A stretch of 64,000 nt of DNA from assembly GCF_900142545.1 (NCBI RefSeq), contig NZ_FRBF01000003.1, positions 62,001 through 126,000 on the forward strand. The letters are read 5' to 3'. A model generated the notes under the pieces. The model was not told where the DNA came from. It made no database searches and was given only the letters and a program-made list of their open reading frames with translations. Below, one piece after another: positions 1 to 64,000 of the stretch (position 1 is the first letter of the stretch; every line of letters starts with the position of its first letter). The position numbers were made by a program, and so were the translations under genes. The stretch comes from Fibrobacter sp. UWT2 (GTDB lineage: Bacteria > Fibrobacterota > Fibrobacteria > Fibrobacterales > Fibrobacteraceae).

Positions 1-894
1 ATGATGGCATCTTTCGCCGTATTCGGCTGCAGTGACACCAAAACCTCCGCTACGGGAAAAACGGCAGAACCTGCCAAGACCGCTGCAGAAAAATCGGCAG
101 CGCCGGCAGAAAATGCTGCCCCTGCAGAAGCGGCGAATGTTGTTCAGGTGGCAAAGACTATCACGCTTGCGAACGGAGCGAAAGTCACCTGGATTCAAGA
201 TAATCAGGGCGAGAAGCTGAACCCCCGCAGCCTCTTTAGCGATGCAAGCGACTCGCTGTATGCGAGTTTGAATTTGCCCGAAGGCATTCCCGCTTCGGTG
301 AGCACTTTCCTGTTGCAGATCGATGGCAAGAACATCTTGTTTGATGCGGGCCTCGGCGCTTTCGGCGGCCAAACGTTGGATCGCCTCTCTGCGCTCGATG
401 TCACTCCCGATAAAATCGATTTGATTTACTTGACGCATTTCCATATGGACCACATTGCTGGCCTCGTGGTGAAGGACTCTGCCGGCAAAGACGTGAAGGC
501 TTTCAATAACGCAGCCGTTTACGCAGGCAAAGTGGAATATGATGCCTGGATGAATGATCTCCCGAAGAATGACTTGCAGAAAGTGGTCATGGGAATCTAT
601 AAAGATAGCTTGCACTTGTTCGCTTTCGGCGACAGCTTGCCGCATGGGGTGCTCGCGCTCGATGCCGTGGGTCATACTCCTGGCCACACCGCCTTCCAGG
701 TTTCGAACCTGCTCGTGATTGGCGACTTGATGCACGGTTACGCCTTGCAGAAGGACCATCCTGAAATCAATTCCAATTATGACATGGACAAGGAAAAGTC
801 CGTCGAAAGCCGCAAGCGCCTAATGCAATACGCCCGCGACAACAAACTCACCATGGCTGGCATGCACTTGCCGCCTCCGGGATTTGCGGAATAG
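1..894 (+). CDS. MBL-fold metallo-hydrolase lipoprotein (5' end probably outside window)
   Basis: This is a metallo-beta-lactamase-fold hydrolase. The metal-binding motif HFHMDH is visible near residue 147, followed by later histidine/aspartate motifs in VGHTPGHT and IGDLMHG, as in class-B-like periplasmic hydrolases. The N-terminus reads MMASFAVFGC, a lipobox-like end of a signal peptide without its basic start, so the true start codon very likely lies upstream of base 1. An Ala/Pro/Glu-rich linker (about residues 15-45) separates the lipid anchor from the enzyme domain. Substrate is unknown; quorum-lactone, beta-lactam or other ester hydrolysis cannot be told apart from the sequence. The HD hydrolase gene follows after 39 nt. 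Confidence 0.85.
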   Translation: MMASFAVFGCSDTKTSATGKTAEPAKTAAEKSAAPAENAAPAEAANVVQVAKTITLANGAKVTWIQDNQGEKLNPRSLFSDASDSLYASLNLPEGIPASVSTFLLQIDGKNILFDAGLGAFGGQTLDRLSALDVTPDKIDLIYLTHFHMDHIAGLVVKDSAGKDVKAFNNAAVYAGKVEYDAWMNDLPKNDLQKVVMGIYKDSLHLFAFGDSLPHGVLALDAVGHTPGHTAFQVSNLLVIGDLMHGYALQKDHPEINSNYDMDKEKSVESRKRLMQYARDNKLTMAGMHLPPPGFAE

Positions 895-933
895 TTCTAC
901 GGCAGAATAGCTCCGCGCAAACAAGGATTTTCT

Positions 934-2100
934 ATGCAATGGAATGCTGATACAAAAGAACGCATTGAATCTCGTCTGAACGAAAAGGAAAGCTCGCTTG
1001 CCGCATACGCCTGCAAGTCTGCTCAAGCGGTTCGTTTTCACGAGGCTCCAGAAGATCTCCGCCCGAACTTTTTTCACGATGCGGACAAGATTATTCATTC
1101 CTATTGCTACAGCCGCTACATTGACAAAACGCAAGTTTTTTACCTGGTCGAAAATGACCACATTACGCATCGCGTGCTCCACGTGCAACTGGTGGCGAAA
1201 ATCGCAAGAACCATCGGACGATTCTTGAATTTGAACGAAGACCTGATCGAAGCAATTTCGTTAGGGCACGATGTTGGCCACACGCCTTTTGGCCACGATG
1301 GCGAACGTATTATTTCGGCTTTTCTGCAAGAACAAGGCATAGGCATTTTTGAACACAACGTTCAAAGTTTCCGCTTATTCCATGACCTCGAAGCTTACGG
1401 AAAAGGCTTGAACCTTACCGCACAAGTTCTCGACGGAATCATCTGCCACAACGGCGAAATCCTGCAGAACAGCTACGGCTGCGACCGCAACAAAACTCCC
1501 GAAAAGTTGCTGGAGGAATACCGCGAAAGTCTCAAGGGAACTTTTAAATCGAAAGATATGGTGCCGATGACGCTCGAAGGCTGCGTCATGCGCATCTCGG
1601 ACGTGATTGCTTATGTTGGCCGCGACATCGAAGATGCTATCATCTTGAAACTGGTGGAACGCGAAAGCTTGCCCCGCGAAGTCACGGAAGTGCTTGGTGA
1701 TAAGAATAGCACCATCGTGGATACGCTAATCAAGGATTTGGTCAATAACAGCATCGACAAGGAAACGCTCAGCTTTTCGCCGGCTGTTTTTGACGCTCTG
1801 AACCGCCTGAAAGATTGGAACTACAAGAACATCTACCTGAATCCGAAAAAGTCGACGCAAGACGAAAAAATCAAGACGATGTTCCGAACCGTTTTGGCGG
1901 AATGCCTCGAAGAACTCGGCTCCGACAAAAAAGTCACCGGCATCAATCACTGGTTCAATTCCATGAGCGCCGAATATAAAGATTCGACCCCCAAGCCGCG
2001 CGTTGTCGCCGACTATGTCTCCGGCATGACCGATGACTATCTGATGAACGCCTACAAGGAAATCGTCATTCCCAAGTCGTTCGGAATCAGTTTCAAGTAA
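934..2100 (+). CDS. dgt: dGTP triphosphohydrolase-like HD-domain protein
   Basis: The protein belongs to the HD-domain dNTPase family (Dgt/SAMHD1-like), which cleaves dNTPs to nucleoside and triphosphate. The family signature is clear: HRVLHVQ near residue 68, then SLGHDVGHTPFGHDGE near residue 107, giving the H...HD...D metal site, followed by FEHNVQS. At 388 residues it has the length of the shorter bacterial dGTPases. The start at 934 follows an AAGGA-like ribosome site. In some lineages such enzymes deplete nucleotides during phage infection, and this one sits at the edge of an accessory island; that role is inference, and housekeeping dNTP control is equally possible. Confidence 0.85.
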   Translation: MQWNADTKERIESRLNEKESSLAAYACKSAQAVRFHEAPEDLRPNFFHDADKIIHSYCYSRYIDKTQVFYLVENDHITHRVLHVQLVAKIARTIGRFLNLNEDLIEAISLGHDVGHTPFGHDGERIISAFLQEQGIGIFEHNVQSFRLFHDLEAYGKGLNLTAQVLDGIICHNGEILQNSYGCDRNKTPEKLLEEYRESLKGTFKSKDMVPMTLEGCVMRISDVIAYVGRDIEDAIILKLVERESLPREVTEVLGDKNSTIVDTLIKDLVNNSIDKETLSFSPAVFDALNRLKDWNYKNIYLNPKKSTQDEKIKTMFRTVLAECLEELGSDKKVTGINHWFNSMSAEYKDSTPKPRVVADYVSGMTDDYLMNAYKEIVIPKSFGISFK

Positions 2101-2137
2101 AATTGTCCTTTTGAGGAATTTTTCAAAGAGTCGTGCG

Positions 2138-2171
2138 TGCGACTCTATTTGTCGCATACACCTCCTATATT
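2138..2171 (+). promoter_or_regulatory. Island element A: dyad plus -10 box
   Basis: A perfect inverted repeat TGCGAC (2138-2143) / GTCGCA (2151-2156) with a 7-nt spacer is followed after 9 nt by TATATT (2166-2171). The same arrangement recurs before other island genes. Caveat: GAGTCG/CGACTC (2128-2145) can also form a hairpin just after the dgt gene, so part of the sequence may serve as a terminator. The next gene downstream is the small one at 2244. Confidence 0.6.
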
Positions 2172-2243
2172 TTTATCGAAGTATTTGACAATATGTGTTA
2201 AAAAGACGATAAGGTATATGGTGAAATCGCAAAAGGAGTTAAT

Positions 2244-2408
2244 ATGACGCTCGAAGAAAAAGTAAAGGAACTGTATAACGAACTGAAGCCCAAGTGCCAA
2301 GCCGAAGGCCTGAACTTGAATTGGGAAATCCATAAAGCCTTAAGGCGATTCCGCAAGGAACATCCCGATCTGGACGACCAGTGGGCTAGAGAGGCTGAGG
2401 GGCTGTAA
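2244..2408 (+). CDS. Small protein of unknown function (54 aa)
   Basis: A short open frame starts at ATG 2244 behind an AAAGGAG ribosome site and encodes 54 residues (MTLEEKVKELYNELKPK...), charged and probably helical, with no cysteine pattern or membrane segment. I do not recognise it. It lies downstream of element A and of a second promoter-like TTGACA at 2185-2190. Its 3' end runs into a decayed winged-helix gene end in another frame, so it may itself be what is left of a longer gene. Confidence 0.5.
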   Translation: MTLEEKVKELYNELKPKCQAEGLNLNWEIHKALRRFRKEHPDLDDQWAREAEGL

Positions 2409-2547
2409 TGTCGGAGAAAATGTCGGTGCAAATGTCGATATAAACGAGCGTGAAGTAATAGAAATGGATTCAGAAAATTCTCGTATATCGGCAAAAGAGG
2501 TTGCTGTACGAATGAAAAAGTGCAAAATATGCAAAAATAATTCCTAA
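2398..2547 (+). pseudogene. Remnant of the C-terminus of an AlbA_2/winged-helix type regulator
   Basis: An open frame without a start codon reads NVGENVGANVDINEREV and then NSRISAKEVAVRMKK before ending KICKNNS-stop. Asn-Val-Gly repeats followed by an 'SRISAKEVA' helix-turn-helix are typical of the C-terminal tail of AlbA_2 (Schlafen-like) winged-helix proteins. The domain breaks off within the helix-turn-helix and ends in a sequence shared with the copy at 5582. This is a broken gene end, not a functional product. Confidence 0.5.
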
Positions 2548-2589
2548 CACCATTTAAACCATGAACTTCATTGATTTCTTGATGGAACC
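2522..2589 (+). repeat. Direct repeat, left copy (two blocks)
   Basis: Block 1 (2522-2546, starting GCAAAATATGCAAAAATAAT) is identical over 25 bp to 5582-5606. Block 2 (2553-2589) matches 5656-5692 with few mismatches and contains a short frame starting ATG at 2561, coding MNFIDFLMEPQGLLSLG-stop (to 2614). The right copy codes MNVIDFMMEPKI-stop. The two copies bracket the three-gene operon at 2680-5482 and may mark its insertion or duplication boundaries. Confidence 0.75.
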
Positions 2590-2626
2590 CCAAGGCTTGC
2601 TTTCCTTGGGCTGATATAACCAAAGT

Positions 2627-2660
2627 TGCGACTGTATTTGTCGTATGAGTGTCGTATATT
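2627..2660 (+). promoter_or_regulatory. Island element B: dyad plus -10 box
   Basis: TGCGAC (2627-2632), 7-nt spacer TGTATTT, GTCGTA (2640-2645), then 9 nt and TATATT (2655-2660). The start codon of the DnaB-like gene is only 20 nt further, with AAAAAAGGAG between, so a transcript starting about 7 nt after the -10 box would have a very short leader containing just the ribosome site. Same spacing as elements A, C, D and G. Confidence 0.7.
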
Positions 2661-2679
2661 ATGAAAAAAGGAGTAATAT

Positions 2680-4032
2680 ATGACACATGAAAAAAGTACA
2701 GATGGTTTAGGTGCTATGGCCGCAGCAGAAATGGCCAAGGCTTTCCGCTACTACAATTACGTGCGGGAGTTTTATGGTTACCTTTGCGATTCGCTGGATT
2801 TGGTCTTTGAAGACGACTGTAATGAATTCGACCCGGCGTATGCTCCGGCTGAGAAGGAGTTTCCGCCTACCGACGGAATAGATGAAAATTCTACCGCTAG
2901 GGCGCTTGCGCTTGACAAAATGGCTCGGGCTATTCGCGCCTATGAAACAATGCAGACAATCGTTGCGGTTTTTGACGAAAAGAGCGTTGAGAATGCAGCG
3001 AAAAATCGCGGAATGATGCAGGATTCCCACAAGTTCGCACTTACAAGTATCGCGGAATGGTTCCCGATGCCAAGTATCTGGCGGGAATTTGACGAATCAG
3101 CGCAAAAATGGCTTGACAAATATTCTGGCGATGCTCAAAGTGCTGTGTCGCTGATGGAGCCGCTTTCACTTGAATCTACAATTCACAAGATTTTCGCGGA
3201 GCAGAAGGAATGCCTTGAAAAATTTTTGCCGCAAAAAATTGAGGAACTAAAAAAGTTGCAGACTGAAATGGACTCTTCATACAAAGGTAAAGCGGATTGG
3301 TCAAGTCAACTTCGTCGAGGAGAATTGACAATTCTTGCGGCGCGATCGGGAGTTGGAATGAAAACGTTTGCATTGAACGTTGCAGAGAATGTGGCGTTGG
3401 ATGACGGCAAGGGTGTCGTTTATTTCGATCTGAATAATAGCGGTGCGCAACGCAGCGAGCAACTCCTTTGCCAGCGTGCTAATGTGGACTATTGCAAAAT
3501 TGATGAGGATACCCTCGATAAAACCGAGATGAAAATGCTCATGACGGCGGTGGGTGAAATCATACATTCGCATTTACGAATTGAAGACGCTACTGATATG
3601 AGTCTTACTGAACTTGCGCGAAAAGCAAGGCTTTACAAGCAGCTTAAATCACTAGATGTTCTGATTATCGATTACTTGCAGCTACTGAAGGTTCAATCGA
3701 ACACGAATAGGGATGAGTCTCTAAAGAGGGCGGCTTGGACGCTGAAAAATCTTGCCGTGGAATTGCATATTTCTATTCTGCTCCTCTACCCGCTTGGCAG
3801 AGAAACGTCTGCTGAACAGGAACGGCCCCAGTTGTCTGACTTTATCGAAATTCCGGGCGTTACGCAAGAAGCCGATGCCGTTTGGATTCTTGACCGTGCC
3901 TTTACGCGCACCCACCGCGAAGAAGATAGAGAAAAAGCGGAACTCTCCATCGTCAAATCCGGTGACAACTCCGAGAAAAACATTCCCTTGCGCTTTACGC
4001 GCAAGAAAGGGTTTGCTTTGGCTGAAGCATGA
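2680..4032 (+). CDS. DnaB-like RecA-fold ATPase with altered Walker A
   Basis: The C-terminal half (about residues 205-445 of 450) aligns by eye with the replicative DnaB helicase ATPase domain: LRRGELTILAAR, then SGVGMKTFALNVA, the Walker B LDVLIIDYLQLL (about 325-336), and GRETSAEQERPQLSDFIE...QEADAV, equivalent to the DnaB region after Walker B. The N-terminal 200 residues are not DnaB-like. Without gaps, the P-loop of DnaB (R-P-S-M-G-K-T) matches R-S-G-V-G-M-K here, so the catalytic Lys position holds Met, with Lys shifted one place. The protein may therefore bind rather than hydrolyse ATP, or use a shifted loop. It heads an operon with the SLOG gene (27-nt gap) and an unknown. It is not the housekeeping helicase by length and context. 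Start chosen at the ATG behind AAAAAAGGAG. Confidence 0.75.
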   Translation: MTHEKSTDGLGAMAAAEMAKAFRYYNYVREFYGYLCDSLDLVFEDDCNEFDPAYAPAEKEFPPTDGIDENSTARALALDKMARAIRAYETMQTIVAVFDEKSVENAAKNRGMMQDSHKFALTSIAEWFPMPSIWREFDESAQKWLDKYSGDAQSAVSLMEPLSLESTIHKIFAEQKECLEKFLPQKIEELKKLQTEMDSSYKGKADWSSQLRRGELTILAARSGVGMKTFALNVAENVALDDGKGVVYFDLNNSGAQRSEQLLCQRANVDYCKIDEDTLDKTEMKMLMTAVGEIIHSHLRIEDATDMSLTELARKARLYKQLKSLDVLIIDYLQLLKVQSNTNRDESLKRAAWTLKNLAVELHISILLLYPLGRETSAEQERPQLSDFIEIPGVTQEADAVWILDRAFTRTHREEDREKAELSIVKSGDNSEKNIPLRFTRKKGFALAEA

Positions 4033-4059
4033 ATTTAAAAGCGAAAAAATGGAGTTGAC

Positions 4060-4776
4060 ATGAAACTATTTGATAAACTTCCCGCAGCGACAGGCAACAG
4101 CAAGACATACGCAGGTATCGGGCATCGCGACTTGGGCGGTTTTCGCGAGCCGAACACCAATGAGCCCGTAGAAAACGTGATGGCGTGGATTGCGGGCGAA
4201 CTCGAAAAATTCGGCTACACGCTGAACAGTGGCGGCGCCAAGGGGGCCGACGCGGCTTTTGAATACGGTGTAAAGTCGCCAGCCCACAAGAACATCTTCA
4301 CTCCCGCAGATGCGACGGAAACGACCCGCTCCATCGCTCAGGAACTGCACCCCGCACACGAACGCCTACAAGGGCATGCGCTTGATTTGTACGCACGGAA
4401 CACGAACCAGGTTTTCGGAAGAAACCTTGACTGCACCATCGATTTTGTGGTGTGCTACACCAAGGACGGCTGCGAGACTGCCGCGACGCGCTCGCGCGAT
4501 TCGGGCGGCACGGGCCAGGCAATCGAAATGGCCGACTGTAAGGGTGCGAAGGTGTTCAACATGAAAAACCGCGACTGGTTCGAGCGGCTCAAAAAGTATC
4601 TGGTGAACGAAGCGGGTATAGCTGCTGCAGATGCGCTGGATTTCCCGAAGACATTTGCGAAGGTGCCCCGCAACCTTGTGGACTTTACTCCGCAAAAGCC
4701 TGCGGCGAATGCCAAGCCCGCACCCAAAATGAGCAACAAGCAAATACGTAGCCTTATGAAAGCGATGAAAAGGTGA
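4060..4776 (+). CDS. SLOG-superfamily (DprA-like) protein
   Basis: A 238-residue protein with the Rossmann-like SLOG fold as in phage 'DprA-like' proteins. It starts with TYAGIGHRDL (beta strand and Gly motif, about residues 16-25), then the nucleotide-binding loop LNSGGAKGADAAFE (about 55-68), HPAHERL, RNTNQVFGRN, and the late GGTGQAIEMA motif (about 148-158) before VFNM. SLOG domains bind nucleotides or nucleotide-derived ligands and occur as sensors or effectors in defence and toxin systems. The last about 45 residues are Lys/Ala/Pro-rich and probably disordered. It is the middle gene of an operon, 27 nt after the DnaB-like gene and 4 nt before the next. The G+C-richer codons contrast with the neighbouring A+T-rich island genes. 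Confidence 0.75.
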   Translation: MKLFDKLPAATGNSKTYAGIGHRDLGGFREPNTNEPVENVMAWIAGELEKFGYTLNSGGAKGADAAFEYGVKSPAHKNIFTPADATETTRSIAQELHPAHERLQGHALDLYARNTNQVFGRNLDCTIDFVVCYTKDGCETAATRSRDSGGTGQAIEMADCKGAKVFNMKNRDWFERLKKYLVNEAGIAAADALDFPKTFAKVPRNLVDFTPQKPAANAKPAPKMSNKQIRSLMKAMKR

Positions 4777-4780
4777 ATCC

Positions 4781-5482
4781 ATGAATTCCAACATGATTGC
4801 GCGGCCCGTCAAGTGGAATGTTCTTGAAGATTTCTACAAGGGCGTTGAGGGCGGCTTGGACAAACTTGCGAAAATGAAGGAGCTTTGCAAGTTTAGGGCG
4901 GAAGAATACTTTGGGGAACCCCGCTTGCGAATGGCCGAGGTGAACATGGAGTTTCTTTTTGACCGACAGCAACAGCTGAATGCTGAATTTACTTGGACCG
5001 AAGAAAATATCGACAAGTTGGTGCGCCTTGACCAGCATATCCGCAAGCTTGAATACGAGTTGTACCAAAAATTCGTCGGAATAAAGAAAAACCTTGATGG
5101 CCTAATTGCTCAGGGTTTCAATGATTACAGGGATTATCAGGTTACGGGAAAGATTGATTACGACGAGATGTACATTGACGACGAAGAACATGAACGTAAA
5201 AAGGACTGGGTGAGCGGCCTTTTGCAAGATTACGCGAACTGGGGGCTCCTGGACTGGTTTACATTTGGCGATGGAGACGAGCCCGATGACCCGCGCGACA
5301 ACGAGGACTATATATTTGAAGCGTGGGGCCGGTGGCTCAAGTACGATTACTTTGTAAAGAACGGGATGACGCACTACTTGTGTCACCTGTTGGACACTCA
5401 CGAATGGAGCCTTTATTCGTATAGCGACATCGTTGAAATGGACCCAAGGTGCTTTTACCTTGATTACAAAATTTCGCTTTAA
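4781..5482 (+). CDS. Acidic protein of unknown function, third gene of the DnaB-like/SLOG operon
   Basis: A 233-residue protein with no motif I recognise. The first 120 residues look helical (long stretches of Leu/Lys/Glu/Gln). The rest is rich in aromatic and acidic residues (e.g. YDEMYIDDEEHERKKDW, FTFGDGDEPDDPRDNEDY), with no signal peptide or membrane span. It starts 4 nt after the SLOG gene, so it is almost certainly co-transcribed and probably translationally coupled. Its tight linkage to an ATPase and a nucleotide-binding-type protein suggests a partner or effector subunit; that is inference only. Confidence 0.7.
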   Translation: MNSNMIARPVKWNVLEDFYKGVEGGLDKLAKMKELCKFRAEEYFGEPRLRMAEVNMEFLFDRQQQLNAEFTWTEENIDKLVRLDQHIRKLEYELYQKFVGIKKNLDGLIAQGFNDYRDYQVTGKIDYDEMYIDDEEHERKKDWVSGLLQDYANWGLLDWFTFGDGDEPDDPRDNEDYIFEAWGRWLKYDYFVKNGMTHYLCHLLDTHEWSLYSYSDIVEMDPRCFYLDYKISL

Positions 5483-5529
5483 GGGGGCGATTGCCCATGC
5501 CGGATTACAGAAAATTCTCCAATGTCTAG

Positions 5530-5607
5530 AAACGAGTGCTGATTTTTCATGGGAAATGGTTCCGTGAATTAAAGAAAAACGGCAAAATATGCAAAAATAA
5601 TTCCTAG
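5530..5607 (+). pseudogene. Second gene-end remnant terminating in KICKNNS
   Basis: An open stretch without a start codon reads GKWFRELKKNGKI and ends CKNNS-stop. 'LKKNGKI' resembles the wing of winged-helix domains (as in AlbA_2 tails), and the last seven codons are identical to those of the remnant ending at 2547. The similarity outside the shared end is short, so the assignment is tentative. Confidence 0.35.
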
Positions 5608-5692
5608 AAGGGTGTGAACGGTATTTTGTGCCGGCCTTCTATGACGAAAATGGAATTTTAACCATGAACGTCATTGATTTTATGATGGAGCC
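5582..5692 (+). repeat. Direct repeat, right copy (two blocks)
   Basis: Block 1 (5582-5606) is identical over 25 bp to 2522-2546; block 2 (5656-5692) matches 2553-2589 and begins the short frame ATG 5664 to stop 5702 (MNVIDFMMEPKI). Between the blocks lies about 50 nt absent from the left copy, which contains arms AGAAGG (about 5605-5611) and CCTTCT (about 5635-5641) that could pair. Confidence 0.75.
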
Positions 5693-5746
5693 GAAGATTT
5701 GACTAAAATTGACGAAATTTGCATGAAATCGACAATTTTACACTTT

Positions 5747-5830
5747 TTCGGTGGGAAAAGTGCGCTTTTAGTACACTAATTCGCTTGAAAAAGTGCGTTA
5801 ACGCGTTGACAATTCGGTTGGAAAAGTGTA
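5747..5830 (+). repeat. Three phased 18-bp repeats upstream of the DUF4143 ATPase
   Basis: Three copies of TTCGsTKGrAAAAGTGyr lie at 5747-5764, 5780-5797 and 5813-5830. The period is exactly 33 bp twice, about three helical turns, so all copies face the same side of DNA. The first copy also forms an inverted repeat with CACTTTTT at 5741. The array ends 10 bp before the ATG at 5841, a position expected for binding sites of an autoregulatory protein. Confidence 0.75.
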
Positions 5831-5840
5831 GTTTTGAGAC

Positions 5841-7178
5841 ATGTTCAAGAGAAAAATCCTTAAAGAATTTGAAAATTGGAAGATCTCGGGGGGCAAAAAG
5901 AAGGCCCTGGTTGTCAAGGGAATGCGTCAAATCGGCAAGACATCCAGCGTCCTGGAATTCGCCCGCAACAACTACGAGAGCGTCGTCTATATCAACTTTA
6001 AGGAAAATGAAAATGCGAAGAAGGTCTTCGAGGGAGACCTGAACGTCAATAGGATTACTATAGACCTTTCGGCGCTTTTCCCCAATGCGCATTTTGTCGA
6101 GAACAAGACCGTCATCATCTTCGATGAAATTCAGGAATGTGCAAACGCCCGCGCAAGCATCAAGCCTTTTATGGAAGATGGTCGCTACGATGTCATCTGT
6201 ACTGGCTCCCTGCTTGGTATTAAGGGGTACAACCGTAAAAAGGGAAAAGGTGTCCCGACTGGCTTTGAAAGAATAATTTATATGAAACCCATGGACTTCG
6301 AGGAATTTCTGTGGGCAAAGGGCATAGGCGAAAATGTCATTGATTATTTGAAGGAATGCTTCGCGAAAAAGGAACCCGTAAGCGAGGCGACGCACAACGC
6401 CATGCTCCGCTACTTCAAGGAATACCTTTGTGTAGGCGGGCTCCCTTATGTTGTTTCTCGATTTGTCGAGACGAACGACATGAATGTCGTTTGGCAGGAA
6501 CAGCAGGACATTCTTGAAGAATACAAGGACGACTTTGGCAAGCACCTTGACGAGAACGAAAATGAGGAAATCGACCGCACGCTTCTTGGCCGCATCAACC
6601 GTGTATTCGATTCCATACCAGCCCAACTCGCGAAGGAAAACAACAAATTCGTTTATTCGCAACTAGAAAAGAAGGGTCGTTCCGAAAATTACCAAACCGC
6701 AATCCAATGGCTCTACGACTGTGGCATAATCAACATTTGCCACAACCTGACCAACATCGCAGAACCCCTTGAAGGCTACAAGATCGAGAATACGTTTAAG
6801 ATTTATGTGCAGGATTCCGGCCTGTTTGTCGCCATGCTGGAACGCGGCACCGCGGCCAAGATTCTAAGCGGCGATCTGGGATTCTATAAAGGCGCCATCT
6901 ACGAGAACATCATCGCAGATTGTTTCTCTAAACAAGGTCGCAAACTATTCTACTTCCGCAAAGAATCCGGGCTAGAAATTGACTTTGTAGAAAATGTCGG
7001 CGGCGAACTCGCCATTATTGAAGTCAAGGCGACCACGGGCCGTTCCAAGTCGGCAAAAACCGTTCTGAATAACGACAATTACGCCGCCAATATCGGTTAC
7101 AAACTTTCCGAAAACAACATCGGCGTAGCCGGCAAGATGATTACACTGCCGTACTACATGGCGATGTTCTTGGAGTGA
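5841..7178 (+). CDS. AAA-family ATPase with DUF4143 C-terminal domain
   Basis: The 445-residue protein has the AAA_14/DUF4143 architecture. Walker A is GMRQIGKTSS (about residues 27-36), Walker B VIIFDEIQE (about 90-98), the sensor stretch is CTGSLLGI, and the GFERIIYMKPMDFEEFLWA block follows. The C-terminal part ends with a restriction-endonuclease-like pattern (EIDFVEN...LAIIEVKATTGRSKSA), the usual DUF4143 ending. Such proteins are common, mobile, patchily distributed genes whose biochemical role is not established; defence or selfish maintenance has been suggested. It is a single-gene unit preceded by three phased repeats and followed by convergent restriction-modification. Confidence 0.85.
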   Translation: MFKRKILKEFENWKISGGKKKALVVKGMRQIGKTSSVLEFARNNYESVVYINFKENENAKKVFEGDLNVNRITIDLSALFPNAHFVENKTVIIFDEIQECANARASIKPFMEDGRYDVICTGSLLGIKGYNRKKGKGVPTGFERIIYMKPMDFEEFLWAKGIGENVIDYLKECFAKKEPVSEATHNAMLRYFKEYLCVGGLPYVVSRFVETNDMNVVWQEQQDILEEYKDDFGKHLDENENEEIDRTLLGRINRVFDSIPAQLAKENNKFVYSQLEKKGRSENYQTAIQWLYDCGIINICHNLTNIAEPLEGYKIENTFKIYVQDSGLFVAMLERGTAAKILSGDLGFYKGAIYENIIADCFSKQGRKLFYFRKESGLEIDFVENVGGELAIIEVKATTGRSKSAKTVLNNDNYAANIGYKLSENNIGVAGKMITLPYYMAMFLE

Positions 7179-7227
7179 ACGAAGGTTTCCACTTACTATG
7201 CAGAAAATGGGAAAATTGACTTATGAT

Positions 7228-7243
7228 TTCTAGGATCCTAGAA
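7228..7243. terminator. Perfect 16-bp palindrome between convergent genes
   Basis: TTCTAGGATCCTAGAA lies in the 70-nt gap between two convergent genes (stops at 7178 plus and 7249 minus). It could fold as a short hairpin followed by ATTTGTTT and act as a bidirectional terminator, but the stem is weak and it may instead be a protein site. Confidence 0.35.
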
Positions 7244-7248
7244 TTTGT

Positions 7249-10200
7249 TTAGCTAGGAAATGATGCGGAATAGTTGTGCACCAAATCCAATTCCTTCATC
7301 AATTTATATGTTTCCTCAAGAATGGCTATAATTTTATGAAAGTCTTGTGTTTCCTCATATGTAAGCGATTTGTTCATACGATTTTTCAACCATAATTGAG
7401 CTGGTTTATAGCCACCTATAAAGAGATTCCAAGCTATTTCGGGAACATTTGCAAAATATTGTTTTTTATTAATAAACACCTTACCTGTTACTGCAGCATC
7501 ATTGTTTTGATTCTCACAATCTTTTTCGAACCTTATATCATCAACCATGTTTTTGTTATCTTCGCCAGAAATGGGGAATGATGTGGCGAATGATTGCAAA
7601 TTTACATCATTTTCGGCCAAATGCAATTTTCGAAGTTTTGTACCTAATGCAGCAATTTTCTCAAAACACGCCTTGTTTTTGGGATAAGGAATGCGCGGAA
7701 TTTCATCCTTCAAGAATTCCTTAAAACGCATTTGGTAACTTGGTGTAAAAAGAACACCATAGATATAGTCAAATATCTGTTCGGGAGTACTGCTCGCCTT
7801 TATTATTTTATTTATTTTGTCCCATATTTTTTTCTCCAAATTTGGTTTTGGTGTCTCTCCAAGTTTGGCTTCAGCTTCTGAAGGATGAAGGTAGAGAGGG
7901 AAAACCCTCAAACTATCTGCTTCAGAGTCTAAAAAATGAATATCAGTTATTCCATTTGTTGCAAAAAAATACATTGTACTTAATTGCCTGTTTTTTCTCG
8001 TTGCAATTAGCGCAATATTCTTCTTTAATAAATGCTTCATTACAGGATACGCTGGACGAGAAATAATCGTTTCATCATAGTAAATATATTTACTATCTAA
8101 TGGCTTGAAACAACATTTTCGAATTTTTTGTTCATCAAATATTTTCTTATCAATTCTATGAGATAATTTGTACGAGCTTGAATCCCTTATATCATATTTT
8201 ATGGCATCTTCTTCATCATATGAGTGTGAGAGTAATTTTAAAATTCTGGAACTCAGTTGTTCTTTTTTATAGTCGTAAAATAATGTATCGCGGTCTGTTT
8301 TAATGCCAGAATTATTGATTGACATCAATTCATCGATTTTAAAACCTTTAACATATTCAGGTTTAGCTGAAAGATCTTTTGGAATGTAATAATAATTAGG
8401 GGAACATGGTTTTAATTTAATCCAAGGGATTTTGCTAAATCCCATTGTGTTGAGAAAGTTGAATTTGTCGGAGCGTTTTCCGTACACATCATAATAATAA
8501 ACCTCAGCAAGACAGTTTCTTTTTTTCTCTTGGTTGGCCAGATTTTTTTTCACAAAAATATTAATGCTTACACCAGATCGAATTTTAAAAATATTTTGAT
8601 CTTTACCGTCATTCGTTTCGCCCTTGATTTGACTACCATGCAAATTGAGAATGTAAATCTCATCAAATACATCCATAAGCGATTTGCGCATTTGCAATCG
8701 AGTTGGCTCATCAATAAAGCTATTGTTTGTAATATACGCTAATATACCACCTCCGTCATTTTTCTCTATATAATATTGACCCAGACGTATAAATTTAATA
8801 TAATCATCATCAAGATTAATCTTTGTTTCGTTCAAACCTTCTTTATAATCATTTATTTTCTCTAGTATCCAGGAACTTTTGTTAGAACTAAAATTACTAT
8901 AGGGAGGATTTCCGAGCATTACCATTACAGGTGTGTCTTTTTTTATTCTATTCGCTTCTTTTGCTTCAGTGGCAAGGAAATCAAAGAAAAGAGGCTCTAT
9001 ATTATTGTCTGTATTTTCAAGTGCATTTGTCAAAAAAATTTTCAATCGTCGATCACTTTTTGAAACATACCCCTTTTGTGAAAGAACCATATCCATTTTA
9101 AGATGAGCTATAGCATAAGGAGCCATCATAATTTCAAAGCCGTTCAAGCGAGGCAACAAATGTTCTTCAACATAGTTTTGCCAAGCGCCCTGATCACCCT
9201 TCACATTTTCCCAAATTTTGTTAATAACCTCTGTAAGGAAGGTTCCCGTTCCCGCCGCTGGATCTAAAACCTGTACTTTATGATATTCTTTTAAATCAAA
9301 TCTTTTTCTTGTTTTTGTTCGATTGTCTGTATACAAAGCGTTACTTTGTTTTAATTGAACTTTACTGTAATCAGCCAGTCCCATAGGCAAATTCCAACTT
9401 TTTTTTAGTATTTCATCTACCGAATTTACAATAAATGTTACAACTGGTAACGGTGTGTAGAAAACGCCATATTTCTTTATTAAATCAGGATCATATTCTT
9501 TTAAGAAAAATTCATAGAAATAAGTCATGGGATCTTTAGTCCCGCTCTTATCTCCAAAATTTTTCATTACATTATGAATGTCTGTAACTTTGAATATCTC
9601 TACCAAATCATTAATAATCCATACAATATTCTCTTCAACACCGAATGTTGCGATATTTTGAAAAATTTTGCGTAAGAAAGGGTTTGTTTTGGGGATCAGT
9701 TCAGCGGCTTCTAATCTACTGAAAGTTTCAGGCGTTTTATCGTGAAGTCTTGCCGCAAACATTCCATAAGCAATCGTTTGTGCATAAATATCAGAAAACG
9801 ATTTTTGGCTTAAATCGGTTATTAAATGATGTTGAAATTCTATCCATTGCTTTGATAAGGCGCCTTTTTTTTCATCATCCTTTTCTTCGTTTTCTATTTC
9901 TAGAGTTCTAAAAATGATGTCTGCAAGTAATTTTGCCTTGGCAGCCATAATCTTAGCAAGTTGTTTTGGGCTAGTTATCTTTTGAGGAGTTGCATTTGCC
10001 AAATGCCCAACCATTTCTATGAACTTGGGAATATTGTCATTGATTATAGCTATCTTACACCCCTTGACATCCGCAATTCGAACACTATCTACAAAAGCCC
10101 CTTCTTCATACAAATGGAAATCCAAATAGTCTGTAAATACAATGTGACTGAGAGCTTTTTTGTACCTGTCGAATTGTTCTTTGTTGCCAGTGATTCTATT

Positions 10201-10476
10201 CCCATCAAGATCGTTGTCGCCAACATCTTTGGTTTCTATGTATGCAACGGGAATTGATGCGTTATCTTGACCTTTAGATATTGTAATATCTGGAGCACCA
10301 CATTCAATACGACGTTCTTCATTCCTAACAATGAAGTTGGAAAGAAGCTTACTTAACATTTCTACTAGCGCAGGACGGTAACTATGCTCTGTCGCTTTAT
10401 CTGCAACGAAATCTTTAGAAATTTTGTTGACATACTCTTCAACAACTTTAGTTTTAGTTTCTTGTGTATCGGCCAT
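7249..10476 (-). CDS. One-polypeptide restriction-modification enzyme (Type IIG/ISP-like, N6-adenine)
   Basis: A 1075-residue enzyme combining cleavage and methylation. The N-terminal PD-(D/E)XK nuclease reads APDITI (P63-D64) and YIETKD (E81-x-K83). A helical linker follows, then a gamma-class N6-adenine methyltransferase with SAM motif LDPAAGTGTFL (about 404-414) and catalytic NPPY (about 523-526). The remaining about 500 residues would be the target recognition domain. No helicase motifs are seen, so it is not a full ISP enzyme with translocase, although the C-terminal region resembles that family. It starts at ATG 10476 behind GGAGAG. The gene is strongly A+T-rich relative to the core genes of the window, which suggests recent transfer. 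It is a stand-alone defence module needing no separate methylase. Confidence 0.85.
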   Translation of the reverse strand: MADTQETKTKVVEEYVNKISKDFVADKATEHSYRPALVEMLSKLLSNFIVRNEERRIECGAPDITISKGQDNASIPVAYIETKDVGDNDLDGNRITGNKEQFDRYKKALSHIVFTDYLDFHLYEEGAFVDSVRIADVKGCKIAIINDNIPKFIEMVGHLANATPQKITSPKQLAKIMAAKAKLLADIIFRTLEIENEEKDDEKKGALSKQWIEFQHHLITDLSQKSFSDIYAQTIAYGMFAARLHDKTPETFSRLEAAELIPKTNPFLRKIFQNIATFGVEENIVWIINDLVEIFKVTDIHNVMKNFGDKSGTKDPMTYFYEFFLKEYDPDLIKKYGVFYTPLPVVTFIVNSVDEILKKSWNLPMGLADYSKVQLKQSNALYTDNRTKTRKRFDLKEYHKVQVLDPAAGTGTFLTEVINKIWENVKGDQGAWQNYVEEHLLPRLNGFEIMMAPYAIAHLKMDMVLSQKGYVSKSDRRLKIFLTNALENTDNNIEPLFFDFLATEAKEANRIKKDTPVMVMLGNPPYSNFSSNKSSWILEKINDYKEGLNETKINLDDDYIKFIRLGQYYIEKNDGGGILAYITNNSFIDEPTRLQMRKSLMDVFDEIYILNLHGSQIKGETNDGKDQNIFKIRSGVSINIFVKKNLANQEKKRNCLAEVYYYDVYGKRSDKFNFLNTMGFSKIPWIKLKPCSPNYYYIPKDLSAKPEYVKGFKIDELMSINNSGIKTDRDTLFYDYKKEQLSSRILKLLSHSYDEEDAIKYDIRDSSSYKLSHRIDKKIFDEQKIRKCCFKPLDSKYIYYDETIISRPAYPVMKHLLKKNIALIATRKNRQLSTMYFFATNGITDIHFLDSEADSLRVFPLYLHPSEAEAKLGETPKPNLEKKIWDKINKIIKASSTPEQIFDYIYGVLFTPSYQMRFKEFLKDEIPRIPYPKNKACFEKIAALGTKLRKLHLAENDVNLQSFATSFPISGEDNKNMVDDIRFEKDCENQNNDAAVTGKVFINKKQYFANVPEIAWNLFIGGYKPAQLWLKNRMNKSLTYEETQDFHKIIAILEETYKLMKELDLVHNYSASFPS

Positions 10477-10619
10477 GGTAGCTCTCCATAATACATTGAA
10501 AGTGGTAGTTTCAGGATTGAGAATAAGAGTCGAAACTCAAAAAATCCTGTCGCTCCGCACCATTCGGTACGGGGCTATGTCACGGAAAAAGATAGTAAAA
10601 AAAACAAAGAATAAGGCGA

Positions 10620-10979
10620 TTAGAACCAGAAATAGATTGGTTTGCCCATTTCCTTCGCCTTGCGTAACGCTTGCATCAGTTTTTCAAACGCTGCTTTCTC
10701 CAGTTCTCCGGTTTTCTTGTTCCGAAAATTTTCGGCGATGGCGATAGCCGCGTCGACCTTGCCTGCAGGAAGCTCTTCGTTTTCGTAACGGTCGATAAGC
10801 GTTTCCAATTTCTCGTTGAATGCGCTATAGATGTCCCATAAGGTCTCGTTTTCCTTTTCGAACATTTTGAACTGCACAAAATGGTGCAACTGGCGGTGTT
10901 CCGGATCAGTATTTATATATATGGTCCAGTCATCATTCAAGTCGTGAATTGGGATAAAGATTTCGTCGTAGCGTTCCAT
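10620..10979 (-). CDS. Small acidic protein, possible immunity-type partner
   Basis: A 119-residue, Glu-rich, probably helical protein (MERYDEIFIPIHDLNDDW...) with no domain I recognise and no signal peptide. Its start codon overlaps the stop of the upstream frame in the sequence TAATG, behind CAGGAG, so the two are translationally coupled. Small acidic proteins in this position are often immunity proteins or antitoxins for the preceding gene; here that preceding gene appears broken. Function is inferred from context only. Confidence 0.65.
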   Translation of the reverse strand: MERYDEIFIPIHDLNDDWTIYINTDPEHRQLHHFVQFKMFEKENETLWDIYSAFNEKLETLIDRYENEELPAGKVDAAIAIAENFRNKKTGELEKAAFEKLMQALRKAKEMGKPIYFWF

Positions 10980-11252
10980 TACATTTCGCTCCTGTATTTA
11001 ATCCTGAAATGAGTTAATGCTTCACGCTCGGCTTTGGACCGACCATGCTGTTTGCCATTCGCGTCAATATAATTTCGCACATCTTTACCATGTATGTCAA
11101 GATACAAATTATATGGAATACTTTTATCCTGCAATCGCAGATAACCTCCACCGATATCGGCTACTACAGAAATTTTCGTCTTTTCGTTATGATCAAGTAG
11201 CCTCGCCTTTCTATGCTCATGTCAAAGAAATTGGCTGATGCTCTCGGGACAT
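10979..11252 (-). pseudogene. Frameshifted small gene coupled to the 119-aa gene
   Basis: On the minus strand a frame starting ATG at 11252 (MSREHQPISL...) hits a stop at 11217-11219. A second frame, open from 11221 to the stop at 10979, continues in the same style (HEHRKARLLDHNEKTKI, then LYLDIHGKDVRNY, then HGRSKAEREALTHFRIKYR) but has no start codon of its own. A one-base shift in the TTGACATGAG stretch near 11220 joins them into a His/Lys/Arg-rich protein of about 90 residues. That composition would suit a nucleic-acid-acting toxin domain, but I cannot assign a family. Either a decayed gene, a sequencing error or a recoding site. Confidence 0.5.
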
Positions 11253-11308
11253 CTTATTTGATGTTTTTCCGCGAAAATAAAAGCAAGTTATAGTCTGTCG
11301 TAATCCAA

Positions 11309-11899
11309 CTAATTTCTTTTCTTCGTCGTTACAGGATATACGTGCCTGATTTCTTGCTTGTGCGGAGAGCGCCCTTTATACGTACTTTCGATTCGATATT
11401 CGTCAAACGAATTGCGTTGGGGCAAACATTCCATTTCGGCGAGTTCAAGTAGCGCTTTAAGCCAAGTGGTAGCGCAAGTGCACGTGATGCCGTTCATTTC
11501 CCAGCGAATTAAAGGTGGATGGGCGGCGTCGGGACTTGACCCATTTCCCCAACTTGCATCATGTTTCCAGTATGTGAGTTTGCCGATTTGTTCCGTTAGC
11601 GTTTCTGGGATTTCCTCAAATACGATATACCCTCCACCAAACCTGCCGGGATGCCCTGAACAGCAATAACGAGTCCTGCAGCCATCCATGCTGTTAAGCC
11701 GCATAATGGTATCCGCCAGCGCCGTATCAACGGCTCTGTAACCGTCCTTGTGCAGAAAATCAAGTTCCTGAACGTTTATCGGGGTTTCACTGATATAGCG
11801 ACGCTTTTCAAAGTTTACGAAAGTTATATCAGACTGTAACATGTTGCTGATTTTCGGACTCTCCATATCTCTAACGAATGTTATTTCTGTCTTTTTCAT
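11309..11899 (-). CDS. Protein of unknown function with GCRTRYCCSGHPG motif
   Basis: A 196-residue cytoplasmic protein. The central stretch GCRTRYCCSGHPGRFGGGY-IVFEE (about residues 73-96) combines a Cys-Cys-Ser-Gly-His motif with a Gly-rich turn; a similar Cys/Ser-Gly-His pattern occurs in small phage-associated proteins and faintly recalls the TYW3-type fold. A second Cys pair lies in GITCTCATTW. The N-terminus (MKKTEITFVRDMESPK) lacks a signal peptide. The upstream region at 11918-11951 holds an element related to the island dyad. I do not assign a function. Confidence 0.6.
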   Translation of the reverse strand: MKKTEITFVRDMESPKISNMLQSDITFVNFEKRRYISETPINVQELDFLHKDGYRAVDTALADTIMRLNSMDGCRTRYCCSGHPGRFGGGYIVFEEIPETLTEQIGKLTYWKHDASWGNGSSPDAAHPPLIRWEMNGITCTCATTWLKALLELAEMECLPQRNSFDEYRIESTYKGRSPHKQEIRHVYPVTTKKRN

Positions 11900-11917
11900 A
11901 TTTTACCATTCTGACCA

Positions 11918-11951
11918 AAAATATATCGTTAAAGCGACAATTAGTGAAGCG
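11918..11951 (-). promoter_or_regulatory. Island element H (weaker copy, minus strand)
   Basis: Read on the minus strand, GTCGCT (11933-11938) is preceded by AATT and followed after 7 nt by TATATT (11920-11925) or after 9 nt by TATTTT. The left half-site (CGCTTC) is poor. It lies 20-50 nt before the start of the CCSGH gene at 11899, the same place as in better copies. Confidence 0.4.
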
Positions 11952-12012
11952 TGGAAAATGTACTTTATGGCCCCATTCAAAGTCTTTGCCGTAATACAGG
12001 ATTCCGTTTTTA

Positions 12013-12219
12013 CTAAATATCCCACGGACCGTCCGAGATGTCTTCCGGATGGGCGTAGACATACGCGCTCGATGCAGGCTCAAGCTTGGCAAACATGGTG
12101 CAAAAATTCGTATCTCCCTCTTGGACAATGGCCTTCGCAATGCGGTGGACAATTTCTGCAAACGGGGCTTTGCCAGACATTTCGCCGTGAACCTTATCAA
12201 TCAGTTCTTTTTGCGTCAT
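12013..12219 (-). CDS. Small protein of unknown function (68 aa)
   Basis: A 68-residue protein (MTQKELIDKVHGEMSGKAPF...) starting at ATG 12219 behind TAGGAGTG, with element G upstream. The N-terminal half looks helical; the end is acidic (AHPEDISDGPWDI). No recognisable domain. The good ribosome site and upstream element make it more likely real than a chance frame. Confidence 0.55.
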   Translation of the reverse strand: MTQKELIDKVHGEMSGKAPFAEIVHRIAKAIVQEGDTNFCTMFAKLEPASSAYVYAHPEDISDGPWDI

Positions 12220-12251
12220 CTTATTTCACTCCTAAAAATGTTGACGCTGTA

Positions 12252-12285
12252 AAGATACCTTAGGTAAGCGACAAATGCTGACGGA
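12252..12285 (-). promoter_or_regulatory. Island element G (minus strand)
   Basis: On the minus strand TCCGTC (12280-12285), 7-nt spacer AGCATTT, GTCGCT (12267-12272), then exactly 9 nt and TATCTT (12252-12257). The start codon of the 68-aa gene is about 33 nt further on. Same geometry as elements A to D on the other strand, which argues against coincidence. Confidence 0.6.
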
Positions 12286-12334
12286 TGGAACTGTTTATGA
12301 AACAAAAGTTTCTTTTCCCAGCAAAAAGAGATGT

Positions 12335-13009
12335 TTAAAGTTTAAGTTTTACGATATAAACATGATCTTTGTCTAATTTAACCGGTTTATTTATATCTAA
12401 AATTACAAGTTTATCATTTAGATTGTATTTTTTCTCATAGCTCTTTTTAAACTCTTCAACAGCATCTGAGGAGCTATAATGAACTGAGGAGCTATCATCA
12501 TAGCGATTGTAATCTAGGATGACTAGAAACTTGTAATAATCCTTTAAACTTAGTTCATGTTTATCTCCTCCCTTCTTTTCTTTGGCGTCCAACAACCCGT
12601 TGATGTCTTTTGTTAAACCGGATTTTTGGCTTGCCCCATATTTGTTTCCTGCGTATGGAATATTTGCCTTGACTTCCGCTATGATTGGATTCTTGAAAAA
12701 GTCATATCCATTCGCGTTTACATTTACAGCCGCATTATCTTTAAGCAACTCATCTGTGTTTTTTAATTCATTCGGAATGGAGCCCGGAGTATTTGCAAAT
12801 ATGTTTTTCAAGTTTTTTATAAATTTAATTGTCAATTCTTTTGTAATCATATTATTGATAGGGTTTAGTGCTCTTTTAAGTTCTAGCAAATCGCTTAAGT
12901 TGATTTTTTCTTTTAGTGACGTTGGTTTGCTGAGCACGTTGTTCAGTGCGTTTGACAATTCGTTTTTATCTATCTTATCATTGGTATTCTTCTTTGTTTT
13001 ATTATCCAT
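12335..13009 (-). CDS. A+T-rich unknown with PD-(D/E)XK-nuclease-like motif
   Basis: A 224-residue, Lys/Asn-rich protein. Residues about 100-135 read NGYDFFKNPIIAEVKANIPY and then GASQKSGLTKDINGLLDAK, which fits the D-x(n)-E-x-K core of PD-(D/E)XK nucleases (D of YDFF, E-V-K of AEVKA) followed by a helix with Gln/Lys. The strand KDYYKFLVILDYN follows, as expected for the fold. The first about 90 residues are helical. The gene is alone, strongly A+T-rich, and faces the Fic gene across a 290-bp A+T-rich gap. A restriction-type nuclease is plausible; the motif is short and I may be over-reading it. Confidence 0.6.
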   Translation of the reverse strand: MDNKTKKNTNDKIDKNELSNALNNVLSKPTSLKEKINLSDLLELKRALNPINNMITKELTIKFIKNLKNIFANTPGSIPNELKNTDELLKDNAAVNVNANGYDFFKNPIIAEVKANIPYAGNKYGASQKSGLTKDINGLLDAKEKKGGDKHELSLKDYYKFLVILDYNRYDDSSSVHYSSSDAVEEFKKSYEKKYNLNDKLVILDINKPVKLDKDHVYIVKLKL

Positions 13010-13296
13010 ATTTTTTTCCTTTGTTTAATTCTTCAATAAATATATACCCAAATTTAAAGATATGGCTAATTATAATGCTATAATTCTTCAAAACGGTTGA
13101 AAAAAAGAAATTCTATAAAATATAGCACTATAATTTACCAAAAATGCCTAAAATTTAGATTTTGGGATAAACGGGCCTTTCATATTCATTTTTTGTTGAA
13201 TCTCTAAAAATATCTTTTGTATATGACAGTATTTGTCGTATAATATGTGTATATTTACGATGATTTCGTTGACGAACTTTACAAAAAGAGGCTCTT
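13010..13296. other. A+T-rich divergent intergenic region
   Basis: About 290 bp between the minus-strand nuclease-like gene and the Fic gene. It is very A+T-rich, with two near-copies of GC(A)CTATAATT (around 13075 and 13125) and element C at the right end. No RNA gene or further open frame is supported. Confidence 0.5.
13222..13255 (+). promoter_or_regulatory. Island element C: dyad plus -10 box
   Basis: TATGAC (13222-13227), 7-nt spacer AGTATTT, GTCGTA (13235-13240), 9 nt, TATATT (13250-13255). It precedes the Fic gene start by 41 nt. The left half-site varies from TGCGAC but the right half and both spacings are kept. Confidence 0.7.
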
Positions 13297-13818
13297 ATGA
13301 ACAACGATACCCTTTCACTTGTTGACGTGGTGACGGATTACGCTTTTGCGCTGGATACGCTGGACGATTACGACCACCAGCGGCTTGTGCTGCGCAAGTC
13401 TGCCAATGCGGAAAAGTTCCATGCGACATACGAGAACGCGATGGCGGCGATTCAGGGGCTCAAGGAGAAGTTCGGCGGTAGCGAGTTGTTCGGGCATGAG
13501 AAGGACGAATCTTTCAAAAGCAGCATCGGACAGGTTTACCAGACTTTTGGCGGTGTGGAGCTTTACCCGAGTGTTGAGCAGAAGGCGGCAATGCTTCTCT
13601 ATCTCGTCACGAAAAATCATTCGTTCAGTGACGGCAACAAACGCATCGCGGCAACACTCTTCTTGTGGTTTCTGCTGAATAACGGCATCTTGTATAAGGA
13701 TGATGGATCCAAGCGTATTGCTGATGCTACGCTTGTGACCATGACGCTGATGATTGCAGAGAGTCGCCCCGAAGACATGGAAATGATGGTGAAGGTCGTG
13801 GTGAATTTGATGAGGTGA
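13297..13818 (+). CDS. RhuM-type Fic-domain protein lacking the N-terminal domain
   Basis: A 173-residue protein matching the C-terminal part of RhuM-family 'virulence' proteins. It carries YTFGGVELYPS-like and KNHSFSDGNKRIAATLF (about residues 106-122), the Fic motif H-x-F-x-D-G-N-K-R. The Lys in place of the second Gly is usual for the RhuM/Doc side of the family. Fic domains transfer AMP or phosphate onto proteins. RhuM proteins normally have about 150 extra N-terminal residues with a DNA-binding-like domain; here translation starts at the Fic part (MNNDTLSLVDVV), so the protein is either a natural solo Fic or a truncated gene. It is the first gene of an operon with a metallophosphoesterase and is preceded by element C. 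Confidence 0.8.
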   Translation: MNNDTLSLVDVVTDYAFALDTLDDYDHQRLVLRKSANAEKFHATYENAMAAIQGLKEKFGGSELFGHEKDESFKSSIGQVYQTFGGVELYPSVEQKAAMLLYLVTKNHSFSDGNKRIAATLFLWFLLNNGILYKDDGSKRIADATLVTMTLMIAESRPEDMEMMVKVVVNLMR

Positions 13819-13820
13819 TT

Positions 13821-14546
13821 ATGAGTAGCGAACGACAACTATGGATATGCGGGGACATTCACGGCGAATTGTCCGAGCTTGTTCGGAATTCGGTGAATCG
13901 TGGGATATCGTGCGCCGATATCCTGGTTGTCGGTGATTTTGGTGCGGGTTTCGGTCGCCCGAAATCGATGGATGTTGCCTACAGCAGGGTGTGTGCATCA
14001 CTTGAAAAAAATGACATTTGCATATACACGATTCGCGGCAATCATGATAATCCTGCGTTTTTTGATGGTTTGCATGATTTTGAATGGCTGCATTTTTTGT
14101 CGGACCACCGCATAATTGAACTTTGCGGCAAGAGAATTTACCCTATCGGTGGGGCTGTTTCTGCCGACATAGATTTTGTTGATCCTCTAATCCGCAAATC
14201 ACGGCGAATGATAAACGATACCCTAATCAGGATGGGCTCTTCTAAACGCATCTGGTGGCCTGATGAGGCTCCTGTGCCGATTGTTGAAAGTTTCCCCACT
14301 GCTGTAGATATTGTTGCGTCGCACGAGGCTCCGCTTTCGTTTGCACCGCCCCTTGTGCGGGCCGATTATGTGCGAGATGAATCTTGGATGAAGATTGTTG
14401 AATCGCGTAAATACTTGGATTATGTTTTGCAGATTGTCAAACCGACCTTGTGGTTTTACGGGCATTATCATTGCTGTTATGAGGGAAATTATCAAAAAAC
14501 ACATTATCGCTGCCTCGATATTGCCGAGATGGTGCAAGTTGTTTAA
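13821..14546 (+). CDS. Metallophosphoesterase (calcineurin-like)
   Basis: A 241-residue calcineurin-type phosphoesterase. All metal motifs are present: GDIHGE (about residue 11), VGDFGAGFG (about 40), RGNHDN (about 74), a His in ASHEAP, and YGHYHCC near the C-terminus. The ATG at 13821 with GAGG 5 nt upstream is preferred over the GTG at 13815, which overlaps the Fic stop. The 2-nt gap to the Fic gene means coupled expression. A phosphodiesterase paired with a Fic enzyme could remove the Fic modification or act as a co-effector on nucleotides; this is inference. Substrate unknown. Confidence 0.8.
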   Translation: MSSERQLWICGDIHGELSELVRNSVNRGISCADILVVGDFGAGFGRPKSMDVAYSRVCASLEKNDICIYTIRGNHDNPAFFDGLHDFEWLHFLSDHRIIELCGKRIYPIGGAVSADIDFVDPLIRKSRRMINDTLIRMGSSKRIWWPDEAPVPIVESFPTAVDIVASHEAPLSFAPPLVRADYVRDESWMKIVESRKYLDYVLQIVKPTLWFYGHYHCCYEGNYQKTHYRCLDIAEMVQVV

Positions 14547-14557
14547 AAATTATAGCA

Positions 14558-14591
14558 TGCGTCTGTAATTGTCGTGTTAGTGCGATATATT
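14558..14591 (+). promoter_or_regulatory. Island element D with leaderless start
   Basis: TGCGTC (14558-14563), 7-nt spacer TGTAATT, GTCGTG (14571-14576), 9 nt, TATATT (14586-14591). Only 6 nt separate the -10 box from the ATG at 14598, exactly where transcription would begin, so the mRNA is probably leaderless. This supports reading TATATT as a true -10 box. Confidence 0.7.
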
Positions 14592-14597
14592 TGTATT

Positions 14598-15332
14598 ATG
14601 CTTGACAAAAATTCATCATCTGAAATTACGCCGAAAAATCGTGAAGATTTGATTCGGCTGATTAGTGAAACAATCAAAAATGATGGTCCGAATTGTGACC
14701 TAAATTTTATCGATGTATCCTGTCTCGATGATATGAGAGGCGTATTTTCTTACCCAAATCAAATTTTTAACGGAGACATCTCGCGGTGGGATGTGTCTAA
14801 CGTGAAAAACATGTCTCATATGTTTTTCAACTCTCAATTTAATGGGGATGTTAGTCAATGGAATGTTTCCCATGTAACAGATATGTCGAGCTTGTTTGAA
14901 AGATCCGTTTTTAACGGTGATATAAGTCTTTGGAATGTATCGAATGTTGAAAACATGCATGCGATGTTTCTGAATTCTCAATTTACAGGAGATATAAGTC
15001 GATGGAATGTATCCCGTGTAACAAATATGTCTCACATGTTTTGGAAATCGCAATTCAATGGCGACATTAGTCAGTGGAATGTGTCGAATGTTGTTACAAT
15101 GTATGGGCTTTTCGCTTATTCGCAATTTAATGGTGATATAAGCCAATGGAAAACGTCCCGTGTGAGTGACATGTCCTTTATGTTTCTGTGTTCCCAATTC
15201 AACGGTAATATTAGTCAATGGAGTGTGTCGAGCGTAACAGATATGTCTTGGATGTTTTGGAATTCTCAATTCCGAGGCGATATATCTCGATGGAATGTTC
15301 TTGACGAAGCGAATTTAAAACGATTGAAATAA
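14598..15332 (+). CDS. DUF285/BspA-type repeat protein, cytoplasmic
   Basis: A 244-residue protein made of eight 24-residue repeats after a 50-residue head. Each repeat follows FNGDISQW, then NVSNVTNM, then S-MF and a closing NSQ, the DUF285 (Mycoplasma lipoprotein/BspA-like leucine-rich) pattern forming a solenoid for protein binding. Most relatives are surface proteins, but this one has no signal peptide or lipobox and starts MLDKNSSSE, so it should stay in the cytoplasm. The start at ATG 14598 is chosen because the GTG at 14574 would lie inside the dyad. There is no ribosome site; the transcript is probably leaderless. It sits between the Fic/phosphoesterase operon and the WYL regulator and shares their element, which suggests a role as binding or recognition scaffold in the island. 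Confidence 0.75.
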   Translation: MLDKNSSSEITPKNREDLIRLISETIKNDGPNCDLNFIDVSCLDDMRGVFSYPNQIFNGDISRWDVSNVKNMSHMFFNSQFNGDVSQWNVSHVTDMSSLFERSVFNGDISLWNVSNVENMHAMFLNSQFTGDISRWNVSRVTNMSHMFWKSQFNGDISQWNVSNVVTMYGLFAYSQFNGDISQWKTSRVSDMSFMFLCSQFNGNISQWSVSSVTDMSWMFWNSQFRGDISRWNVLDEANLKRLK

Positions 15333-15337
15333 AACTA

Positions 15338-15371
15338 TGCGACGCTATTTGTCATATTTTATATATATTTA
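15338..15371 (+). promoter_or_regulatory. Island element E before the WYL regulator
   Basis: TGCGAC (15338-15343), 7-nt spacer GCTATTT, GTCATA (15351-15356), followed by TATATT after 7 nt (15364-15369) or TATTTA after 9 nt. It lies 26-59 nt before the regulator's ATG and would allow autoregulation. Confidence 0.65.
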
Positions 15372-15396
15372 ATGGAAAATAAATCCAGGAGAAAAT

Positions 15397-16407
15397 ATGG
15401 CAGATATGACTCGCGGCGAAAGGACGGTGCAACTCTTTGCGAAGGTGATTTCGAACCCTGACAAGAAATTTACCGTTAGCGATTTGATGACTTCGTTTGA
15501 AATTCCAGAAGGCGAACGTCGCAATGTTCAGCGTGACATGAGGTTCCTTTCGGAAATGGATGGCGGTCGCTATATTGCTGTTGAAACGGTGGGGCGCACG
15601 GCTTACTATACCTCGGCACTCCGCAATGCAGAAAGACTCCTGTTCCCGAACTTTGAAAATACGATGCTGCATTTTGTGTTTCTGAAGCGCATCGCGAACA
15701 TTTATCCGGCCACTAGCGAAATTATCACGCAGCTTCTGGAGCGCATCGAAAAAAGTCTGCCGCACAGCGAACAAAAATCCCTTCAGTTACTCGGTGATGC
15801 GCTGAACACTAAAATTCTTTTTATGGGGGCGCCTCCGGATTTTGAAGAGGACTCCAGTGAAAAGATTCGTGTTATTTTGCAGGCCATTCACGAACATCGC
15901 AAAATCGATGTAACCTACAAGACGGAAGAAGGCGAAAGGCAATCGACCCGAATTCCGCTGATGATCATTATCTACGAAGACGACCTCTATGTAGGTTGCC
16001 AACGACAGGGTGGCGAGACCTATACGCTTAAGTTCCGCCGAATCAATGAAGTCAAGCTTTCGAAAGAAACGTTTGTCGAAGAACCGAAGATTCTTGATAA
16101 ACTCCGCAGACAGGTGGTGTCTGGAGCAGCGTTCATGGGGAGCCAGGAGCCGAAACTTGAAGATATAGAGATTGAGTTCAAGAGCCGGACAATCCTCTAT
16201 CTCGACGAAAATCCGTTTAACCGTTCTATGAAAATTGGCAAGCCGAAGAACGGAAAAGTCACGGTGAAACTGAAAGCTGAAGTAAACAAGCTCCTGTTCA
16301 ACTGGATTGTCTCTTTTACGGATGCCGCCCGCGTCATAAAGCCGCTCTCTTTGCGTAATAGTCTTAAGGACTATGCGAAATACCTGCTGGAAAATTACGG
16401 CGAATAA
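15397..16407 (+). CDS. WYL-domain transcriptional regulator
   Basis: A 336-residue protein with the standard three-part layout. The N-terminal winged helix (about residues 5-70: ERTVQLFAKVISNPDKKFTV...VQRDMRFLSE) is followed by a WYL domain (about 160-220: IHEHRKIDVTYKT..., PLMIIIYEDDLYVGCQRQGG, TYTLKFRRINEVKLS) and a WCX-type C-terminal extension. WYL domains bind nucleotide-like ligands or DNA, and WYL regulators such as BrxR and CapW repress defence operons by binding inverted repeats. The gene has element E upstream and AGGAG before its ATG. It is the only clear DNA-binding regulator in the island and therefore the best candidate for the protein that binds the repeated dyad. That link is inference. 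Confidence 0.85.
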   Translation: MADMTRGERTVQLFAKVISNPDKKFTVSDLMTSFEIPEGERRNVQRDMRFLSEMDGGRYIAVETVGRTAYYTSALRNAERLLFPNFENTMLHFVFLKRIANIYPATSEIITQLLERIEKSLPHSEQKSLQLLGDALNTKILFMGAPPDFEEDSSEKIRVILQAIHEHRKIDVTYKTEEGERQSTRIPLMIIIYEDDLYVGCQRQGGETYTLKFRRINEVKLSKETFVEEPKILDKLRRQVVSGAAFMGSQEPKLEDIEIEFKSRTILYLDENPFNRSMKIGKPKNGKVTVKLKAEVNKLLFNWIVSFTDAARVIKPLSLRNSLKDYAKYLLENYGE

Positions 16408-16436
16408 TTTTATTTGTCGCTTTTGTAAAAATTAGT
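16403..16436 (+). promoter_or_regulatory. Possible degenerate island element (F)
   Basis: TATTTGTCGC at 16411-16420 matches the right half of the dyad, but the left half (AATAAT) and the -10 position (ATTAGT) do not. It lies at the start of the 75-nt gap before the GIY-YIG gene. Confidence 0.25.
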
Positions 16437-16482
16437 ATGTATTAGTGAATGGATTTTCCCTAAAAAAGAAGGAGTATGGAAA

Positions 16483-17259
16483 ATGGCTAAAAATATTGAA
16501 GAAAGAATAACCGAAAGACCGGTTCTAGAAAAATTTGCAGAGAAAAAAAGGTGGTGTGAATTAATCGATGCCTCCGAATTAATAGCAGCAATAAAAGACA
16601 AAAAAAATCCTAAAGAATTATTAGGAGATGATGCGGAAAATCCAGGGTGCTATAAATGGTGGGCTAAAAAAGATGATGTAGAAATATTGTTGAGTAAAAT
16701 ATTATTTGACGATGAAAAACATAAAAACATATTTAGTGAAACCGATTACAGTCAAATTTTTGAAAATGAAGAAAATTTATACTGCATCTATGTTGGTAAA
16801 GCGAATAATCTATATGACCGTTTGAGTAAGCAGCACGCCAAGAATACAGAAACGTCAACACTTCGAAGAACGATATGTTCATTGACGTGTAATCAAGATG
16901 ACACGTTGGAGAAAATCAATAAATCGATTGATGATTGGTTGAATAAATTCAAAGTGCAGTATTTCCCGCTTTTTAAATGCGAACGAACTATGGAAAAAAG
17001 TGGTAAAAATCAGGTTGTTTACAGATTAAAAGGTGTAGAAATAAAAGGTGAAAAAAAAGAACTTTCTTTACTTGATTTGGAATACTTCTTTATTAATAAA
17101 AAATTCCACATACTAAATGTGAAAGAAAATGACTTTGCCGATTATACTGAGGAAAAGTTGGACGAAAAAACGATTGACAATATCAAAAAAATCGTAGCCA
17201 CTTTAAAAAAATGCAAATGGTCCAAAAAGAAAATTGTTGAAATAAAGAAGAAAAATTAG
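16483..17259 (+). CDS. GIY-YIG-type nuclease, A+T-rich
   Basis: A 258-residue Lys/Glu/Asn-rich protein. Residues about 103-122 read YCIYVGKANNLYDRLSKQH, the GIY-YIG pattern (here C-I-Y and Y-V-G, followed by the catalytic-type Arg of YDRL and a His). Further on, DLEYFFINKKFHILN is like the Glu/Asn-containing helix of the fold. Some restriction enzymes (e.g. Eco29kI) use this domain, and no methylase lies beside it, so it could be a solitary nuclease of an unknown system. ATG 16483 follows AAGGAG. It is strongly A+T-rich and ends with a strong terminator downstream. Confidence 0.65.
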   Translation: MAKNIEERITERPVLEKFAEKKRWCELIDASELIAAIKDKKNPKELLGDDAENPGCYKWWAKKDDVEILLSKILFDDEKHKNIFSETDYSQIFENEENLYCIYVGKANNLYDRLSKQHAKNTETSTLRRTICSLTCNQDDTLEKINKSIDDWLNKFKVQYFPLFKCERTMEKSGKNQVVYRLKGVEIKGEKKELSLLDLEYFFINKKFHILNVKENDFADYTEEKLDEKTIDNIKKIVATLKKCKWSKKKIVEIKKKN

Positions 17260-17390
17260 ATTGGTCTACCACCATTGAAGTTTGCGATAATTATGACTGA
17301 TTCTATTAATGATTTGATTGAATCAACTTGATGTTGCCTGAAAAACTTTAAAATTTCTTCATTTTAAATAGAATCTTTAAATGATTGATT

Positions 17391-17424
17391 AGGATTGTCA
17401 AAAAAATCTTTGACAATCCTTTTA
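17391..17424 (+). terminator. Strong hairpin terminator
   Basis: AGGATTGTCAAA (17391-17402) pairs perfectly with TTTGACAATCCT (17409-17420) around a 6-nt loop, followed by TTTTAC. It closes the GIY-YIG unit; the rest of the 275-bp gap to 17535 is A+T-rich with TATATT-like boxes near 17460. Confidence 0.75.
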
Positions 17425-17534
17425 CAAAATCTCCTTGTTTTTTGATAATATTTATGCGTATATTGGTATATATGCATAAATTGCGGCCGAAAATGGCCAA
17501 AATCGGCAAAAAACACGAAAAAAAGGAGATTTTT

Positions 17535-18269
17535 ATGTCCCAAATCGTTAGAGAAGGGTTCGCGCAGTTCTGCAAGCGCCAGAAGGCAGGCTTGCTCCTT
17601 GTCGGAGAAATCCAGAAACAAGAAAAGAAGGACCAGGAGGCACTCCTCGATGTCCAGGAAAAGCGGTTCGAACGCAAGTACAACCTGTTCTACGAGAACC
17701 TTGATCTCATCATGAGGCACAAGGATGAAATTATCGCGACGCCCCGCTACGCGAACATAGATGCCCATTACCTGCTGGAGGGCGGTGGTTGCTATGTCGG
17801 CAGGCTCTGCACCTCAAGGCAGATCAACATCGCGGGGACGCTTATCACGTTCAATCTCAAGCTGGGAACCTTGCTCAAAATTTGGGAAACAGGTCAGTTC
17901 CGCATCGCCTGCAGGTGCGGGGAGACGGCTGTTATTCGGCGCTTTGTCGGGTCTCCGCTTTCGGGCGGGTCGAACGCATCGGCGATATGCCCCAAGTGCA
18001 AGGCAGAAATCCATGTCAAGAATCGGAGCTTCGGCAAGTACTACTTTTTCGCGGCGGGAAAGCTGAACGAGGATATCGAAATGGTCGTGAAGAACCTTAT
18101 CGCCAAGTGGACCATTGCCGAAGTGGAATACCAGAAGAAGGTTGCCGAGGGCAATTGGCTAGATCCTAAAATTGCGAGTGATTTCAAGGGCGACGGTGAA
18201 GTCTGCAATCTCGAGACTCTGCTGCAGGACCTTTGGCAGAAGGAACTTGAAGAGGCAAGAAAGGCTTAA
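17535..18269 (+). CDS. Zinc-ribbon protein of unknown function, first of a tandem pair
   Basis: A 244-residue protein with a helical N-terminus (MSQIVREGFAQFCKRQKAGL..., charged coiled stretch to about residue 60), then RHKDEIIATPRYANIDAHYLLEGGG. A four-cysteine zinc ribbon follows, CRCG (about 126-129) and CPKC (about 151-154), separated by about 20 residues. The ATG at 17535 follows AAAAGGAG; an earlier frame start would run through the terminator and was rejected. It is homologous over its whole length to the next gene, 16 nt downstream. I do not recognise the family; it may be lineage-specific. Adjacent to recCBD but separated from it by a promoter. Confidence 0.7.
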   Translation: MSQIVREGFAQFCKRQKAGLLLVGEIQKQEKKDQEALLDVQEKRFERKYNLFYENLDLIMRHKDEIIATPRYANIDAHYLLEGGGCYVGRLCTSRQINIAGTLITFNLKLGTLLKIWETGQFRIACRCGETAVIRRFVGSPLSGGSNASAICPKCKAEIHVKNRSFGKYYFFAAGKLNEDIEMVVKNLIAKWTIAEVEYQKKVAEGNWLDPKIASDFKGDGEVCNLETLLQDLWQKELEEARKA

Positions 18270-18285
18270 AAACGGAGGCGTCATT

Positions 18286-18933
18286 ATGGCGGTAAAGATA
18301 CAGGAAGGCTTTGCGTTGTTCAGCAAGCGCATGGATGCGAAGGCGTACATCGAAAGCGAAGATGAATCCCTCGACAATATGGAATCGCAAAAGATTCTCG
18401 AAATCAAGAGGGAACGCGACGAACGCAAACGCAAGTTGCTGTTTGACAACCTCGACTTGATTTTGCGACACCGCGACGAAATCATGAAAACGCCGCGGTA
18501 TGCAAAGATCGATGCGCATTACGCGTTGCGTGGTGGCGGCGCCTATATTGGCCCGATTGCGATGCGGCGAAGATTCTGTGCCGCCGGGGTTTCGGTTACG
18601 GTGGGTATCACGCTGGGCTCGCTTCTCGAGATTTGGGGAACGGCAACGTACAAGGTGAATTGCAGTTGCGGCAATACCGCCTACATCCGCTCCTTCGGCG
18701 GCTCGCCGCTTACGGGGATGTCTGTTGCGGGGGCCGTTTGCCCGCATTGCAAGAACGAGATTCACGGAATCCGGAGCAGGCCCTTTGGCGATTATGTTCG
18801 GCAGGTGTTGAACGCTCTCGATCGCGAAAAGGCGGCGGTCTCGCAGGCGTTTACCTCGGGGGTATTCGGCAAGTTCAGCGAGCAGTGTAGCCTGGAAAAG
18901 ATGATTTCGGAACTGAAGTTGCGGGAGATTTGA
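18286..18933 (+). CDS. Zinc-ribbon protein of unknown function, second of a tandem pair
   Basis: A 215-residue paralogue of the preceding gene. Shared blocks include QEGFALFSKR, ENLDLI/DNLDLI-RHRDEIM-TPRYAKIDAHYALRGGG, LGSLLEIW, and the ribbon CSCG ... GSPLTG ... CPHC. It lacks about 30 residues at the C-terminus compared with its neighbour. ATG 18286 follows ACGGAGG. Conservation of the Cys pairs and of the GSPL-G loop between otherwise diverged copies shows that the ribbon is under selection. A duplicated pair may form a heteromer. Function unknown. Confidence 0.7.
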   Translation: MAVKIQEGFALFSKRMDAKAYIESEDESLDNMESQKILEIKRERDERKRKLLFDNLDLILRHRDEIMKTPRYAKIDAHYALRGGGAYIGPIAMRRRFCAAGVSVTVGITLGSLLEIWGTATYKVNCSCGNTAYIRSFGGSPLTGMSVAGAVCPHCKNEIHGIRSRPFGDYVRQVLNALDREKAAVSQAFTSGVFGKFSEQCSLEKMISELKLREI

Positions 18934-18958
18934 CAAAATGCCCGTTTTGTGCGATAAT
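18930..18958 (+). promoter_or_regulatory. Consensus sigma-70 promoter of the recCBD operon
   Basis: TTGACA (18930-18935), 17-nt spacer, GATAAT (18953-18958). The -35 box overlaps the stop codon of the preceding gene. This is a textbook housekeeping promoter and contrasts with the island element. Confidence 0.75.
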
Positions 18959-18996
18959 AGATATTAGAACAATAATTGAGTAACTATATTCTTACC

Positions 18997-21900
18997 ATGC
19001 TACACTTGAAATTTGCGCTGAATCTGGAACATCTCGCTGACGAGATGATTAAAGCAATCTCTAAAAAATGGAACGACCCGTTCAATGCGCCGGTCGTGAT
19101 ATTTCCGGACCCGAAACTAGAACAGTGGTTCCGCCTACGCTGGATGAAAACAAAGGGCGTACTCGCTAATCTGAACAAGAGCACCATTGACAGGTTCCTG
19201 TTTCAGATTCTTGTGGGTGACGATCGCAAATTGAAAAAGCTTTCGTCTGAGATGCTTGCGAATGTTATCATGGCGTATTTGTTGGGTAAAGACGAAAATG
19301 GCAAGCCCAATTATATGACCTTGGATCCCAAGGTTGCCGAGTATCTTACCAAGAAAGAAAAGGCGAATGGCGAAGAACGAGTTCTGGACGAAGTTCGGCT
19401 TTATGATTTTGCAAATAAATTGGCGGGACTTTTCCTAGAATACGAAACGAGCCGTCCTCAGGGCTTTCTGCAGGCAAAAGGAATTCTTGATTATTGGTCA
19501 GAGGATGTTCTAAGGAAATCTGGTGAACTGGATGATTTCTTTGTGAAAAAGACCTGGGACAAAGAAACCAAAATAGACAAAGATGTGCCGGTTGATAACG
19601 AATCATGGGAGAAAACCCTCTATTCCAAGATTTTCCATAATGTGAACGGAGATTCTCTACTGACGCGTGTTTTCGCAAAAGCAAATGGCGAATCAGAGGA
19701 AAATAAACAAATCAAGTACTTGACTTTGCCTTTCCTTTATAATGAGTGCCTTGATTCTGAAGGTAAACCTCAATTCAAATACAATTCTAAAGCGCCCGTC
19801 TTTATTTTGGGTCTGTCGGGCATGGGCCAGTTCTACCGAATTGTCCTACGTGAATTTGCAAAGCAACACGAAGTGTATGCCTACATCCAGAATCCGTGTA
19901 TGGAGTTCTGGGAAGATCTTGACGCGTCCGCCATTGTTCCCAAAATTGTAGAGACTCATGAAGATGACAAAATTACAGAAACGGAAGACACCCTTTCTGA
20001 AAACGAGAACAGTCTTCTTCGGTATTGGGGAAAGTCCGGCAGGGACAATATTAAGCTCTGGTGCCTTACGGATGATTATTCCTCATGCGATTTCACAAAA
20101 GATGAGCATTTAGAATTGCTTGACGAAAAACAGGAGTCGCCGAAAGACCTTTTTCATGCGGTTCAATATTTGGTCGCGAAAAGACAGAACGTATTCAAAG
20201 AGAAGCAGATTGAGGGAAATAAATTCAAGAAAAAAGAAGGGGACGAGTCTCTTACGGTAACAGCGGCCCCGAGTAAGCTGCGTGAAGTCGAAGCGTTGCA
20301 TTCTTCGATTTGCAAGTTGCTTTTGAATGGCGTTCATTCAAACGATATCTTGGTCGTGTCTCCAAACTTGCAGGAATATAGCCCGTTCATATATCAGATT
20401 TTTGATCAGGCCAAAAATGCGGCTGAAAATGGTGATGAAACGATTGTTCATATCCCTTATACGATCGTAGATTCCATTTCTAAGGATTCGCTCGTTGGCG
20501 CAGTCATAAAAAAGCTTTTCCAGGTTCGAAAGGAACATTCTGTTTCGCGAGCGGATTTTTTTGACATGGCTCGCAATCCTGTTGTTCAGGCGACTCGAGG
20601 CATTACTCCTGATATGGTGGCAATATGGGATACCTGGATTACGGACATGAACGTCTATCGTGATAGACCGAAACAAAAATTCGAGCCTTGGCAGTGGGCT
20701 GTAAAAAGGATGCTCTTGGCTCGTCTGACGACGAGGACGAAGGTAATTGACGATAAAGTCTATACGCCTTACGCGAATATGAACAGCACGGATGATTCCT
20801 TGCTGATGAAGTTTATCAGTACTGTTGAAGACCTTGAACGTTGGACGAATGCTTTTGAAGATGGAATCGCGGAAAGTGATTCGGAAACCTTGCTTGAGAT
20901 GCTTAATAGTTGGGTTAATATGAAGAATGTGCCCGATGACCTTGTCGGGGAACGTGCTGCGTATTTTGAAGTTTGTAAGGCACTCAATCGTCTGAAGTAC
21001 ATATTCTATGCAGGAACGACCGAAAAGATTCCGATGGAGATCGTCAGGGAAAGTATCCTTGAAGCAGCGACTGTTTCGGAATTTAGCTTCGGGAACCTTT
21101 TCGTGAATGGAATTTCGTTCATGAAGTTTGCGCCCAATAGAGTGATTCCGGTAAAGCATTTGTTCTTCCTGGGTGCTGATGTAGATCATTTCCCAAGTGA
21201 CGATTCGTTTAATACATTAGATTTGCGTAGGCAAGTTCGTCCGTGGCCGGGTGACGACACTGGTGTGAATCGCAATCGCTATGCCTTCTTATGTCAGCTG
21301 ATGTGTACGTCTGAGAGCTTCCATATCAGTTACCAGAATATGAACCTTGCCAAGGATAGCGAAATTTATCCGTCTCCGATTATTAACGACTTGAAGAATT
21401 TTGTTGCGGGTTTTGCCGAAAAGCAGAAAGATAAATTGACGGGCGAAGAATTGGAACCGCTGCATACCGAAAAGATTCCTCTTGACGAAACTCGCAGCAG
21501 GGATTGCTTGTTCACAAGACGTGGACGCAGATACATGGAGTCAATCGAATGTATTCGCACAAATGCATCTGAAACTCGCAAAACGCCATGCTGCAAGAGT
21601 TCTGGCGACTCTTCTGCCACTAAGTATCCAGATAAGGTTTCGATATCTCAGATGAAACAGTATCTGAATGATCCGTTCCAGTTCTACATAGGCCGAATGC
21701 TGCGTTTGGAAAAAATCGAAAACGATCCAACTGAAGAATATGTTGAACCGATTAGCTTGAGCAATTTGGACGAAACTGTATTCTTGAAACAAGCGGTGTA
21801 TATTGAAAAGGGACTGGACAAGGATTATGAAAGTGTAGACGTCTATTTTGATGGGCTTAAATCGCAAGGGAATATTCCTTCTGGAAAGTTCGGCGAAGGA

Positions 21901-22581
21901 ATGAGTGACACGATAAAAGCCCGTGCGGATGTGATAAAAGCTGAATTGGACCGCTTCTTCCCTGCCTGCGACTATACTTGTAAATCGGTTGAACTGAACG
22001 AATGCATTACTGACCCTGATGGGTCAAATTCTGACTCTAAGAGATTAGAATTTATGTTGCAGGGCAATATTCCGCTAGTCTTTTCGTCCGAAGAAAAATG
22101 CGCGATTGTAAATGTGAGCAATTCGGATAGTTTGGGCGTGTACAAGTACTTGGATTCTTATATTGGCGCCCTGGGTTTGATTGCTGCCGGTAAAGCAGAA
22201 TCTGTAGATTTGTTTATTGCAACAGGAACTTGTCAAGATCCGGAATCCTATAACGCAAATGTATGCAGCGTAAGCGTTCCCGCATCTGAGGCAAAGGAAA
22301 TTCTTTGCTGCATTTACAAGAAATCCTTTAAGGATCTTGATAATAAGATTTTGCCTATTTCGCTTCTCTGCTCTGATATAAAGAATTATGAAGAACTTAA
22401 GGCTAAACTGGCCGATGAACGTAGGGGACCGTGGGCGTATTTTGCTGGCAAGGATCTCTTTATCAATGAGCTGGAAAAGTACTCTGGGTATTCGAGCGAA
22501 GGCTTTGCTGACGAATGGGCTAAAGCCTGCGATAAACAAAAAGATTTATTGGGCGAATTAAAGAACAAGATTGAAGGGTGA
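18997..22581 (+). CDS. recC: Exodeoxyribonuclease V subunit gamma (RecC)
   Basis: A long (about 1194-residue) protein with RecC features. The start MLHLKFALNLEHLADEMI... resembles the RecC N-terminus, with FPDPKLEQWFRLRW corresponding to the conserved 'VPSPGMAQWLKL' segment. The inactive helicase-like domain contains VSPNLQEYSPFIYQIF, and VKHLFFLGADVDHFPS in the middle matches the family block before the nuclease-like C-terminal domain. RecC holds the complex together and recognises Chi. Start taken at ATG 18997; a TTG at 18976 is possible. recB follows after 6 nt and recD overlaps recB, so all three subunits are co-expressed. Confidence 0.85.
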   Translation: MLHLKFALNLEHLADEMIKAISKKWNDPFNAPVVIFPDPKLEQWFRLRWMKTKGVLANLNKSTIDRFLFQILVGDDRKLKKLSSEMLANVIMAYLLGKDENGKPNYMTLDPKVAEYLTKKEKANGEERVLDEVRLYDFANKLAGLFLEYETSRPQGFLQAKGILDYWSEDVLRKSGELDDFFVKKTWDKETKIDKDVPVDNESWEKTLYSKIFHNVNGDSLLTRVFAKANGESEENKQIKYLTLPFLYNECLDSEGKPQFKYNSKAPVFILGLSGMGQFYRIVLREFAKQHEVYAYIQNPCMEFWEDLDASAIVPKIVETHEDDKITETEDTLSENENSLLRYWGKSGRDNIKLWCLTDDYSSCDFTKDEHLELLDEKQESPKDLFHAVQYLVAKRQNVFKEKQIEGNKFKKKEGDESLTVTAAPSKLREVEALHSSICKLLLNGVHSNDILVVSPNLQEYSPFIYQIFDQAKNAAENGDETIVHIPYTIVDSISKDSLVGAVIKKLFQVRKEHSVSRADFFDMARNPVVQATRGITPDMVAIWDTWITDMNVYRDRPKQKFEPWQWAVKRMLLARLTTRTKVIDDKVYTPYANMNSTDDSLLMKFISTVEDLERWTNAFEDGIAESDSETLLEMLNSWVNMKNVPDDLVGERAAYFEVCKALNRLKYIFYAGTTEKIPMEIVRESILEAATVSEFSFGNLFVNGISFMKFAPNRVIPVKHLFFLGADVDHFPSDDSFNTLDLRRQVRPWPGDDTGVNRNRYAFLCQLMCTSESFHISYQNMNLAKDSEIYPSPIINDLKNFVAGFAEKQKDKLTGEELEPLHTEKIPLDETRSRDCLFTRRGRRYMESIECIRTNASETRKTPCCKSSGDSSATKYPDKVSISQMKQYLNDPFQFYIGRMLRLEKIENDPTEEYVEPISLSNLDETVFLKQAVYIEKGLDKDYESVDVYFDGLKSQGNIPSGKFGEGMSDTIKARADVIKAELDRFFPACDYTCKSVELNECITDPDGSNSDSKRLEFMLQGNIPLVFSSEEKCAIVNVSNSDSLGVYKYLDSYIGALGLIAAGKAESVDLFIATGTCQDPESYNANVCSVSVPASEAKEILCCIYKKSFKDLDNKILPISLLCSDIKNYEELKAKLADERRGPWAYFAGKDLFINELEKYSGYSSEGFADEWAKACDKQKDLLGELKNKIEG

Positions 22582-22587
22582 TAAAAA

Positions 22588-25500
22588 ATGAGCGATAAGA
22601 CTGTGTTGAAATCTTTTGATATTGAGAAATTTTCTCCGGAACAGGATCAGTATATTGAAGCTTCTGCTGGTACAGGAAAAACTTATACTATCCGAAAAAT
22701 TTCGGCTGAACTGGTCAGGAACAATATCCCCCTTTCTGAAGTCCTTTTTGTTACGTATACGGAAAAGGCGGCGGGCGAAATGCGTGACCGTATCCGTGAA
22801 GAAATGAATGAGTGTGTGGAAAAGGCTTCGCCGGCAGAAAAGCGCCTGTTTGAGCGTGCTTGCCAAGATGTTGACAAAGCCATGATTGGAACGATTCATT
22901 CGTTCTGCCGTAAGACCTTGCATGACTTTGCCTACGAGGCAAACGTCCCGTTTGATATGGAAAACGCCGATGATCAAGCCGCAGAAGCGGTTATCGACAG
23001 GTTGATTCGTGATGAATGGGAAAAAGACATATGCAGCTTGCCGAGAGAGACTGCTTTGCCTAAAGATGTTGAATATATCAAGATTATGTTGAAAAAGGCG
23101 TTGAAAGCGTACTCTCCAGAAAAAGAACCTGTTTTCCCGGCGACAAATGTTCAGGAATGGATAGATCACAATCCGACCGCAAAAAAACATTTTGATGTGT
23201 TGCAACAAAATTCGCGGGCAATATTTTCGGGAAACAAGGGTGGCGAAAAAACAGTTGAATTTCTGATAGGATCAATGCTCAAGAGCAAGGGGAAATTGGT
23301 CAACGGGAACAGTTTCGGCAGTCAGCTTGCATCCGTTAGCGCTGATTCTCCAGAAAAGCAAAAAGAGGTTACTGAAGCGCTGAAATATTTCTATCCCTTA
23401 AAAGTTACCTTGTTGGATTCGGACACTGCGAAACGACTTGGATTCCTGAATCGAAGAATGACGGAACTCTATGAACTTTGGCAGCAGGAAAAGGCTCGTC
23501 AAAAGGCGCAGTCTTTTGACGATATGATCTCGGCGGTGCGTGAGGCGGTTTGCCCGAATGGCAAGGCTCCTGAAACACCGACTTTCCTGTGCAAGAAAAT
23601 TCGCGACGCCTACAAGATTGCCATCATTGATGAATTCCAGGATACTAACGAATTCCAATGGAATATCTTTGAAACGGTGTTCTTGAATAGCGAAAAAAAT
23701 CATCTGATTGTCGTCGGTGACCCTAAGCAGTCCATTTATAGTTTTCAGGGTGCCGATTTGCAGGTCTATCGCAAGGCTACGAAAAGTATCACAAACGGAA
23801 GTAAGCTGGCGACCAATTTCCGTTCGTCAATCTCGATGATTAAGGCGTGTAATTCGATGTTCTCTGTTGGCGACGAATCGGGGTATCCGTTCTTGCCAAA
23901 GGGCGATTTTTCGGATTCTGAATATCCAAAAAATGTTGAAGATCAGCGTCAAAATGCTGTGTTCAATGGAAAGGAAACGAAACCGATTTGGATTTCGCCC
24001 ATTGTTCCCGAAAAGGGCTTTGCTCGCTTTGCTGTCCAGAAGATTATTGAATGTTGCAAGGAAACGGACGACAAAACTGCCTTGCAGGTGTTTGATCGAG
24101 GGAAAACGGAACCGCGAAACGTAAATTTCTCGGATTTTGTCATTCTCGGAAGAACAAGACCGGAAATGAACGAGATCAAGAAATGTCTTACGGCTGTCGG
24201 TATCCCCTTTGTGCTGTATAAGGATACATCGCTTTTCAATTCTCGCGAATGTGCAGAATGGATTTCCGTTTTAAGGGTGCTTGCGGCTCCAAATCTGTCT
24301 GGCTATAGCAGCAAATTGTTGAATAGTGTTTTCGTCTCGGATTTCTTTGGGATGGACTTGCTCAATTTGAGTGACGATCCCCAGAAGAATACGGATGAAA
24401 AAGTGCTCTCGCAAATAGCCTATTGGAGATTGTTGGCTTCAAAGAAACAGTGGACCGAGCTTCAGGAGCAGATTTACGAAGACACCTGTGTAGAACAAAA
24501 GCTGAGTAGTCCGTCAAGATTGCAAGATTTGATGAAACTTCGCCAAATTGGCAACTACATCTTTGGCTACCTGTATGAGAAAAAGGTGACGCTTCAACAA
24601 GCGATCAAGCATTTAGAAACATTGTCTAAGAACAATAAGGAGGCCAGTGACGAAGAAAGGAATCTTGTTGCGAAGGGAACGGATTTTAAGGCCGTGAGAT
24701 TGATGACTATTCATGCTTCGAAGGGCTTGGAATTTCCGGTTGTTATTTCTTGTGCGGGTTTCAAGGACGTGAATACTCACGCCGAGGGGCCGTTTGTTTT
24801 TTCTGCAGAGGAAAAGAACGACGGTGTCTCTCAAAAGTATGTTGGATTCGGCAAGGATGCCAAGAACAGCCGCCAAAGTGAAGAAGTTGTTGAATGGCAT
24901 CGCCTACTTTATGTAGACTATACGCGAGCATCGTCTCTCCTGATTTTGCCGCAATATGACGTGTGGTATGAATGCGCCCAAGAGAAAAATCCAATCACAA
25001 ATAGAAACGTTAACGTTTATGAAACCCGTTATGGCTTGAGAATGCAAAAGCTGAGACTCAATGAGGGGAAACCCATTATTGATGGCGGTTCCTCTTGGAC
25101 TTTCCTAGCTTATGCTCATGACAAACTTTGCGAAGAAAATGAATTCGCCGCGCTTTGCGAATGGGATGGCTCCTGGGATGTAGATGCTCTCAGAAAGGAA
25201 GTGGCTGCTGAACTGGCATTCTTTAACAAGGATGAAAAAAAGGATACCTCTGAGTTGCCGAGTGATGAGATTCTCAAGGCGATTCGTAAAACGCTCAAGG
25301 ACTCAAGCCTTTACCAACATTCGTATTCGTCTATTGACAAGAAATCTTCTGGTATTGATATCCAGTCGGCCGATGGCGATCGACAGAATCGTTCCGGCGA
25401 TGAACCCGACGACGAGTCTGTTTTTGAAGTTGCTGAAGATTCCGATTACCCGCGCGGAAATCTTTATGGCGAAGCCCTTCACCAGGTCTTTGAAGAACTT

Positions 25501-26187
25501 GATTTTGTGCGAATTGGTAGCATGTCTTTGGATGAAGCTCAAAAAGATGCGGAACTTCTTGATCTTATTACGAATAAGTTCTTGTCGCAGGGCCTGCCTA
25601 TTGGCAAACACCCCAATTGGATGACTAGGACTGTTGAAATTATTTGGAATACGATGAATGCATCGCTCCAAGAAATTCACGGAACAGAAAAGACGGGAAA
25701 AGTGTTCAACCTTAAGGAATTGGAATCTTCACAACGTCTTGCTGAAATGGAGTTCCGTCTCAAGGCGGGCGATGACGGGGATGAGGTCCTTAAGACTTTT
25801 ACGAAAGGCTTTATGGACTTGGTCTTTGTTCGTAAGGATGGCGATAAGGAATACTATTCCGTTTTGGACTGGAAATCAAATTTATTGAAGCAATACGATC
25901 CCGAGTCCAGTTTTGAGGCGGTAAAGGAACATTATTCCATTCAGATGGTTTTGTATTCCTACTGTCTCATTAAGTGGCTGTGTTCTATATGGGAAGAACC
26001 TTCGCCAGATAAAGTGTACAAGGAAAATTTTGGTGGCATCTACTATGTGTTTGCGCGTGGTTGCCAGAAAGAAAAGACGAATGGCGTTTATGCGCATACC
26101 TGGCCGTCTTTTAAGCAATTAGAAGACGCATATAAAGAAATTGAAGTTTTGATGCGTTCTCGTCGCAAGGTAGAGGTGAAAAAATGA
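22588..26187 (+). CDS. recB: Exodeoxyribonuclease V subunit beta (RecB)
   Basis: A 1199-residue UvrD-family 3'-5' helicase fused to a nuclease. Visible motifs are the Walker A SAGTGKT (about residues 26-32), TYTEKAAGEMRDRI (motif Ia), DEFQDTNEFQW (motif II, about 348), GDPKQSIYSFQGAD (motif III), VRLMTIHASKGLEFPVV (motif V) and YVDYTRASSLLILP (motif VI). The C-terminal RecB nuclease reads GNLYGEALHQVFEEL, then FMDLVFVRKDG and YSVLDWKSN, giving the H...D...D-x-K site. It unwinds and degrades double-strand ends, including phage DNA, and loads RecA after Chi. The last 4 nt overlap recD. Confidence 0.92.
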   Translation: MSDKTVLKSFDIEKFSPEQDQYIEASAGTGKTYTIRKISAELVRNNIPLSEVLFVTYTEKAAGEMRDRIREEMNECVEKASPAEKRLFERACQDVDKAMIGTIHSFCRKTLHDFAYEANVPFDMENADDQAAEAVIDRLIRDEWEKDICSLPRETALPKDVEYIKIMLKKALKAYSPEKEPVFPATNVQEWIDHNPTAKKHFDVLQQNSRAIFSGNKGGEKTVEFLIGSMLKSKGKLVNGNSFGSQLASVSADSPEKQKEVTEALKYFYPLKVTLLDSDTAKRLGFLNRRMTELYELWQQEKARQKAQSFDDMISAVREAVCPNGKAPETPTFLCKKIRDAYKIAIIDEFQDTNEFQWNIFETVFLNSEKNHLIVVGDPKQSIYSFQGADLQVYRKATKSITNGSKLATNFRSSISMIKACNSMFSVGDESGYPFLPKGDFSDSEYPKNVEDQRQNAVFNGKETKPIWISPIVPEKGFARFAVQKIIECCKETDDKTALQVFDRGKTEPRNVNFSDFVILGRTRPEMNEIKKCLTAVGIPFVLYKDTSLFNSRECAEWISVLRVLAAPNLSGYSSKLLNSVFVSDFFGMDLLNLSDDPQKNTDEKVLSQIAYWRLLASKKQWTELQEQIYEDTCVEQKLSSPSRLQDLMKLRQIGNYIFGYLYEKKVTLQQAIKHLETLSKNNKEASDEERNLVAKGTDFKAVRLMTIHASKGLEFPVVISCAGFKDVNTHAEGPFVFSAEEKNDGVSQKYVGFGKDAKNSRQSEEVVEWHRLLYVDYTRASSLLILPQYDVWYECAQEKNPITNRNVNVYETRYGLRMQKLRLNEGKPIIDGGSSWTFLAYAHDKLCEENEFAALCEWDGSWDVDALRKEVAAELAFFNKDEKKDTSELPSDEILKAIRKTLKDSSLYQHSYSSIDKKSSGIDIQSADGDRQNRSGDEPDDESVFEVAEDSDYPRGNLYGEALHQVFEELDFVRIGSMSLDEAQKDAELLDLITNKFLSQGLPIGKHPNWMTRTVEIIWNTMNASLQEIHGTEKTGKVFNLKELESSQRLAEMEFRLKAGDDGDEVLKTFTKGFMDLVFVRKDGDKEYYSVLDWKSNLLKQYDPESSFEAVKEHYSIQMVLYSYCLIKWLCSIWEEPSPDKVYKENFGGIYYVFARGCQKEKTNGVYAHTWPSFKQLEDAYKEIEVLMRSRRKVEVKK

Positions 26188-28196
26188 CAAGAGAAGAAAT
26201 GCGTAAAAAACTGGATGGCTCAGTACAAGACTTTTTCAATCTGCTGTGCGAAATGCGTGGCACATCTTTGCTGAATGAAAAATTAGTTGAGTTCTTGGCT
26301 GATGTGCGTCAAGATGACAATGGATATTCCACCGCTGCACAGAAGGTCTTGCACATATTCTTCTCGCTGACTAACGATGGCAATACCTGCATCTCCCTGA
26401 ACCCAGAGAGCCTACTTGTCAAGTGGAAAATCAAGTGGGACGGGCTTGTCTTGCTTGCTTCTCAGAATCAGGAATCTGACAAATCGCGCTACTTGTCTGC
26501 AGAAGATTTTAAGCCCGTAATTGATGCTGGCTGTGCCGAATTGCAGGGGAATGTCAAATCACCGCTCGTCATTGAAAATCTCAAAAAGGATGGAAAAACT
26601 GAGCCGTTCCTGTTTACGGAAAAGTACCTGGATGCCAAAAAACTTATTGAGCTATGCTTCCGGAAACAAGATGAAAACGGCAAGAAGAATGAACAATGCG
26701 TATTTAACGGCGATGTTCATTCGGACAATCTTGGAAGTTGCAAGAAGGAAATAGAGTCCCTCATCAAAAAGGAATGTCTTAAAGAAGGGCCAGATAAGTT
26801 TGATTTAAAAGTGGATCAGGACAAGGCAATTGTCAAGGGCGAAAAACAAAATCTAATCATTACGGGTGGACCGGGTACCGGCAAGACTACGGTCGTATTC
26901 TTCTTGCTTTGGAAATTGCTGAAAGAACATCCGGAAATGCTTGGATGGGATATTCATTTTGCTGCTCCGAGTGGCAAAGCCTCTGACCGCCTGCGTGAAA
27001 GTATTGGTGAAAACTTTGACATGCTTACCGAGGATGCCCAGAAGGATCCTGCCGTGGTTCGCCTTAAGAATGTCGATAGCTATTTAACGTTACACCGTCT
27101 TTTGAGCTATAATCCGCAGACAAATAGTTTCCGGTACAGCCAAAAGTCCCCATTTGCCGAAAAGTCCATCTTCGTGATTGACGAAGCGAGCATGATTGAC
27201 CTTTCCCTTTTTGCATCTTTCATGCAGGCGTTGCCGAAAAAAGACTTTAGGCTCTATATCCTTGGTGACAAGGACCAGCTGCCGTCTGTTGACGCGGGTG
27301 CCGTACTAGGTGAAATTCTTGAACTCGATAAGAACAGCGTCGTTGAACTTACCGAATCAAACCGTTTTGACAAAGATTCCAAAATCGGCCGCCTTTCTCG
27401 ATATATTCAGAAAAAGTTGCCTGAAGAAGAGCTTCAGTTCAAGTTGGAATGGCTGCCGTGGGATACGAAAATGCAGCTCTGGAATCCGAAGGAACCCGAT
27501 GAGATAAACTTGCTGCGTTTGGGAGACGGGGAAAAGAAGTTGACTTATGCTGAAGAAGAGTCTGAACTGCAGGGATTGATTGGCGCCTGGGTTAAGAGAT
27601 TTTATAAGGGTTCCGATTCCGATTTGACTGGGTTGGCGAAAAAGATTCGCCCGGAACAGACTCCGGAAAATATTGCCAACTGCGAAGCCTTGTGGAAATT
27701 GGCAGATGCTGCGCGTATTCTTTCGGCAGAACGTCGCGGCTTGCGCGGTGTTGAGAATCTGAACAGAATGGTCATCAAGGCACTTGGAAAAAAGGAAAAT
27801 GAACCATTTGATGGTCAACTCATGATTCTGACAAAGAATCAGTCTTATTTTGACCTATACAATGGCGATTCCGGTGTCGTAGTGAATTGTGATGCGCGGC
27901 CGATGCTCATGATCAAGCGAAAAGGCAATTTCGTTTTCTACCCGATTTCACTTTTGCCGAGTGATTCAATAGAAACCGCATTTGCAATTACCATTCATAA
28001 GTCGCAAGGCTCGGGTTATCCGAATATTATGATGTTCTTGCCGATGAGTGAAGGTCATCCGTTGTTGAATCGTCAGATTCTTTATACGGGTGTAACGCGT
28101 ACTAAGAAACAGAGCCTCTCCATCATCGCCACTCCCAAAACCTTCAAATCTGCCTGCGAGACGGTCATCGAGCGCGACACGGGTATCGAACTATAA
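26184..28196 (+). CDS. recD: Exodeoxyribonuclease V subunit alpha (RecD)
   Basis: A 670-residue SF1B 5'-3' helicase. Walker A is GGPGTGKTT (228-236), followed by VIDEASMIDLSLF (motif II), LGDKDQLPSVDAGAVLGEI (motif III), and FAITIHKSQGSGYPNIMMFLP plus LYTGVTRTKKQ (motifs V-VI) at the C-terminus. It overlaps recB as ATGA, giving coupling. The order recC-recB-recD is an alternative to the enterobacterial order. A strong hairpin follows the stop. Confidence 0.92.
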   Translation: MTREEMRKKLDGSVQDFFNLLCEMRGTSLLNEKLVEFLADVRQDDNGYSTAAQKVLHIFFSLTNDGNTCISLNPESLLVKWKIKWDGLVLLASQNQESDKSRYLSAEDFKPVIDAGCAELQGNVKSPLVIENLKKDGKTEPFLFTEKYLDAKKLIELCFRKQDENGKKNEQCVFNGDVHSDNLGSCKKEIESLIKKECLKEGPDKFDLKVDQDKAIVKGEKQNLIITGGPGTGKTTVVFFLLWKLLKEHPEMLGWDIHFAAPSGKASDRLRESIGENFDMLTEDAQKDPAVVRLKNVDSYLTLHRLLSYNPQTNSFRYSQKSPFAEKSIFVIDEASMIDLSLFASFMQALPKKDFRLYILGDKDQLPSVDAGAVLGEILELDKNSVVELTESNRFDKDSKIGRLSRYIQKKLPEEELQFKLEWLPWDTKMQLWNPKEPDEINLLRLGDGEKKLTYAEEESELQGLIGAWVKRFYKGSDSDLTGLAKKIRPEQTPENIANCEALWKLADAARILSAERRGLRGVENLNRMVIKALGKKENEPFDGQLMILTKNQSYFDLYNGDSGVVVNCDARPMLMIKRKGNFVFYPISLLPSDSIETAFAITIHKSQGSGYPNIMMFLPMSEGHPLLNRQILYTGVTRTKKQSLSIIATPKTFKSACETVIERDTGIEL

Positions 28197-28225
28197 AAAA
28201 CGCGGCAGTGATGCCGCGCTTTTTG
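28195..28225. terminator. Bidirectional terminator between recD and a convergent lipoprotein gene
   Basis: CGCGGCA (28201-28207), loop GTGA, TGCCGCG (28212-28218), with an A-run on the left and CTTTTTG on the right, so it can stop transcription from both sides. Confidence 0.85.
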
Positions 28226-28232
28226 TTTATGT

Positions 28233-29414
28233 TTAGTTCCCGTATCTACAGGCTGCGATGATTTTCGTTCCGTAAATGTCCCATACAGGGTCGGAGTAAT
28301 TGTAGAATGGTTCTGCGCCGTTCGCATCAACGTATTCTTTGTTGAGGGGCGCGATTTTGATTTCGCAGGTGATTTCGCTGTACGTGTCGCTAACGATGGC
28401 CCCGTTCTCAAGGGCGCAATATTCGGTAAAGTTCCTTTTGACGAGGGCGAGTTCTTCGGCCGGCATTCGATTGAAATCATTATCGCTCCATGTCTTTGTG
28501 ACGGTATTGCCGTTCAAGAAAACGGTATAGGAATGGGCTTTCTCGACTTCACCCAAGGAATCACTTATAAAGTTTTGGCAGCGAATGGATTCAGAGATGT
28601 TTGTGTACGTGTAGTACACGATTCCGTTGTCTAGGGGCACGCCGTTATTTCCGCATTCGTACGTGAACTCTGTTTCAACGCACCAATTATCTACTTGGAT
28701 TTCCTTGGAAAGCGGATTGCCGTGTAAGTAACTGGCAAGTTTTTCTTCGTCTTCTGAAAGGAATTTCTGATCATCTTCTTCATCAATTATAACTGAGGGG
28801 TCGCCGTCTGGGGATTCTCCGTCTTCTATAGGCTCTCCACAGATATCTATAATCTGCTGTGCGTATTTTTTCCAATGAGTATCAAAGTATTGCATGCCTC
28901 CCGGAGTAATTTCGGTCTTCATTGGAGCCGGCAATGTGCAAGCGAATTGGTGCCGGCCTTGGAATAACGGGTCTTCTTCTACAACAATGCCTCCGTCAAG
29001 GGTGCAGTCTTGCTTGAATGATTCTGGCGACAGGGTGTCGGGAATGCTGTAGTACTTTGTGACAGCGGTATCGGAAACGGCAACAGAATAGACGAACCAC
29101 GTCTCCTTCGTTTCGCAGAAAATAGATTCGAAATTAGTCTTGTAGACATGCTTCAGCTCGCCGTTTTCTGTCCGGATTCCAAAAGGCGAATCGTGAATAA
29201 TGTCGAACGAGGTGTCCAAGCATTCGGTGCATTCCGGATTTGGTTTCAACGTGTCGTTTTCCAGCCATGTTTGAAAGGTGGAGTCGGCGTTTAGGGCGTT
29301 GAAGGTGCTGGTCTGTTCGTCAGTGCCGGTGACTTTGGAGTCGCTGCAGGCGGTAAACAGCGAGGCCGCAAATAGCATGCCCGCGGCGGCGAGTTTTGTG
29401 GTGAAGTATTTCAT
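28233..29414 (-). CDS. Lipoprotein with two related domains, partner of a TIGR02147 gene
   Basis: A 393-residue lipoprotein: basic start MKYFTTKLAAAG, hydrophobic core and lipobox LFTACSD. The mature part contains two related halves. Each has a Cys-bearing start (SIFCETKETW / SIRCQNFISD), the pattern TAVTKYYSIPDTLSPES-F / NTVTKTWSDNDFNRMP, a Cys near D-TLDGG / EYCALENG and a Cys-x-(L/I) end, which implies an internal duplication stabilised by disulphides. An acidic linker (EEDPSVIIDEEDDQ-like) lies between. It starts 11 nt downstream of the TIGR02147 gene and shares its strand. Function unknown; an envelope role is likely. Confidence 0.75.
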   Translation of the reverse strand: MKYFTTKLAAAGMLFAASLFTACSDSKVTGTDEQTSTFNALNADSTFQTWLENDTLKPNPECTECLDTSFDIIHDSPFGIRTENGELKHVYKTNFESIFCETKETWFVYSVAVSDTAVTKYYSIPDTLSPESFKQDCTLDGGIVVEEDPLFQGRHQFACTLPAPMKTEITPGGMQYFDTHWKKYAQQIIDICGEPIEDGESPDGDPSVIIDEEDDQKFLSEDEEKLASYLHGNPLSKEIQVDNWCVETEFTYECGNNGVPLDNGIVYYTYTNISESIRCQNFISDSLGEVEKAHSYTVFLNGNTVTKTWSDNDFNRMPAEELALVKRNFTEYCALENGAIVSDTYSEITCEIKIAPLNKEYVDANGAEPFYNYSDPVWDIYGTKIIAACRYGN

Positions 29415-29425
29415 GGTTTCTCCTC

Positions 29426-30238
29426 CTATACTTTGTCTGTCAACGGGAAAAGTTGCAGATTCAAACGGTAAACTTGGTTAATGTTTTTACAGCCGTTGGC
29501 GAGGGCGATAACGCGCTTGCGGCATTTGTCGATTTCTTCGGAAATGCGTGCGAACGTCGGAGCGTCGACCCCCATGGTGACGCCCGAAATGTTCTTGTCC
29601 TTCGCCTCTACCTTGTCAATCGCTTCTTTCGCAAGGTCGGTCATTTCGCGGTTCATGGAGCGGAGCGCCAGCGGAATTGCCTCGGTAGACCCGGTAATGG
29701 CCTTGTCCGCTTGACGGTAAGTGTTCTCGCCGGTTTCTTCGAGGAACTTTGCCTTGGTCAAAAGTTCAAGCGAATCGCGTACTTGTTGCGCCGTAAAAAT
29801 GTGCTTGATTTTTTTTGCCATGTCCTTGGGAAGTGCCCCCGGCATGAGTGGCGCTAGTTCGCGGACAATGGAATTGATGGCCGATTCGTAGTAGGCGAAC
29901 GTGTCGGCGTCGATTACGCGGGCCTTCTGTTCTTTGGCAATCCGGGTGAGCTCCGTAAACGCAGCCTTTTTCTTTTCGTCGTTCGTGGCGTTCCCGAATT
30001 CCACCATCTTTTCAAAGTAGGTGAACTCGTAGCCCGAAAGGTCCATGGCGTTTGCGACTCGCGGGAGCCCGACGCGGCTCAGGCTGCTTTTGCCTTCGCA
30101 AACCAGCTTCAGGTACGAGGGCGAGGCGAATCCGGCGCTCTTCGAAAAATCTCGCCAAGTAAAGCCTGACTTTTTGCGTTCTTCGTAAAAGTCCCGCATG
30201 TAAAGCCGGTAATCTTGGTATTCGGTGATAGGTTTCAT
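29426..30238 (-). CDS. TIGR02147/DUF4423 family protein
   Basis: A 270-residue member of the TIGR02147 family, recognisable by the start EYQDYRLYMRDFYEERKK, then FTWRDFSKSAGFASPSYLKLVCEGKSSLS, which is a helix-turn-helix-like N-terminus, and the C-terminal block DKNISGVTMGVDAPTFARISEEIDKCRKRV. The family is strongly expanded in Fibrobacter, where copies usually precede a lipoprotein gene, as here. They are presumed regulators of the linked gene, but no biochemical role is established. Divergent from a second copy at 30497. Confidence 0.85.
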   Translation of the reverse strand: MKPITEYQDYRLYMRDFYEERKKSGFTWRDFSKSAGFASPSYLKLVCEGKSSLSRVGLPRVANAMDLSGYEFTYFEKMVEFGNATNDEKKKAAFTELTRIAKEQKARVIDADTFAYYESAINSIVRELAPLMPGALPKDMAKKIKHIFTAQQVRDSLELLTKAKFLEETGENTYRQADKAITGSTEAIPLALRSMNREMTDLAKEAIDKVEAKDKNISGVTMGVDAPTFARISEEIDKCRKRVIALANGCKNINQVYRLNLQLFPLTDKV

Positions 30239-30496
30239 GTTGATTTCCTCCTGCTTCTAATATAGCTCTAAAAATCCAAAAGTCAATAGATGATGATACA
30301 AAAACGTTGAAATTTGTCTAAAAATACAGAAAAATGTGATGTGATAAAAATATTTTTATGCGAATGAAACAAAATGCGACCTATATGATACAGGGCCTAG
30401 ACGAGGGGTGTTGAGAATTGCTGTTGAAAATTATGCAACGGAACTTTGTAACTCTCAACGGATTGTAAACATTTTCTATCTATATTTGGGTAAATT
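30239..30496. promoter_or_regulatory. Divergent control region between two TIGR02147 genes
   Basis: 258 bp with both gene starts pointing outwards. A TATATT box at 30481-30486 lies 11 nt before the right gene's ATG; no clear -35 is seen. The left gene has CAGGAGGAAAT before its ATG. The region is A+T-rich; no hairpin of note. Confidence 0.45.
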
Positions 30497-31360
30497 ATGG
30501 CTATGCCCGAAGTATTAGACTATTTGGAATACCGCGAGTTCCTGAAGGATTGGTTTGTCGAAACCAAGAAAGGCAGCCCCTTCACCTCGTACCGCTATCT
30601 TGGTCAGAAGACCGGCGTAGACCCGGCCTGGCTTGTGCGCGTATTCCAGAAAGAGGGGCATTTGAACGAAGGCACGCTCCCGGCGTTCATCCGTATTTGC
30701 GGACTCGACGACCGCCGTGCCGAATACTTCAAGACTTTATACCGTTTCAACAAGACCAAAGCCAAGCAGACTCTTTCGGAACTGTACTATCGACTCATGG
30801 AATTGCGTTCCATGGAAACCCGAATCCTGTCGACGCCGGAACTTTCGTATTTCGGCAGTTGGGCTTGTGCCGCTCTCCGCGCCTTGATTGGCATTACCAA
30901 AGATACTAGCGATATCGGCAAGCTCGGCAAGAGCTTGAATCCTGCCATTTCTCAGGACGAAGCACGCTCTGCCCTTGGCATTTTAAAGCAGCTTGGCCTT
31001 GTCGTGCCCGATGGCAACGGCGGTTGGAACATTACCGATCAGATTATTAGTACGGGTGGCGAAGTCAAGAGCCAGGCGGTTCGCGACTTCCACAGGCATA
31101 CGATTGAACTCGCCCAGGAATCCATCGACCGTCATAAACCCGAAGAACGCGATATTTCTTCTGTGGTGTTTACTGCCGACGAATCCGACTTGCCTGAAAT
31201 CCGTCACCGTATCGAAGAATTCCGTAGAGGTCTGTTGCAGTTTGCACGCAAGAGCGAACGCGCCGACCGTGTGTATGCTTTAAATATTGCGATGTTCCCT
31301 TTGTCCGACAAGGTGGACGACCCCGATACCGGAGCCGCTCCGCAAAACAAGGGGGTGTAA
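30497..31360 (+). CDS. TIGR02147/DUF4423 family protein
   Basis: A 287-residue second TIGR02147 member: VLDYLEYREFLKDWFVETKK, then FTSYRYLGQKTGVDPAWLVRVFQKEGHLNEGT at the N-terminus, and ERDISSVVFTADESDLPEIRHRIEEFRRGLLQFA at the C-terminus, with ADRVYALNIAMFPLSDK as in its neighbour. The stop overlaps the start of the next gene (TAATG), so a lipoprotein is coupled to it as in the opposite operon. Presumed regulator; role unproven. Confidence 0.85.
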   Translation: MAMPEVLDYLEYREFLKDWFVETKKGSPFTSYRYLGQKTGVDPAWLVRVFQKEGHLNEGTLPAFIRICGLDDRRAEYFKTLYRFNKTKAKQTLSELYYRLMELRSMETRILSTPELSYFGSWACAALRALIGITKDTSDIGKLGKSLNPAISQDEARSALGILKQLGLVVPDGNGGWNITDQIISTGGEVKSQAVRDFHRHTIELAQESIDRHKPEERDISSVVFTADESDLPEIRHRIEEFRRGLLQFARKSERADRVYALNIAMFPLSDKVDDPDTGAAPQNKGV

Positions 31361-32604
31361 TGCGCAACCTCAATGAAAATTTGTATTTTTGGGATGTGTT
31401 GAAGAAGACCCCCGCAAATATGGTTAAGTGCACTCTGCCCTCGATCCTTGCCCTCTCTCTGGGCTTTGGACTTTTGGCATGTGGCGATACCAAGACGGCG
31501 GGCGGCGGCCCCAGCGGTACCGAAGCGGGTAACGCGATTACGGCTGAGATTATCACGGCAGACAAGTCTCCGGCAGCCTTGGCTAGAGTCCGCTTGATGG
31601 ACAGCGAAGGCCTGGATAGCGAAAAGGCTTATTCTGCTGAAACCGACAAGAACGGCAAGGTGGTGATCGAAGGCGTTGCCGACGGTGACTACACTCTCGA
31701 AGCAAATCTCAAGGGCGAAGCCCTGCAGGTGCTGGTAAATGTTTCTGGCTCCAACGTAGATTTGGGCAAGGACCAGCTTAAAAAGATGGCCGCGGTTTCT
31801 GGCACGGTGGGCGACTCCGCCAACGGTGTTGTCAAGGTTCGCGGTATGAAGCATTCCGCCAAGGTTGTCGACGGTGCCTTTACGCTGGATTCCCTTCCGG
31901 AAGGTGCTTTGAGCCTCGTGTTCATTTCGGATGCCGACAATAATGACACAAGCAGCACGTACCTGAAGGTCGAAGCGGGTAAGGAATCCAAGTCCAGCAC
32001 GTTCGCCGACGAAAGCCGCGCCCTGTTGCTCGAAGACTTCCAGGATTCCAACTACCAGAACCGCTTTATGCCGGCCCGCACCTATGACGGTGGTTGGTGG
32101 TATTATGCCTACTCTGCCAAGAATGTGACCTCCGACTATGTTATCGGTGAAAACCACATCTTTACCTTGGCAAACGAAGATGGCAACATCTGCGCTCATG
32201 TGGGTGCGCATTTCGGCCGTGCGATTGAAGATTCTACGGGTGCCACCATTTCTCCGTGGGCAACCATAGGTATCGAATTGGGCAAGAGCGACAAGGCTCT
32301 CTGCAACGACATCTCTTCTGTTGACTCCATTGCGTTCCGCATCAGGGGTATCGGCTCTGTCAACTTTAGCGTGGTCGACGACCATGTGGCTTCCGCGCAA
32401 AAGAAGCTTTCCAAGACCGAGGTCGAGCTCGGTAGCGAATGGGAACGAGTCAGTATTCCGCTGGAAGGTGAAAAGGAAGCCTACAAGTGCGTGAACCAGT
32501 TGGTTTGGGACTTGCTCGGCAAGGTGGTTGACGATTACGTCGAAGTCTGGCTCGATGATATCGAACTCATTGGTGGCGATCGCCTCTCCATTTGGGAAAA
32601 GTAG
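31360..32604 (+). CDS. Lipoprotein with carboxypeptidase-regulatory-like and sugar-binding-like domains
   Basis: A 414-residue lipoprotein with lipobox GLLACGD (about residue 42). The start at 31360 has AAGGGGGTG before it and overlaps the upstream stop; an internal ATG at 31420 would give a more usual short signal peptide. After the Cys come GGGPSGTEAGNA and a beta-sandwich repeated twice (ARVRLMDSEGL...GKVVIEGVADGDYTLEA and SGTVGDSANGVVKVRG...FTLDSLPEGALSLVF), typical of carboxypeptidase-regulatory-like domains. The C-terminal 200 residues (LLLEDFQDSNYQNRFM ... GGWWYYAYS ... VEVWLDDIELIGG) resemble a CBM11/CIA30-type carbohydrate-binding domain. Probably an envelope-anchored sugar-binding protein. 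Confidence 0.8.
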   Translation: MRNLNENLYFWDVLKKTPANMVKCTLPSILALSLGFGLLACGDTKTAGGGPSGTEAGNAITAEIITADKSPAALARVRLMDSEGLDSEKAYSAETDKNGKVVIEGVADGDYTLEANLKGEALQVLVNVSGSNVDLGKDQLKKMAAVSGTVGDSANGVVKVRGMKHSAKVVDGAFTLDSLPEGALSLVFISDADNNDTSSTYLKVEAGKESKSSTFADESRALLLEDFQDSNYQNRFMPARTYDGGWWYYAYSAKNVTSDYVIGENHIFTLANEDGNICAHVGAHFGRAIEDSTGATISPWATIGIELGKSDKALCNDISSVDSIAFRIRGIGSVNFSVVDDHVASAQKKLSKTEVELGSEWERVSIPLEGEKEAYKCVNQLVWDLLGKVVDDYVEVWLDDIELIGGDRLSIWEK

Positions 32605-33335
32605 TGACAGCCCGTTCTGTAACCAGTAACCAAATCGATTTATACAAGAATTTAGAAGCCGTGGTGCGCAAGTACGCTGCCACGACTTTTTTGCGTCCGG
32701 TGGCGGACCATACCCGCGAGGCGTTTGAACAAGCCTCTGAGTTCGTGCGGACGTTCTACGGAACGGACGTGGCGGGTTGCGTCGAGGTCGTCCTGGATTC
32801 CGGCTGCGGTACGGGCGAAAGTACGCTGCACCTTGCAAAAAAATTCCCGAATGTTCCGGTTATCGGAATCGACAAGTCGGCGGTGCGGCTCTCGAAGGCG
32901 GGCAACGAACGACAACTTGAAGTTTCGGCAGGCGGCTCCTGTGATGTTCCGGCAAACGCCTTCTGGGTGCGTGCGGAACTCTTGGACTTTTGGCGCCTGG
33001 CGCTTGAGAAGGTAAATGCGGGCGAGTGGAAAATTTTGCACCATGCGCTTTATTACCCGAACCCCTGGCCCAAAGAAAGCGAGGCGACTCGTCGCTTTCA
33101 CTTGCACCCGATTTTCCCAACGTTACTTCGCTTGAGTCCTGTGACGGAACTCCGTACCAATTGGGAAATCTATGCCCGCGAATTCGCCGAAGCCGCTCGC
33201 GTCCTCGGCGATGCATTTTCGCTCAAGTTCGATGTGGAATTGGGCGCCTTTGAGCCCCAAAATCCCGAAACCGCCTTCGAACGTAAATACAAAGAAGCCC
33301 GCCAGCAACTCTGGCGGACTCTTGTAAAAACTTGA
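32604..33335 (+). CDS. trmB: TrmB-like tRNA (guanine-N7)-methyltransferase
   Basis: A class-I SAM methyltransferase of about 243 residues. The SAM loop reads VVLDSGCGTGESTLHLA, IGIDKSAVRLSKA is the acidic end of strand 2, and LHHALYYPNPWPKESEATRRFHLHPIFP corresponds to the TrmB signature PDPWPK-x-RH-x-KRR. The signature is diverged (N for D, RFH for RH-KRR), so the substrate could differ from tRNA G46. GTG 32604 overlaps the preceding TAG; a TTG at 32592 is an alternative. Confidence 0.7.
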   Translation: MTARSVTSNQIDLYKNLEAVVRKYAATTFLRPVADHTREAFEQASEFVRTFYGTDVAGCVEVVLDSGCGTGESTLHLAKKFPNVPVIGIDKSAVRLSKAGNERQLEVSAGGSCDVPANAFWVRAELLDFWRLALEKVNAGEWKILHHALYYPNPWPKESEATRRFHLHPIFPTLLRLSPVTELRTNWEIYAREFAEAARVLGDAFSLKFDVELGAFEPQNPETAFERKYKEARQQLWRTLVKT

Positions 33336-33346
33336 TTGGCGCTTGA

Positions 33347-34558
33347 CTACATTCTGTCTTTCATCCAGGTGAGGAACGCGCGATTCTTGCGGGTGAACTT
33401 CACTTCGATTTCGGCGCCTTCCTTCACGATAAATTCCGAGAGGCCGTACTTGCTGTTCGGATTGCCCCAGTCGTAAGTGTAACCGAGACGAGTCCACGGG
33501 AATCCGTCCTTGCGGTAGGCGACAGAGCTTTCCTTATCGAACCAGTTCTTGAACCACATGGCGTTTGCGGTGGTGTCTTCTTCAAGCGTGTTGGTAAAGG
33601 TGGTGTTCATCATGTCGGTGCTGATGTCGGGGAAGAATGCCGGGCGGAACACGTCGGTCACTCTTACCCAGAACACGGTGAAGTACCTGTTGTCGGTGTC
33701 GGGGGACTTGCCCAGGAGCTGCTTCAGGCGAATGTCCCAGTTGTCCACCTTGGCGTGGTTTTCGCGGAACCATGCCAGGAATTCCTTGTCGGTAAAGGCC
33801 CAGAGCACTTCGCCGTCTTTCAGGTGCGTGATTTCGCCATCTTTGAATCGGTCGCCGTCGTTATGCCACGTGACGAGAATGACTTGGGAGTTGTCTCCGC
33901 TCATGGAAGCCTTGTCGGAGTTGCCGTCAATGGAAACTAGCGGATAAATGTCGTCGTTGGTGAGGTTCTTGGCTTTTTCGAATGCGGCGTTGTACTGTTC
34001 GCGGTAGAGCGAGTCGCGATTCATGAAGGTGACTACGTTCCCTTTGGTGTCGATCACGTCGCAGTAGGGGATGTTCGGGTAGCCGGCGGCCACTTCGTGC
34101 TTTTCGAAGTATTCGCTCAGAAGGTCGTCGTTGTGCGAGAACAGGTTGTCGTTTTCCAGGAACGAAATCACGATCTTGCAGAATCCCTTGTCCGGAATCT
34201 TCACGGCGTAGGGGAAGGGCTTCTTGCCGTTGTCGGCGGTGTCGAGCGTCAGCTTGGTTTCGTCGATGCCGCAGGCGTATTCGTACTTGTACAGCGGGGC
34301 GATACCCGGCTTCATTTCGCTGATGAACAGGTTGTCCTGATCGTGGCTCCAGCTGGGTTTCACCACGATTTTCTGGGCGCCTAGCGTCATGTACTGGGGC
34401 ATCATGTCTTCACAGTAGAAGGCGGTCTGGCGGAACACGCCGATGATGCCGGTCTTGTTACGGTAAACGTCTGCGTCGCTAGGCTTGAGGCCCTTGGAGC
34501 ATCCGGTGAGCAGTGCTGCCACCGAAAGGGAAATAGCGAGAATCATTTTCTTCTTCAT
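33347..34558 (-). CDS. Lipoprotein of unknown function
   Basis: A 403-residue lipoprotein starting MKKKMILAISLSVAALLTGCSKG (ATG 34558), a clear lipobox; an upstream frame extension to 34627 was rejected because it buries the signal peptide. The mature protein is rich in aromatic residues (AMWFKNWFDKESSVAYRKDGFPW, YTYDWGNPNSKYGLSEF). It contains no motif I recognise. It is convergent with the TrmB-like gene, 11 nt apart, and upstream it faces rpmH. Confidence 0.7.
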   Translation of the reverse strand: MKKKMILAISLSVAALLTGCSKGLKPSDADVYRNKTGIIGVFRQTAFYCEDMMPQYMTLGAQKIVVKPSWSHDQDNLFISEMKPGIAPLYKYEYACGIDETKLTLDTADNGKKPFPYAVKIPDKGFCKIVISFLENDNLFSHNDDLLSEYFEKHEVAAGYPNIPYCDVIDTKGNVVTFMNRDSLYREQYNAAFEKAKNLTNDDIYPLVSIDGNSDKASMSGDNSQVILVTWHNDGDRFKDGEITHLKDGEVLWAFTDKEFLAWFRENHAKVDNWDIRLKQLLGKSPDTDNRYFTVFWVRVTDVFRPAFFPDISTDMMNTTFTNTLEEDTTANAMWFKNWFDKESSVAYRKDGFPWTRLGYTYDWGNPNSKYGLSEFIVKEGAEIEVKFTRKNRAFLTWMKDRM

Positions 34559-34629
34559 AACGCGGGGAAATATAACTAAATAGAATATGTCCAAAATGGC
34601 GGCTGCTCCCGTTTGCATTTTTCGCAAGT

Positions 34630-34782
34630 GTTGATAGATTGTTGATAATTTGGCAGACCCGCTGGGGAAAGCCCAAAAATGTGAGTAAATCTTGCTTACA
34701 CGGACCCTAACCCCTTGATTTATCTAGGAATTTTTCTAATTTTGAGACTCAAAAAATTTGACTTTTAATAAAGGTTACTACA
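34630..34782 (+). promoter_or_regulatory. rpmH upstream region with DnaA-box-like repeats
   Basis: TGTTGATAG (about 34629-34637) and TGTTGATAA (about 34640-34648) are tandem one- or two-mismatch versions of the DnaA box (TTATCCACA on the other strand). The rpmH region is a frequent neighbour of dnaA/oriC. No dnaA gene lies in the window. A promoter such as TTGATT (34713-34718) with TAATTT 16 nt later is possible; the start codon follows TAAAGGTTACTACA. Confidence 0.35.
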
Positions 34783-34938
34783 ATGAAAAGAACATTCCAG
34801 CCTCATAATCGTAAGCGCGCCAACAAGCATGGTTTCCGCACCCGTATGGAAGACCGTTGGGGTCGTGCTGTTCTGAGCCGTCGTCGCGCCAAGGGTCGCA
34901 AGCGCCTCACCGTGAGCGACACCATCTACAAAAAGTAG
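34783..34938 (+). CDS. rpmH: 50S ribosomal protein L34
   Basis: A 51-residue protein, [19 protein letters not shown] then [23 protein letters not shown], the nearly invariant L34 sequence, with a short C-terminal extension TVSDTIYKK. It is a component of the large ribosomal subunit. It starts the conserved rpmH-rnpA-yidD-yidC cluster. Confidence 0.97.
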
Positions 34939-34956
34939 GATTGGCTCATAGCCTCG

Positions 34957-35307
34957 TTGCGCTCCTATAGGCTGCCTAACCAGCCAGCTTATCGGCAAGT
35001 AGCCGTCCATGGGAAGTTCATCCGCACGCCGTCTTTCACGATGCGTTGGATCGAGAGCCCGGACGGTTTTTGTCGTTTTTGCTTTTTGGCAAAAAAGAAG
35101 AATGGCAACGCCGTTTACCGCAACAAGTGCCGTAGATTACTGCGGCCCCTGTTTTTTGAAAGGGTTCCCCATATTGCCAAGCCTGTCTGGGCCATGATCA
35201 TTGTGAGCGACAATTCCGAAGTGATGTCTTCGGAACGCATGCGCGAATCGGCATTCAAGGTGTTCAAGAAAATGGAATGGACCGATGGCCTGGACGCACA
35301 AGGTTAA
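34957..35307 (+). CDS. rnpA: Ribonuclease P protein component
   Basis: RnpA binds RNase P RNA for tRNA 5' maturation. The family block is visible: CFLAKKKNGNAVYRNKCRRLLRPLFFE (cf. 'KK-G-AV-RN--KR--RE'), followed by AMIIVSDNSEVMSSERMRESAFKVFKKM. The N-terminus is uncertain: a TTG at 34957 is used because no ATG or GTG occurs between the in-frame rpmH stop and the conserved region. The end overlaps yidD by 23 nt. Confidence 0.85.
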   Translation: MRSYRLPNQPAYRQVAVHGKFIRTPSFTMRWIESPDGFCRFCFLAKKKNGNAVYRNKCRRLLRPLFFERVPHIAKPVWAMIIVSDNSEVMSSERMRESAFKVFKKMEWTDGLDAQG

Positions 35308-35542
35308 CGAGGTTTTGAAGGGCGCATTGATTGTGCCCATCCGGCTTTACCAGATCATTCACCCTTTCTTCTTTCATGGGGTGTGCAGGTTCCAGCCGAC
35401 GTGCTCGCAATACGCGATCGAAGCCATCAGGGTACACGGGGTGTTCAAAGGTTTCTATCTTGCGGTTTTTAGAATTTTAAGGTGCAACCCGTTTTGCAAG
35501 GGCGGCTATGACCCGGTCCCGCCCAAAAAGGAAAAGAGATGA
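35285..35542 (+). CDS. yidD: Membrane protein insertion efficiency factor YidD
   Basis: An 85-residue protein with the invariant YidD pattern: IRLYQIIHPFFF, CRFQPTCSQYAIEAI, HG-FKG, RILRCNPFCKGGYDPVP. It attaches to the inner membrane by an amphipathic helix and assists YidC. It overlaps rnpA by 23 nt and yidC by 4 nt. Confidence 0.95.
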   Translation: MAWTHKVNEVLKGALIVPIRLYQIIHPFFFHGVCRFQPTCSQYAIEAIRVHGVFKGFYLAVFRILRCNPFCKGGYDPVPPKKEKR

Positions 35543-37389
35543 ACAAGAATACTCTCATCGGATCAGTCCTTATCGTAGCCATCATGATTTGGTGGTTCTC
35601 CATGACCAGCGCGAACAACGAAGCTGCCGAAAAGGCCAAGCAGGCACAGAAGGCTGCTGCCAAGGAAGCTGCCGCCCAGGTCGTGGATAGCGCCGAAGCT
35701 CCTGCTGCAAGCGAACTGGTGCTCCCCGGTTCTACCGCCGAACTGAAGGCCGCACCGATTCTCGGTGCCGCAGGCGAAGCCGCTGCCGATAGCGCCGTGA
35801 AGGATTCCGCGGTTGCTGCTAATGACTCTGCCGCCGCCCCCGCCCCGAAGGTCGTTGCACCGCGTACGGTCACTGTCGAAACCGACAAGTTCATCATGAC
35901 CCTTAGCAACAAGGGCGGCAAGATCCAGAGCGTCATCGTCAAGGCTCTCCCGGATTCTGCAAAGCATTTCCCCGAACTCATTCAAGACACGACTCTCGGA
36001 GCCCTCGACCTCAAGCTCGGTGGTGCCGACCTTTCCAATGTTCTCTTCGAAGTCAACGCTCCGGAATGGATTAACGTCGAAAACGATACCACGGTTCAGT
36101 TTGTCTTTACCGATGCCAACGGCAGCGAAGTCGTTCGTAGCTACGGCTTCACCAAGAGCGGTGTCGCTGTCCGCCAGGTGAACAAGTTCAAGGGTTTCCG
36201 CGTTGACAACTACGAGCTCTCCTGGAAGGGCGGCATGAAGGAAACCGAAGAATTCCCGAAGGGCAAGAGCTTCGGCGGTACTAGCTACTTCTTTAGCGAA
36301 GTGATTTTCAAGAACAACGAAATTACCGAACGCGAAACCTTCTCTGACGCCATGACCTTCGACAATGCCAACTACTACTGGGTCGGTATGCGCCGTAAGT
36401 ACGTTGCCATGTCGGTGCAGTTCGATTCTCCGGTGCCCGCCCAGGTCAAGGGCAAGCACATCAACTTGGCAACCGAAGGCAACCCGGATCCGGGTACCTA
36501 CAGCCTCTCCATTGCAGACAACGTTCGCGGCGATTCCGTGGCTTACAACTTCATGGTGCTCCCGCTGGAATGGGCCGAAGTCGAAGCTCTCGGCCAGGGC
36601 TACGAAAAGATCATCGTGACCGGTTCCAAGTGGTTCCCGGGCTCGAGCGTGTGGTTCGTGTGGATTTGCGCCATGCTGCTCAAGCTGCTCAAGTTCTTCT
36701 ACTCGATTATTCCGAACTACGGCGTCGCCATTATCCTCGTGACCTTTATCGTCCGCGGCATTACGACCCCGTTCACCATCAAGCAGCTCAAGTCGACGTC
36801 TGCCATGAGCAAGCTCAAGCCGCAGCTCGACGAAATCAACGTGAAGTACCGCAGCGATCCGCAGAAGAAGCAGGCCGCCGTCATGGAACTCTACGCCAAG
36901 AACGGTGTGAACCCGCTCGCCAGCTGCACCGGTGGCTGCCTCCCGATGATTATCCAGATGCCGATCTTCATGGGCCTCTTCTTCGTGCTCGGTCGCGCTG
37001 TTGAACTCCGCGGTATGCCGGCATTCCTCTGGATTACCGACCTTAGCCGCAGCGACGTGATTTTCCACGGCTTCAGCATTCCGTTCCTCATGCCCGATGG
37101 CCTTGCTCTCCTCCCGTGGATCATGGTGGTCACCACCTACTTCCAGACCAAGGTGACCATGAGCGGCAACGGCGCCATGGACCCTGCCCAGCAGAAGATG
37201 ATGGTATGGATGATGCCCGCTATGATGTTCCTGTTCAGCGCCGTGATGCCGTCTGGCCTCGTGCTCTACTGGATTGTGTCCAACTTCTGGAGCATCATTC
37301 AGTACAAGATCATCCGCCGCGACAACGGCAATAACGGCCCGAAAACCGTGAACGGCAAGAAAGTCGTCGACGCCGAAATCGTGAAGTGA
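35539..37389 (+). CDS. yidC: Membrane protein insertase YidC
   Basis: A 616-residue Gram-negative-type insertase. It has an N-terminal membrane anchor (IGSVLIVAIMIWWFSM), an Ala/Pro-rich linker, a large periplasmic beta-sandwich (about residues 110-360), then the conserved five-helix core from WFVWICAMLLKLLKFFYSIIPNYGVAIILVTFIVR. That core includes QLKSTSAMSKLKPQLDEI, LASCTGGCLPMIIQMPIFMGLFFVL and GLVLYWIVSNFWSIIQ. The periplasmic domain fits an organism with an outer membrane. A GC-rich terminator follows. Confidence 0.95.
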   Translation: MNKNTLIGSVLIVAIMIWWFSMTSANNEAAEKAKQAQKAAAKEAAAQVVDSAEAPAASELVLPGSTAELKAAPILGAAGEAAADSAVKDSAVAANDSAAAPAPKVVAPRTVTVETDKFIMTLSNKGGKIQSVIVKALPDSAKHFPELIQDTTLGALDLKLGGADLSNVLFEVNAPEWINVENDTTVQFVFTDANGSEVVRSYGFTKSGVAVRQVNKFKGFRVDNYELSWKGGMKETEEFPKGKSFGGTSYFFSEVIFKNNEITERETFSDAMTFDNANYYWVGMRRKYVAMSVQFDSPVPAQVKGKHINLATEGNPDPGTYSLSIADNVRGDSVAYNFMVLPLEWAEVEALGQGYEKIIVTGSKWFPGSSVWFVWICAMLLKLLKFFYSIIPNYGVAIILVTFIVRGITTPFTIKQLKSTSAMSKLKPQLDEINVKYRSDPQKKQAAVMELYAKNGVNPLASCTGGCLPMIIQMPIFMGLFFVLGRAVELRGMPAFLWITDLSRSDVIFHGFSIPFLMPDGLALLPWIMVVTTYFQTKVTMSGNGAMDPAQQKMMVWMMPAMMFLFSAVMPSGLVLYWIVSNFWSIIQYKIIRRDNGNNGPKTVNGKKVVDAEIVK

Positions 37390-37397
37390 CGCCGCGC

Positions 37398-37465
37398 GTC
37401 ATCCTGAGTCCGTCGAAGGATTAAAAAACGTTAGCCCCCGAGCCCTGCGGTTCGGGGGTTGCTTA
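37398..37465 (+). terminator. Terminator after yidC plus a dispersed-repeat-like stretch
   Basis: CCCCCGA (37435-37441) pairs with TCGGGGG (37452-37458), followed by TTGCTTAATTT. Just before it, GTCATCCTGAGTCCGTCGAA (about 37399-37418) is of the 'GTCATCCTGAGC' type of dispersed intergenic repeat seen in many genomes. Confidence 0.7.
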
Positions 37466-37550
37466 ATTTACGCTAAATTTGCGTAAATTATCATTTTCTG
37501 TCAAAAAGAGTGCGGTTCGTCCTGACACCTAGGACCGTTTTCGTAAAGTT

Positions 37551-37577
37551 TTGAAAATGTTTTCCTAGATTTACAAT
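37551..37577 (+). promoter_or_regulatory. Putative promoter of the giant secreted-protein gene
   Basis: TTGAAA (37551-37556) and TACAAT (37572-37577) are separated by 15 nt. The predicted start would be just upstream of the GAGGATGG ribosome site for ATG 37603. Confidence 0.4.
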
Positions 37578-37602
37578 TGGATAGATGTTGAGGATGGTTT
37601 TT

Positions 37603-40600
37603 ATGAAAAAGAATTCATATGCGTTTCTCTTCGTGGCAGTATTCCTCACTGCCGTAACGATTCATGCCGCTAGCTTGTCGGGAAACTCCACTGATGGCTA
37701 TTACATCAATATGCCTTCGAGCGGGTCTGAATCGCTAACCCTTACCAGTTCCGTTACTTCGTTCAAGGTCTATGATGACGGTGGACGTGATGGTCTTTAT
37801 AGTGCTAATGCCTCGGGCTATCTTGAAATAACTGCTCCGACAAATAAAAAGTTGGTTCTGACGGGCGTGTTGAAATCGCAATTCTATGCGATTGCTAATA
37901 ACGCTCCGGATTACTTGACTATTTATGATGGCAATAGCTCGTCAACAGATATGCTTGAATCCAAGGCCTTTAGTCCGAATGCTCATGGGGAACCGTATTA
38001 CATAACAGCAACCAGCAAGGGGGAAACGGTAACTCTCTATTTTAAGTCAGATAATTCGTTCCAATTCGATGGTCTTGATCTGTTGGTTCAAGTTGTGTCG
38101 AGCACTACGGAAACTCATAGCGTTTCGATTACTCCGAATGTAACTGGAGGAACAATCACGGCTTCGCCGCAAACGGCTCAAATTGGTACAACTGTCTCTT
38201 TGTCCGCAAGTCCCAATACAGGCTATATGCTTAATGGAATTACTATTCAAGGAACGGATAAGTATCCTGTAAGAGTTCTCAATGATTTATGGTATAATAC
38301 CAATCCGTATTTTGTCATGCGTGGCTCTGATGTTACGGTAACCCCGACTTTTACTAATGCTAAAACCAAAGAAGATGGTCTTGGAATTGTGTTGCCTCGA
38401 ACTGGCACCATGGAGGTGACGATTCCTGCCGGTGTTGCCTCGTTTAAGGTTGAAGATGATGGTGGATACAGTGAAGGCAATGGCGCAAGTTCTGAAAATA
38501 CATCTGGCACTCTTGTTGTCACGGCGCCGACGGGCAAAGTCATTCAGGTGACGGGAAACGTGGTGCAAAATTCGGGCTTGACTGCTGAAATCAATGTTTA
38601 TGATGGTGCTAAGACCGGCGGAACACTCTTGCTGTCGAAATCCGGAACAACAGATGTCGGTGTTCTCGCAACTTCTACCAATAAGTTGACTCTTGGTTAT
38701 CGTGGTGGAAATGCAGATATCGATCTTAAGATGGCCATTATAGATCCGACAGTAACTCATGAAATTCAAACCGCTAATAATGTGGTAGGTGGTTCGGCGA
38801 GTTGCTTGTTAACTGAGGCCGAGTATCATGATAATGTTTCTGTGGCGCTTACTTATAGTAACGCGTATCTTCCTATAGGTCTTGTCGTAACATCTTCTGA
38901 TGGAACCCCCGTGAAGGTGAATCTTCCGTCTTCGTTCGTTACATCTGCAGAATTTGAGATGCCTTATGGTGATGTGTTTGTTGAACCGCAGTTCACGACC
39001 GATTGGACTGCAGATGGTGGCTTGTATGCGAATGTGCCTGCGTCTGGGAAAACCATTATTGATATCCCTGCAGGAGTGACATCCTTCCATGTGTATGATG
39101 ATGGTGGAAAAGACGGGTTCATGAGCGCTAGTGTTGATGGTGTTCTTGTATTGCAAGCTCCTTCAGGAAAGCTGTTGCAGTTGAAAGGTGTCGCTAATGT
39201 ATGGGGCTCAAGTGTAACTATTTACGATGGTGACGAATCGGGGAGCGAACTTAAGACAACCAATGCTTATGGCGATTATAATATCGGATCCGTATTTAGT
39301 TCTGGCCAGACGATGGCTATAAAACTTAAAAACACGACAGGGTCGACGGCGAAAGGGCTTGATTTTGTTGTAACTGTGATGGATCCTAGCGTAAAGTACG
39401 ATGTTACGATTCCCACTATGGAAGGGGGGAGCGTGTCTTCAAATGTTGGTATCGCTGGTGCAGCCTACGGAACTCGAGTGGAATTGACTGGGACTCCGGC
39501 AAGTGAAGACGGATATTTCTTAGGTGGAATCAAGGTTACCGAAGAAGATGGGACCCCTGTGGCGGTGACTAAGGATGCGTCTGGAGACGTGTACTCCTTT
39601 ACAATGCCGTACAGCAGTGTGACAATAGAGCCGTTCTTTGCTAATCCGAAAATTGCAACCTTTGATGATGTTGGCGGCCTTAATAATGGTGCTTATTTCT
39701 ATTTGGATTGTAGCGTTGATGTTTGTACGATTTCTCAAGGGGCTGATGACAACGCTACCCATACATATAAATCCAAGTATTGGTATGTTGAAGCTGGTCT
39801 GTATGATGATGATGTTTGTGAATGGGACGAGTTCCACCAAGTGCCTATTTCTTGCGATTATGGTGTTCTGTATGAATATCAAAATAATTACTTGAGCAAT
39901 ACTTTAAAGCTTGGAACGTCGCTTGACTTTGGTGGCCGCGATGCCACGGGCAAATGTTTAATGCAGTTCGAGACGATTTCGGGCCCCACTGTGATTGATG
40001 GTAATAATGAAACGGTCAAGGGTCTTTGCCAGACGTCTACAAATCATTCGGGATTTGTTTATGCTGGATACCAATCGTTGTCTATAAGCAATGTGACGTT
40101 TACAAATGCATATATTGCAGGCGAGGGCTTCACTGGAGCCGGTGTTATTGCAGCAGAAGCTTCTTCGGGCGTAACCATTTCTAATGTCAAGGTTGAAAAA
40201 TCAATAGTCCATGCCGCATCCCAGGTAGGCGGCCTTGTCGGTTATGCTGCAGGAACCATCAGTATTCAAAATTCTTCGTTCGAGGGGGATGTGACTGGCA
40301 AGGGCCCGAATGCTAAGCTTGGCGGCCTTGTCGGTTACGCAAGTACGCCAGATATGACCATAGAGAAGTCTTTTGTGAAAAGCAATGTAGCAAACCTGTC
40401 TTCGCAATTGACTCCTGGTAACGTGACTAATAATTATGTGGGTGGCCTCGTTGGTATGGTGGAAACCTCGTCGAATGGGTATTCCGTTGCGTTAACAATT
40501 AAGAATACGTATTCTATTGGTGAAGTGTCGAGCGAGGCACTTAATGTAAGTAATAACACAGATAAGCTTGGCTATATCGTTGGTAATATTGCCTCTAGTT

Positions 40601-43600
40601 TGACGGATGCATCGAGAATCGTGAATAACTATCACGTTGGCGATGATAAAGCTGAACTTGGTGTGGGTGCTATGGCGAATTTTATATCATATGATGCCGA
40701 TTCTTGGATGCAAGGCGCTACAGGTTACTGTTATGGTAACGTGCGCAATTCTACAACGTCGATAAGTACAACGGGTACGATGGGCTACCATAGGAATGAT
40801 ACTTATGACGGAATACTTACGGTGCCGGACAATACCTATGTGGACTTCTTTGCGGGTTCTATAGGTTCGTATGACCCGGTAGAGCGAACGGCAAATGGCG
40901 TTGCAAGCAAAACGGATATGGAATCTGGACTTTTGGCCGCTTTGATGAATTATAATCTGGAAGCTGAAGGTGAACCTGATTTATGGGTGAGCGATGGTGA
41001 TTTCCCGGTTTTTGCGGGAGCGTCTGACAAGCCGAACCATTTGGTGGTGGTGCAGACGAAACAAATAACGGATGCCCAGCAAATAAATGGTGCTGGATTA
41101 GAACCGGTACATGAATATTATTACAAGTATAATGGCCCCATTGATTATTCTATTCTTGCTGCTGGGCTTACGGCATTTACGGATGCTTCGGGAAAATTGA
41201 ATGCGGATGGAATGAGCGCGGCTGCAGCTGTAAAGGCTGCTGTTGCCTCGAATGCGGGTGTAGAAGAAGCGGATGTGGCCATTGTTGATGCAACCGGAAA
41301 AGTTGTTTCGTTGACAGAAGGGTTTACATCGAGTCAGGTGCTCACCGCCCTCATCAATTACACCGTCTCCTTCGATCTATCACCGTTTGATTCCAAGACC
41401 GTTGTCCTTGGCGGTGACTGGGTGGCAACGAAGACGGGAATAAACGTTGAATCGCAAGAGAAATTCCCTCGTGTGTATGTGCTGAAGAGTGAGGACAATG
41501 TATATAGCCTTGCCGAATGGGGTTCTGCAATGGCTCAGGTCTCTGCGAATGCTGATAGGTCGGATCATTTGACGTCTATGATGTTGGGTGAAATTAATCC
41601 GACTTCGTCTAAAATTTCGGTGTATCCGCTTGTAAGTACGACTACTAGCGAAGTCGCGAAACTCCGTGTTGTTGCTTATGATGAAGATGGCAATGAATTG
41701 ACTGGCAAAACGGATTACTATGGAAACGTCGTTCTTTCTCAGGTTGTAGGTGCGGATGTTGATGATCTGACGCAGGTGTCGAGCTTGTGCGATATTTCCG
41801 CAGGTACTGCGAATAGTAGTTTCAACCATTGCTTGTATTTGCCTAAGGCCGATGACACCTTGACCTTCAATGTTTCGCTTGAACCGAAACCCGGCTATAC
41901 CATGACACTGACGGGTTTAAACTTTAACTGGTATGATCCTACGGGTAAGACGGTTTCAACTGAACCTCCGGCTGGTTTCGGCTATGACGCATTGACGGGT
42001 AAGTTGGTGATTGCACCGGCCTATATGGCGAATCAAGACATGAAGCTTGGGGTCAAGTATACGGTCACGGGCCCGTTCTATGTGACTTATGACTTGAATA
42101 CGAATGCCGAAGACGAAGGCAATCTTTTCTTCCCGATGGATGCATCATCGTCGGGCAAGTTCGAATTTGATGAAACTGTCGTTTCTACAGATTTGTGGGT
42201 GCCGTACCGTTCCGACAAGTGTTTCGACGGTTGGTCTGTTGTGACTCAGTATAATCCAGCTGTTCCGGCGTCGGAGCCGCCTAAGATCATGACGCTTTAT
42301 GCCGATTATGCGGCGTCTGCGTTAAGCTTGGATCCCGATGCTCCTACAGAGTTGCAGGCCAATTGGAAAGATTGCGGCGCTAGCCAGCCTGCCGCGGGTG
42401 TTATGATTGCGAGCGGCGATACGACTGCCAAGGTCATGCTGAAGCAAGTGTTTGACGGCGTTGAGTATGAACACTTGCTTGGTAGCAATGCGTTTGAGTT
42501 GCCGGCAAACATGTCTGGCTATAAGTTCTTTATCGATTCCGCCAACAGCGTTGTTGATTTGGGTTACGAGGCGGTCGGTATCAACGTCAAGTATAGTGTG
42601 AATGGCATTTACCATGAAGTGGCTATCGAAGGCGATTCTATCGTGGTGGGAAAATCGAATGTTTCTGATTTCCTTGTGACGATGGAAACGCAGGTGGCAT
42701 TGAACGGGAAGCAGTTCTGGATCAATGGAAATGTAGATACTGTGTTCTATGGCTCTAGTATTACAATGCTAGAAGTTGAAGCCCAAAAGGACGAGCCGAT
42801 TACGACGGATGTTTACCGCGTGGGTTACAAGCTGAAGGGTTGGAGTTTTGAAGACGGCTCTACACCGCAGCAGCAGGGCCCGGTTGCTTTTGTTTATACG
42901 CCGATGACCCACTTGAAATTCGATAAGTATTTTGAAGATGACTATGTTGCGTATGCGAAGGCCTATGGCCACTTGCCCGATACGCTGTATGCCGTGTGGG
43001 AAGCAGATGCAAATGCCGGTGTGAAACGCATAGTGAACAAGAGCAAAGACGTCAGTTCGTTCAGGCTGATGCGGGATCTCAGCGGCCAGGCATTCGATTA
43101 CCTGGTTTCGGATTCGTTGCTGTTGCCTGCAGAGGGTCTCTTTGAATTTAGAGTAGAAATGATTTACGATTCGAACGAAATCGAAGTGGACGATAGGCGT
43201 GCCATTGTCGTCTTGGATGAGGATGGCGAACTGGATGAAATTCTTGAAAATGATGTCCGCTATACTGTCGGAAAATCCATCGGCCTCAAGGCGAACATAC
43301 TGAAGGATAAGCGCGTGCAGTTCGTGCTGAATGAAAACTCCGAAGACCAGGTGTTCTTCGGTAGCGATTGGGTCGATACGCTTGCCACTGAAAATCCGGA
43401 TTCTGCCTTGGTGCTCCCGACAATCGCTTACAATTCGGCAAAGTGCCTTGCCGGTTGGACCATTGATTCGACTTCTAATAAGTTGCTTACGGTGCTTGAT
43501 AAGGATCTGTTGAACGACTTGCGCGCAAAGGGCAACGCCCAGGGTCGCAGTATTAGCGAACTGCTTTATGCCAAGTGGACGACGAATCTCGATAGCTGTG

Positions 43601-45414
43601 CGGGTGACTTCATGAAGCTTGCGATTGAACAGGAAAATGGAAGCGTCTGGTTTGTCGAAGATGACAAGGACAAGACAATTAAGCGCGACTTTACCGATGA
43701 AGGCACCATGTTTGTTCCGCTGGAAATGAATGGCCACAAATTCAGGGTGCAGGCGTCGGGCGTAGATACTTCTGTCTATGTGCTAGATTCCTTGGTGGTG
43801 CTGCGCAGTGGCAGTGTCGATACGGTGCTTTTTGTGGGTGACTTGATGCCCGAAGTTTTGGACAGCAGTGTGTCGCTCAAGGCCTACTTCGGCTGGAAAA
43901 ACAAGACGAAACTGGAAATCGTGAAGTCTCGTTTGGATAGCAACGGTGTCATGTTCAAGTTGAGCTTCAAGGCGAGCGATTTCGAAGTAAGACGCAATGT
44001 TTCGGCTTTGATGGAAATCTATGATACTGTAAAGGATTCAGTTGTTAGAAGCTTTGCTCTTGGCGATTCTGTTGTCATGGGCTATGATACGGCGTTTGTT
44101 TTCCCTATGAGAAAGCCGGGTAACTATAGGATGGTCGTGACTCTCGAAGACCAGACGGGCTTGAAAGATACGTTAAGCAGAGACTTCTCTGTTGACCCGG
44201 AAATTGCTTCCGTTGCGGCGGATAGCTGGCAGATGCTTTCACTCTCGGCTGTGGACATGTCTTCGATCAAGAAGGATGGCGACCAGGTATTCTACTGGTG
44301 GGATGAACAGGGCTTGGGTGAGTTCTGGCAGTACAAACGGTTAGACCTGAATGAACCTGTTGATGCGACTGTTGGCGTATGGTACAACTCTTTGGAAGGT
44401 CGCCCGCTTGTAGTGCGTGACGACCTTGAGGATGAGGAAAATGACTTTGTCTGGAAACTTGATAGTGCGAATACGGGCTGGAACCTGGTGGCTAATCCGC
44501 ACGGTTGGGCTGTAGACCTGTTTGCGAATTATCCGGAAATGGTCAAGGATGTAGACGAAGAATCGGAAGTGATGTTCTATAAATGGAATGCCGAGGAAGG
44601 TCATTACGACCCGGTATATAAGAGCATTGGCCCGTACGAAGCCGTGTGGGTGCAGGTTTCCGAGAAGACCGATTGGAAGGTGTCTGCCGATCCGTACTTT
44701 CCGCCCGATGCGGCTCCGCTTGAAAAGTGCGCCCTTGCGAAGGCCTCGACCAAGGACCGCTGGACTCTGCAGGTCAAGCTTTCGGACAAGAATGGCAAGC
44801 AGGATTCTTGGAATATTCTGGGCGCCGGCTTGAATCCGGTCGATGCTGACGAACCGCCTGAAGGCATGGGCGACCATGTGAACCTTTCAATTGTCGAGGG
44901 CAAGCGCGCCTTGGCGAAGTCCATTAAGGAAGCGTCCGATGAAATGGAATGGACTATTGCCTTGTCTGCATCCAATGACCGCGTAGGTTACCTGACCATT
45001 GATGGTATCGATGGTGTGAAGGCTTATGGCTACCGCGTGTTTGTAACGGTGGACGGCAATACGACCGAAATGCAGGAAGGCATGCCGCTCAAGGTTTACC
45101 TGAAGTCGACTGCCAAGACGGCTACGGTGCGTGTGGCGCCTGCTGCAAGGACCGTAGCGAAGAATATGCTTAAGGGCCTGCGCACGGCAAGGCTCGGCGG
45201 CAAGCTGAAGGTGAGCTTTGAGGCAACGGGCCTTGCCGGCACCAATGCGCGTGTCGACATCCTGGATATGAAGGGTCATGTGATTTCTACGGTTACGGCA
45301 AAGACGCTGGAAGGTGCCAACGCATTGGTGCTGGACGCTCCGCAGACAGGCCTCTATATGCTCCGCGTCCGCGCAGGCTCTAAACAGCAGACAGTCAAAA
45401 TTCTCGTGCGATAA
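37603..45414 (+). CDS. Giant secreted protein with CUB-like, InlB-like and GLUG repeats and a C-terminal sorting domain
   Basis: About 2603 residues with signal peptide MKKNSYAFLFVAVFLTAVT-IHAAS. The first third holds three CUB-like beta-sandwiches beginning VTSFKVYDDGGRDG, VASFKVEDDGGYSEG and VTSFHVYDDGGKDG (nt about 37750, 38435, 39070), each followed by a bacterial-repeat segment (HSVSITPNVTGGTITASP-type). A region of GLUG-like repeats (GGLVGY motifs, nt about 40050-40600) follows. The rest has further InlB-like repeats (GWSVVTQYNPAVP, LYAVWEADANAGVK) and beta-sandwich stretches. The last 80 residues (FEATGLAGTNARVDILDMKG..., GLYMLRVRAGSKQQTVKILVR) look like the Por/T9SS-type C-terminal sorting domain. 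The protein is probably surface-exposed and adhesive. ATG 37603 is preferred over a start six codons upstream. Confidence 0.85.
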   Translation: MKKNSYAFLFVAVFLTAVTIHAASLSGNSTDGYYINMPSSGSESLTLTSSVTSFKVYDDGGRDGLYSANASGYLEITAPTNKKLVLTGVLKSQFYAIANNAPDYLTIYDGNSSSTDMLESKAFSPNAHGEPYYITATSKGETVTLYFKSDNSFQFDGLDLLVQVVSSTTETHSVSITPNVTGGTITASPQTAQIGTTVSLSASPNTGYMLNGITIQGTDKYPVRVLNDLWYNTNPYFVMRGSDVTVTPTFTNAKTKEDGLGIVLPRTGTMEVTIPAGVASFKVEDDGGYSEGNGASSENTSGTLVVTAPTGKVIQVTGNVVQNSGLTAEINVYDGAKTGGTLLLSKSGTTDVGVLATSTNKLTLGYRGGNADIDLKMAIIDPTVTHEIQTANNVVGGSASCLLTEAEYHDNVSVALTYSNAYLPIGLVVTSSDGTPVKVNLPSSFVTSAEFEMPYGDVFVEPQFTTDWTADGGLYANVPASGKTIIDIPAGVTSFHVYDDGGKDGFMSASVDGVLVLQAPSGKLLQLKGVANVWGSSVTIYDGDESGSELKTTNAYGDYNIGSVFSSGQTMAIKLKNTTGSTAKGLDFVVTVMDPSVKYDVTIPTMEGGSVSSNVGIAGAAYGTRVELTGTPASEDGYFLGGIKVTEEDGTPVAVTKDASGDVYSFTMPYSSVTIEPFFANPKIATFDDVGGLNNGAYFYLDCSVDVCTISQGADDNATHTYKSKYWYVEAGLYDDDVCEWDEFHQVPISCDYGVLYEYQNNYLSNTLKLGTSLDFGGRDATGKCLMQFETISGPTVIDGNNETVKGLCQTSTNHSGFVYAGYQSLSISNVTFTNAYIAGEGFTGAGVIAAEASSGVTISNVKVEKSIVHAASQVGGLVGYAAGTISIQNSSFEGDVTGKGPNAKLGGLVGYASTPDMTIEKSFVKSNVANLSSQLTPGNVTNNYVGGLVGMVETSSNGYSVALTIKNTYSIGEVSSEALNVSNNTDKLGYIVGNIASSLTDASRIVNNYHVGDDKAELGVGAMANFISYDADSWMQGATGYCYGNVRNSTTSISTTGTMGYHRNDTYDGILTVPDNTYVDFFAGSIGSYDPVERTANGVASKTDMESGLLAALMNYNLEAEGEPDLWVSDGDFPVFAGASDKPNHLVVVQTKQITDAQQINGAGLEPVHEYYYKYNGPIDYSILAAGLTAFTDASGKLNADGMSAAAAVKAAVASNAGVEEADVAIVDATGKVVSLTEGFTSSQVLTALINYTVSFDLSPFDSKTVVLGGDWVATKTGINVESQEKFPRVYVLKSEDNVYSLAEWGSAMAQVSANADRSDHLTSMMLGEINPTSSKISVYPLVSTTTSEVAKLRVVAYDEDGNELTGKTDYYGNVVLSQVVGADVDDLTQVSSLCDISAGTANSSFNHCLYLPKADDTLTFNVSLEPKPGYTMTLTGLNFNWYDPTGKTVSTEPPAGFGYDALTGKLVIAPAYMANQDMKLGVKYTVTGPFYVTYDLNTNAEDEGNLFFPMDASSSGKFEFDETVVSTDLWVPYRSDKCFDGWSVVTQYNPAVPASEPPKIMTLYADYAASALSLDPDAPTELQANWKDCGASQPAAGVMIASGDTTAKVMLKQVFDGVEYEHLLGSNAFELPANMSGYKFFIDSANSVVDLGYEAVGINVKYSVNGIYHEVAIEGDSIVVGKSNVSDFLVTMETQVALNGKQFWINGNVDTVFYGSSITMLEVEAQKDEPITTDVYRVGYKLKGWSFEDGSTPQQQGPVAFVYTPMTHLKFDKYFEDDYVAYAKAYGHLPDTLYAVWEADANAGVKRIVNKSKDVSSFRLMRDLSGQAFDYLVSDSLLLPAEGLFEFRVEMIYDSNEIEVDDRRAIVVLDEDGELDEILENDVRYTVGKSIGLKANILKDKRVQFVLNENSEDQVFFGSDWVDTLATENPDSALVLPTIAYNSAKCLAGWTIDSTSNKLLTVLDKDLLNDLRAKGNAQGRSISELLYAKWTTNLDSCAGDFMKLAIEQENGSVWFVEDDKDKTIKRDFTDEGTMFVPLEMNGHKFRVQASGVDTSVYVLDSLVVLRSGSVDTVLFVGDLMPEVLDSSVSLKAYFGWKNKTKLEIVKSRLDSNGVMFKLSFKASDFEVRRNVSALMEIYDTVKDSVVRSFALGDSVVMGYDTAFVFPMRKPGNYRMVVTLEDQTGLKDTLSRDFSVDPEIASVAADSWQMLSLSAVDMSSIKKDGDQVFYWWDEQGLGEFWQYKRLDLNEPVDATVGVWYNSLEGRPLVVRDDLEDEENDFVWKLDSANTGWNLVANPHGWAVDLFANYPEMVKDVDEESEVMFYKWNAEEGHYDPVYKSIGPYEAVWVQVSEKTDWKVSADPYFPPDAAPLEKCALAKASTKDRWTLQVKLSDKNGKQDSWNILGAGLNPVDADEPPEGMGDHVNLSIVEGKRALAKSIKEASDEMEWTIALSASNDRVGYLTIDGIDGVKAYGYRVFVTVDGNTTEMQEGMPLKVYLKSTAKTATVRVAPAARTVAKNMLKGLRTARLGGKLKVSFEATGLAGTNARVDILDMKGHVISTVTAKTLEGANALVLDAPQTGLYMLRVRAGSKQQTVKILVR

Positions 45415-45444
45415 GTCACGCATTTTTGCAGTTTGCAAACAAGG

Positions 45445-45480
45445 TATCCCTGTTTTGCAGGGATATTTTTATTTTTTTAA
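45445..45480 (+). terminator. Hairpin terminator
   Basis: TATCCCTG (45445-45452), loop TTTTG, CAGGGATA (45458-45465) and a long T-run; it ends the giant-gene transcript. Confidence 0.85.
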
Positions 45481-45501
45481 CAAAAGAAGTCAGGAGGATT
45501 G

Positions 45502-46539
45502 GTGAAACTCGTTATCTCAAAAAAAGCATTTCTGTCTTTAGGGGCGTTTTTGTTTGCTGCCCTGTTTTGGGCATGTTCTTTGAATATCGAAGCGACGAAT
45601 CCCTACCCGCCAGAAAATCCGGGTGCCGCCACTCCTGACACCGTGACGACTCCTAGTCCTGTTTTGCTTCCTGATACATCTACTCTTGACACGTTGTTTC
45701 CTCCTGGCATACAAATTGATCCGATTATAGTGCCGCCAGAAACCACGTACGTAATGGATACGGTTGTACTCCGCGATACGTTGGTAATTTACAAGGACAC
45801 CGTTTACGACACTCTTTACGATACGACTTCGTACAGCAGCTTTGTTTATCGCACATATTACAAGGGAACGCTTGATACGGTGACCGAATGGTCTGAATTG
45901 TTGAATTGCAATATAGGCGACACCGCCTTCTCTTGCAGAAAGTCGCCTAATTTTGCAAGCTTAATGCCGAGATGCGGCTTGACCTTGGTTGCTACGAAGT
46001 GCTGCTATGTTGAATATGTGCCGATTAAATTGGATACCAATGTCGTGTATGTTCATGTGCACGACACGCTCTACAAGGATACCTTTCATGTTCAACAGCT
46101 AGTTTGCGTGAATGACACGACCTTTATTAACTATGGCGAAAACCGAGTGTTGGATTATATTCCGCCTGAAAAGATTTATGTCGCCCCAAATGCATTTGAT
46201 TCTACAGAAATGCGTTCGCTTTTAGATACGCTTGACTTTACTGGTGGGGACGATGTTAAGATAGAAATCAAGACGTACTCGTCTTTGCAGTTCAACGGAT
46301 TGCCCTTATTGGAACAAGAATTGATGCCTTTGGATACGGTTGCCACTGCGTTAGGTAGTGAATTAAATTGGAAGCATTGGCCCGAAACGATAGAGGTAAG
46401 GGAATCCACCTATTACCTTGTGAATGTGGACTTGAAATCGGATACGACAGTTACATGGACTCTGAAATACACTCACTATGAAACGGAGCGCTCTGAAACA
46501 GATTCTATCCAAGTGACATCATTTATCAAAGTGAAATAA
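45502..46539 (+). CDS. Asp/Thr-rich lipoprotein of unknown function
   Basis: About 345 residues, lipobox FAALFWACSLN. The mature N-terminus is Pro/Thr-rich and followed by many Asp-Thr pairs (DTVVLRDTLVIYKDTVYDTLYD), a pattern common in Fibrobacter envelope proteins, then Cys-bearing stretches (LLNCNIGDTAFSCRK, RCGLTLVATKCC). GTG 45502 is preferred: AGGAGG lies 4 nt upstream, whereas the TTG at 45499 would be too close. No function assigned. Confidence 0.7.
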   Translation: MKLVISKKAFLSLGAFLFAALFWACSLNIEATNPYPPENPGAATPDTVTTPSPVLLPDTSTLDTLFPPGIQIDPIIVPPETTYVMDTVVLRDTLVIYKDTVYDTLYDTTSYSSFVYRTYYKGTLDTVTEWSELLNCNIGDTAFSCRKSPNFASLMPRCGLTLVATKCCYVEYVPIKLDTNVVYVHVHDTLYKDTFHVQQLVCVNDTTFINYGENRVLDYIPPEKIYVAPNAFDSTEMRSLLDTLDFTGGDDVKIEIKTYSSLQFNGLPLLEQELMPLDTVATALGSELNWKHWPETIEVRESTYYLVNVDLKSDTTVTWTLKYTHYETERSETDSIQVTSFIKVK

Positions 46540-46540
46540 A

Positions 46541-46568
46541 AAATTGCCCGCTTGTGCGGGCCATTTTT
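46541..46568. terminator. Bidirectional terminator between convergent genes
   Basis: GCCCGC (46546-46551), loop TTGT, GCGGGC (46556-46561), A-run before and T-run after. Confidence 0.85.
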
Positions 46569-47499
46569 ATTTGTATTCGTCGCCTTCGAGCTTCTTATTC
46601 AGAATCTTGTATTTGGTCTTGATGGCTGTCCTGAGTACGGGCCAGCCTACTTTGTGGAATGCTTTTTGCCAAAGTTTGTCGATGGTCTGAGTTGCCGAAT
46701 TGCCAAGGGGCTTCGGGAGCCATTCTTCTTTGAAGTCTGGCGCAAGAATCGCGTCCACCACCAGCTTGTGGTAATCTTCGTTCAATGCCTTGTAGGCTCC
46801 GTGACGAATAAAGTGGACTTTTTCCTTGAAGTCGAAGCGACACTGCAAAAGTTTGCGTTTGATAAATCCGCCGCCCTGCGCAATCAGCTCGGGGTAGGCG
46901 AACATAGCGGGCAAATGCGTGTTGAAAAGCGATGCTGTTTGGATCTCGGCTTCGTCGAAGACTCTCGCCATGCCAATTTCCAAACGGTTTACTACGTCGT
47001 AGAAAGTCTCTTGTTCCGGCGTTTCGAGCAGGTGCAAATAGAAGGCGCCCAAGGCTTCTTGCTTTAGGTACAAGAAGAACGATTGCAAGTGCGGGCGTAC
47101 TTCGTCATTTTGCGTAAGCGATACCACGTCGGCGGTGCTTGATTCGGCGCGGCGGATAAAGTCCGCAAAATTGTTCTGGAAGTATACGATAGAATCGTTT
47201 ACGAGCAGCAGGCGAGTGATGCTGTTGAATTCCACGAGGTTGTTGCGGCCGTTGGCGAGGTCCTTGAGGAAACGGCGCCACATGCCAAAATCAAACCCAT
47301 GATTTTCGGTCAGGTAAAGCTTGATTCCGTTGTCTTCCAGGAACTTCATCGTCTCTGCCGAAAGCGGACGCTTGTTCGTGAGCAGCACGACGGTAAAGTC
47401 TGTTTCGGCGAGGTGCTTCAGCGCAAACTGCACATACCCGGGGAGATTTTCCCCGGTCTGGTAGCTTGCATAGAGAATGACTTTACCGTTGCTGGACAT
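46567..47499 (-). CDS. RgpF-like (rhamnan synthesis F family) polysaccharide protein
   Basis: A 310-residue protein with the RgpF pattern: VILYASYQTGENLPGYV, NHGFDFGMWRRFLKDL, LLLVNDSIVYFQNNF and VVSLTQNDEVRPHLQSFFLYL. Members are glycosyltransferase-like enzymes for rhamnose-containing or other cell-surface polysaccharides. It is the last gene of a minus-strand group after rnr, separated by 38 nt that contain degenerate AGTAGACAGTAG repeats (47503-47533). Confidence 0.75.
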   Translation of the reverse strand: MSSNGKVILYASYQTGENLPGYVQFALKHLAETDFTVVLLTNKRPLSAETMKFLEDNGIKLYLTENHGFDFGMWRRFLKDLANGRNNLVEFNSITRLLLVNDSIVYFQNNFADFIRRAESSTADVVSLTQNDEVRPHLQSFFLYLKQEALGAFYLHLLETPEQETFYDVVNRLEIGMARVFDEAEIQTASLFNTHLPAMFAYPELIAQGGGFIKRKLLQCRFDFKEKVHFIRHGAYKALNEDYHKLVVDAILAPDFKEEWLPKPLGNSATQTIDKLWQKAFHKVGWPVLRTAIKTKYKILNKKLEGDEYK

Positions 47500-47502
47500 A
47501 GT

Positions 47503-47533
47503 TAGTAGACAGTAGGAAGTAGACGGTAGACAG
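47503..47533. repeat. Degenerate AGTAGAC(A/G)GTAG intergenic repeat
   Basis: Short tandem variants of AGTAGACAGTAGGA fill the gap between two genes. This style of low-complexity intergenic repeat is common between Fibrobacter genes; a similar one occurs at 54433-54478 with a different core (AGACGAAAGA). Confidence 0.5.
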
Positions 47534-47537
47534 TGGT

Positions 47538-49916
47538 TTACCTTCTTCTTTGGCTGCGACCGGCACCCTTGCGGGAACCTCCCTTACGCGGTTTGCTTGC
47601 GACGTGGAATCCTTCGCGGTCATCGCCACGATCGTTGCGTCCGCCTCTGCTGCGAGAGCCGCGGCGTTCGAAACTCGGAGCGTTAGAATCGAACCTGCCG
47701 CCGCGGGATTTTCCGCGGCCGCCACGGTTCATGTGGCTGTGTGCCGAAACGAATTCCGGAACGTCATCGTCAAAGTCTTCGTCGGGCTGGCTTACGTAAC
47801 CGAGGGCTTCCGCCGCGGCGGCGCGGTCAGCGCGTTCGCGAACGTCGCGGTTGCGGTAGTCATCTTCACCCTGACGGCGGCGCTTCTTCGGTTCGCTAGA
47901 GAGCTTTTCGATAATGCTGAAGTCCGCCTGACCGCGCAGAGGGTCCACCCTCAAAAGGCGCACCAGCACCTTGTCGCCGCGGCGGAACGTACGCCCGCTC
48001 TTCTTGCCGAAGGCAAGTCCCTGATCCGGATTGAATACGTAGAAGTCGTCACCGGCGATATCGCGGAAGCGCACCAGGCCTTCGGCAATCGGGTCTGCGA
48101 TAGAAACGTAGATGCCCCATTCCTCGATGCCCGAGACGGTTGCCTCGAAGTCATCGCCGATGTGGCTCTTCAAAATCCAGCAGCTGCACACCTTGATTGC
48201 AATGCGTTCGGTTTTCTGGTTCTTGACTTCGTTTGCCGAAATCAGGTCGCAGACTTCGATCACGCTGTTCTTGCGTTCGGCGGTAATTTCGGCGCCCTTG
48301 CGCGCGAGTTCACGGTGACACCACAAGTCGGCGTAACGGCGAATCGGGCTGGTAAAGTGTGCGTAGTCCTGCCAGTTCAAGGCGAAGTGGCCAAAGCTGT
48401 TGCTGTCGTAATGTGCCTTCTGCATGCTGCGCAGAATGCGGTTGGTCAAAGTCTCGTCGCCCGCGGCACGCTTCACCAAGTGTTCGTAAAGCTTGAATGC
48501 CGTCGGGTTCAAGTTCGTGTCGCCGCTGCGGGGCTTGCCCAGGTCGCGCAACATCACCGGAGAATCCTTGAACAGATCCGGGTACATGTAGTACAATTCC
48601 ATGATGTCCTTGGTATCCGGCGCTTCATGAATACGGTAAATGCCCTGGAGCTTGCGTTTCTTGAGTTCCTTGGCGCAGCAGTTGTTCGCAATGAGCATGC
48701 ATTCTTCCACCCACGAATTCGATTCGTCGGTGGTGCGCGGGAAAATCTTTTCCGGTTCGCCCTTTTCGTTGAACTTGCAGCCGAATTCGGTGCTCTGGAA
48801 TTCCAGCAGGCCGTCCTTGGTGCGGTTTTGTTTCAGGAGCGCGGTCACTTCGGCGAGCGCCTTGATATCGTCGTCGCCGTTCTTCATCATTTCCATCGCC
48901 TGTTCGTAGGTGATGGACTTGGTAATCTTCACGATACTGCGGTGGAAATCCCAGCTGAGCACGTTCGCGTGCTTGTCGAGTTCCATCATGCAAGTGAATG
49001 CGCAGCGGTCAACGCCCTGGTGCAAACTACATACATTGCTCGAAAGCTTTTCCGGGAGCATCGGCACGGCGGTCCACGGCAAGTACTGCGTGTAGCTGCG
49101 TTCCAGAGCTTCTTCGTCGAGCTCGGAACCTTCCGGCACGTAGTAGCTCACGTCGGCAATGTGCACGCCCAGCCTGTAGCCGCCCTTTGCGGTGCGTTCC
49201 ACGCTAATGGCGTCGTCATGGTCCATGGCACCATCGGGGTCAATACAGAGAATCGTGAGCTGTCTGTAATCCACGCGGCCCTTGAAGTCCTTGCCGCACG
49301 GTTCCTTGACGCCGTCCACATACTTCTTGATAGCGGGACTGAAGTCCTTCGGCAAGTTCGCATCTTCCATGAACTTGGTCTTGACTTCGTCCCAGCTGAT
49401 GTTCATGGCTTCGGCGGTGCGGTCTACCTTGGCGAGGTAGCTGTGCTTGAGTTTCGGGTGCGGGTACAGCGTAAAGCTGATGGTTTCGCCTTCCTTGCCC
49501 GGGGCCTGTCTGCGGTGGCACATCTCGTACACCTTGCCGGTATCGAGTTCGTGCACTTCCCATTCTTCTTCGCCGGTCTGGTGCAGAATGCCGCGCTTCA
49601 CGCGGGTTTCGTTTTCCTTGTCGTTCTGCCTGCGGCTGCGGGCACCCGGACGGCGATTGTCTTCGGGGTACTGTTCCGCAATCTTCTTCACGCGCTTTTC
49701 GCGCTTTTCTTCGACAGTTTCGCCATCGCCCAGCTGGTATTCCTTGTGGCTGGTACGCTTCAAAAGCCCGCGGTCCACCATGTCGGCGAGCATCTGCTTA
49801 AAGGCCATCTTCTGCTTTTTGGGGAGACCGAGTGCGCTGCGCAGGCGGCTACCGACCATCGGTTCGTCGCGTAAAATGGCAATAATCTGTTCTTCACTAG
49901 GTAAATGCTGGGCCAT
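47538..49916 (-). CDS. rnr: Ribonuclease R
   Basis: A 792-residue exoribonuclease. It has an N-terminal winged-helix-like segment (IIAILRDEPMVGSRLRSAL), a cold-shock domain, then the RNB catalytic domain with CIDPDGAMDHDDAISVE (metal-binding Asp cluster), GVHIADVSYYVPEGSELDEEAL, FTSPIRRYADLWCHREL, and an S1 domain (FEATVSGIEEWGIYVSI). The C-terminal tail after about residue 690 is Arg/Gly/Lys-rich (NRGGRGKSRGGR), as usual for RNase R. It starts 1 nt after the plsC stop, so they are co-transcribed. Confidence 0.93.
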   Translation of the reverse strand: MAQHLPSEEQIIAILRDEPMVGSRLRSALGLPKKQKMAFKQMLADMVDRGLLKRTSHKEYQLGDGETVEEKREKRVKKIAEQYPEDNRRPGARSRRQNDKENETRVKRGILHQTGEEEWEVHELDTGKVYEMCHRRQAPGKEGETISFTLYPHPKLKHSYLAKVDRTAEAMNISWDEVKTKFMEDANLPKDFSPAIKKYVDGVKEPCGKDFKGRVDYRQLTILCIDPDGAMDHDDAISVERTAKGGYRLGVHIADVSYYVPEGSELDEEALERSYTQYLPWTAVPMLPEKLSSNVCSLHQGVDRCAFTCMMELDKHANVLSWDFHRSIVKITKSITYEQAMEMMKNGDDDIKALAEVTALLKQNRTKDGLLEFQSTEFGCKFNEKGEPEKIFPRTTDESNSWVEECMLIANNCCAKELKKRKLQGIYRIHEAPDTKDIMELYYMYPDLFKDSPVMLRDLGKPRSGDTNLNPTAFKLYEHLVKRAAGDETLTNRILRSMQKAHYDSNSFGHFALNWQDYAHFTSPIRRYADLWCHRELARKGAEITAERKNSVIEVCDLISANEVKNQKTERIAIKVCSCWILKSHIGDDFEATVSGIEEWGIYVSIADPIAEGLVRFRDIAGDDFYVFNPDQGLAFGKKSGRTFRRGDKVLVRLLRVDPLRGQADFSIIEKLSSEPKKRRRQGEDDYRNRDVRERADRAAAAEALGYVSQPDEDFDDDVPEFVSAHSHMNRGGRGKSRGGRFDSNAPSFERRGSRSRGGRNDRGDDREGFHVASKPRKGGSRKGAGRSQRRR

Positions 49917-49917
49917 A

Positions 49918-50673
49918 CTAAGCCTCCTGTTGGGCGTTTTGTCTGTAAGGCAAAGCGGATGAAATCATGTTGTGCATTTCGTCGCGCAACTGGGCGACGG
50001 ATTTGTCTCTAAAGCTTTCGGGCGTCTGCAGCGGGTGAACCACGATCTTGACCACACCCGGAGTCTGTGCCCACTTGGTCTTGGAAAGCCGCTTGCCGCT
50101 ATCGACAATCGTCACCGGCAGGAGCGGGAATTCGTTTTCCTTGGCCATGCGGAAAATGCCGTTTTGGAACGGGAGCATGTGTCCGTCGTTGCTGCGGTGG
50201 CCTTCGGGGAACACGGAAATCGTCACGTTGTCTTCGAGGCGCTTTTTCACTGTGGCGCCCATGCCCAGATTTTTGCGCGGGTTCCTGTGCACCGGAATGC
50301 AGCCGATTTTAGTCAAGACCCAGCCGAACACGGGAATCTTCCAGAGTTCCGCCTTCGCAATGAACGATGTCATGGTAATCGATGGCCAAATCACATTGAT
50401 GTCCAAAAAACTCTGGTGGTTCGCGATAAGCACGAATTTCTTGTGGTCCGGGATGTTTTCCTTGCCTACGATTTCGACCTTGATTCCCGAGAGTTTGAAA
50501 AGCACATTGAAAAATGGGATACATACGCGGGTGCTGTCGGCCCAGCGCCTGCAAAGAACGCCTTTGTAGAACATGAAGGGAATGCCAACAACGAAAAGCC
50601 CGACTGCGATGAACAGGTAATAGAAAATTGCACGGAAAAATGCCATAAGTGTCCTAAAAATAAGGGTTTTCAC
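49918..50673 (-). CDS. plsC: 1-acyl-sn-glycerol-3-phosphate acyltransferase
   Basis: A 251-residue membrane-bound acyltransferase converting lysophosphatidate to phosphatidate. Motif I is NHQSFLDINV (H-x4-D), motif III FPEGHRSNDGHMLPFQNGIFRMA; two hydrophobic N-terminal segments (FFRAIFYYLFIAVGLFVVGI) anchor it. Divergent from clpP and directly upstream of rnr. Confidence 0.9.
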   Translation of the reverse strand: MKTLIFRTLMAFFRAIFYYLFIAVGLFVVGIPFMFYKGVLCRRWADSTRVCIPFFNVLFKLSGIKVEIVGKENIPDHKKFVLIANHQSFLDINVIWPSITMTSFIAKAELWKIPVFGWVLTKIGCIPVHRNPRKNLGMGATVKKRLEDNVTISVFPEGHRSNDGHMLPFQNGIFRMAKENEFPLLPVTIVDSGKRLSKTKWAQTPGVVKIVVHPLQTPESFRDKSVAQLRDEMHNMISSALPYRQNAQQEA

Positions 50674-50729
50674 CCATAATGTATATTTTTTATGGGCAGT
50701 GGAACATAAAACTGAAAAAAATATGCTTG

Positions 50730-50758
50730 TTTACAAACGGGTGCGAAAAGACGATAAT
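50730..50758 (+). promoter_or_regulatory. Putative sigma-70 promoter of clpP
   Basis: TTTACA (50730-50735), 17 nt, GATAAT (50753-50758), about 43 nt before the clpP start codon. Confidence 0.6.
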
Positions 50759-50801
50759 ATATTGAATTTTCTAAATTGTACCTGAACAAAAAGGATTTAT
50801 T

Positions 50802-51383
50802 ATGGCAGATTGCAACGAAAAGAAAGAGAATGCCCCTTCCGAGATCATGAAGAAGGCTGAAGAATTCCTTGCCTCCAAGCGCAAAATTTTCTTGTGGGGC
50901 GGTGTCGATGACGAAAGCGCCGAACGTATTGTGAAGGAACTCTTGTACCTGGATTCCTTGAACCACGAAGACATCTATTTCTTCATCAACAGCCCGGGTG
51001 GCGTGATTTCTAGCGGCCTTGCCATTTATGACTGCATGAACGCTATCCAGAGCGATGTGGTCACGGTTTGCTGCGGCCAGGCAGCCTCCATGGGCGCCGT
51101 GCTTTTGACTTCGGGTGCGAAGGGCAAGCGTTATGCTTGGCCGAACGCCCGTATCATGATTCACCAGCCGCTCATTCACGGTGAAATTGTCGCCCCCGCA
51201 AGCGATATCCAGATTCAGGCCGAAGAAATGCTCCGTATCCGCAACATTACGGGCAAGATTCTTGCTGAAACCTCTGGCCACACCATGGAAGAAATCGACC
51301 GCGACACGGAACGCGACAACTTTATGAGCGCCGAAGAAGCCAAGGCCTACGGCCTGGTCGACAAGGTCGAAAGCATCGTTTAA
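50802..51383 (+). CDS. clpP: ClpP-family serine protease
   Basis: A 193-residue ClpP-type peptidase. The oxyanion motif is FFINSPGGVISSGLAIYD. The nucleophile Ser lies in CCGQAASMGAVLL, the His in NARIMIHQP, and DRDTERDNFMSAEEAKAYGLVD supplies the Asp and the handle helix. It degrades unfolded or tagged proteins with an AAA+ partner not present in the window. The sequence is at the diverged end of the family (e.g. FLWGGVDDESA), which suggests a second ClpP type. ftsY begins 21 nt later. Confidence 0.9.
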   Translation: MADCNEKKENAPSEIMKKAEEFLASKRKIFLWGGVDDESAERIVKELLYLDSLNHEDIYFFINSPGGVISSGLAIYDCMNAIQSDVVTVCCGQAASMGAVLLTSGAKGKRYAWPNARIMIHQPLIHGEIVAPASDIQIQAEEMLRIRNITGKILAETSGHTMEEIDRDTERDNFMSAEEAKAYGLVDKVESIV

Positions 51384-51404
51384 CGATTTTACGGAAATTT
51401 TCGA

Positions 51405-52328
51405 ATGGGACTTTTTTCTGCCATTAAGAGTGGCCTTGCCAAGACCCGCGACGCCTTGATGGGCGAACTCAAGGGTATTGTCGGTGCAGGCAAAATTACA
51501 GACGACACTCTTGAGGAACTCGAAGAACACCTGATCAAGGCCGACGTGGGCGTCGAAGCTGCGTTCCTCTTGACGGATGCTTTGCGCGAACAGGCCTTGG
51601 GCAAGTCGCTAACGACCGAACAGGTGCTTGATATCATGCGAAACGAAGCGGAACGCCTGCTCAAGGACCCGCCGCCGTTTGAACTCAAGGGTAAGCCCCA
51701 CGTGGTGCTTGTGATTGGCGTGAACGGCGCCGGTAAAACGACGACAATCGGTAAGCTTGCCGCCCGCCTGAAGGACGAAGGCAAGAAGGTGATGATTGCG
51801 GCCTGCGATACGTTCCGTGCTGCAGCCATCGACCAGCTTGAAACCTGGGCCGAACGCTCTGGTGCCGAATTTGTGAAGCATCAGGAAGGTTCTGACCCTG
51901 CGGCTGTGGCGTTCGATGCCTGCAATGCGGCGGTGGCCCGCGGCTGCGACGTGGTACTGATCGATACCGCCGGCCGTCTGCACAACAAAGACTACTTGAT
52001 GGAAGAACTCAAGAAGATTGTCCGTGTGATCAAGAAGGTAAGCCCCGACATGCCGCACGACATGTGGCTCGTAATCGACGGCAACACCGGACAGAATACC
52101 ATCAACCAGACGAAGATTTTCAACCAGAGTTTCCCGCTCACCGGCCTCGTGGTGACCAAGCTCGACGGTACGGCCCGTGGCGGCGCAGTGCTTTCGATTG
52201 CAAGCTCGCTCCAGATTCCTATCCGCTGGATTGGTATGGGCGAACGCATCGACCAGCTGGTGCCTTTCAGCAAGGCTGAATACGTGGAAGGCCTTTTCGA
52301 AAACGCTCTGGAAGAAAACGAGCAGTAA
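51405..52328 (+). CDS. ftsY: Signal recognition particle receptor FtsY
   Basis: A 307-residue GTPase with N domain (FSAIKSGLAKTRDALMGELKGI) and G domain: GVNGAGKTTTIGKLA (G1), DTFRAAAIDQLETWAERSG, LIDTAGRLHNKDYLMEEL (G3), TKLDGTARGGAVLSI (G4) and PIRWIGMGERIDQLVPF. It docks ribosome-SRP complexes at the membrane. The acidic N-terminal A region of long FtsY proteins is absent, as in many non-enteric bacteria. Confidence 0.95.
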   Translation: MGLFSAIKSGLAKTRDALMGELKGIVGAGKITDDTLEELEEHLIKADVGVEAAFLLTDALREQALGKSLTTEQVLDIMRNEAERLLKDPPPFELKGKPHVVLVIGVNGAGKTTTIGKLAARLKDEGKKVMIAACDTFRAAAIDQLETWAERSGAEFVKHQEGSDPAAVAFDACNAAVARGCDVVLIDTAGRLHNKDYLMEELKKIVRVIKKVSPDMPHDMWLVIDGNTGQNTINQTKIFNQSFPLTGLVVTKLDGTARGGAVLSIASSLQIPIRWIGMGERIDQLVPFSKAEYVEGLFENALEENEQ

Positions 52329-52339
52329 GATAGGTGTCT

Positions 52340-52756
52340 ATGGCTTTAGTCGAAAACAAGACGATGGGGGCGCGTGCGGTTTTTGCCGTTGCGCTTCTTT
52401 TGTTTTCTGTTTTCGGCATGGGCGGCTGTAGTGGCGAAGTCACGGTCGACCAGAAGTTCGTGAACCTGTTTGTGGAATTGCGAATTGTCGAAATGACTTA
52501 TGGCAAAGAAGCTCCCATGACCCGTTTGGTGCGACAGGAACTCTTGAAAGAAGCGGGCTACACCCGCGAGCAGTTCTTTGCCAAGACCGATGAAATCTTG
52601 AATGACGAACGCCAGTGGGTGCCGTTCCAGAAGGCGGTCAACGCCCGCATCGATTCACTGCTGGCTCTGCCTGCCGAAAAGGCGAATGCGCCTGAAATCA
52701 AACCCAGTCGCAAGTTGCAGACGCAGATGCCTGCGCACAAGGGAGGCGTGAAATGA
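52340..52756 (+). CDS. Small lipoprotein (DUF4296-like)
   Basis: A 138-residue lipoprotein (lipobox GMGGCSG). The mature part FVNLFVELRIVEMTYGKEAP... and RQELLKEAGYTREQFFAKTDEIL resembles DUF4296 lipoproteins of Bacteroidota, where a helical domain ends in a long coiled tail. ATG 52340 is used; a GTG six bases upstream is possible. It overlaps the thioredoxin-like gene by 4 nt. Confidence 0.65.
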   Translation: MALVENKTMGARAVFAVALLLFSVFGMGGCSGEVTVDQKFVNLFVELRIVEMTYGKEAPMTRLVRQELLKEAGYTREQFFAKTDEILNDERQWVPFQKAVNARIDSLLALPAEKANAPEIKPSRKLQTQMPAHKGGVK

Positions 52757-53283
52757 TGAAAATGTCTTGGCGCGGAATCCCGCAGGTTGTTGTGATGCTG
52801 CTTGTCCTGCTCGACTTGTTCACGGTGACGTCTGCCGCTCCTTTGAACGGTGCAGTACCAGCTAAGAAGGCTTCTGCTACAAAGCCTCTGGTGCATTGGA
52901 TGGGCTACAACGAAGCTTTTGAAAAAGCGAAAAAAGAACCGAAGTTGGTCTTTGTGGATTTGTATGCGGACTGGTGCATTCCTTGCCGCGTGATGGATGC
53001 AAACGTTTATAGCGATCCGACGGTCGCCTCGTTGTTGAATAGCCGCTTTTATGCCGTCAAGCTTGATGCCGATTCTCAAGACAGCATTATGTGCGATGGC
53101 CAAAAGAATACGGTGCAGCGCTGCTATTTTGATGTGTGGGAGCTGCATGCGCTTCCTGCCTTTGTTCTGATAGCCCCCAAGGGAATGAGTATTCTTACGG
53201 TGACCGATTCCATGTCGCCGCAAGAGCTGCAATATATGCTGTATCAATTCCTTGAAAAAGAGAAGGAGTGGATATCCCGATGA
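52753..53283 (+). CDS. Secreted thioredoxin-fold protein
   Basis: A 176-residue protein with a signal peptide (VVVMLLVLLDLFTVTSAAP) and a thioredoxin domain: LVFVDLYADWCIPCRVMDANVY contains the redox pair C-I-P-C, and the cis-Pro is in LHALPAFVLIAP. The layout is like DsbD-gamma or thioredoxin_7 proteins, with two further cysteines (IMCDGQKNTVQRC). It should act in the periplasm as a reductant or chaperone. It overlaps its neighbours on both sides, so it is firmly in the operon. Confidence 0.8.
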   Translation: MMKMSWRGIPQVVVMLLVLLDLFTVTSAAPLNGAVPAKKASATKPLVHWMGYNEAFEKAKKEPKLVFVDLYADWCIPCRVMDANVYSDPTVASLLNSRFYAVKLDADSQDSIMCDGQKNTVQRCYFDVWELHALPAFVLIAPKGMSILTVTDSMSPQELQYMLYQFLEKEKEWISR

Positions 53284-54431
53284 ACGAACAATTCATTTTT
53301 TACGCTCAAATTGTCTTCTGGGTGATGATTCTCTTGCTGGTGCATTGCTACCTGCTGTTCCCCATGACGCTTCCGTTCGTGAGCGAAATCTTTAAGCGCC
53401 GTAAGGCTCCGAAGCAGGGCGTCGCCGAACTGCCGACGGTGTCGATTCTGATTTCGGCTTATAACGAAGAAGCGGTGATTGAGCGCAAGATCCAGAACAT
53501 TCTGGAACTCGATTACCCCAAGGACAAACTTGAGGTCTTGATTGGCGACGATGGTTCTGCTGACAAGACTGCTGAAATTGTCGCTCGCTATGCGGACAGG
53601 GGAATCACTCTGGTGAAGGCCCCGAAGAATGCCGGTAAGGCTGCCATGCTGAACCGCCTGAACAAGATTGCAAAGAATGAAATCCTGCTCTTCTGCGATG
53701 CGAACACGATGTTCTTCCCGAATGTGGTGCGCAAGCTCGTGATCCCGTTCCAGGACAAGAAAATCGGTTGCGCTTGCGGACACTTGATTCTGTCGGACAA
53801 GAGCGGCTCTACGCTGGGTCGTGGCGAAAGTTCTTACTGGGATTTGGAATCCGAAATCAAGAAGTTTGAAGGCGTGCTCGACATGCTGATTGGCGGTAAC
53901 GGCGCCCTCTATGCCATTCGCCGTGAACTGTATACGGAACTGCCGGTCAAGAAGAGCGTCATGGATGACTTCTTCGTAACGACCAAGGTTCTTGAAAAAG
54001 GCTTCTACTGCACCTTCGTGACAAGCGCTATCGGTACCGAACAGACTTCTAAGGAATCGAGCGGTGAATTCCGCCGTAAGGTTCGTATCGGCCGTGCGAA
54101 CTTTAACTTCTTGTTCTCTTATTTGCCGCTGTTGAATCCGCTGCATCCGCTGCTTGCTTACTTGTTCTTCTCGCACAAGATTCTGCGCTGGTTCTCGCCG
54201 CACATTTTGATTTTGCTGTTTGTCGCGAACGCTTGCCTACTCACGAGTGGTCTCTTCTACCAGATTTTCTTTGGTGTGATGTCGCTTTCGTTGCTGGTCG
54301 CCGGCTTCAAGATTGTCCCGAGCGGTTACTACTTCCTTTCGATGAACTACGCGATGCTCAAGGGCTTCTTTATGGCGTTCAAGCCTGAAAAGAGCGGTGG
54401 TTGGGCTCGTGAAGCCCGCAGCGACGAGTAA
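53280..54431 (+). CDS. Membrane glycosyltransferase, family 2
   Basis: A 383-residue processive-type GT2 enzyme. After one N-terminal membrane helix (VFWVMILLLVHCYLLFPM) come VSILISAYNEEAVIERKI, IGDDGSADKT, LFCDANTMFFPNVV (D-x-D-like), IGGNGALYAIRREL, SVMDDFFVTTKVL (acid base) and RRKVRIGRANF in the place of Q-x-x-R-W. At least three C-terminal helices follow. It likely makes a surface polysaccharide. ATG 53280 overlaps the stop of the thioredoxin gene and has AAGGAG upstream; a GTG at 53268 was rejected. Confidence 0.85.
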   Translation: MNEQFIFYAQIVFWVMILLLVHCYLLFPMTLPFVSEIFKRRKAPKQGVAELPTVSILISAYNEEAVIERKIQNILELDYPKDKLEVLIGDDGSADKTAEIVARYADRGITLVKAPKNAGKAAMLNRLNKIAKNEILLFCDANTMFFPNVVRKLVIPFQDKKIGCACGHLILSDKSGSTLGRGESSYWDLESEIKKFEGVLDMLIGGNGALYAIRRELYTELPVKKSVMDDFFVTTKVLEKGFYCTFVTSAIGTEQTSKESSGEFRRKVRIGRANFNFLFSYLPLLNPLHPLLAYLFFSHKILRWFSPHILILLFVANACLLTSGLFYQIFFGVMSLSLLVAGFKIVPSGYYFLSMNYAMLKGFFMAFKPEKSGGWAREARSDE

Positions 54432-54432
54432 T

Positions 54433-54480
54433 ATCAGACGAAAGAACGCCGTTTCACGGCTACAGACGAGAGACGAAAGA
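54433..54480. repeat. Intergenic AGACGAAAGA repeat with hairpin
   Basis: CAGACGAAAGA and ACAGACGAGAGACGAAAGA flank a hairpin GCCGT-TTC-ACGGC (54451-54464). It may end the GT2 transcript; the style is that of dispersed intergenic repeats. Confidence 0.45.
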
Positions 54481-54498
54481 TTATATTTTAACTGAGAT

Positions 54499-54957
54499 AT
54501 GAAAAAATTTCTGACTGCCATTCTGTTTGCTTTAGCATTCGCCTTCGTTCCGGCGAACGCATTCACCATGGATGTGCAGGGCGGTGTCGTGAACCATGTG
54601 AGTGATATCGGCACGTTCAACCTGAACGTTTTTGGCCACTTGTGGTATCCTATTGACCAGATGCTCTTTTTCGGCATCGGCACAGGTTATCAGGAAATCG
54701 ACAACGTGAGCTTGATTCCCGTTTCGGGCAGCGTCTGGATTCGCCTGCCTATCGGCAGCACGGCTCTTCCTGTAGCGACGGGTGACTGGGGCTATCTCTT
54801 TGGTTCCAACGGCCAGATGTTCTGGCGCGCCGGTGGCGGTTTAGACATCAAGAATGGCGATTATTCGTCCATCATGCTGATGGGTGGCTACCAGTTCCTT
54901 GACCACGACGGTAAAGGCTACGCCTACGTGCAGGCGGGCATATTAGTAGAACTGTAG
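54499..54957 (+). CDS. Small secreted beta-barrel-like protein
   Basis: A 152-residue protein with signal peptide MKKFLTAILFALAFAFVPANA. The mature part alternates hydrophobic and polar residues in short Gly-rich strands (FNLNVFGHLWYPID, MLFFGIGTGYQEI, YSSIMLMGGYQF, YAYVQAGILVEL) and ends in Leu, typical of outer-membrane barrels. Function unknown. Confidence 0.7.
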   Translation: MKKFLTAILFALAFAFVPANAFTMDVQGGVVNHVSDIGTFNLNVFGHLWYPIDQMLFFGIGTGYQEIDNVSLIPVSGSVWIRLPIGSTALPVATGDWGYLFGSNGQMFWRAGGGLDIKNGDYSSIMLMGGYQFLDHDGKGYAYVQAGILVEL

Positions 54958-54958
54958 T

Positions 54959-56170
54959 CTATTTCCCTAATTCTTGTTCTAGGAACTGCTTGTTCTCTTC
55001 GACTTTCTGCTTCTGCGGATTGTCCGGGTATTCCGTCAGGCATTTGTCGAGCGGAGCGATGGCGTCTTGCAGCATCTTTTTCTTCTTGGCCGGGTCTTTT
55101 AGCTTTTGCGCCTTGGCGAACGTCTGGCTAGTCGTCTTGCGCTGCTTGGTACAGAAGGTATCTGCAAGCTTCTGGTAGAGTTCGCTGGCTTCTTTGCGCA
55201 GCTTGCTTGCCTTGAGTTTGTTCAAGAGTTCCTTGGCTTCGCTGAATTTTTCTTTTTGCAAGAGAGTGTCTGCCTGGGCCAGCGCCTGGGCCGGATCGTG
55301 GGATTCCCAGTACTTGGTGGCTTCGGCGTTAGTGAGTTGCATCAGTTCGCGAATGTGGTCAATCAGCTCCTGCAAGTGCAGGACGTCTTCGAAGTCGCGG
55401 TAACGCATCTGCAAGGTGACGGCTTGCTTCTCGGCTTCGGCAAATTGAGCCTGGTTGTCGGCGAGAGCCTTCACGGCTGCATATTCCTTTTTAGCCTTGG
55501 CGAGGGTGTTCTTGTAGGCGATATCTTTCTGTGCCTTGGCCCATTGGGTAAGGGAGTCTCCCGGAGCGAGGGCGATCAAGCTGTCGGCCGTTTCGGCTAC
55601 GAGGCCGTAGTCGGAATTGGCGCGGTTCATGTTCTTGATCTGGAATACCATGGGCTCGTAGGCCTTGGCCTTTTCGGCTCGGGTCTTGCCGAATTCATTC
55701 AGCATGGAGTCGGCCTTGGTTTCCCACTGTGCCCACAAGGGCTTGATGACGCGGAAACGTTCCAAGTAGGCGGTGGCAGAATCGGTGTAGCCTGCTTTGT
55801 ACAAAGCGTCGGCGTAGTCAAAAATATTCTGGACAATTGCCGGAATGGTGGTGTAGGGGTCGGCGACATCGGTCTTGGCGGTTGCGTCTGTGTTCGGAGT
55901 GTTGACGGGTGTCGCGCTCGGAATGTTGTCCGGCGTGCTCAAGCGATGGTTGTCCAACGCCTGGGAATTAAAATAGACATCTTGTTCGGCGCTTGTGGCC
56001 GGTTGGCTCGCTTTCGGGGTAGTCTCTGCTTGAGGCTCTGAAACGTCTGCGGCGTTTGCCGATTCAGGCTGGGGATTGGTTTCGGGGGCGGGGGCATTGC
56101 CGACGCAAGCCGTCAGCGCGAATGCCATAGAACAAATAAAACTGGGGAGTATAGCCTTATTCAAGATCAT
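54959..56170 (-). CDS. Alpha-helical lipoprotein with TPR-like repeats
   Basis: A 403-residue lipoprotein starting at ATG 56170 (MILNKAILPSFICSMAFALTACVG). A Pro/Ala/Glu-rich linker follows, then a long helical region (SATAYLERFRVIKPLWAQWETKADSML, AQALAQADTLLQKEKFSEAKELLNKL, KMLQDAIAPLDKCLTEYPDNPQ) like TPR or solenoid repeats. An extension to 56275 would place 35 residues before the signal peptide and was rejected. Possibly a cell-envelope assembly factor. Confidence 0.75.
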   Translation of the reverse strand: MILNKAILPSFICSMAFALTACVGNAPAPETNPQPESANAADVSEPQAETTPKASQPATSAEQDVYFNSQALDNHRLSTPDNIPSATPVNTPNTDATAKTDVADPYTTIPAIVQNIFDYADALYKAGYTDSATAYLERFRVIKPLWAQWETKADSMLNEFGKTRAEKAKAYEPMVFQIKNMNRANSDYGLVAETADSLIALAPGDSLTQWAKAQKDIAYKNTLAKAKKEYAAVKALADNQAQFAEAEKQAVTLQMRYRDFEDVLHLQELIDHIRELMQLTNAEATKYWESHDPAQALAQADTLLQKEKFSEAKELLNKLKASKLRKEASELYQKLADTFCTKQRKTTSQTFAKAQKLKDPAKKKKMLQDAIAPLDKCLTEYPDNPQKQKVEENKQFLEQELGK

Positions 56171-56299
56171 GTTGCTAATATAGAAAGAAAACGGACTGCG
56201 AAAATAGAGCTTTTTAGTGCGAAAAAGGATGATTTTTACTGAAAAAAAGGAGTGTCCGTGAAAAAACGTTTGCATTTCTGCAAATATTCAATTAATTTA

Positions 56300-56333
56300 A
56301 AGGAGAGAGAAAATGTGAATTAAGGTGGGAGCA
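56300..56333 (+). promoter_or_regulatory. Strong ribosome site with start-stop codon pair before the EAL gene
   Basis: AAAGGAG (56299-56305) is followed by ATG at 56313 that is directly followed by TGA. The real gene starts at 56334 with a second site GGTGGGAG. A ribosome bound at the first site could only make Met before stopping, then re-start 16 nt on, which could regulate translation. Confidence 0.4.
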
Positions 56334-59300
56334 ATGACTTTGCGTGATAAATCCGACATTCCCGCGTCGGTAGTCGTGGATCTTTTGAATACGGCCAAGG
56401 TGGACCCGTTTGTGATTTTCGATGCGAAAACGCACGAAATCTATATGGTGAATCCTTCTATGTCGCTTTTTTGGAAACCGAAAAGACCCTATGAACAGGG
56501 AATCAAGTTCGAAGAATATTTCTTTCCTGCCAACGAACAGAATACCTTGTTTGTCGAAGAACTCCTTGAAAAAGGGGTGACGATTATTCGCTGCCCGTAT
56601 TCGGGAAAAGACCTGGTTGTAGAGGCGTCGCAGATTTCCTGGAATGGCAAGCGCTCCATTTTCATGCGCGTAAACGATCATTCCGACCGGTTCTTCGATT
56701 CCCTGACGGGGCTTCCGAATTTAGAGTATTGCCGCATCCGCGGAGAAAACTATGTAGAGGGCCTTTTAAATGCAGGTAAAACCCCTGCAGTGGTTTTCTT
56801 CGACATTATCGGGATGAAGCTTTACAACAATGCCAACGGCTTTAGCTCCGGAAACGAGTTCTTGATTCACTTTGCGGCCGTACTGAAAAAGCAGTTTGCA
56901 GATAACCTGGTATGCCGTAGCACGAACGACCATTTTGTCGTTGTTGCAGACATTGCCAACCTCGAAGAAAAGTTGCGCGAAGTTCGAAAATACGTTAAAG
57001 GTACGGTTTCGAAAATTTCGATGGACCTTTACGTGGGCATTTGCCAAACGGATACAGAAAGCGATATTCTCGACGCGATTGAAAAGGCGAAACTCGCCTG
57101 CAACATTCAAAAGAAAAAAGGCGACAAATTTATCCGGCAATATGACGAAGACCTGCACAGGACACTCTTGTTGCACAATTACGTGGTAAACCACATTGAC
57201 GATGCCATTGCGAACGGCTACATCAAGGTTTACTACCAGCCGGTGGTGCGAACGATTTCGGAAACGTTCTGCGGCATGGAGGCGCTTGCCCGTTGGATCG
57301 ATCCGGAACAGGGCTTTTTGAACCCGGGCGAATTTATCGGCGCATTAGAGGAATCCAAGCAAATCCATAAGCTCGACAGCCACGTGATAGAACTTGTCTG
57401 CAGAGAAATGCGCGAACAATTGGACCAGGGCTACCCTGTGGTTCCGGTGTCGTTCAACCTTTCGCGATTGGACTTTACCGGCTGCGATATTTTTGAGGTA
57501 GTCGAAGGTATTCTTGAAAGATACAAGATTGAGCGTGACTACATCCGTGTAGAAATTACCGAAAGCATCATGGCGTCGGATTCGTATATCCAGCATGAAA
57601 TTGAGCGATTCCGTCTGGTTGGCTACGAAGTCTGGATGGACGATTTCGGGAGCGGTTATTCTTCGCTGAATACGCTCAAGGACTACAAGTTCGACGAACT
57701 TAAAATCGACATGGCCTTCCTTTCGAACTTTAACGAGGTATCCCGCACCATTATCAGCTCGATGGTCCGCATGGCGAAAAGCCTTGGGTTAAAGACCTTG
57801 GCCGAAGGTGTAGAAACCAAGGAACAGATGGAATTCCTGAAGAGCATCGGTTGCGAAAAAGTCCAGGGCTACTACTATGGGAAGCCGCAACCGTTGAAGG
57901 CTACCATGGAGCACATGGAGACTTCGGGAATAGTCATCGAAGATAGTAACACGCGTGCAGTGTATTCAAAAATCGGGCGTCTCGACTATCAGGAAAATAC
58001 TCCCAGGGCGATCATGTCCTTCGAAAACGGAATTTTCAAGTTCCTGTTTGTGAACAAACAGTACGAAGAACAGCTCCTGAGTCTCGGTTTTAAGGATGTC
58101 CAGGAAGTCGAGGATGCTTCGAACAATCCTGAAAACCCGGTGTACTACACACTTCACGAGGCAGAAAGGGCCGCCTACGAGGCTCCCTGTGAAGTGACCT
58201 ATGTGACGCACGGTATGTACGTCTTTATGAAGGGCCGCCTTATTGCCGACAATAACGGCTGCCACATTTACGATTTGTCTTTCCGCAATACGCATGTGAG
58301 TGCTCATGAAAGTTCTTCTCGCGGCAAGGAGGTCGCACTTCCGGCGAATACGAAGACCATCTTGATTGCCGAAGCTAATCCGCAAGAGAGAGCGTTCCTT
58401 GAAAGTATTCTGAGGTCGGATTACCACGTGCTGCTGGCCGAAAATGGCGAACAGGCGCTCAGCTTGCTGCTTGAATACGGGCGTCATGTGGCTCTTGCCT
58501 TGATTAACGCAAACCTTCCGAAAATGGACGGTTTCAAGCTCATCCAGAATTTCCAAACTGAACGGCGCAATCTCCAAATTCCATTTGTTGTCATGACCGA
58601 CAACATGGATTTAGCCAAAGAAAGCATCCGTATAGGCGCCACTCAGTTCCTCTTGACGCCTATTAAAGATAGGGGCATGCTCAAGGCAAAAATTGATGGC
58701 TCTATCAAGAATGCCGAAGAACTGCAGCAGCTGGCGTTGAACTACATGGAATTTGTTCCCGGCGGAGTAGTCTTGTTCAGCGTAAAGACGGGCGAAATTC
58801 TTTATGCGAACGCTCGCGTGCTCGATATGCTGGAGTGCCACAGCATCGAAGAATTCCGCACCTATGTCGGAAGATTCTTCAAGAACGCGATCCTCCCCGA
58901 AGATTACGGAAAGATAAATGCCGAAATCTCGGAACAGGTGACGAGCAGGAGTACAGCGACAAAGCAGCTGACTTTCCGTGTAAAGACGACTGGCGGAAAA
59001 ACCAAGCGTGTCTACCATGTGGGTAAAGTCTTTGGCAAAACCCCGTATGGCACCATCTTTTCGGCCTTCATGTCCGAAGATGACTTGGCGATGAAAGCGT
59101 ACTTTAACCGTAAAGACGCCTTTGAAAAATTCATGGCATCGGGCGTGTCGACGAACTCAAAGTCCTACGATCCGGGCTATCGAGGGTTCCTGTTCTGGAA
59201 TCTGACAAAGAATTCTCCGGTACTTCGCATGGGCGGAATCTCGTACATTCCCAAGGAACTCGAAGACAAGTACACCTACGAAATCCATTACAGGTACCTG

Positions 59301-59534
59301 AGTTCCTTGATGCTGCAAAACGAGACTAATGTCATCAATTCATTGGATTACACCCGCGACAAGCTGATTCTCGATTACATGAACAAGTGCATGGTCCACG
59401 CAATGGACATAAGCTATGACGTCGCGGGCTTCAAGTTTACCATCCGCTCAAGCTTTGACATGATGATGGATCCGGAAACAGGCGACATCATCCTGAAACT
59501 GCAAAACGACAGTATCAAGACGACAAAGAAGTAA
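56334..59534 (+). CDS. PAS/degenerate GGDEF/EAL/REC-like signalling protein
   Basis: About 1066 residues in the order PAS-like, GGDEF, EAL, PAS-like, REC, PAS-like, EAL-less tail. The GGDEF site reads STNDHF, so cyclase activity is lost. The EAL site is complete: GMEALARW, FNLSRLDF, VEITES, MDDFGSGYSS, LKIDMAF, EGVETKEQ, QGYYYGKP, so it should hydrolyse c-di-GMP. The receiver (about residues 675-795) starts ILIAEANPQER, but its acceptor position is Asn (LALINANLPKMDGF), so it is a pseudo-receiver. The C-terminal PAS-like part (LFSVKTGEILYANARVLDMLEC) may be the sensor. ATG 56334 is preferred over GTG 56325. Confidence 0.85.
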   Translation: MTLRDKSDIPASVVVDLLNTAKVDPFVIFDAKTHEIYMVNPSMSLFWKPKRPYEQGIKFEEYFFPANEQNTLFVEELLEKGVTIIRCPYSGKDLVVEASQISWNGKRSIFMRVNDHSDRFFDSLTGLPNLEYCRIRGENYVEGLLNAGKTPAVVFFDIIGMKLYNNANGFSSGNEFLIHFAAVLKKQFADNLVCRSTNDHFVVVADIANLEEKLREVRKYVKGTVSKISMDLYVGICQTDTESDILDAIEKAKLACNIQKKKGDKFIRQYDEDLHRTLLLHNYVVNHIDDAIANGYIKVYYQPVVRTISETFCGMEALARWIDPEQGFLNPGEFIGALEESKQIHKLDSHVIELVCREMREQLDQGYPVVPVSFNLSRLDFTGCDIFEVVEGILERYKIERDYIRVEITESIMASDSYIQHEIERFRLVGYEVWMDDFGSGYSSLNTLKDYKFDELKIDMAFLSNFNEVSRTIISSMVRMAKSLGLKTLAEGVETKEQMEFLKSIGCEKVQGYYYGKPQPLKATMEHMETSGIVIEDSNTRAVYSKIGRLDYQENTPRAIMSFENGIFKFLFVNKQYEEQLLSLGFKDVQEVEDASNNPENPVYYTLHEAERAAYEAPCEVTYVTHGMYVFMKGRLIADNNGCHIYDLSFRNTHVSAHESSSRGKEVALPANTKTILIAEANPQERAFLESILRSDYHVLLAENGEQALSLLLEYGRHVALALINANLPKMDGFKLIQNFQTERRNLQIPFVVMTDNMDLAKESIRIGATQFLLTPIKDRGMLKAKIDGSIKNAEELQQLALNYMEFVPGGVVLFSVKTGEILYANARVLDMLECHSIEEFRTYVGRFFKNAILPEDYGKINAEISEQVTSRSTATKQLTFRVKTTGGKTKRVYHVGKVFGKTPYGTIFSAFMSEDDLAMKAYFNRKDAFEKFMASGVSTNSKSYDPGYRGFLFWNLTKNSPVLRMGGISYIPKELEDKYTYEIHYRYLSSLMLQNETNVINSLDYTRDKLILDYMNKCMVHAMDISYDVAGFKFTIRSSFDMMMDPETGDIILKLQNDSIKTTKK

Positions 59535-59550
59535 CGATCTCTCAAAAAAG

Positions 59551-59582
59551 AAAACCCCGACTCAATTGAGCCGGGGTTTTCA
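59551..59582. terminator. Bidirectional terminator
   Basis: AAAACCCCG (59551-59559) pairs with CGGGGTTTT (59572-59580) around CTCAATTGAG, which itself pairs. Confidence 0.9.
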
Positions 59583-59600
59583 ATTTCGCGTTAGCGGGGC

Positions 59601-61313
59601 TTATGCCTGCTTGTAGCTTTCGAGCGATTCCACGCTGAGGCTCTTCACGAAGTTGTAGTGCTTCGCGACTTCGGCTTCGGCGAGGTTCAGGTACACCTTC
59701 ACGCTCTTGTCGAACAGTTCAGGCGACTTGGTGGCATCGCGGAGGAGCAGCTGGCTCATCACGCAGTTGGCGGCCATTTCGTACAGGTGACGGCTGCAGA
59801 GGTCGGTGAATTCGTTGTTGTTCGCTGCCTTCACGAATTCCACAGCTTCGTTGTACTTGGCGTTCATGGCCTTTGCGCGAGCCTTGAGTGCTTCGTATTC
59901 CGGGCGCACATCCTGGGCTTCGAATTCTTCGAGCATCTGGCTGTAAGTACCGGTGGTCACGTGCGGGAGAGCTGCAACCGTCTGCAACTGCGTCGTACCT
60001 TCGTAAATGGATGTGATACGGGCGTCGCGGTACAGGCGCTGGCAAGCGTATTCGAGCATGTAGCCCGAACCGCCGTGAACCTGGATGCTGTCGTAGCTGT
60101 TGATGTTTGCGTATTCGGAGTTCATACCCTTTGCAAGCGGAGTGCATGCAGAGGCGAGCTTCTGGTACAGCTTGAGTTCGGCCTTTTCTTCGTCGGTGAG
60201 CTTGCGGTCACGTTCGATGTCTTCGAGGCCCTTGTAGATGTCCACGTAGCTGGCTGTCTGGTACAGCAAAGCGCGGCCTGCATCGAGGCGTGCCTTGATG
60301 TGGGAAATCATTTCGTACACAGCCGGGAAGTTCACGATAGCCTGACCGAACTGCTTACGGTCCTTGGCGTAGGCGAGAGCTTCGTTGTAAGCCATCTGGC
60401 TGATGCCCACGGACTGGGCGGCAATGCCGAGGCGTGCGCCGTTCATGAGGGCCATCACGTACTTGATCAGACCGAACTTGCGGCGGCCGCAGAGTTCTGC
60501 CTTGGCGTTCTTGTAGACAAGTTCGCAAGTCGGGCTTCCGTGGATACCCATCTTGTTTTCGATACGGCGGACATCAACGCCACCGTCGCGCTTGTCGTAA
60601 ATGAACATGGAAAGACCACGACCGTCGCGGGTGCCTTCTTCGGAGCGGGCGAGCACCAGGTGAATGTCGGAGTCGCCGTTCGTGATGAAGCGCTTCACGC
60701 CGTTCAGGTACCAGCACTTGTCGGCTTCGCTGTAGGTGGCCTTGAGCATCACGCGCTGCAGGCCGGAACCGACATCGGGTTCGGTCAAGTCCATCGACAT
60801 CGTTTCGCCGGCGCACACGCGCGGAATGAAACGGGAACGCTGGTCTTCGTCGCCGAATTCATAGAGCGTCTCGATGCAGTCCTGCAGGGACCAGATGTTC
60901 TCGAAACCGGCGTCTGCAGAGGCGATCATTTCGTTGATGGCCGTGTAGGCGGTAATCGGGAAGTTCAGGCCGCCAAAGCGGCGCGGCATCGTGACACCGT
61001 TGAGGCCAGCCTTGCGGGTGGCTTCGAGGTTTTCATAGGTCTTGGATGCGTAACGAACGCGGCCGTTTTCGCAGTGCGGGCCTTCGGCGTCCACTTCTTC
61101 GGAGTTCGGGAAGACGGTGTTCGCGGTGATGTCGCCAGCGACTTCGAGCACGCGGTTGTAGTTGTCCATCGCGTCGGCAAAATCTTCCGGCGCATAGTCG
61201 AAAGCGTCCTTGTCGGCATAGCCCTTTTCCTTGAGCTCGACAATGCGCGGCATCAGGGAATTGCTTTCGAGGTTGAATTTAATCTCGGGATGATCTGTAT
61301 AAAAATTCGCCAT
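59601..61313 (-). CDS. Acyl-CoA dehydrogenase (FAD-dependent)
   Basis: A 570-residue enzyme of the acyl-CoA dehydrogenase family with the C-terminal extension of the longer bacterial forms. Landmarks are LTEPDVGSGLQRVMLKA (FAD/substrate loop), WYLNGVKRFITNGD, ENKMGIHGSPTCELVYKNA, AYAKDRKQFGQAI, and YDSIQVHGGSGYMLEYACQRLYRDARITSIYEGTTQLQ, which holds the catalytic-type Glu and FAD contacts. It is the last gene of etfB-etfA-acd, so its electrons probably go to the adjacent ETF. Substrate chain unknown. Confidence 0.9.
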   Translation of the reverse strand: MANFYTDHPEIKFNLESNSLMPRIVELKEKGYADKDAFDYAPEDFADAMDNYNRVLEVAGDITANTVFPNSEEVDAEGPHCENGRVRYASKTYENLEATRKAGLNGVTMPRRFGGLNFPITAYTAINEMIASADAGFENIWSLQDCIETLYEFGDEDQRSRFIPRVCAGETMSMDLTEPDVGSGLQRVMLKATYSEADKCWYLNGVKRFITNGDSDIHLVLARSEEGTRDGRGLSMFIYDKRDGGVDVRRIENKMGIHGSPTCELVYKNAKAELCGRRKFGLIKYVMALMNGARLGIAAQSVGISQMAYNEALAYAKDRKQFGQAIVNFPAVYEMISHIKARLDAGRALLYQTASYVDIYKGLEDIERDRKLTDEEKAELKLYQKLASACTPLAKGMNSEYANINSYDSIQVHGGSGYMLEYACQRLYRDARITSIYEGTTQLQTVAALPHVTTGTYSQMLEEFEAQDVRPEYEALKARAKAMNAKYNEAVEFVKAANNNEFTDLCSRHLYEMAANCVMSQLLLRDATKSPELFDKSVKVYLNLAEAEVAKHYNFVKSLSVESLESYKQA

Positions 61314-61318
61314 ATCGC

Positions 61319-62344
61319 CTACTTATTGTTTGCCTTGTAATACTTGATCATCTTCGGGAGAACTTCTTCGACGGTGCCGTTGATCACGTAATCAGCGATA
61401 GCGTTGATCGGAGCTTCGGGGTCGGAGTTCACGGAGATGATGATACCTGAATCCTGCATGCCAGCGAGGTGCTGGATCTGGCCGGAAATACCGAAAGCGA
61501 TATAGACCTTCGGGCGGACAGTCACGCCGGTCTGACCGATCTGGCGGTCATGATCGACAAAGCCCGCATCCACGGCGGCGCGGCTTGCACCGACTTCGGC
61601 GTGGAGTTCCTTGGCAAGTTCAAACAGCAGGTCGAAGTTTTCCTTGGAGCCCATGCCGTAACCACCGGCGACCACGATGGGTGCGCCCTTGAGGTTGTGC
61701 TTGGCCTTTTCCACATGGCGTTCGAGCACCTTGACCACGTATTCCGTTTCCGGCACGTACTTGGCCACGTCGTGCTTGATGACTTCGCCCTTGTAGTTCG
61801 GATCGACAATTTCCTTCTTCATCACGCCTTCGCGCACGGTCGCCATCTGCGGGCGGTGTTCCGGGTTCACGATCGTTGCGACGATGTTGCCGCCGAATGC
61901 CGGGCGGATCTGGCAAAGCTGGTTTTCGTAAGCCTTCTTCACGCCACCGATGCTCATTTCGAAGCTGTCGATTTCGAGTTCGGTACAGTCGGCGGTAAGA
62001 CCGCTGTGCATGGCGCTAGAAATGCGCGGGCCGAGGTCACGGCCAATCACGGTTGCACCGAGCAAGCAAATCTGCGGCTGCTCTTCCTTGAAGAGGTTCA
62101 CCACGAGGGCTGCATGCGGGTTGGTGGTGTAGGGGAACAGGCCTTCGGCATCGAACACATGAACCTTGTCCACACCATACGGGAAAACCTGCTTTTCAAT
62201 GCCATCGAGGCCCTTACCGGCGCAGATGCACTCGAGCTGAACGCCGAGCGTGTTGGCCAGCTTGCGACCCTTGGACAAAAGTTCGAGGGAAACGTCAACG
62301 ACGGTCGTGCCCTCAATTTCGCAATATACAAATACGTTATTCAT
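61319..62344 (-). CDS. etfA: Electron transfer flavoprotein alpha subunit
   Basis: A 341-residue ETF alpha. The C-terminal FAD domain is diagnostic: VVAGGYGMGSKENFDLLFELA, VGASRAAVDAGFVDHDRQIGQTG, VRPKVYIAFGISGQIQHLAGM and IISVNSDPEAPINAIADYVINGTVEEVLP. With EtfB it passes electrons from acyl-CoA dehydrogenase to a membrane oxidoreductase or bifurcates them. It starts 3 nt after etfB. Confidence 0.95.
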   Translation of the reverse strand: MNNVFVYCEIEGTTVVDVSLELLSKGRKLANTLGVQLECICAGKGLDGIEKQVFPYGVDKVHVFDAEGLFPYTTNPHAALVVNLFKEEQPQICLLGATVIGRDLGPRISSAMHSGLTADCTELEIDSFEMSIGGVKKAYENQLCQIRPAFGGNIVATIVNPEHRPQMATVREGVMKKEIVDPNYKGEVIKHDVAKYVPETEYVVKVLERHVEKAKHNLKGAPIVVAGGYGMGSKENFDLLFELAKELHAEVGASRAAVDAGFVDHDRQIGQTGVTVRPKVYIAFGISGQIQHLAGMQDSGIIISVNSDPEAPINAIADYVINGTVEEVLPKMIKYYKANNK

Positions 62345-62347
62345 AGG

Positions 62348-63229
62348 CTAGCCAATAATTTTCTCGTCTAAAAGTTCCTTGATAAGTCCTTCAACGTCGG
62401 CGTCGCTCGCGGTAAGCGTGCGGCTTTCCTTCGCCTTGAACACGATGTTCTTGACAGCCTTCACGTTCGTCGGAGAACCGGCCTTACCGATCTGCGTCGG
62501 GTCGGCGTCGATGTCCGCGGCACCCCACTGCGGGATGTCGAGGTAGGGCTTCTTCGCGATGAGGGCGGCGTACTTTTCGGCGGCTTCCGGAGCGCGTTCG
62601 GCGACGGCGGTTGCATTCTTGAACTTCATGATGCGCTTCGCGTTGCGCGGGCGGCACGGAGCGGCACTGCCGTTCACGGTCACGACCAGCGGGAGCGGTG
62701 CTTCCACCGTTTCCACACCACCGTCGATATGGCGGCGGATCACAACCTTGCGGGCCTTCTCGTCGAGGCTCAAAATTTCTTCGGCGTAGGTCACCTGGGT
62801 GAGTCCGAGCTTTTCGGCAATCTGCGGACCGACCTGTGCGGTGTCACCGTCGATAGCCTGGCGGCCACCGAGAATGATGTCATAGTCGCCGACCTTCTTG
62901 ACGGCCTGGGCGAGCGTGTAGCTAGTAGCGAGCGTGTCAGCGCCACCGAGGGAACGGTCCGTAATCACGTAACCGCAGTCGGCACCGCGATACAGAGCTT
63001 CACGGATAACTTCAGCGGATTTCGGCAGACCCATCGTCAGCACAGAGATGGTGGAACCCGGGAACTGGTCCTTCAAACGAAGGGCTTGCTCCAGGGCGTT
63101 CAGGTCTTCGGGGTTGAAGACCGCGGGCAATGCGGCACGATTGATAGTACCCTGCGGCGTCATGGCGTCCGGGCCTACGTTTCGTGTATCAGGTACTTGC
63201 TTAGCAAGCACAACGATTTTAAGACTCAT
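62348..63229 (-). CDS. etfB: Electron transfer flavoprotein beta subunit
   Basis: A 293-residue ETF beta: IVVLAKQVPDTRNVGPDAM at the N-terminus, LNALEQALRLKDQ, VLTMGLPKSAEVIREALYRGAD, YDIILGGRQAIDGDTAQVGPQIAEKLG (AMP/FAD binding) and LPLVVTVNGSAAPCRPRNAKRIMKF. First gene of the operon; the length is above the usual 260, as in the bifurcating-type EtfB proteins. Confidence 0.95.
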   Translation of the reverse strand: MSLKIVVLAKQVPDTRNVGPDAMTPQGTINRAALPAVFNPEDLNALEQALRLKDQFPGSTISVLTMGLPKSAEVIREALYRGADCGYVITDRSLGGADTLATSYTLAQAVKKVGDYDIILGGRQAIDGDTAQVGPQIAEKLGLTQVTYAEEILSLDEKARKVVIRRHIDGGVETVEAPLPLVVTVNGSAAPCRPRNAKRIMKFKNATAVAERAPEAAEKYAALIAKKPYLDIPQWGAADIDADPTQIGKAGSPTNVKAVKNIVFKAKESRTLTASDADVEGLIKELLDEKIIG

Positions 63230-63892
63230 AATTCTCTAATTAGGTTGTACAGTTAATTGCTGAAATCTTGCGACTTTGCAAAATTTACGGGGTATAAAAT
63301 AGCATTTTCTCTCGAATGTCGTTCTCGGCTTGACCATGAATCGCCGCATTCACCTGTAAATTATGTGTAAGAAAACTGTAGTAAATTCGTAAGATGTGGC
63401 TTTGCCCAATGAGGGGGGAATGAAGATTGAGCCTGCAAAAATGTGTAGAATGATATGGGCAATGTAGCACTTTATTGTTGTGGATAAGTCGCCCGATAAG
63501 GAATGGCGAACTGCCCCCCGAAATTAGACTTCGTTTAAAATTTTAAACAAAGGGCGTCCTTTCAACACGAAAGTTCTACATAGCCGTTTTCGCAGAGCAC
63601 CATTAACAGCCTGCCCAGAGGGCTTTGGCCATTTGCAAACCAGTTGAACGACTGATTTTTTACGTCCGCGTTTTGTGGCAGACGGTGCTCTACGTTGATA
63701 GCCAAGGGGCCGGTTCCCCTCAGGGTAACTGTCTCGATTCGCGATACTGTCAATACTGCGAAGGGCGACGACCTCAAGCAGATAGTGGAACTTCCCGCCC
63801 GAATCGAATACGCTGTCAGCGGGATTAGCTGCTACTCTGCGAATAAATATATTTAATGCGATTGTGAAAAGCAAGAGGTATGACTTTCGCCC
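63230..63892. other. Intergenic region of about 660 bp with a possible gene remnant
   Basis: The left part (63230-63500) is A+T-rich and contains one exact DnaA box (TTATCCACA on the minus strand at 63479-63487). The right part, minus strand 63562-63777, has an open frame (RIETVTLRGTGPLAINVEHR, NQSFNWFANGQSP, ENGYVELSC) with beta-sandwich character; the frame change around 63770 suggests a decayed secreted-protein fragment. No RNA gene is recognised. Confidence 0.35.
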
Positions 63893-64000
63893 TTACTTCA
63901 CCACTTCGATGTACACGCCCTTGGGTAAATCGGGGAGGGCGCCGCTTGCGTTGCGTACTCCGACAGGCTTTCCGAGCGCATTGAATATCTTGCTGCCGGG
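63893..64000 (-). CDS. C-terminal end of a secreted protein (cut by window end)
   Basis: The last 35 codons on the minus strand read GSKIFNALGKPVGVRN, then GALPDLPKGVYIEVVK and stop. A 'GKPV...LPKGVY' ending is typical of the C-terminal sorting domains of Fibrobacter secreted proteins; the rest of the gene lies beyond base 64000. Confidence 0.6.
   Translation of the reverse strand, partial: PGSKIFNALGKPVGVRNASGALPDLPKGVYIEVVK

Follow-up and report, generated by a model that had tools for sequence, protein, structure and literature searches.

The window, by which we mean the whole 64-kb stretch of Fibrobacter DNA analysed here, carries a gene island with recC, recB, and a RecD-like gene (window 18976-28196) immediately downstream. 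The island contains the gene of a WYL regulator, and seven copies of a dyad with the core CGWC-N7-GTCR are spread over 13.2 kb (Table 1). The sequence-only reading had named the WYL protein as the only clear DNA-binding regulator of the island, with its own copy of the element before its start and with the same dyad marking seven units over 13 kb. These three claims were borne out. No other recognisable DNA-binding regulator was present among the Pfam-scanned island proteins, and the 19-bp dyad TGCGACGCTATTTGTCATA lies 40 bp ahead of the WYL ATG, a position that it also holds in other genomes of the clade.

Table 1. Positions of the dyads and genes of the island in the window.
Feature	Position	Strand	Remarks
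Dyad TGCGACTCTATTTGTCGCA	2138..2156	+	-10 TATATT at 2166-2171, exactly N11; PWM 37.1 bits
Small ORF, 54 aa, behind the first dyad	2244..2408	+	From translation; putatively coding
Dyad TGCGACTGTATTTGTCGTA	2627..2645	+	-10 TATATT at 2655-2660; PWM 32.2 bits
DnaB-C-like ATPase, marked	2680..4032	+	Pfam DnaB_C 4.9e-45
196-aa protein without known function, marked	11309..11899	-	
Dyad CGCTTCACTAATTGTCGCT	11933..11951 (gene sense 11951->11933)	-	-10 TATTTT (N11) or TATATT (N9); PWM 25.9 bits
Small ORF, 68 aa, behind the 12267 dyad	12013..12219	-	From translation; putatively coding
Dyad TCCGTCAGCATTTGTCGCT	12267..12285 (gene sense 12285->12267)	-	-10 TATCTT at 12257-12252; PWM 25.6 bits
Dyad TATGACAGTATTTGTCGTA	13222..13240	+	-10 TATATT at 13250-13255; PWM 31.5 bits
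Short Fic/Doc-type gene (HSFSDGNKR), marked	13297..13818	+	Pfam Fic 6.6e-12
Metallophosphoesterase	13815..14546	+	Pfam Metallophos; overlaps the Fic end; without own site
Dyad TGCGTCTGTAATTGTCGTG	14558..14576	+	-10 TATATT at 14586-14591; PWM 27.5 bits
DUF285 repeat protein	14598..15332	+	Pfam DUF285 1.3e-54
Dyad TGCGACGCTATTTGTCATA, WYL gene	15338..15356	+	PWM 23.0 bits, window rank 7
WYL regulator gene	15397..16407	+	336 aa; Pfam WYL and WCX; AF2 model
WYL regulator domains	residues of the 336-aa protein		wHTH 6-73, three-helix bundle 86-137, WYL 153-225, WCX 254-334

Both strands of the window were scored with a position weight matrix (PWM) of 40 columns built from 104 sites, all from other genomes. 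The seven dyads took ranks 1-7 at 23.0-37.1 bits. The only remaining scores above zero, 21.9 and 11.7 bits, were reverse readings of two of the seven, the former being the weaker minus-strand reading of TATGACAGTATTTGTCGTA, and 20 Markov-1 random windows scored 13.6 bits at most. The matrix sites were gathered with CGWC-N5-TTGTCR-N11-TANNTT, a pattern derived from this window; independence therefore holds for the flanking and spacer columns but not for those that the pattern dictated. The left-half CGWC columns, which are partly pattern-fixed, carried 1.9, 1.9, 1.1, and 1.9 bits, near the strength of the right half.

The seven copies are parts of a larger promoter element consisting of the dyad, 11 bp, and a TATATT-like -10. 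Across the loci of the genus, TANNTT lay exactly 11 bp past the right half in 112 of 152 dyads, with 0-7 at each of the other spacings; a sub-peak at N9 was present in the profile. For the whole of this genome our statements rest on pattern searches, in which TTGTCG...TATATT at a spacing of 2-26 gave 24 matches, half of them (12/24) at exactly N11. Two of these 12 (C4 and C5) were without a dyad, and the C4 match, which lies inside a terminator-like inverted repeat (AGACTCTCGA/TCGAGAGTCT), was discarded. Housekeeping promoters in the same DNA peaked at TTGNCA-N17-TATATT (16 matches) and TTGACA-N17 (19). The marked promoters matched TTGACA at spacings of 16-18 in 1-3 of six positions and have no -35 of their own. 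Placing TATATT at -12 to -7 puts the dyad at roughly -38 to -24, centred near -31, and it therefore covers the -35 region.

Whether a gene has the site depends on its family. Among the fetched loci, the site preceded 7 of 8 DnaB-like homologues (window copy counted), 13 of 18 Fic homologues, and all three homologue loci of the 196-aa protein, two of which coincide in one genome; some of the loci behind these three counts overlap. It also preceded 6 of 11 homologues of P4781. It was found at none of the homologues of the metallophosphoesterase (0/8), the 17385/18172 pair (0/11 in the fetched loci), AAA/DUF4143 (0/4 in the fetched loci, and none on the window gene), and RecB/RecC (0/4 in the fetched loci). 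The matrix scan gave no site for the GIY-YIG gene of the window, and the type IIG restriction-modification (R-M) gene, the clearest defence gene of the island, had neither a site in the window nor a homologue in the fetched loci. Over all loci, WYL genes formed the largest marked class (21 of 90 marked genes); the other classes were tandem AAA+ proteins of ~770 aa (17), which have IetA-like matches in PADLOC, Fic (9), DnaB-like (4), and PLD-like proteins (4), the last a putative assignment from the GSANLTG motif. The regulon is thus real, but it is not a set of classical defence genes, since the restriction enzyme falls outside it. The expectation that several defence modules would be released at once went too far, given that the type IIG R-M, AAA/DUF4143, and GIY-YIG genes are without a site.

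Several features of these genes and their surroundings were recorded as well. The marked Fic protein matches the PDC-S23 family over its C-terminal half only; Fic homologues of ~350 aa from other genomes (L244 and L245) are full-length proteins and are without the site. The start of the DUF285 gene was re-set to ATG 14598 because the -10 falls within the longer ORF. At this promoter (14558-14600), 6 bp separate the end of the -10 from the ATG, so that the transcript would be leaderless or translation would start further down. The gene contains tandem 72-bp (24-aa) repeats of 64-72% identity at window 14832-15298. Between the island and recC lie two adjacent related ORFs without known function (window 17385-18933), neither with a site. 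Of the other loci of the WYL clade, three contained a RecC homologue and only one a RecB homologue.

The WYL gene stands single, with no second WYL partner adjacent. Pfam assigned WYL to residues 156-220 (E 1.1e-6) and WCX to residues 255-328 (E 1.2e-6) of its product, and the wHTH was seen in the structure predicted by AlphaFold2 (mean pLDDT 75, pTM 0.47), in which helices 86-102, 104-120, and 123-137 separate it from the WYL domain. R42 and R46 of the recognition helix are invariant. The layout of winged helix, WYL, and C-terminal extension on which the repressor assignment had been based is thus present; it is not diagnostic of repressors, because the activators DriD and PafBC have the same layout. 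A PDB search with the single WYL sequence gave no match. Profile searches gave weak similarity to DriD (E 0.016-0.07, WCX region only) and also matched the BrxR structure 7qfz (E 0.22). When the AlphaFold2 model was searched with Foldseek, the top seven matches were DriD chains (1.6e-13 to 5.2e-11), followed by PafBC (1.4e-10), with BrxR (3.4e-6) and CapW (5.0e-6) far below DriD; whole-chain TM-scores were low (0.35), so that this order is a ranking, not proof, and does not establish orthology to DriD.

WYL homologues (E <= 1e-20) were present in 36 of 61 Fibrobacter genomes. The named relatives all belong to Fibrobacter or to Fibrobacteraceae/Fibrobacterales, mostly from rumen or gut, and the literature searched contained nothing on WYL regulators in Fibrobacter. 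The promoter pattern follows the WYL genes: 161 sites were found in the 36 genomes with a homologue versus 7 in the 25 without, and at least two sites in 35/36 versus 1/25 (Fisher p=1e-14, a value that overstates independence since the genomes are related). Site number correlated with WYL copy number across genomes (Spearman 0.92), and a reversed control pattern gave 4 matches. A dyad of at least 8/10 within 220 bp upstream was present for 46 of the 51 WYL genes whose upstream DNA was long enough, compared with 116 of 799 for the remaining genes, many of which are marked themselves.

By identity to the window protein, the homologues fall into groups A (73-94%), B (55-59%), and C (40-45%), with up to three paralogues per genome. 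Each clade has its own dyad subtype, namely ATgCGaCagTAtTTGTCGCAT for A, CaCGACATTATTTGTCGCAGT for B, and aCGACAtTaATTGTCGtg for C. When each genome was left out in turn, the subtype assigned the neighbouring WYL gene to its correct clade at 100 of 108 sites, and at 56 of 60 sites in the twelve multi-clade genomes, this one included; target genes that are orthologous and common within a clade may add to this match. Such a match is hard to explain by a common host regulator reading the dyad. Because sites and WYL genes share islands, co-occurrence alone could mean joint transfer, but this is less likely given that the subtype matches the WYL clade. Fic and AAA homologues in genomes without WYL gave no site above 15 bits (0/9), with one at 14.5. 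Taken together, co-occurrence and clade-matched subtypes suggest that the WYL protein very probably reads the dyad directly. Outside Fibrobacter, the matrix also picked out sites before WYL homologues of a different genus within the family (28.5 and 26.4 bits) and of a different family within the phylum (L298; 28.4 bits). The same scan gave no element for many WYL proteins at a greater distance within the phylum, so that the element is not a general feature of WYL proteins there.

For the window copy and those nearest to it, the WYL promoter TTGTCATATTTTATATATATTTA permits either TATATT at N9 or TATTTA at N11, so that autoregulation of the window WYL gene could be of either sign. WYL genes of clades B and C are mostly preceded by the standard N11 TATATT, which suggests positive feedback, unlike in DriD. 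In some clade C loci (WYL upstream regions L105, L106, and L110; observed for G017:C97, G047:C29, and G054:C35), two divergent promoters share a single dyad, each strand having its own -10 at N11.

Two further loci of the same genome carry the element. A clade B WYL homologue (L037:7488-8355, G000:C11) is broken after ~155 aa and is followed by a fragment resembling the specificity end of an R-M enzyme. The promoter element of this homologue is intact, as is another marked gene close by. A clade-B-like site, TATGTCATTATTTGTCGCA with N11 and TATATT, lies at L038:5783-5816 (G000:C14:48782-48815) before a 280-aa gene without known function. No WYL gene occurs within the 12 kb fetched around this site, and its neighbours, judged by eye, include DUF262-like and GIY-YIG-like genes.

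The sequence-only reading had cast the WYL protein as a BrxR/CapW-like repressor. In a model of this kind, a WYL dimer would block polymerase at the seven promoters until a ligand frees it on infection. Such a repressor would fit the domain order, the palindromic site in the promoter, the marking of its own gene, and the defence-like neighbours, and an operator over the -35 could occlude sigma; the Foldseek matches to BrxR and CapW are significant, albeit well below those to DriD. The position of the dyad argues against it. The 11-bp repeats of the BrxR boxes, with their 5-bp spacer, come after the -10 (PMC9122601), and the palindromes of CapW overlap it (PMC9122588), whereas the dyad here replaces the -35 at a fixed 11 bp from the -10, as with DriD and PafBC. 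Repression would not need the exact phasing seen in 112 of 152 sites, promoters without a -35 would hardly fire once derepressed, and no BREX or CBASS genes were found among the scanned window proteins. We consider this repressor model unlikely; the sequence by itself would also fit a repressor whose operator has taken the place of the -35.

A PafBC-type sigma adaptor, which would contact the right half TTGTCR alone and only together with RNA polymerase, is as improbable in our estimate. It would account for the right half and the -10, which form the PafBC-dependent promoter motif at identical spacing, but it would leave the left half incidental, although this half is kept nearly as strongly (in part because the pattern fixed it), implying two-sided contact; it would also lead one to look for a second WYL partner beside what is a single gene. 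Far less probable is that another regulator of the genus, for example of the SOS or Xre type, reads the dyad and that the WYL gene is merely a target. The standing of WYL as the largest marked class fits a target role too, but genomes of the genus without WYL have almost no site, their Fic/AAA homologues do not exceed 15 bits, and the site subtype tracks the WYL clade within one genome. Chance matches or a decaying repeat family without function, which the degeneracy of some of the seven left halves might recall, can be set aside, as a matrix from foreign genomes puts exactly these seven first, far above random, and the site recurs at homologous genes elsewhere but not at unmarked neighbours.

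Our reading accordingly moves from a repressor released by its ligand to an activator switched on by it: the WYL protein is likely to be of the DriD type and to act from dyads at the -35 position, with ssDNA as the leading candidate trigger. This reading is based on the fixed N11, the lack of a -35, the DriD/PafBC-like layout, and the first place of DriD in Foldseek, and on these grounds activation of the marked promoters by the WYL protein seems quite likely. The protein, probably as a homodimer, would bind (T/A)(G/A)CGWC-N7-GTCR(C/T)A, and the bound dyad would take the -35 position, with the TATATT-like -10 exactly 11 bp past the right half. The WYL pocket would accept a ligand, for which ssDNA from damaged, replicating, or phage DNA is, by analogy, the best candidate, with about an even chance of being the true one. 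The ligand-bound protein would then recruit housekeeping RNA polymerase to all marked promoters, and the output of the island would comprise Fic(-metallophosphoesterase), the DnaB-like ATPase, DUF285, small unknown genes, and probably WYL itself. More tentatively, and at somewhat less than even chances, Fibrobacter may possess a family of island-borne WYL activators, with up to three paralogues per genome and their own dyad subtypes, through which one damage or phage signal would, by a promoter code private to them, switch on several separately acquired units (short Fic, tandem AAA+, DnaB-like, gyrase-A-like, and small unknown proteins), the dyad, N11, and TAnnnT being common to WYL activators of three phyla.

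If this reading is true, CGWC-N5-TTGTCR-N11-TANNTT would be a sequence rule for finding WYL-activated promoters without experiments, the promoters of DriD and PafBC would be joined in one geometry with a third phylum added, and uncharacterised Fibrobacter island genes would become candidates for co-induced stress or defence functions. It would also correct the habit of naming as a repressor each WYL regulator that is found beside defence genes. Where one genome holds paralogues with different dyad subtypes, the operator specificity of WYL proteins is directly testable by site swaps.

Known WYL regulators resemble the Fibrobacter protein to different degrees. BrxR and CapW have in common with it the wHTH-WYL-C-terminal extension, a palindromic site, and a defence neighbourhood; the Fibrobacter dyad differs in its N7 spacing and in lying at about -38 to -24 instead of at or downstream of the -10, no BREX/CBASS operon was found among the scanned window proteins, and the structures are more distant. 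SiwR of Mycobacterium smegmatis is a homodimeric WYL activator that responds to genotoxic stress and uses a 19-bp imperfect palindrome upstream of the -10 (PMC10693628). The Fibrobacter protein likewise has a 19-bp site upstream of the -10, a likeness of size and place; SiwR, in contrast, controls one neighbouring operon. The view that WYL regulators are usually tied to a single operon is unsafe, as PafBC controls >150 genes (PMC10693628) and DriD several promoters (PMC12340889). DriD of Caulobacter crescentus is an ssDNA-activated WYL activator that contacts RNA polymerase, and its site, ATACGAC-N7-GTCGTAT, lies over a poor -35 at a constant distance to the -10 (PMC12340889). The Fibrobacter system is like it in its wHTH-three-helix-WYL-WCX order, the CGAC-N7-GTCG core, the dyad over a poor -35 at a constant -10 distance, and several dispersed targets, and DriD is its best Foldseek match. 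It belongs to another phylum, shows weak sequence similarity to DriD, and occurs as up to three paralogues per genome, each with an operator subtype of its own; its targets lie in islands and are Fic/AAA/DnaB-like, whereas those of DriD are didA/bapE/recJ/dnaG, and most Fibrobacter copies have the site at their own gene, whereas driD is not under DriD control. Mycobacterial PafBC acts by sigma adaptation with ssDNA as the trigger (PMC11804915). Its promoters, tTGTCRgtg-8-TannnT, equal TTGTCR-N11-TAnnnT (PMC5656591), and the Fibrobacter promoters have this same form without a -35. There is also similarity in WCX, and R42/R46 have the i/i+4 spacing of R44/R48 in the recognition helix of PafB (PMC6789036). 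PafBC has two WYL subunits, as a heterodimer or a fusion, on a non-palindromic site, unlike the one gene and two-sided dyad of Fibrobacter. Read as sequence, the Fibrobacter element combines the promoter signatures of DriD and PafBC.
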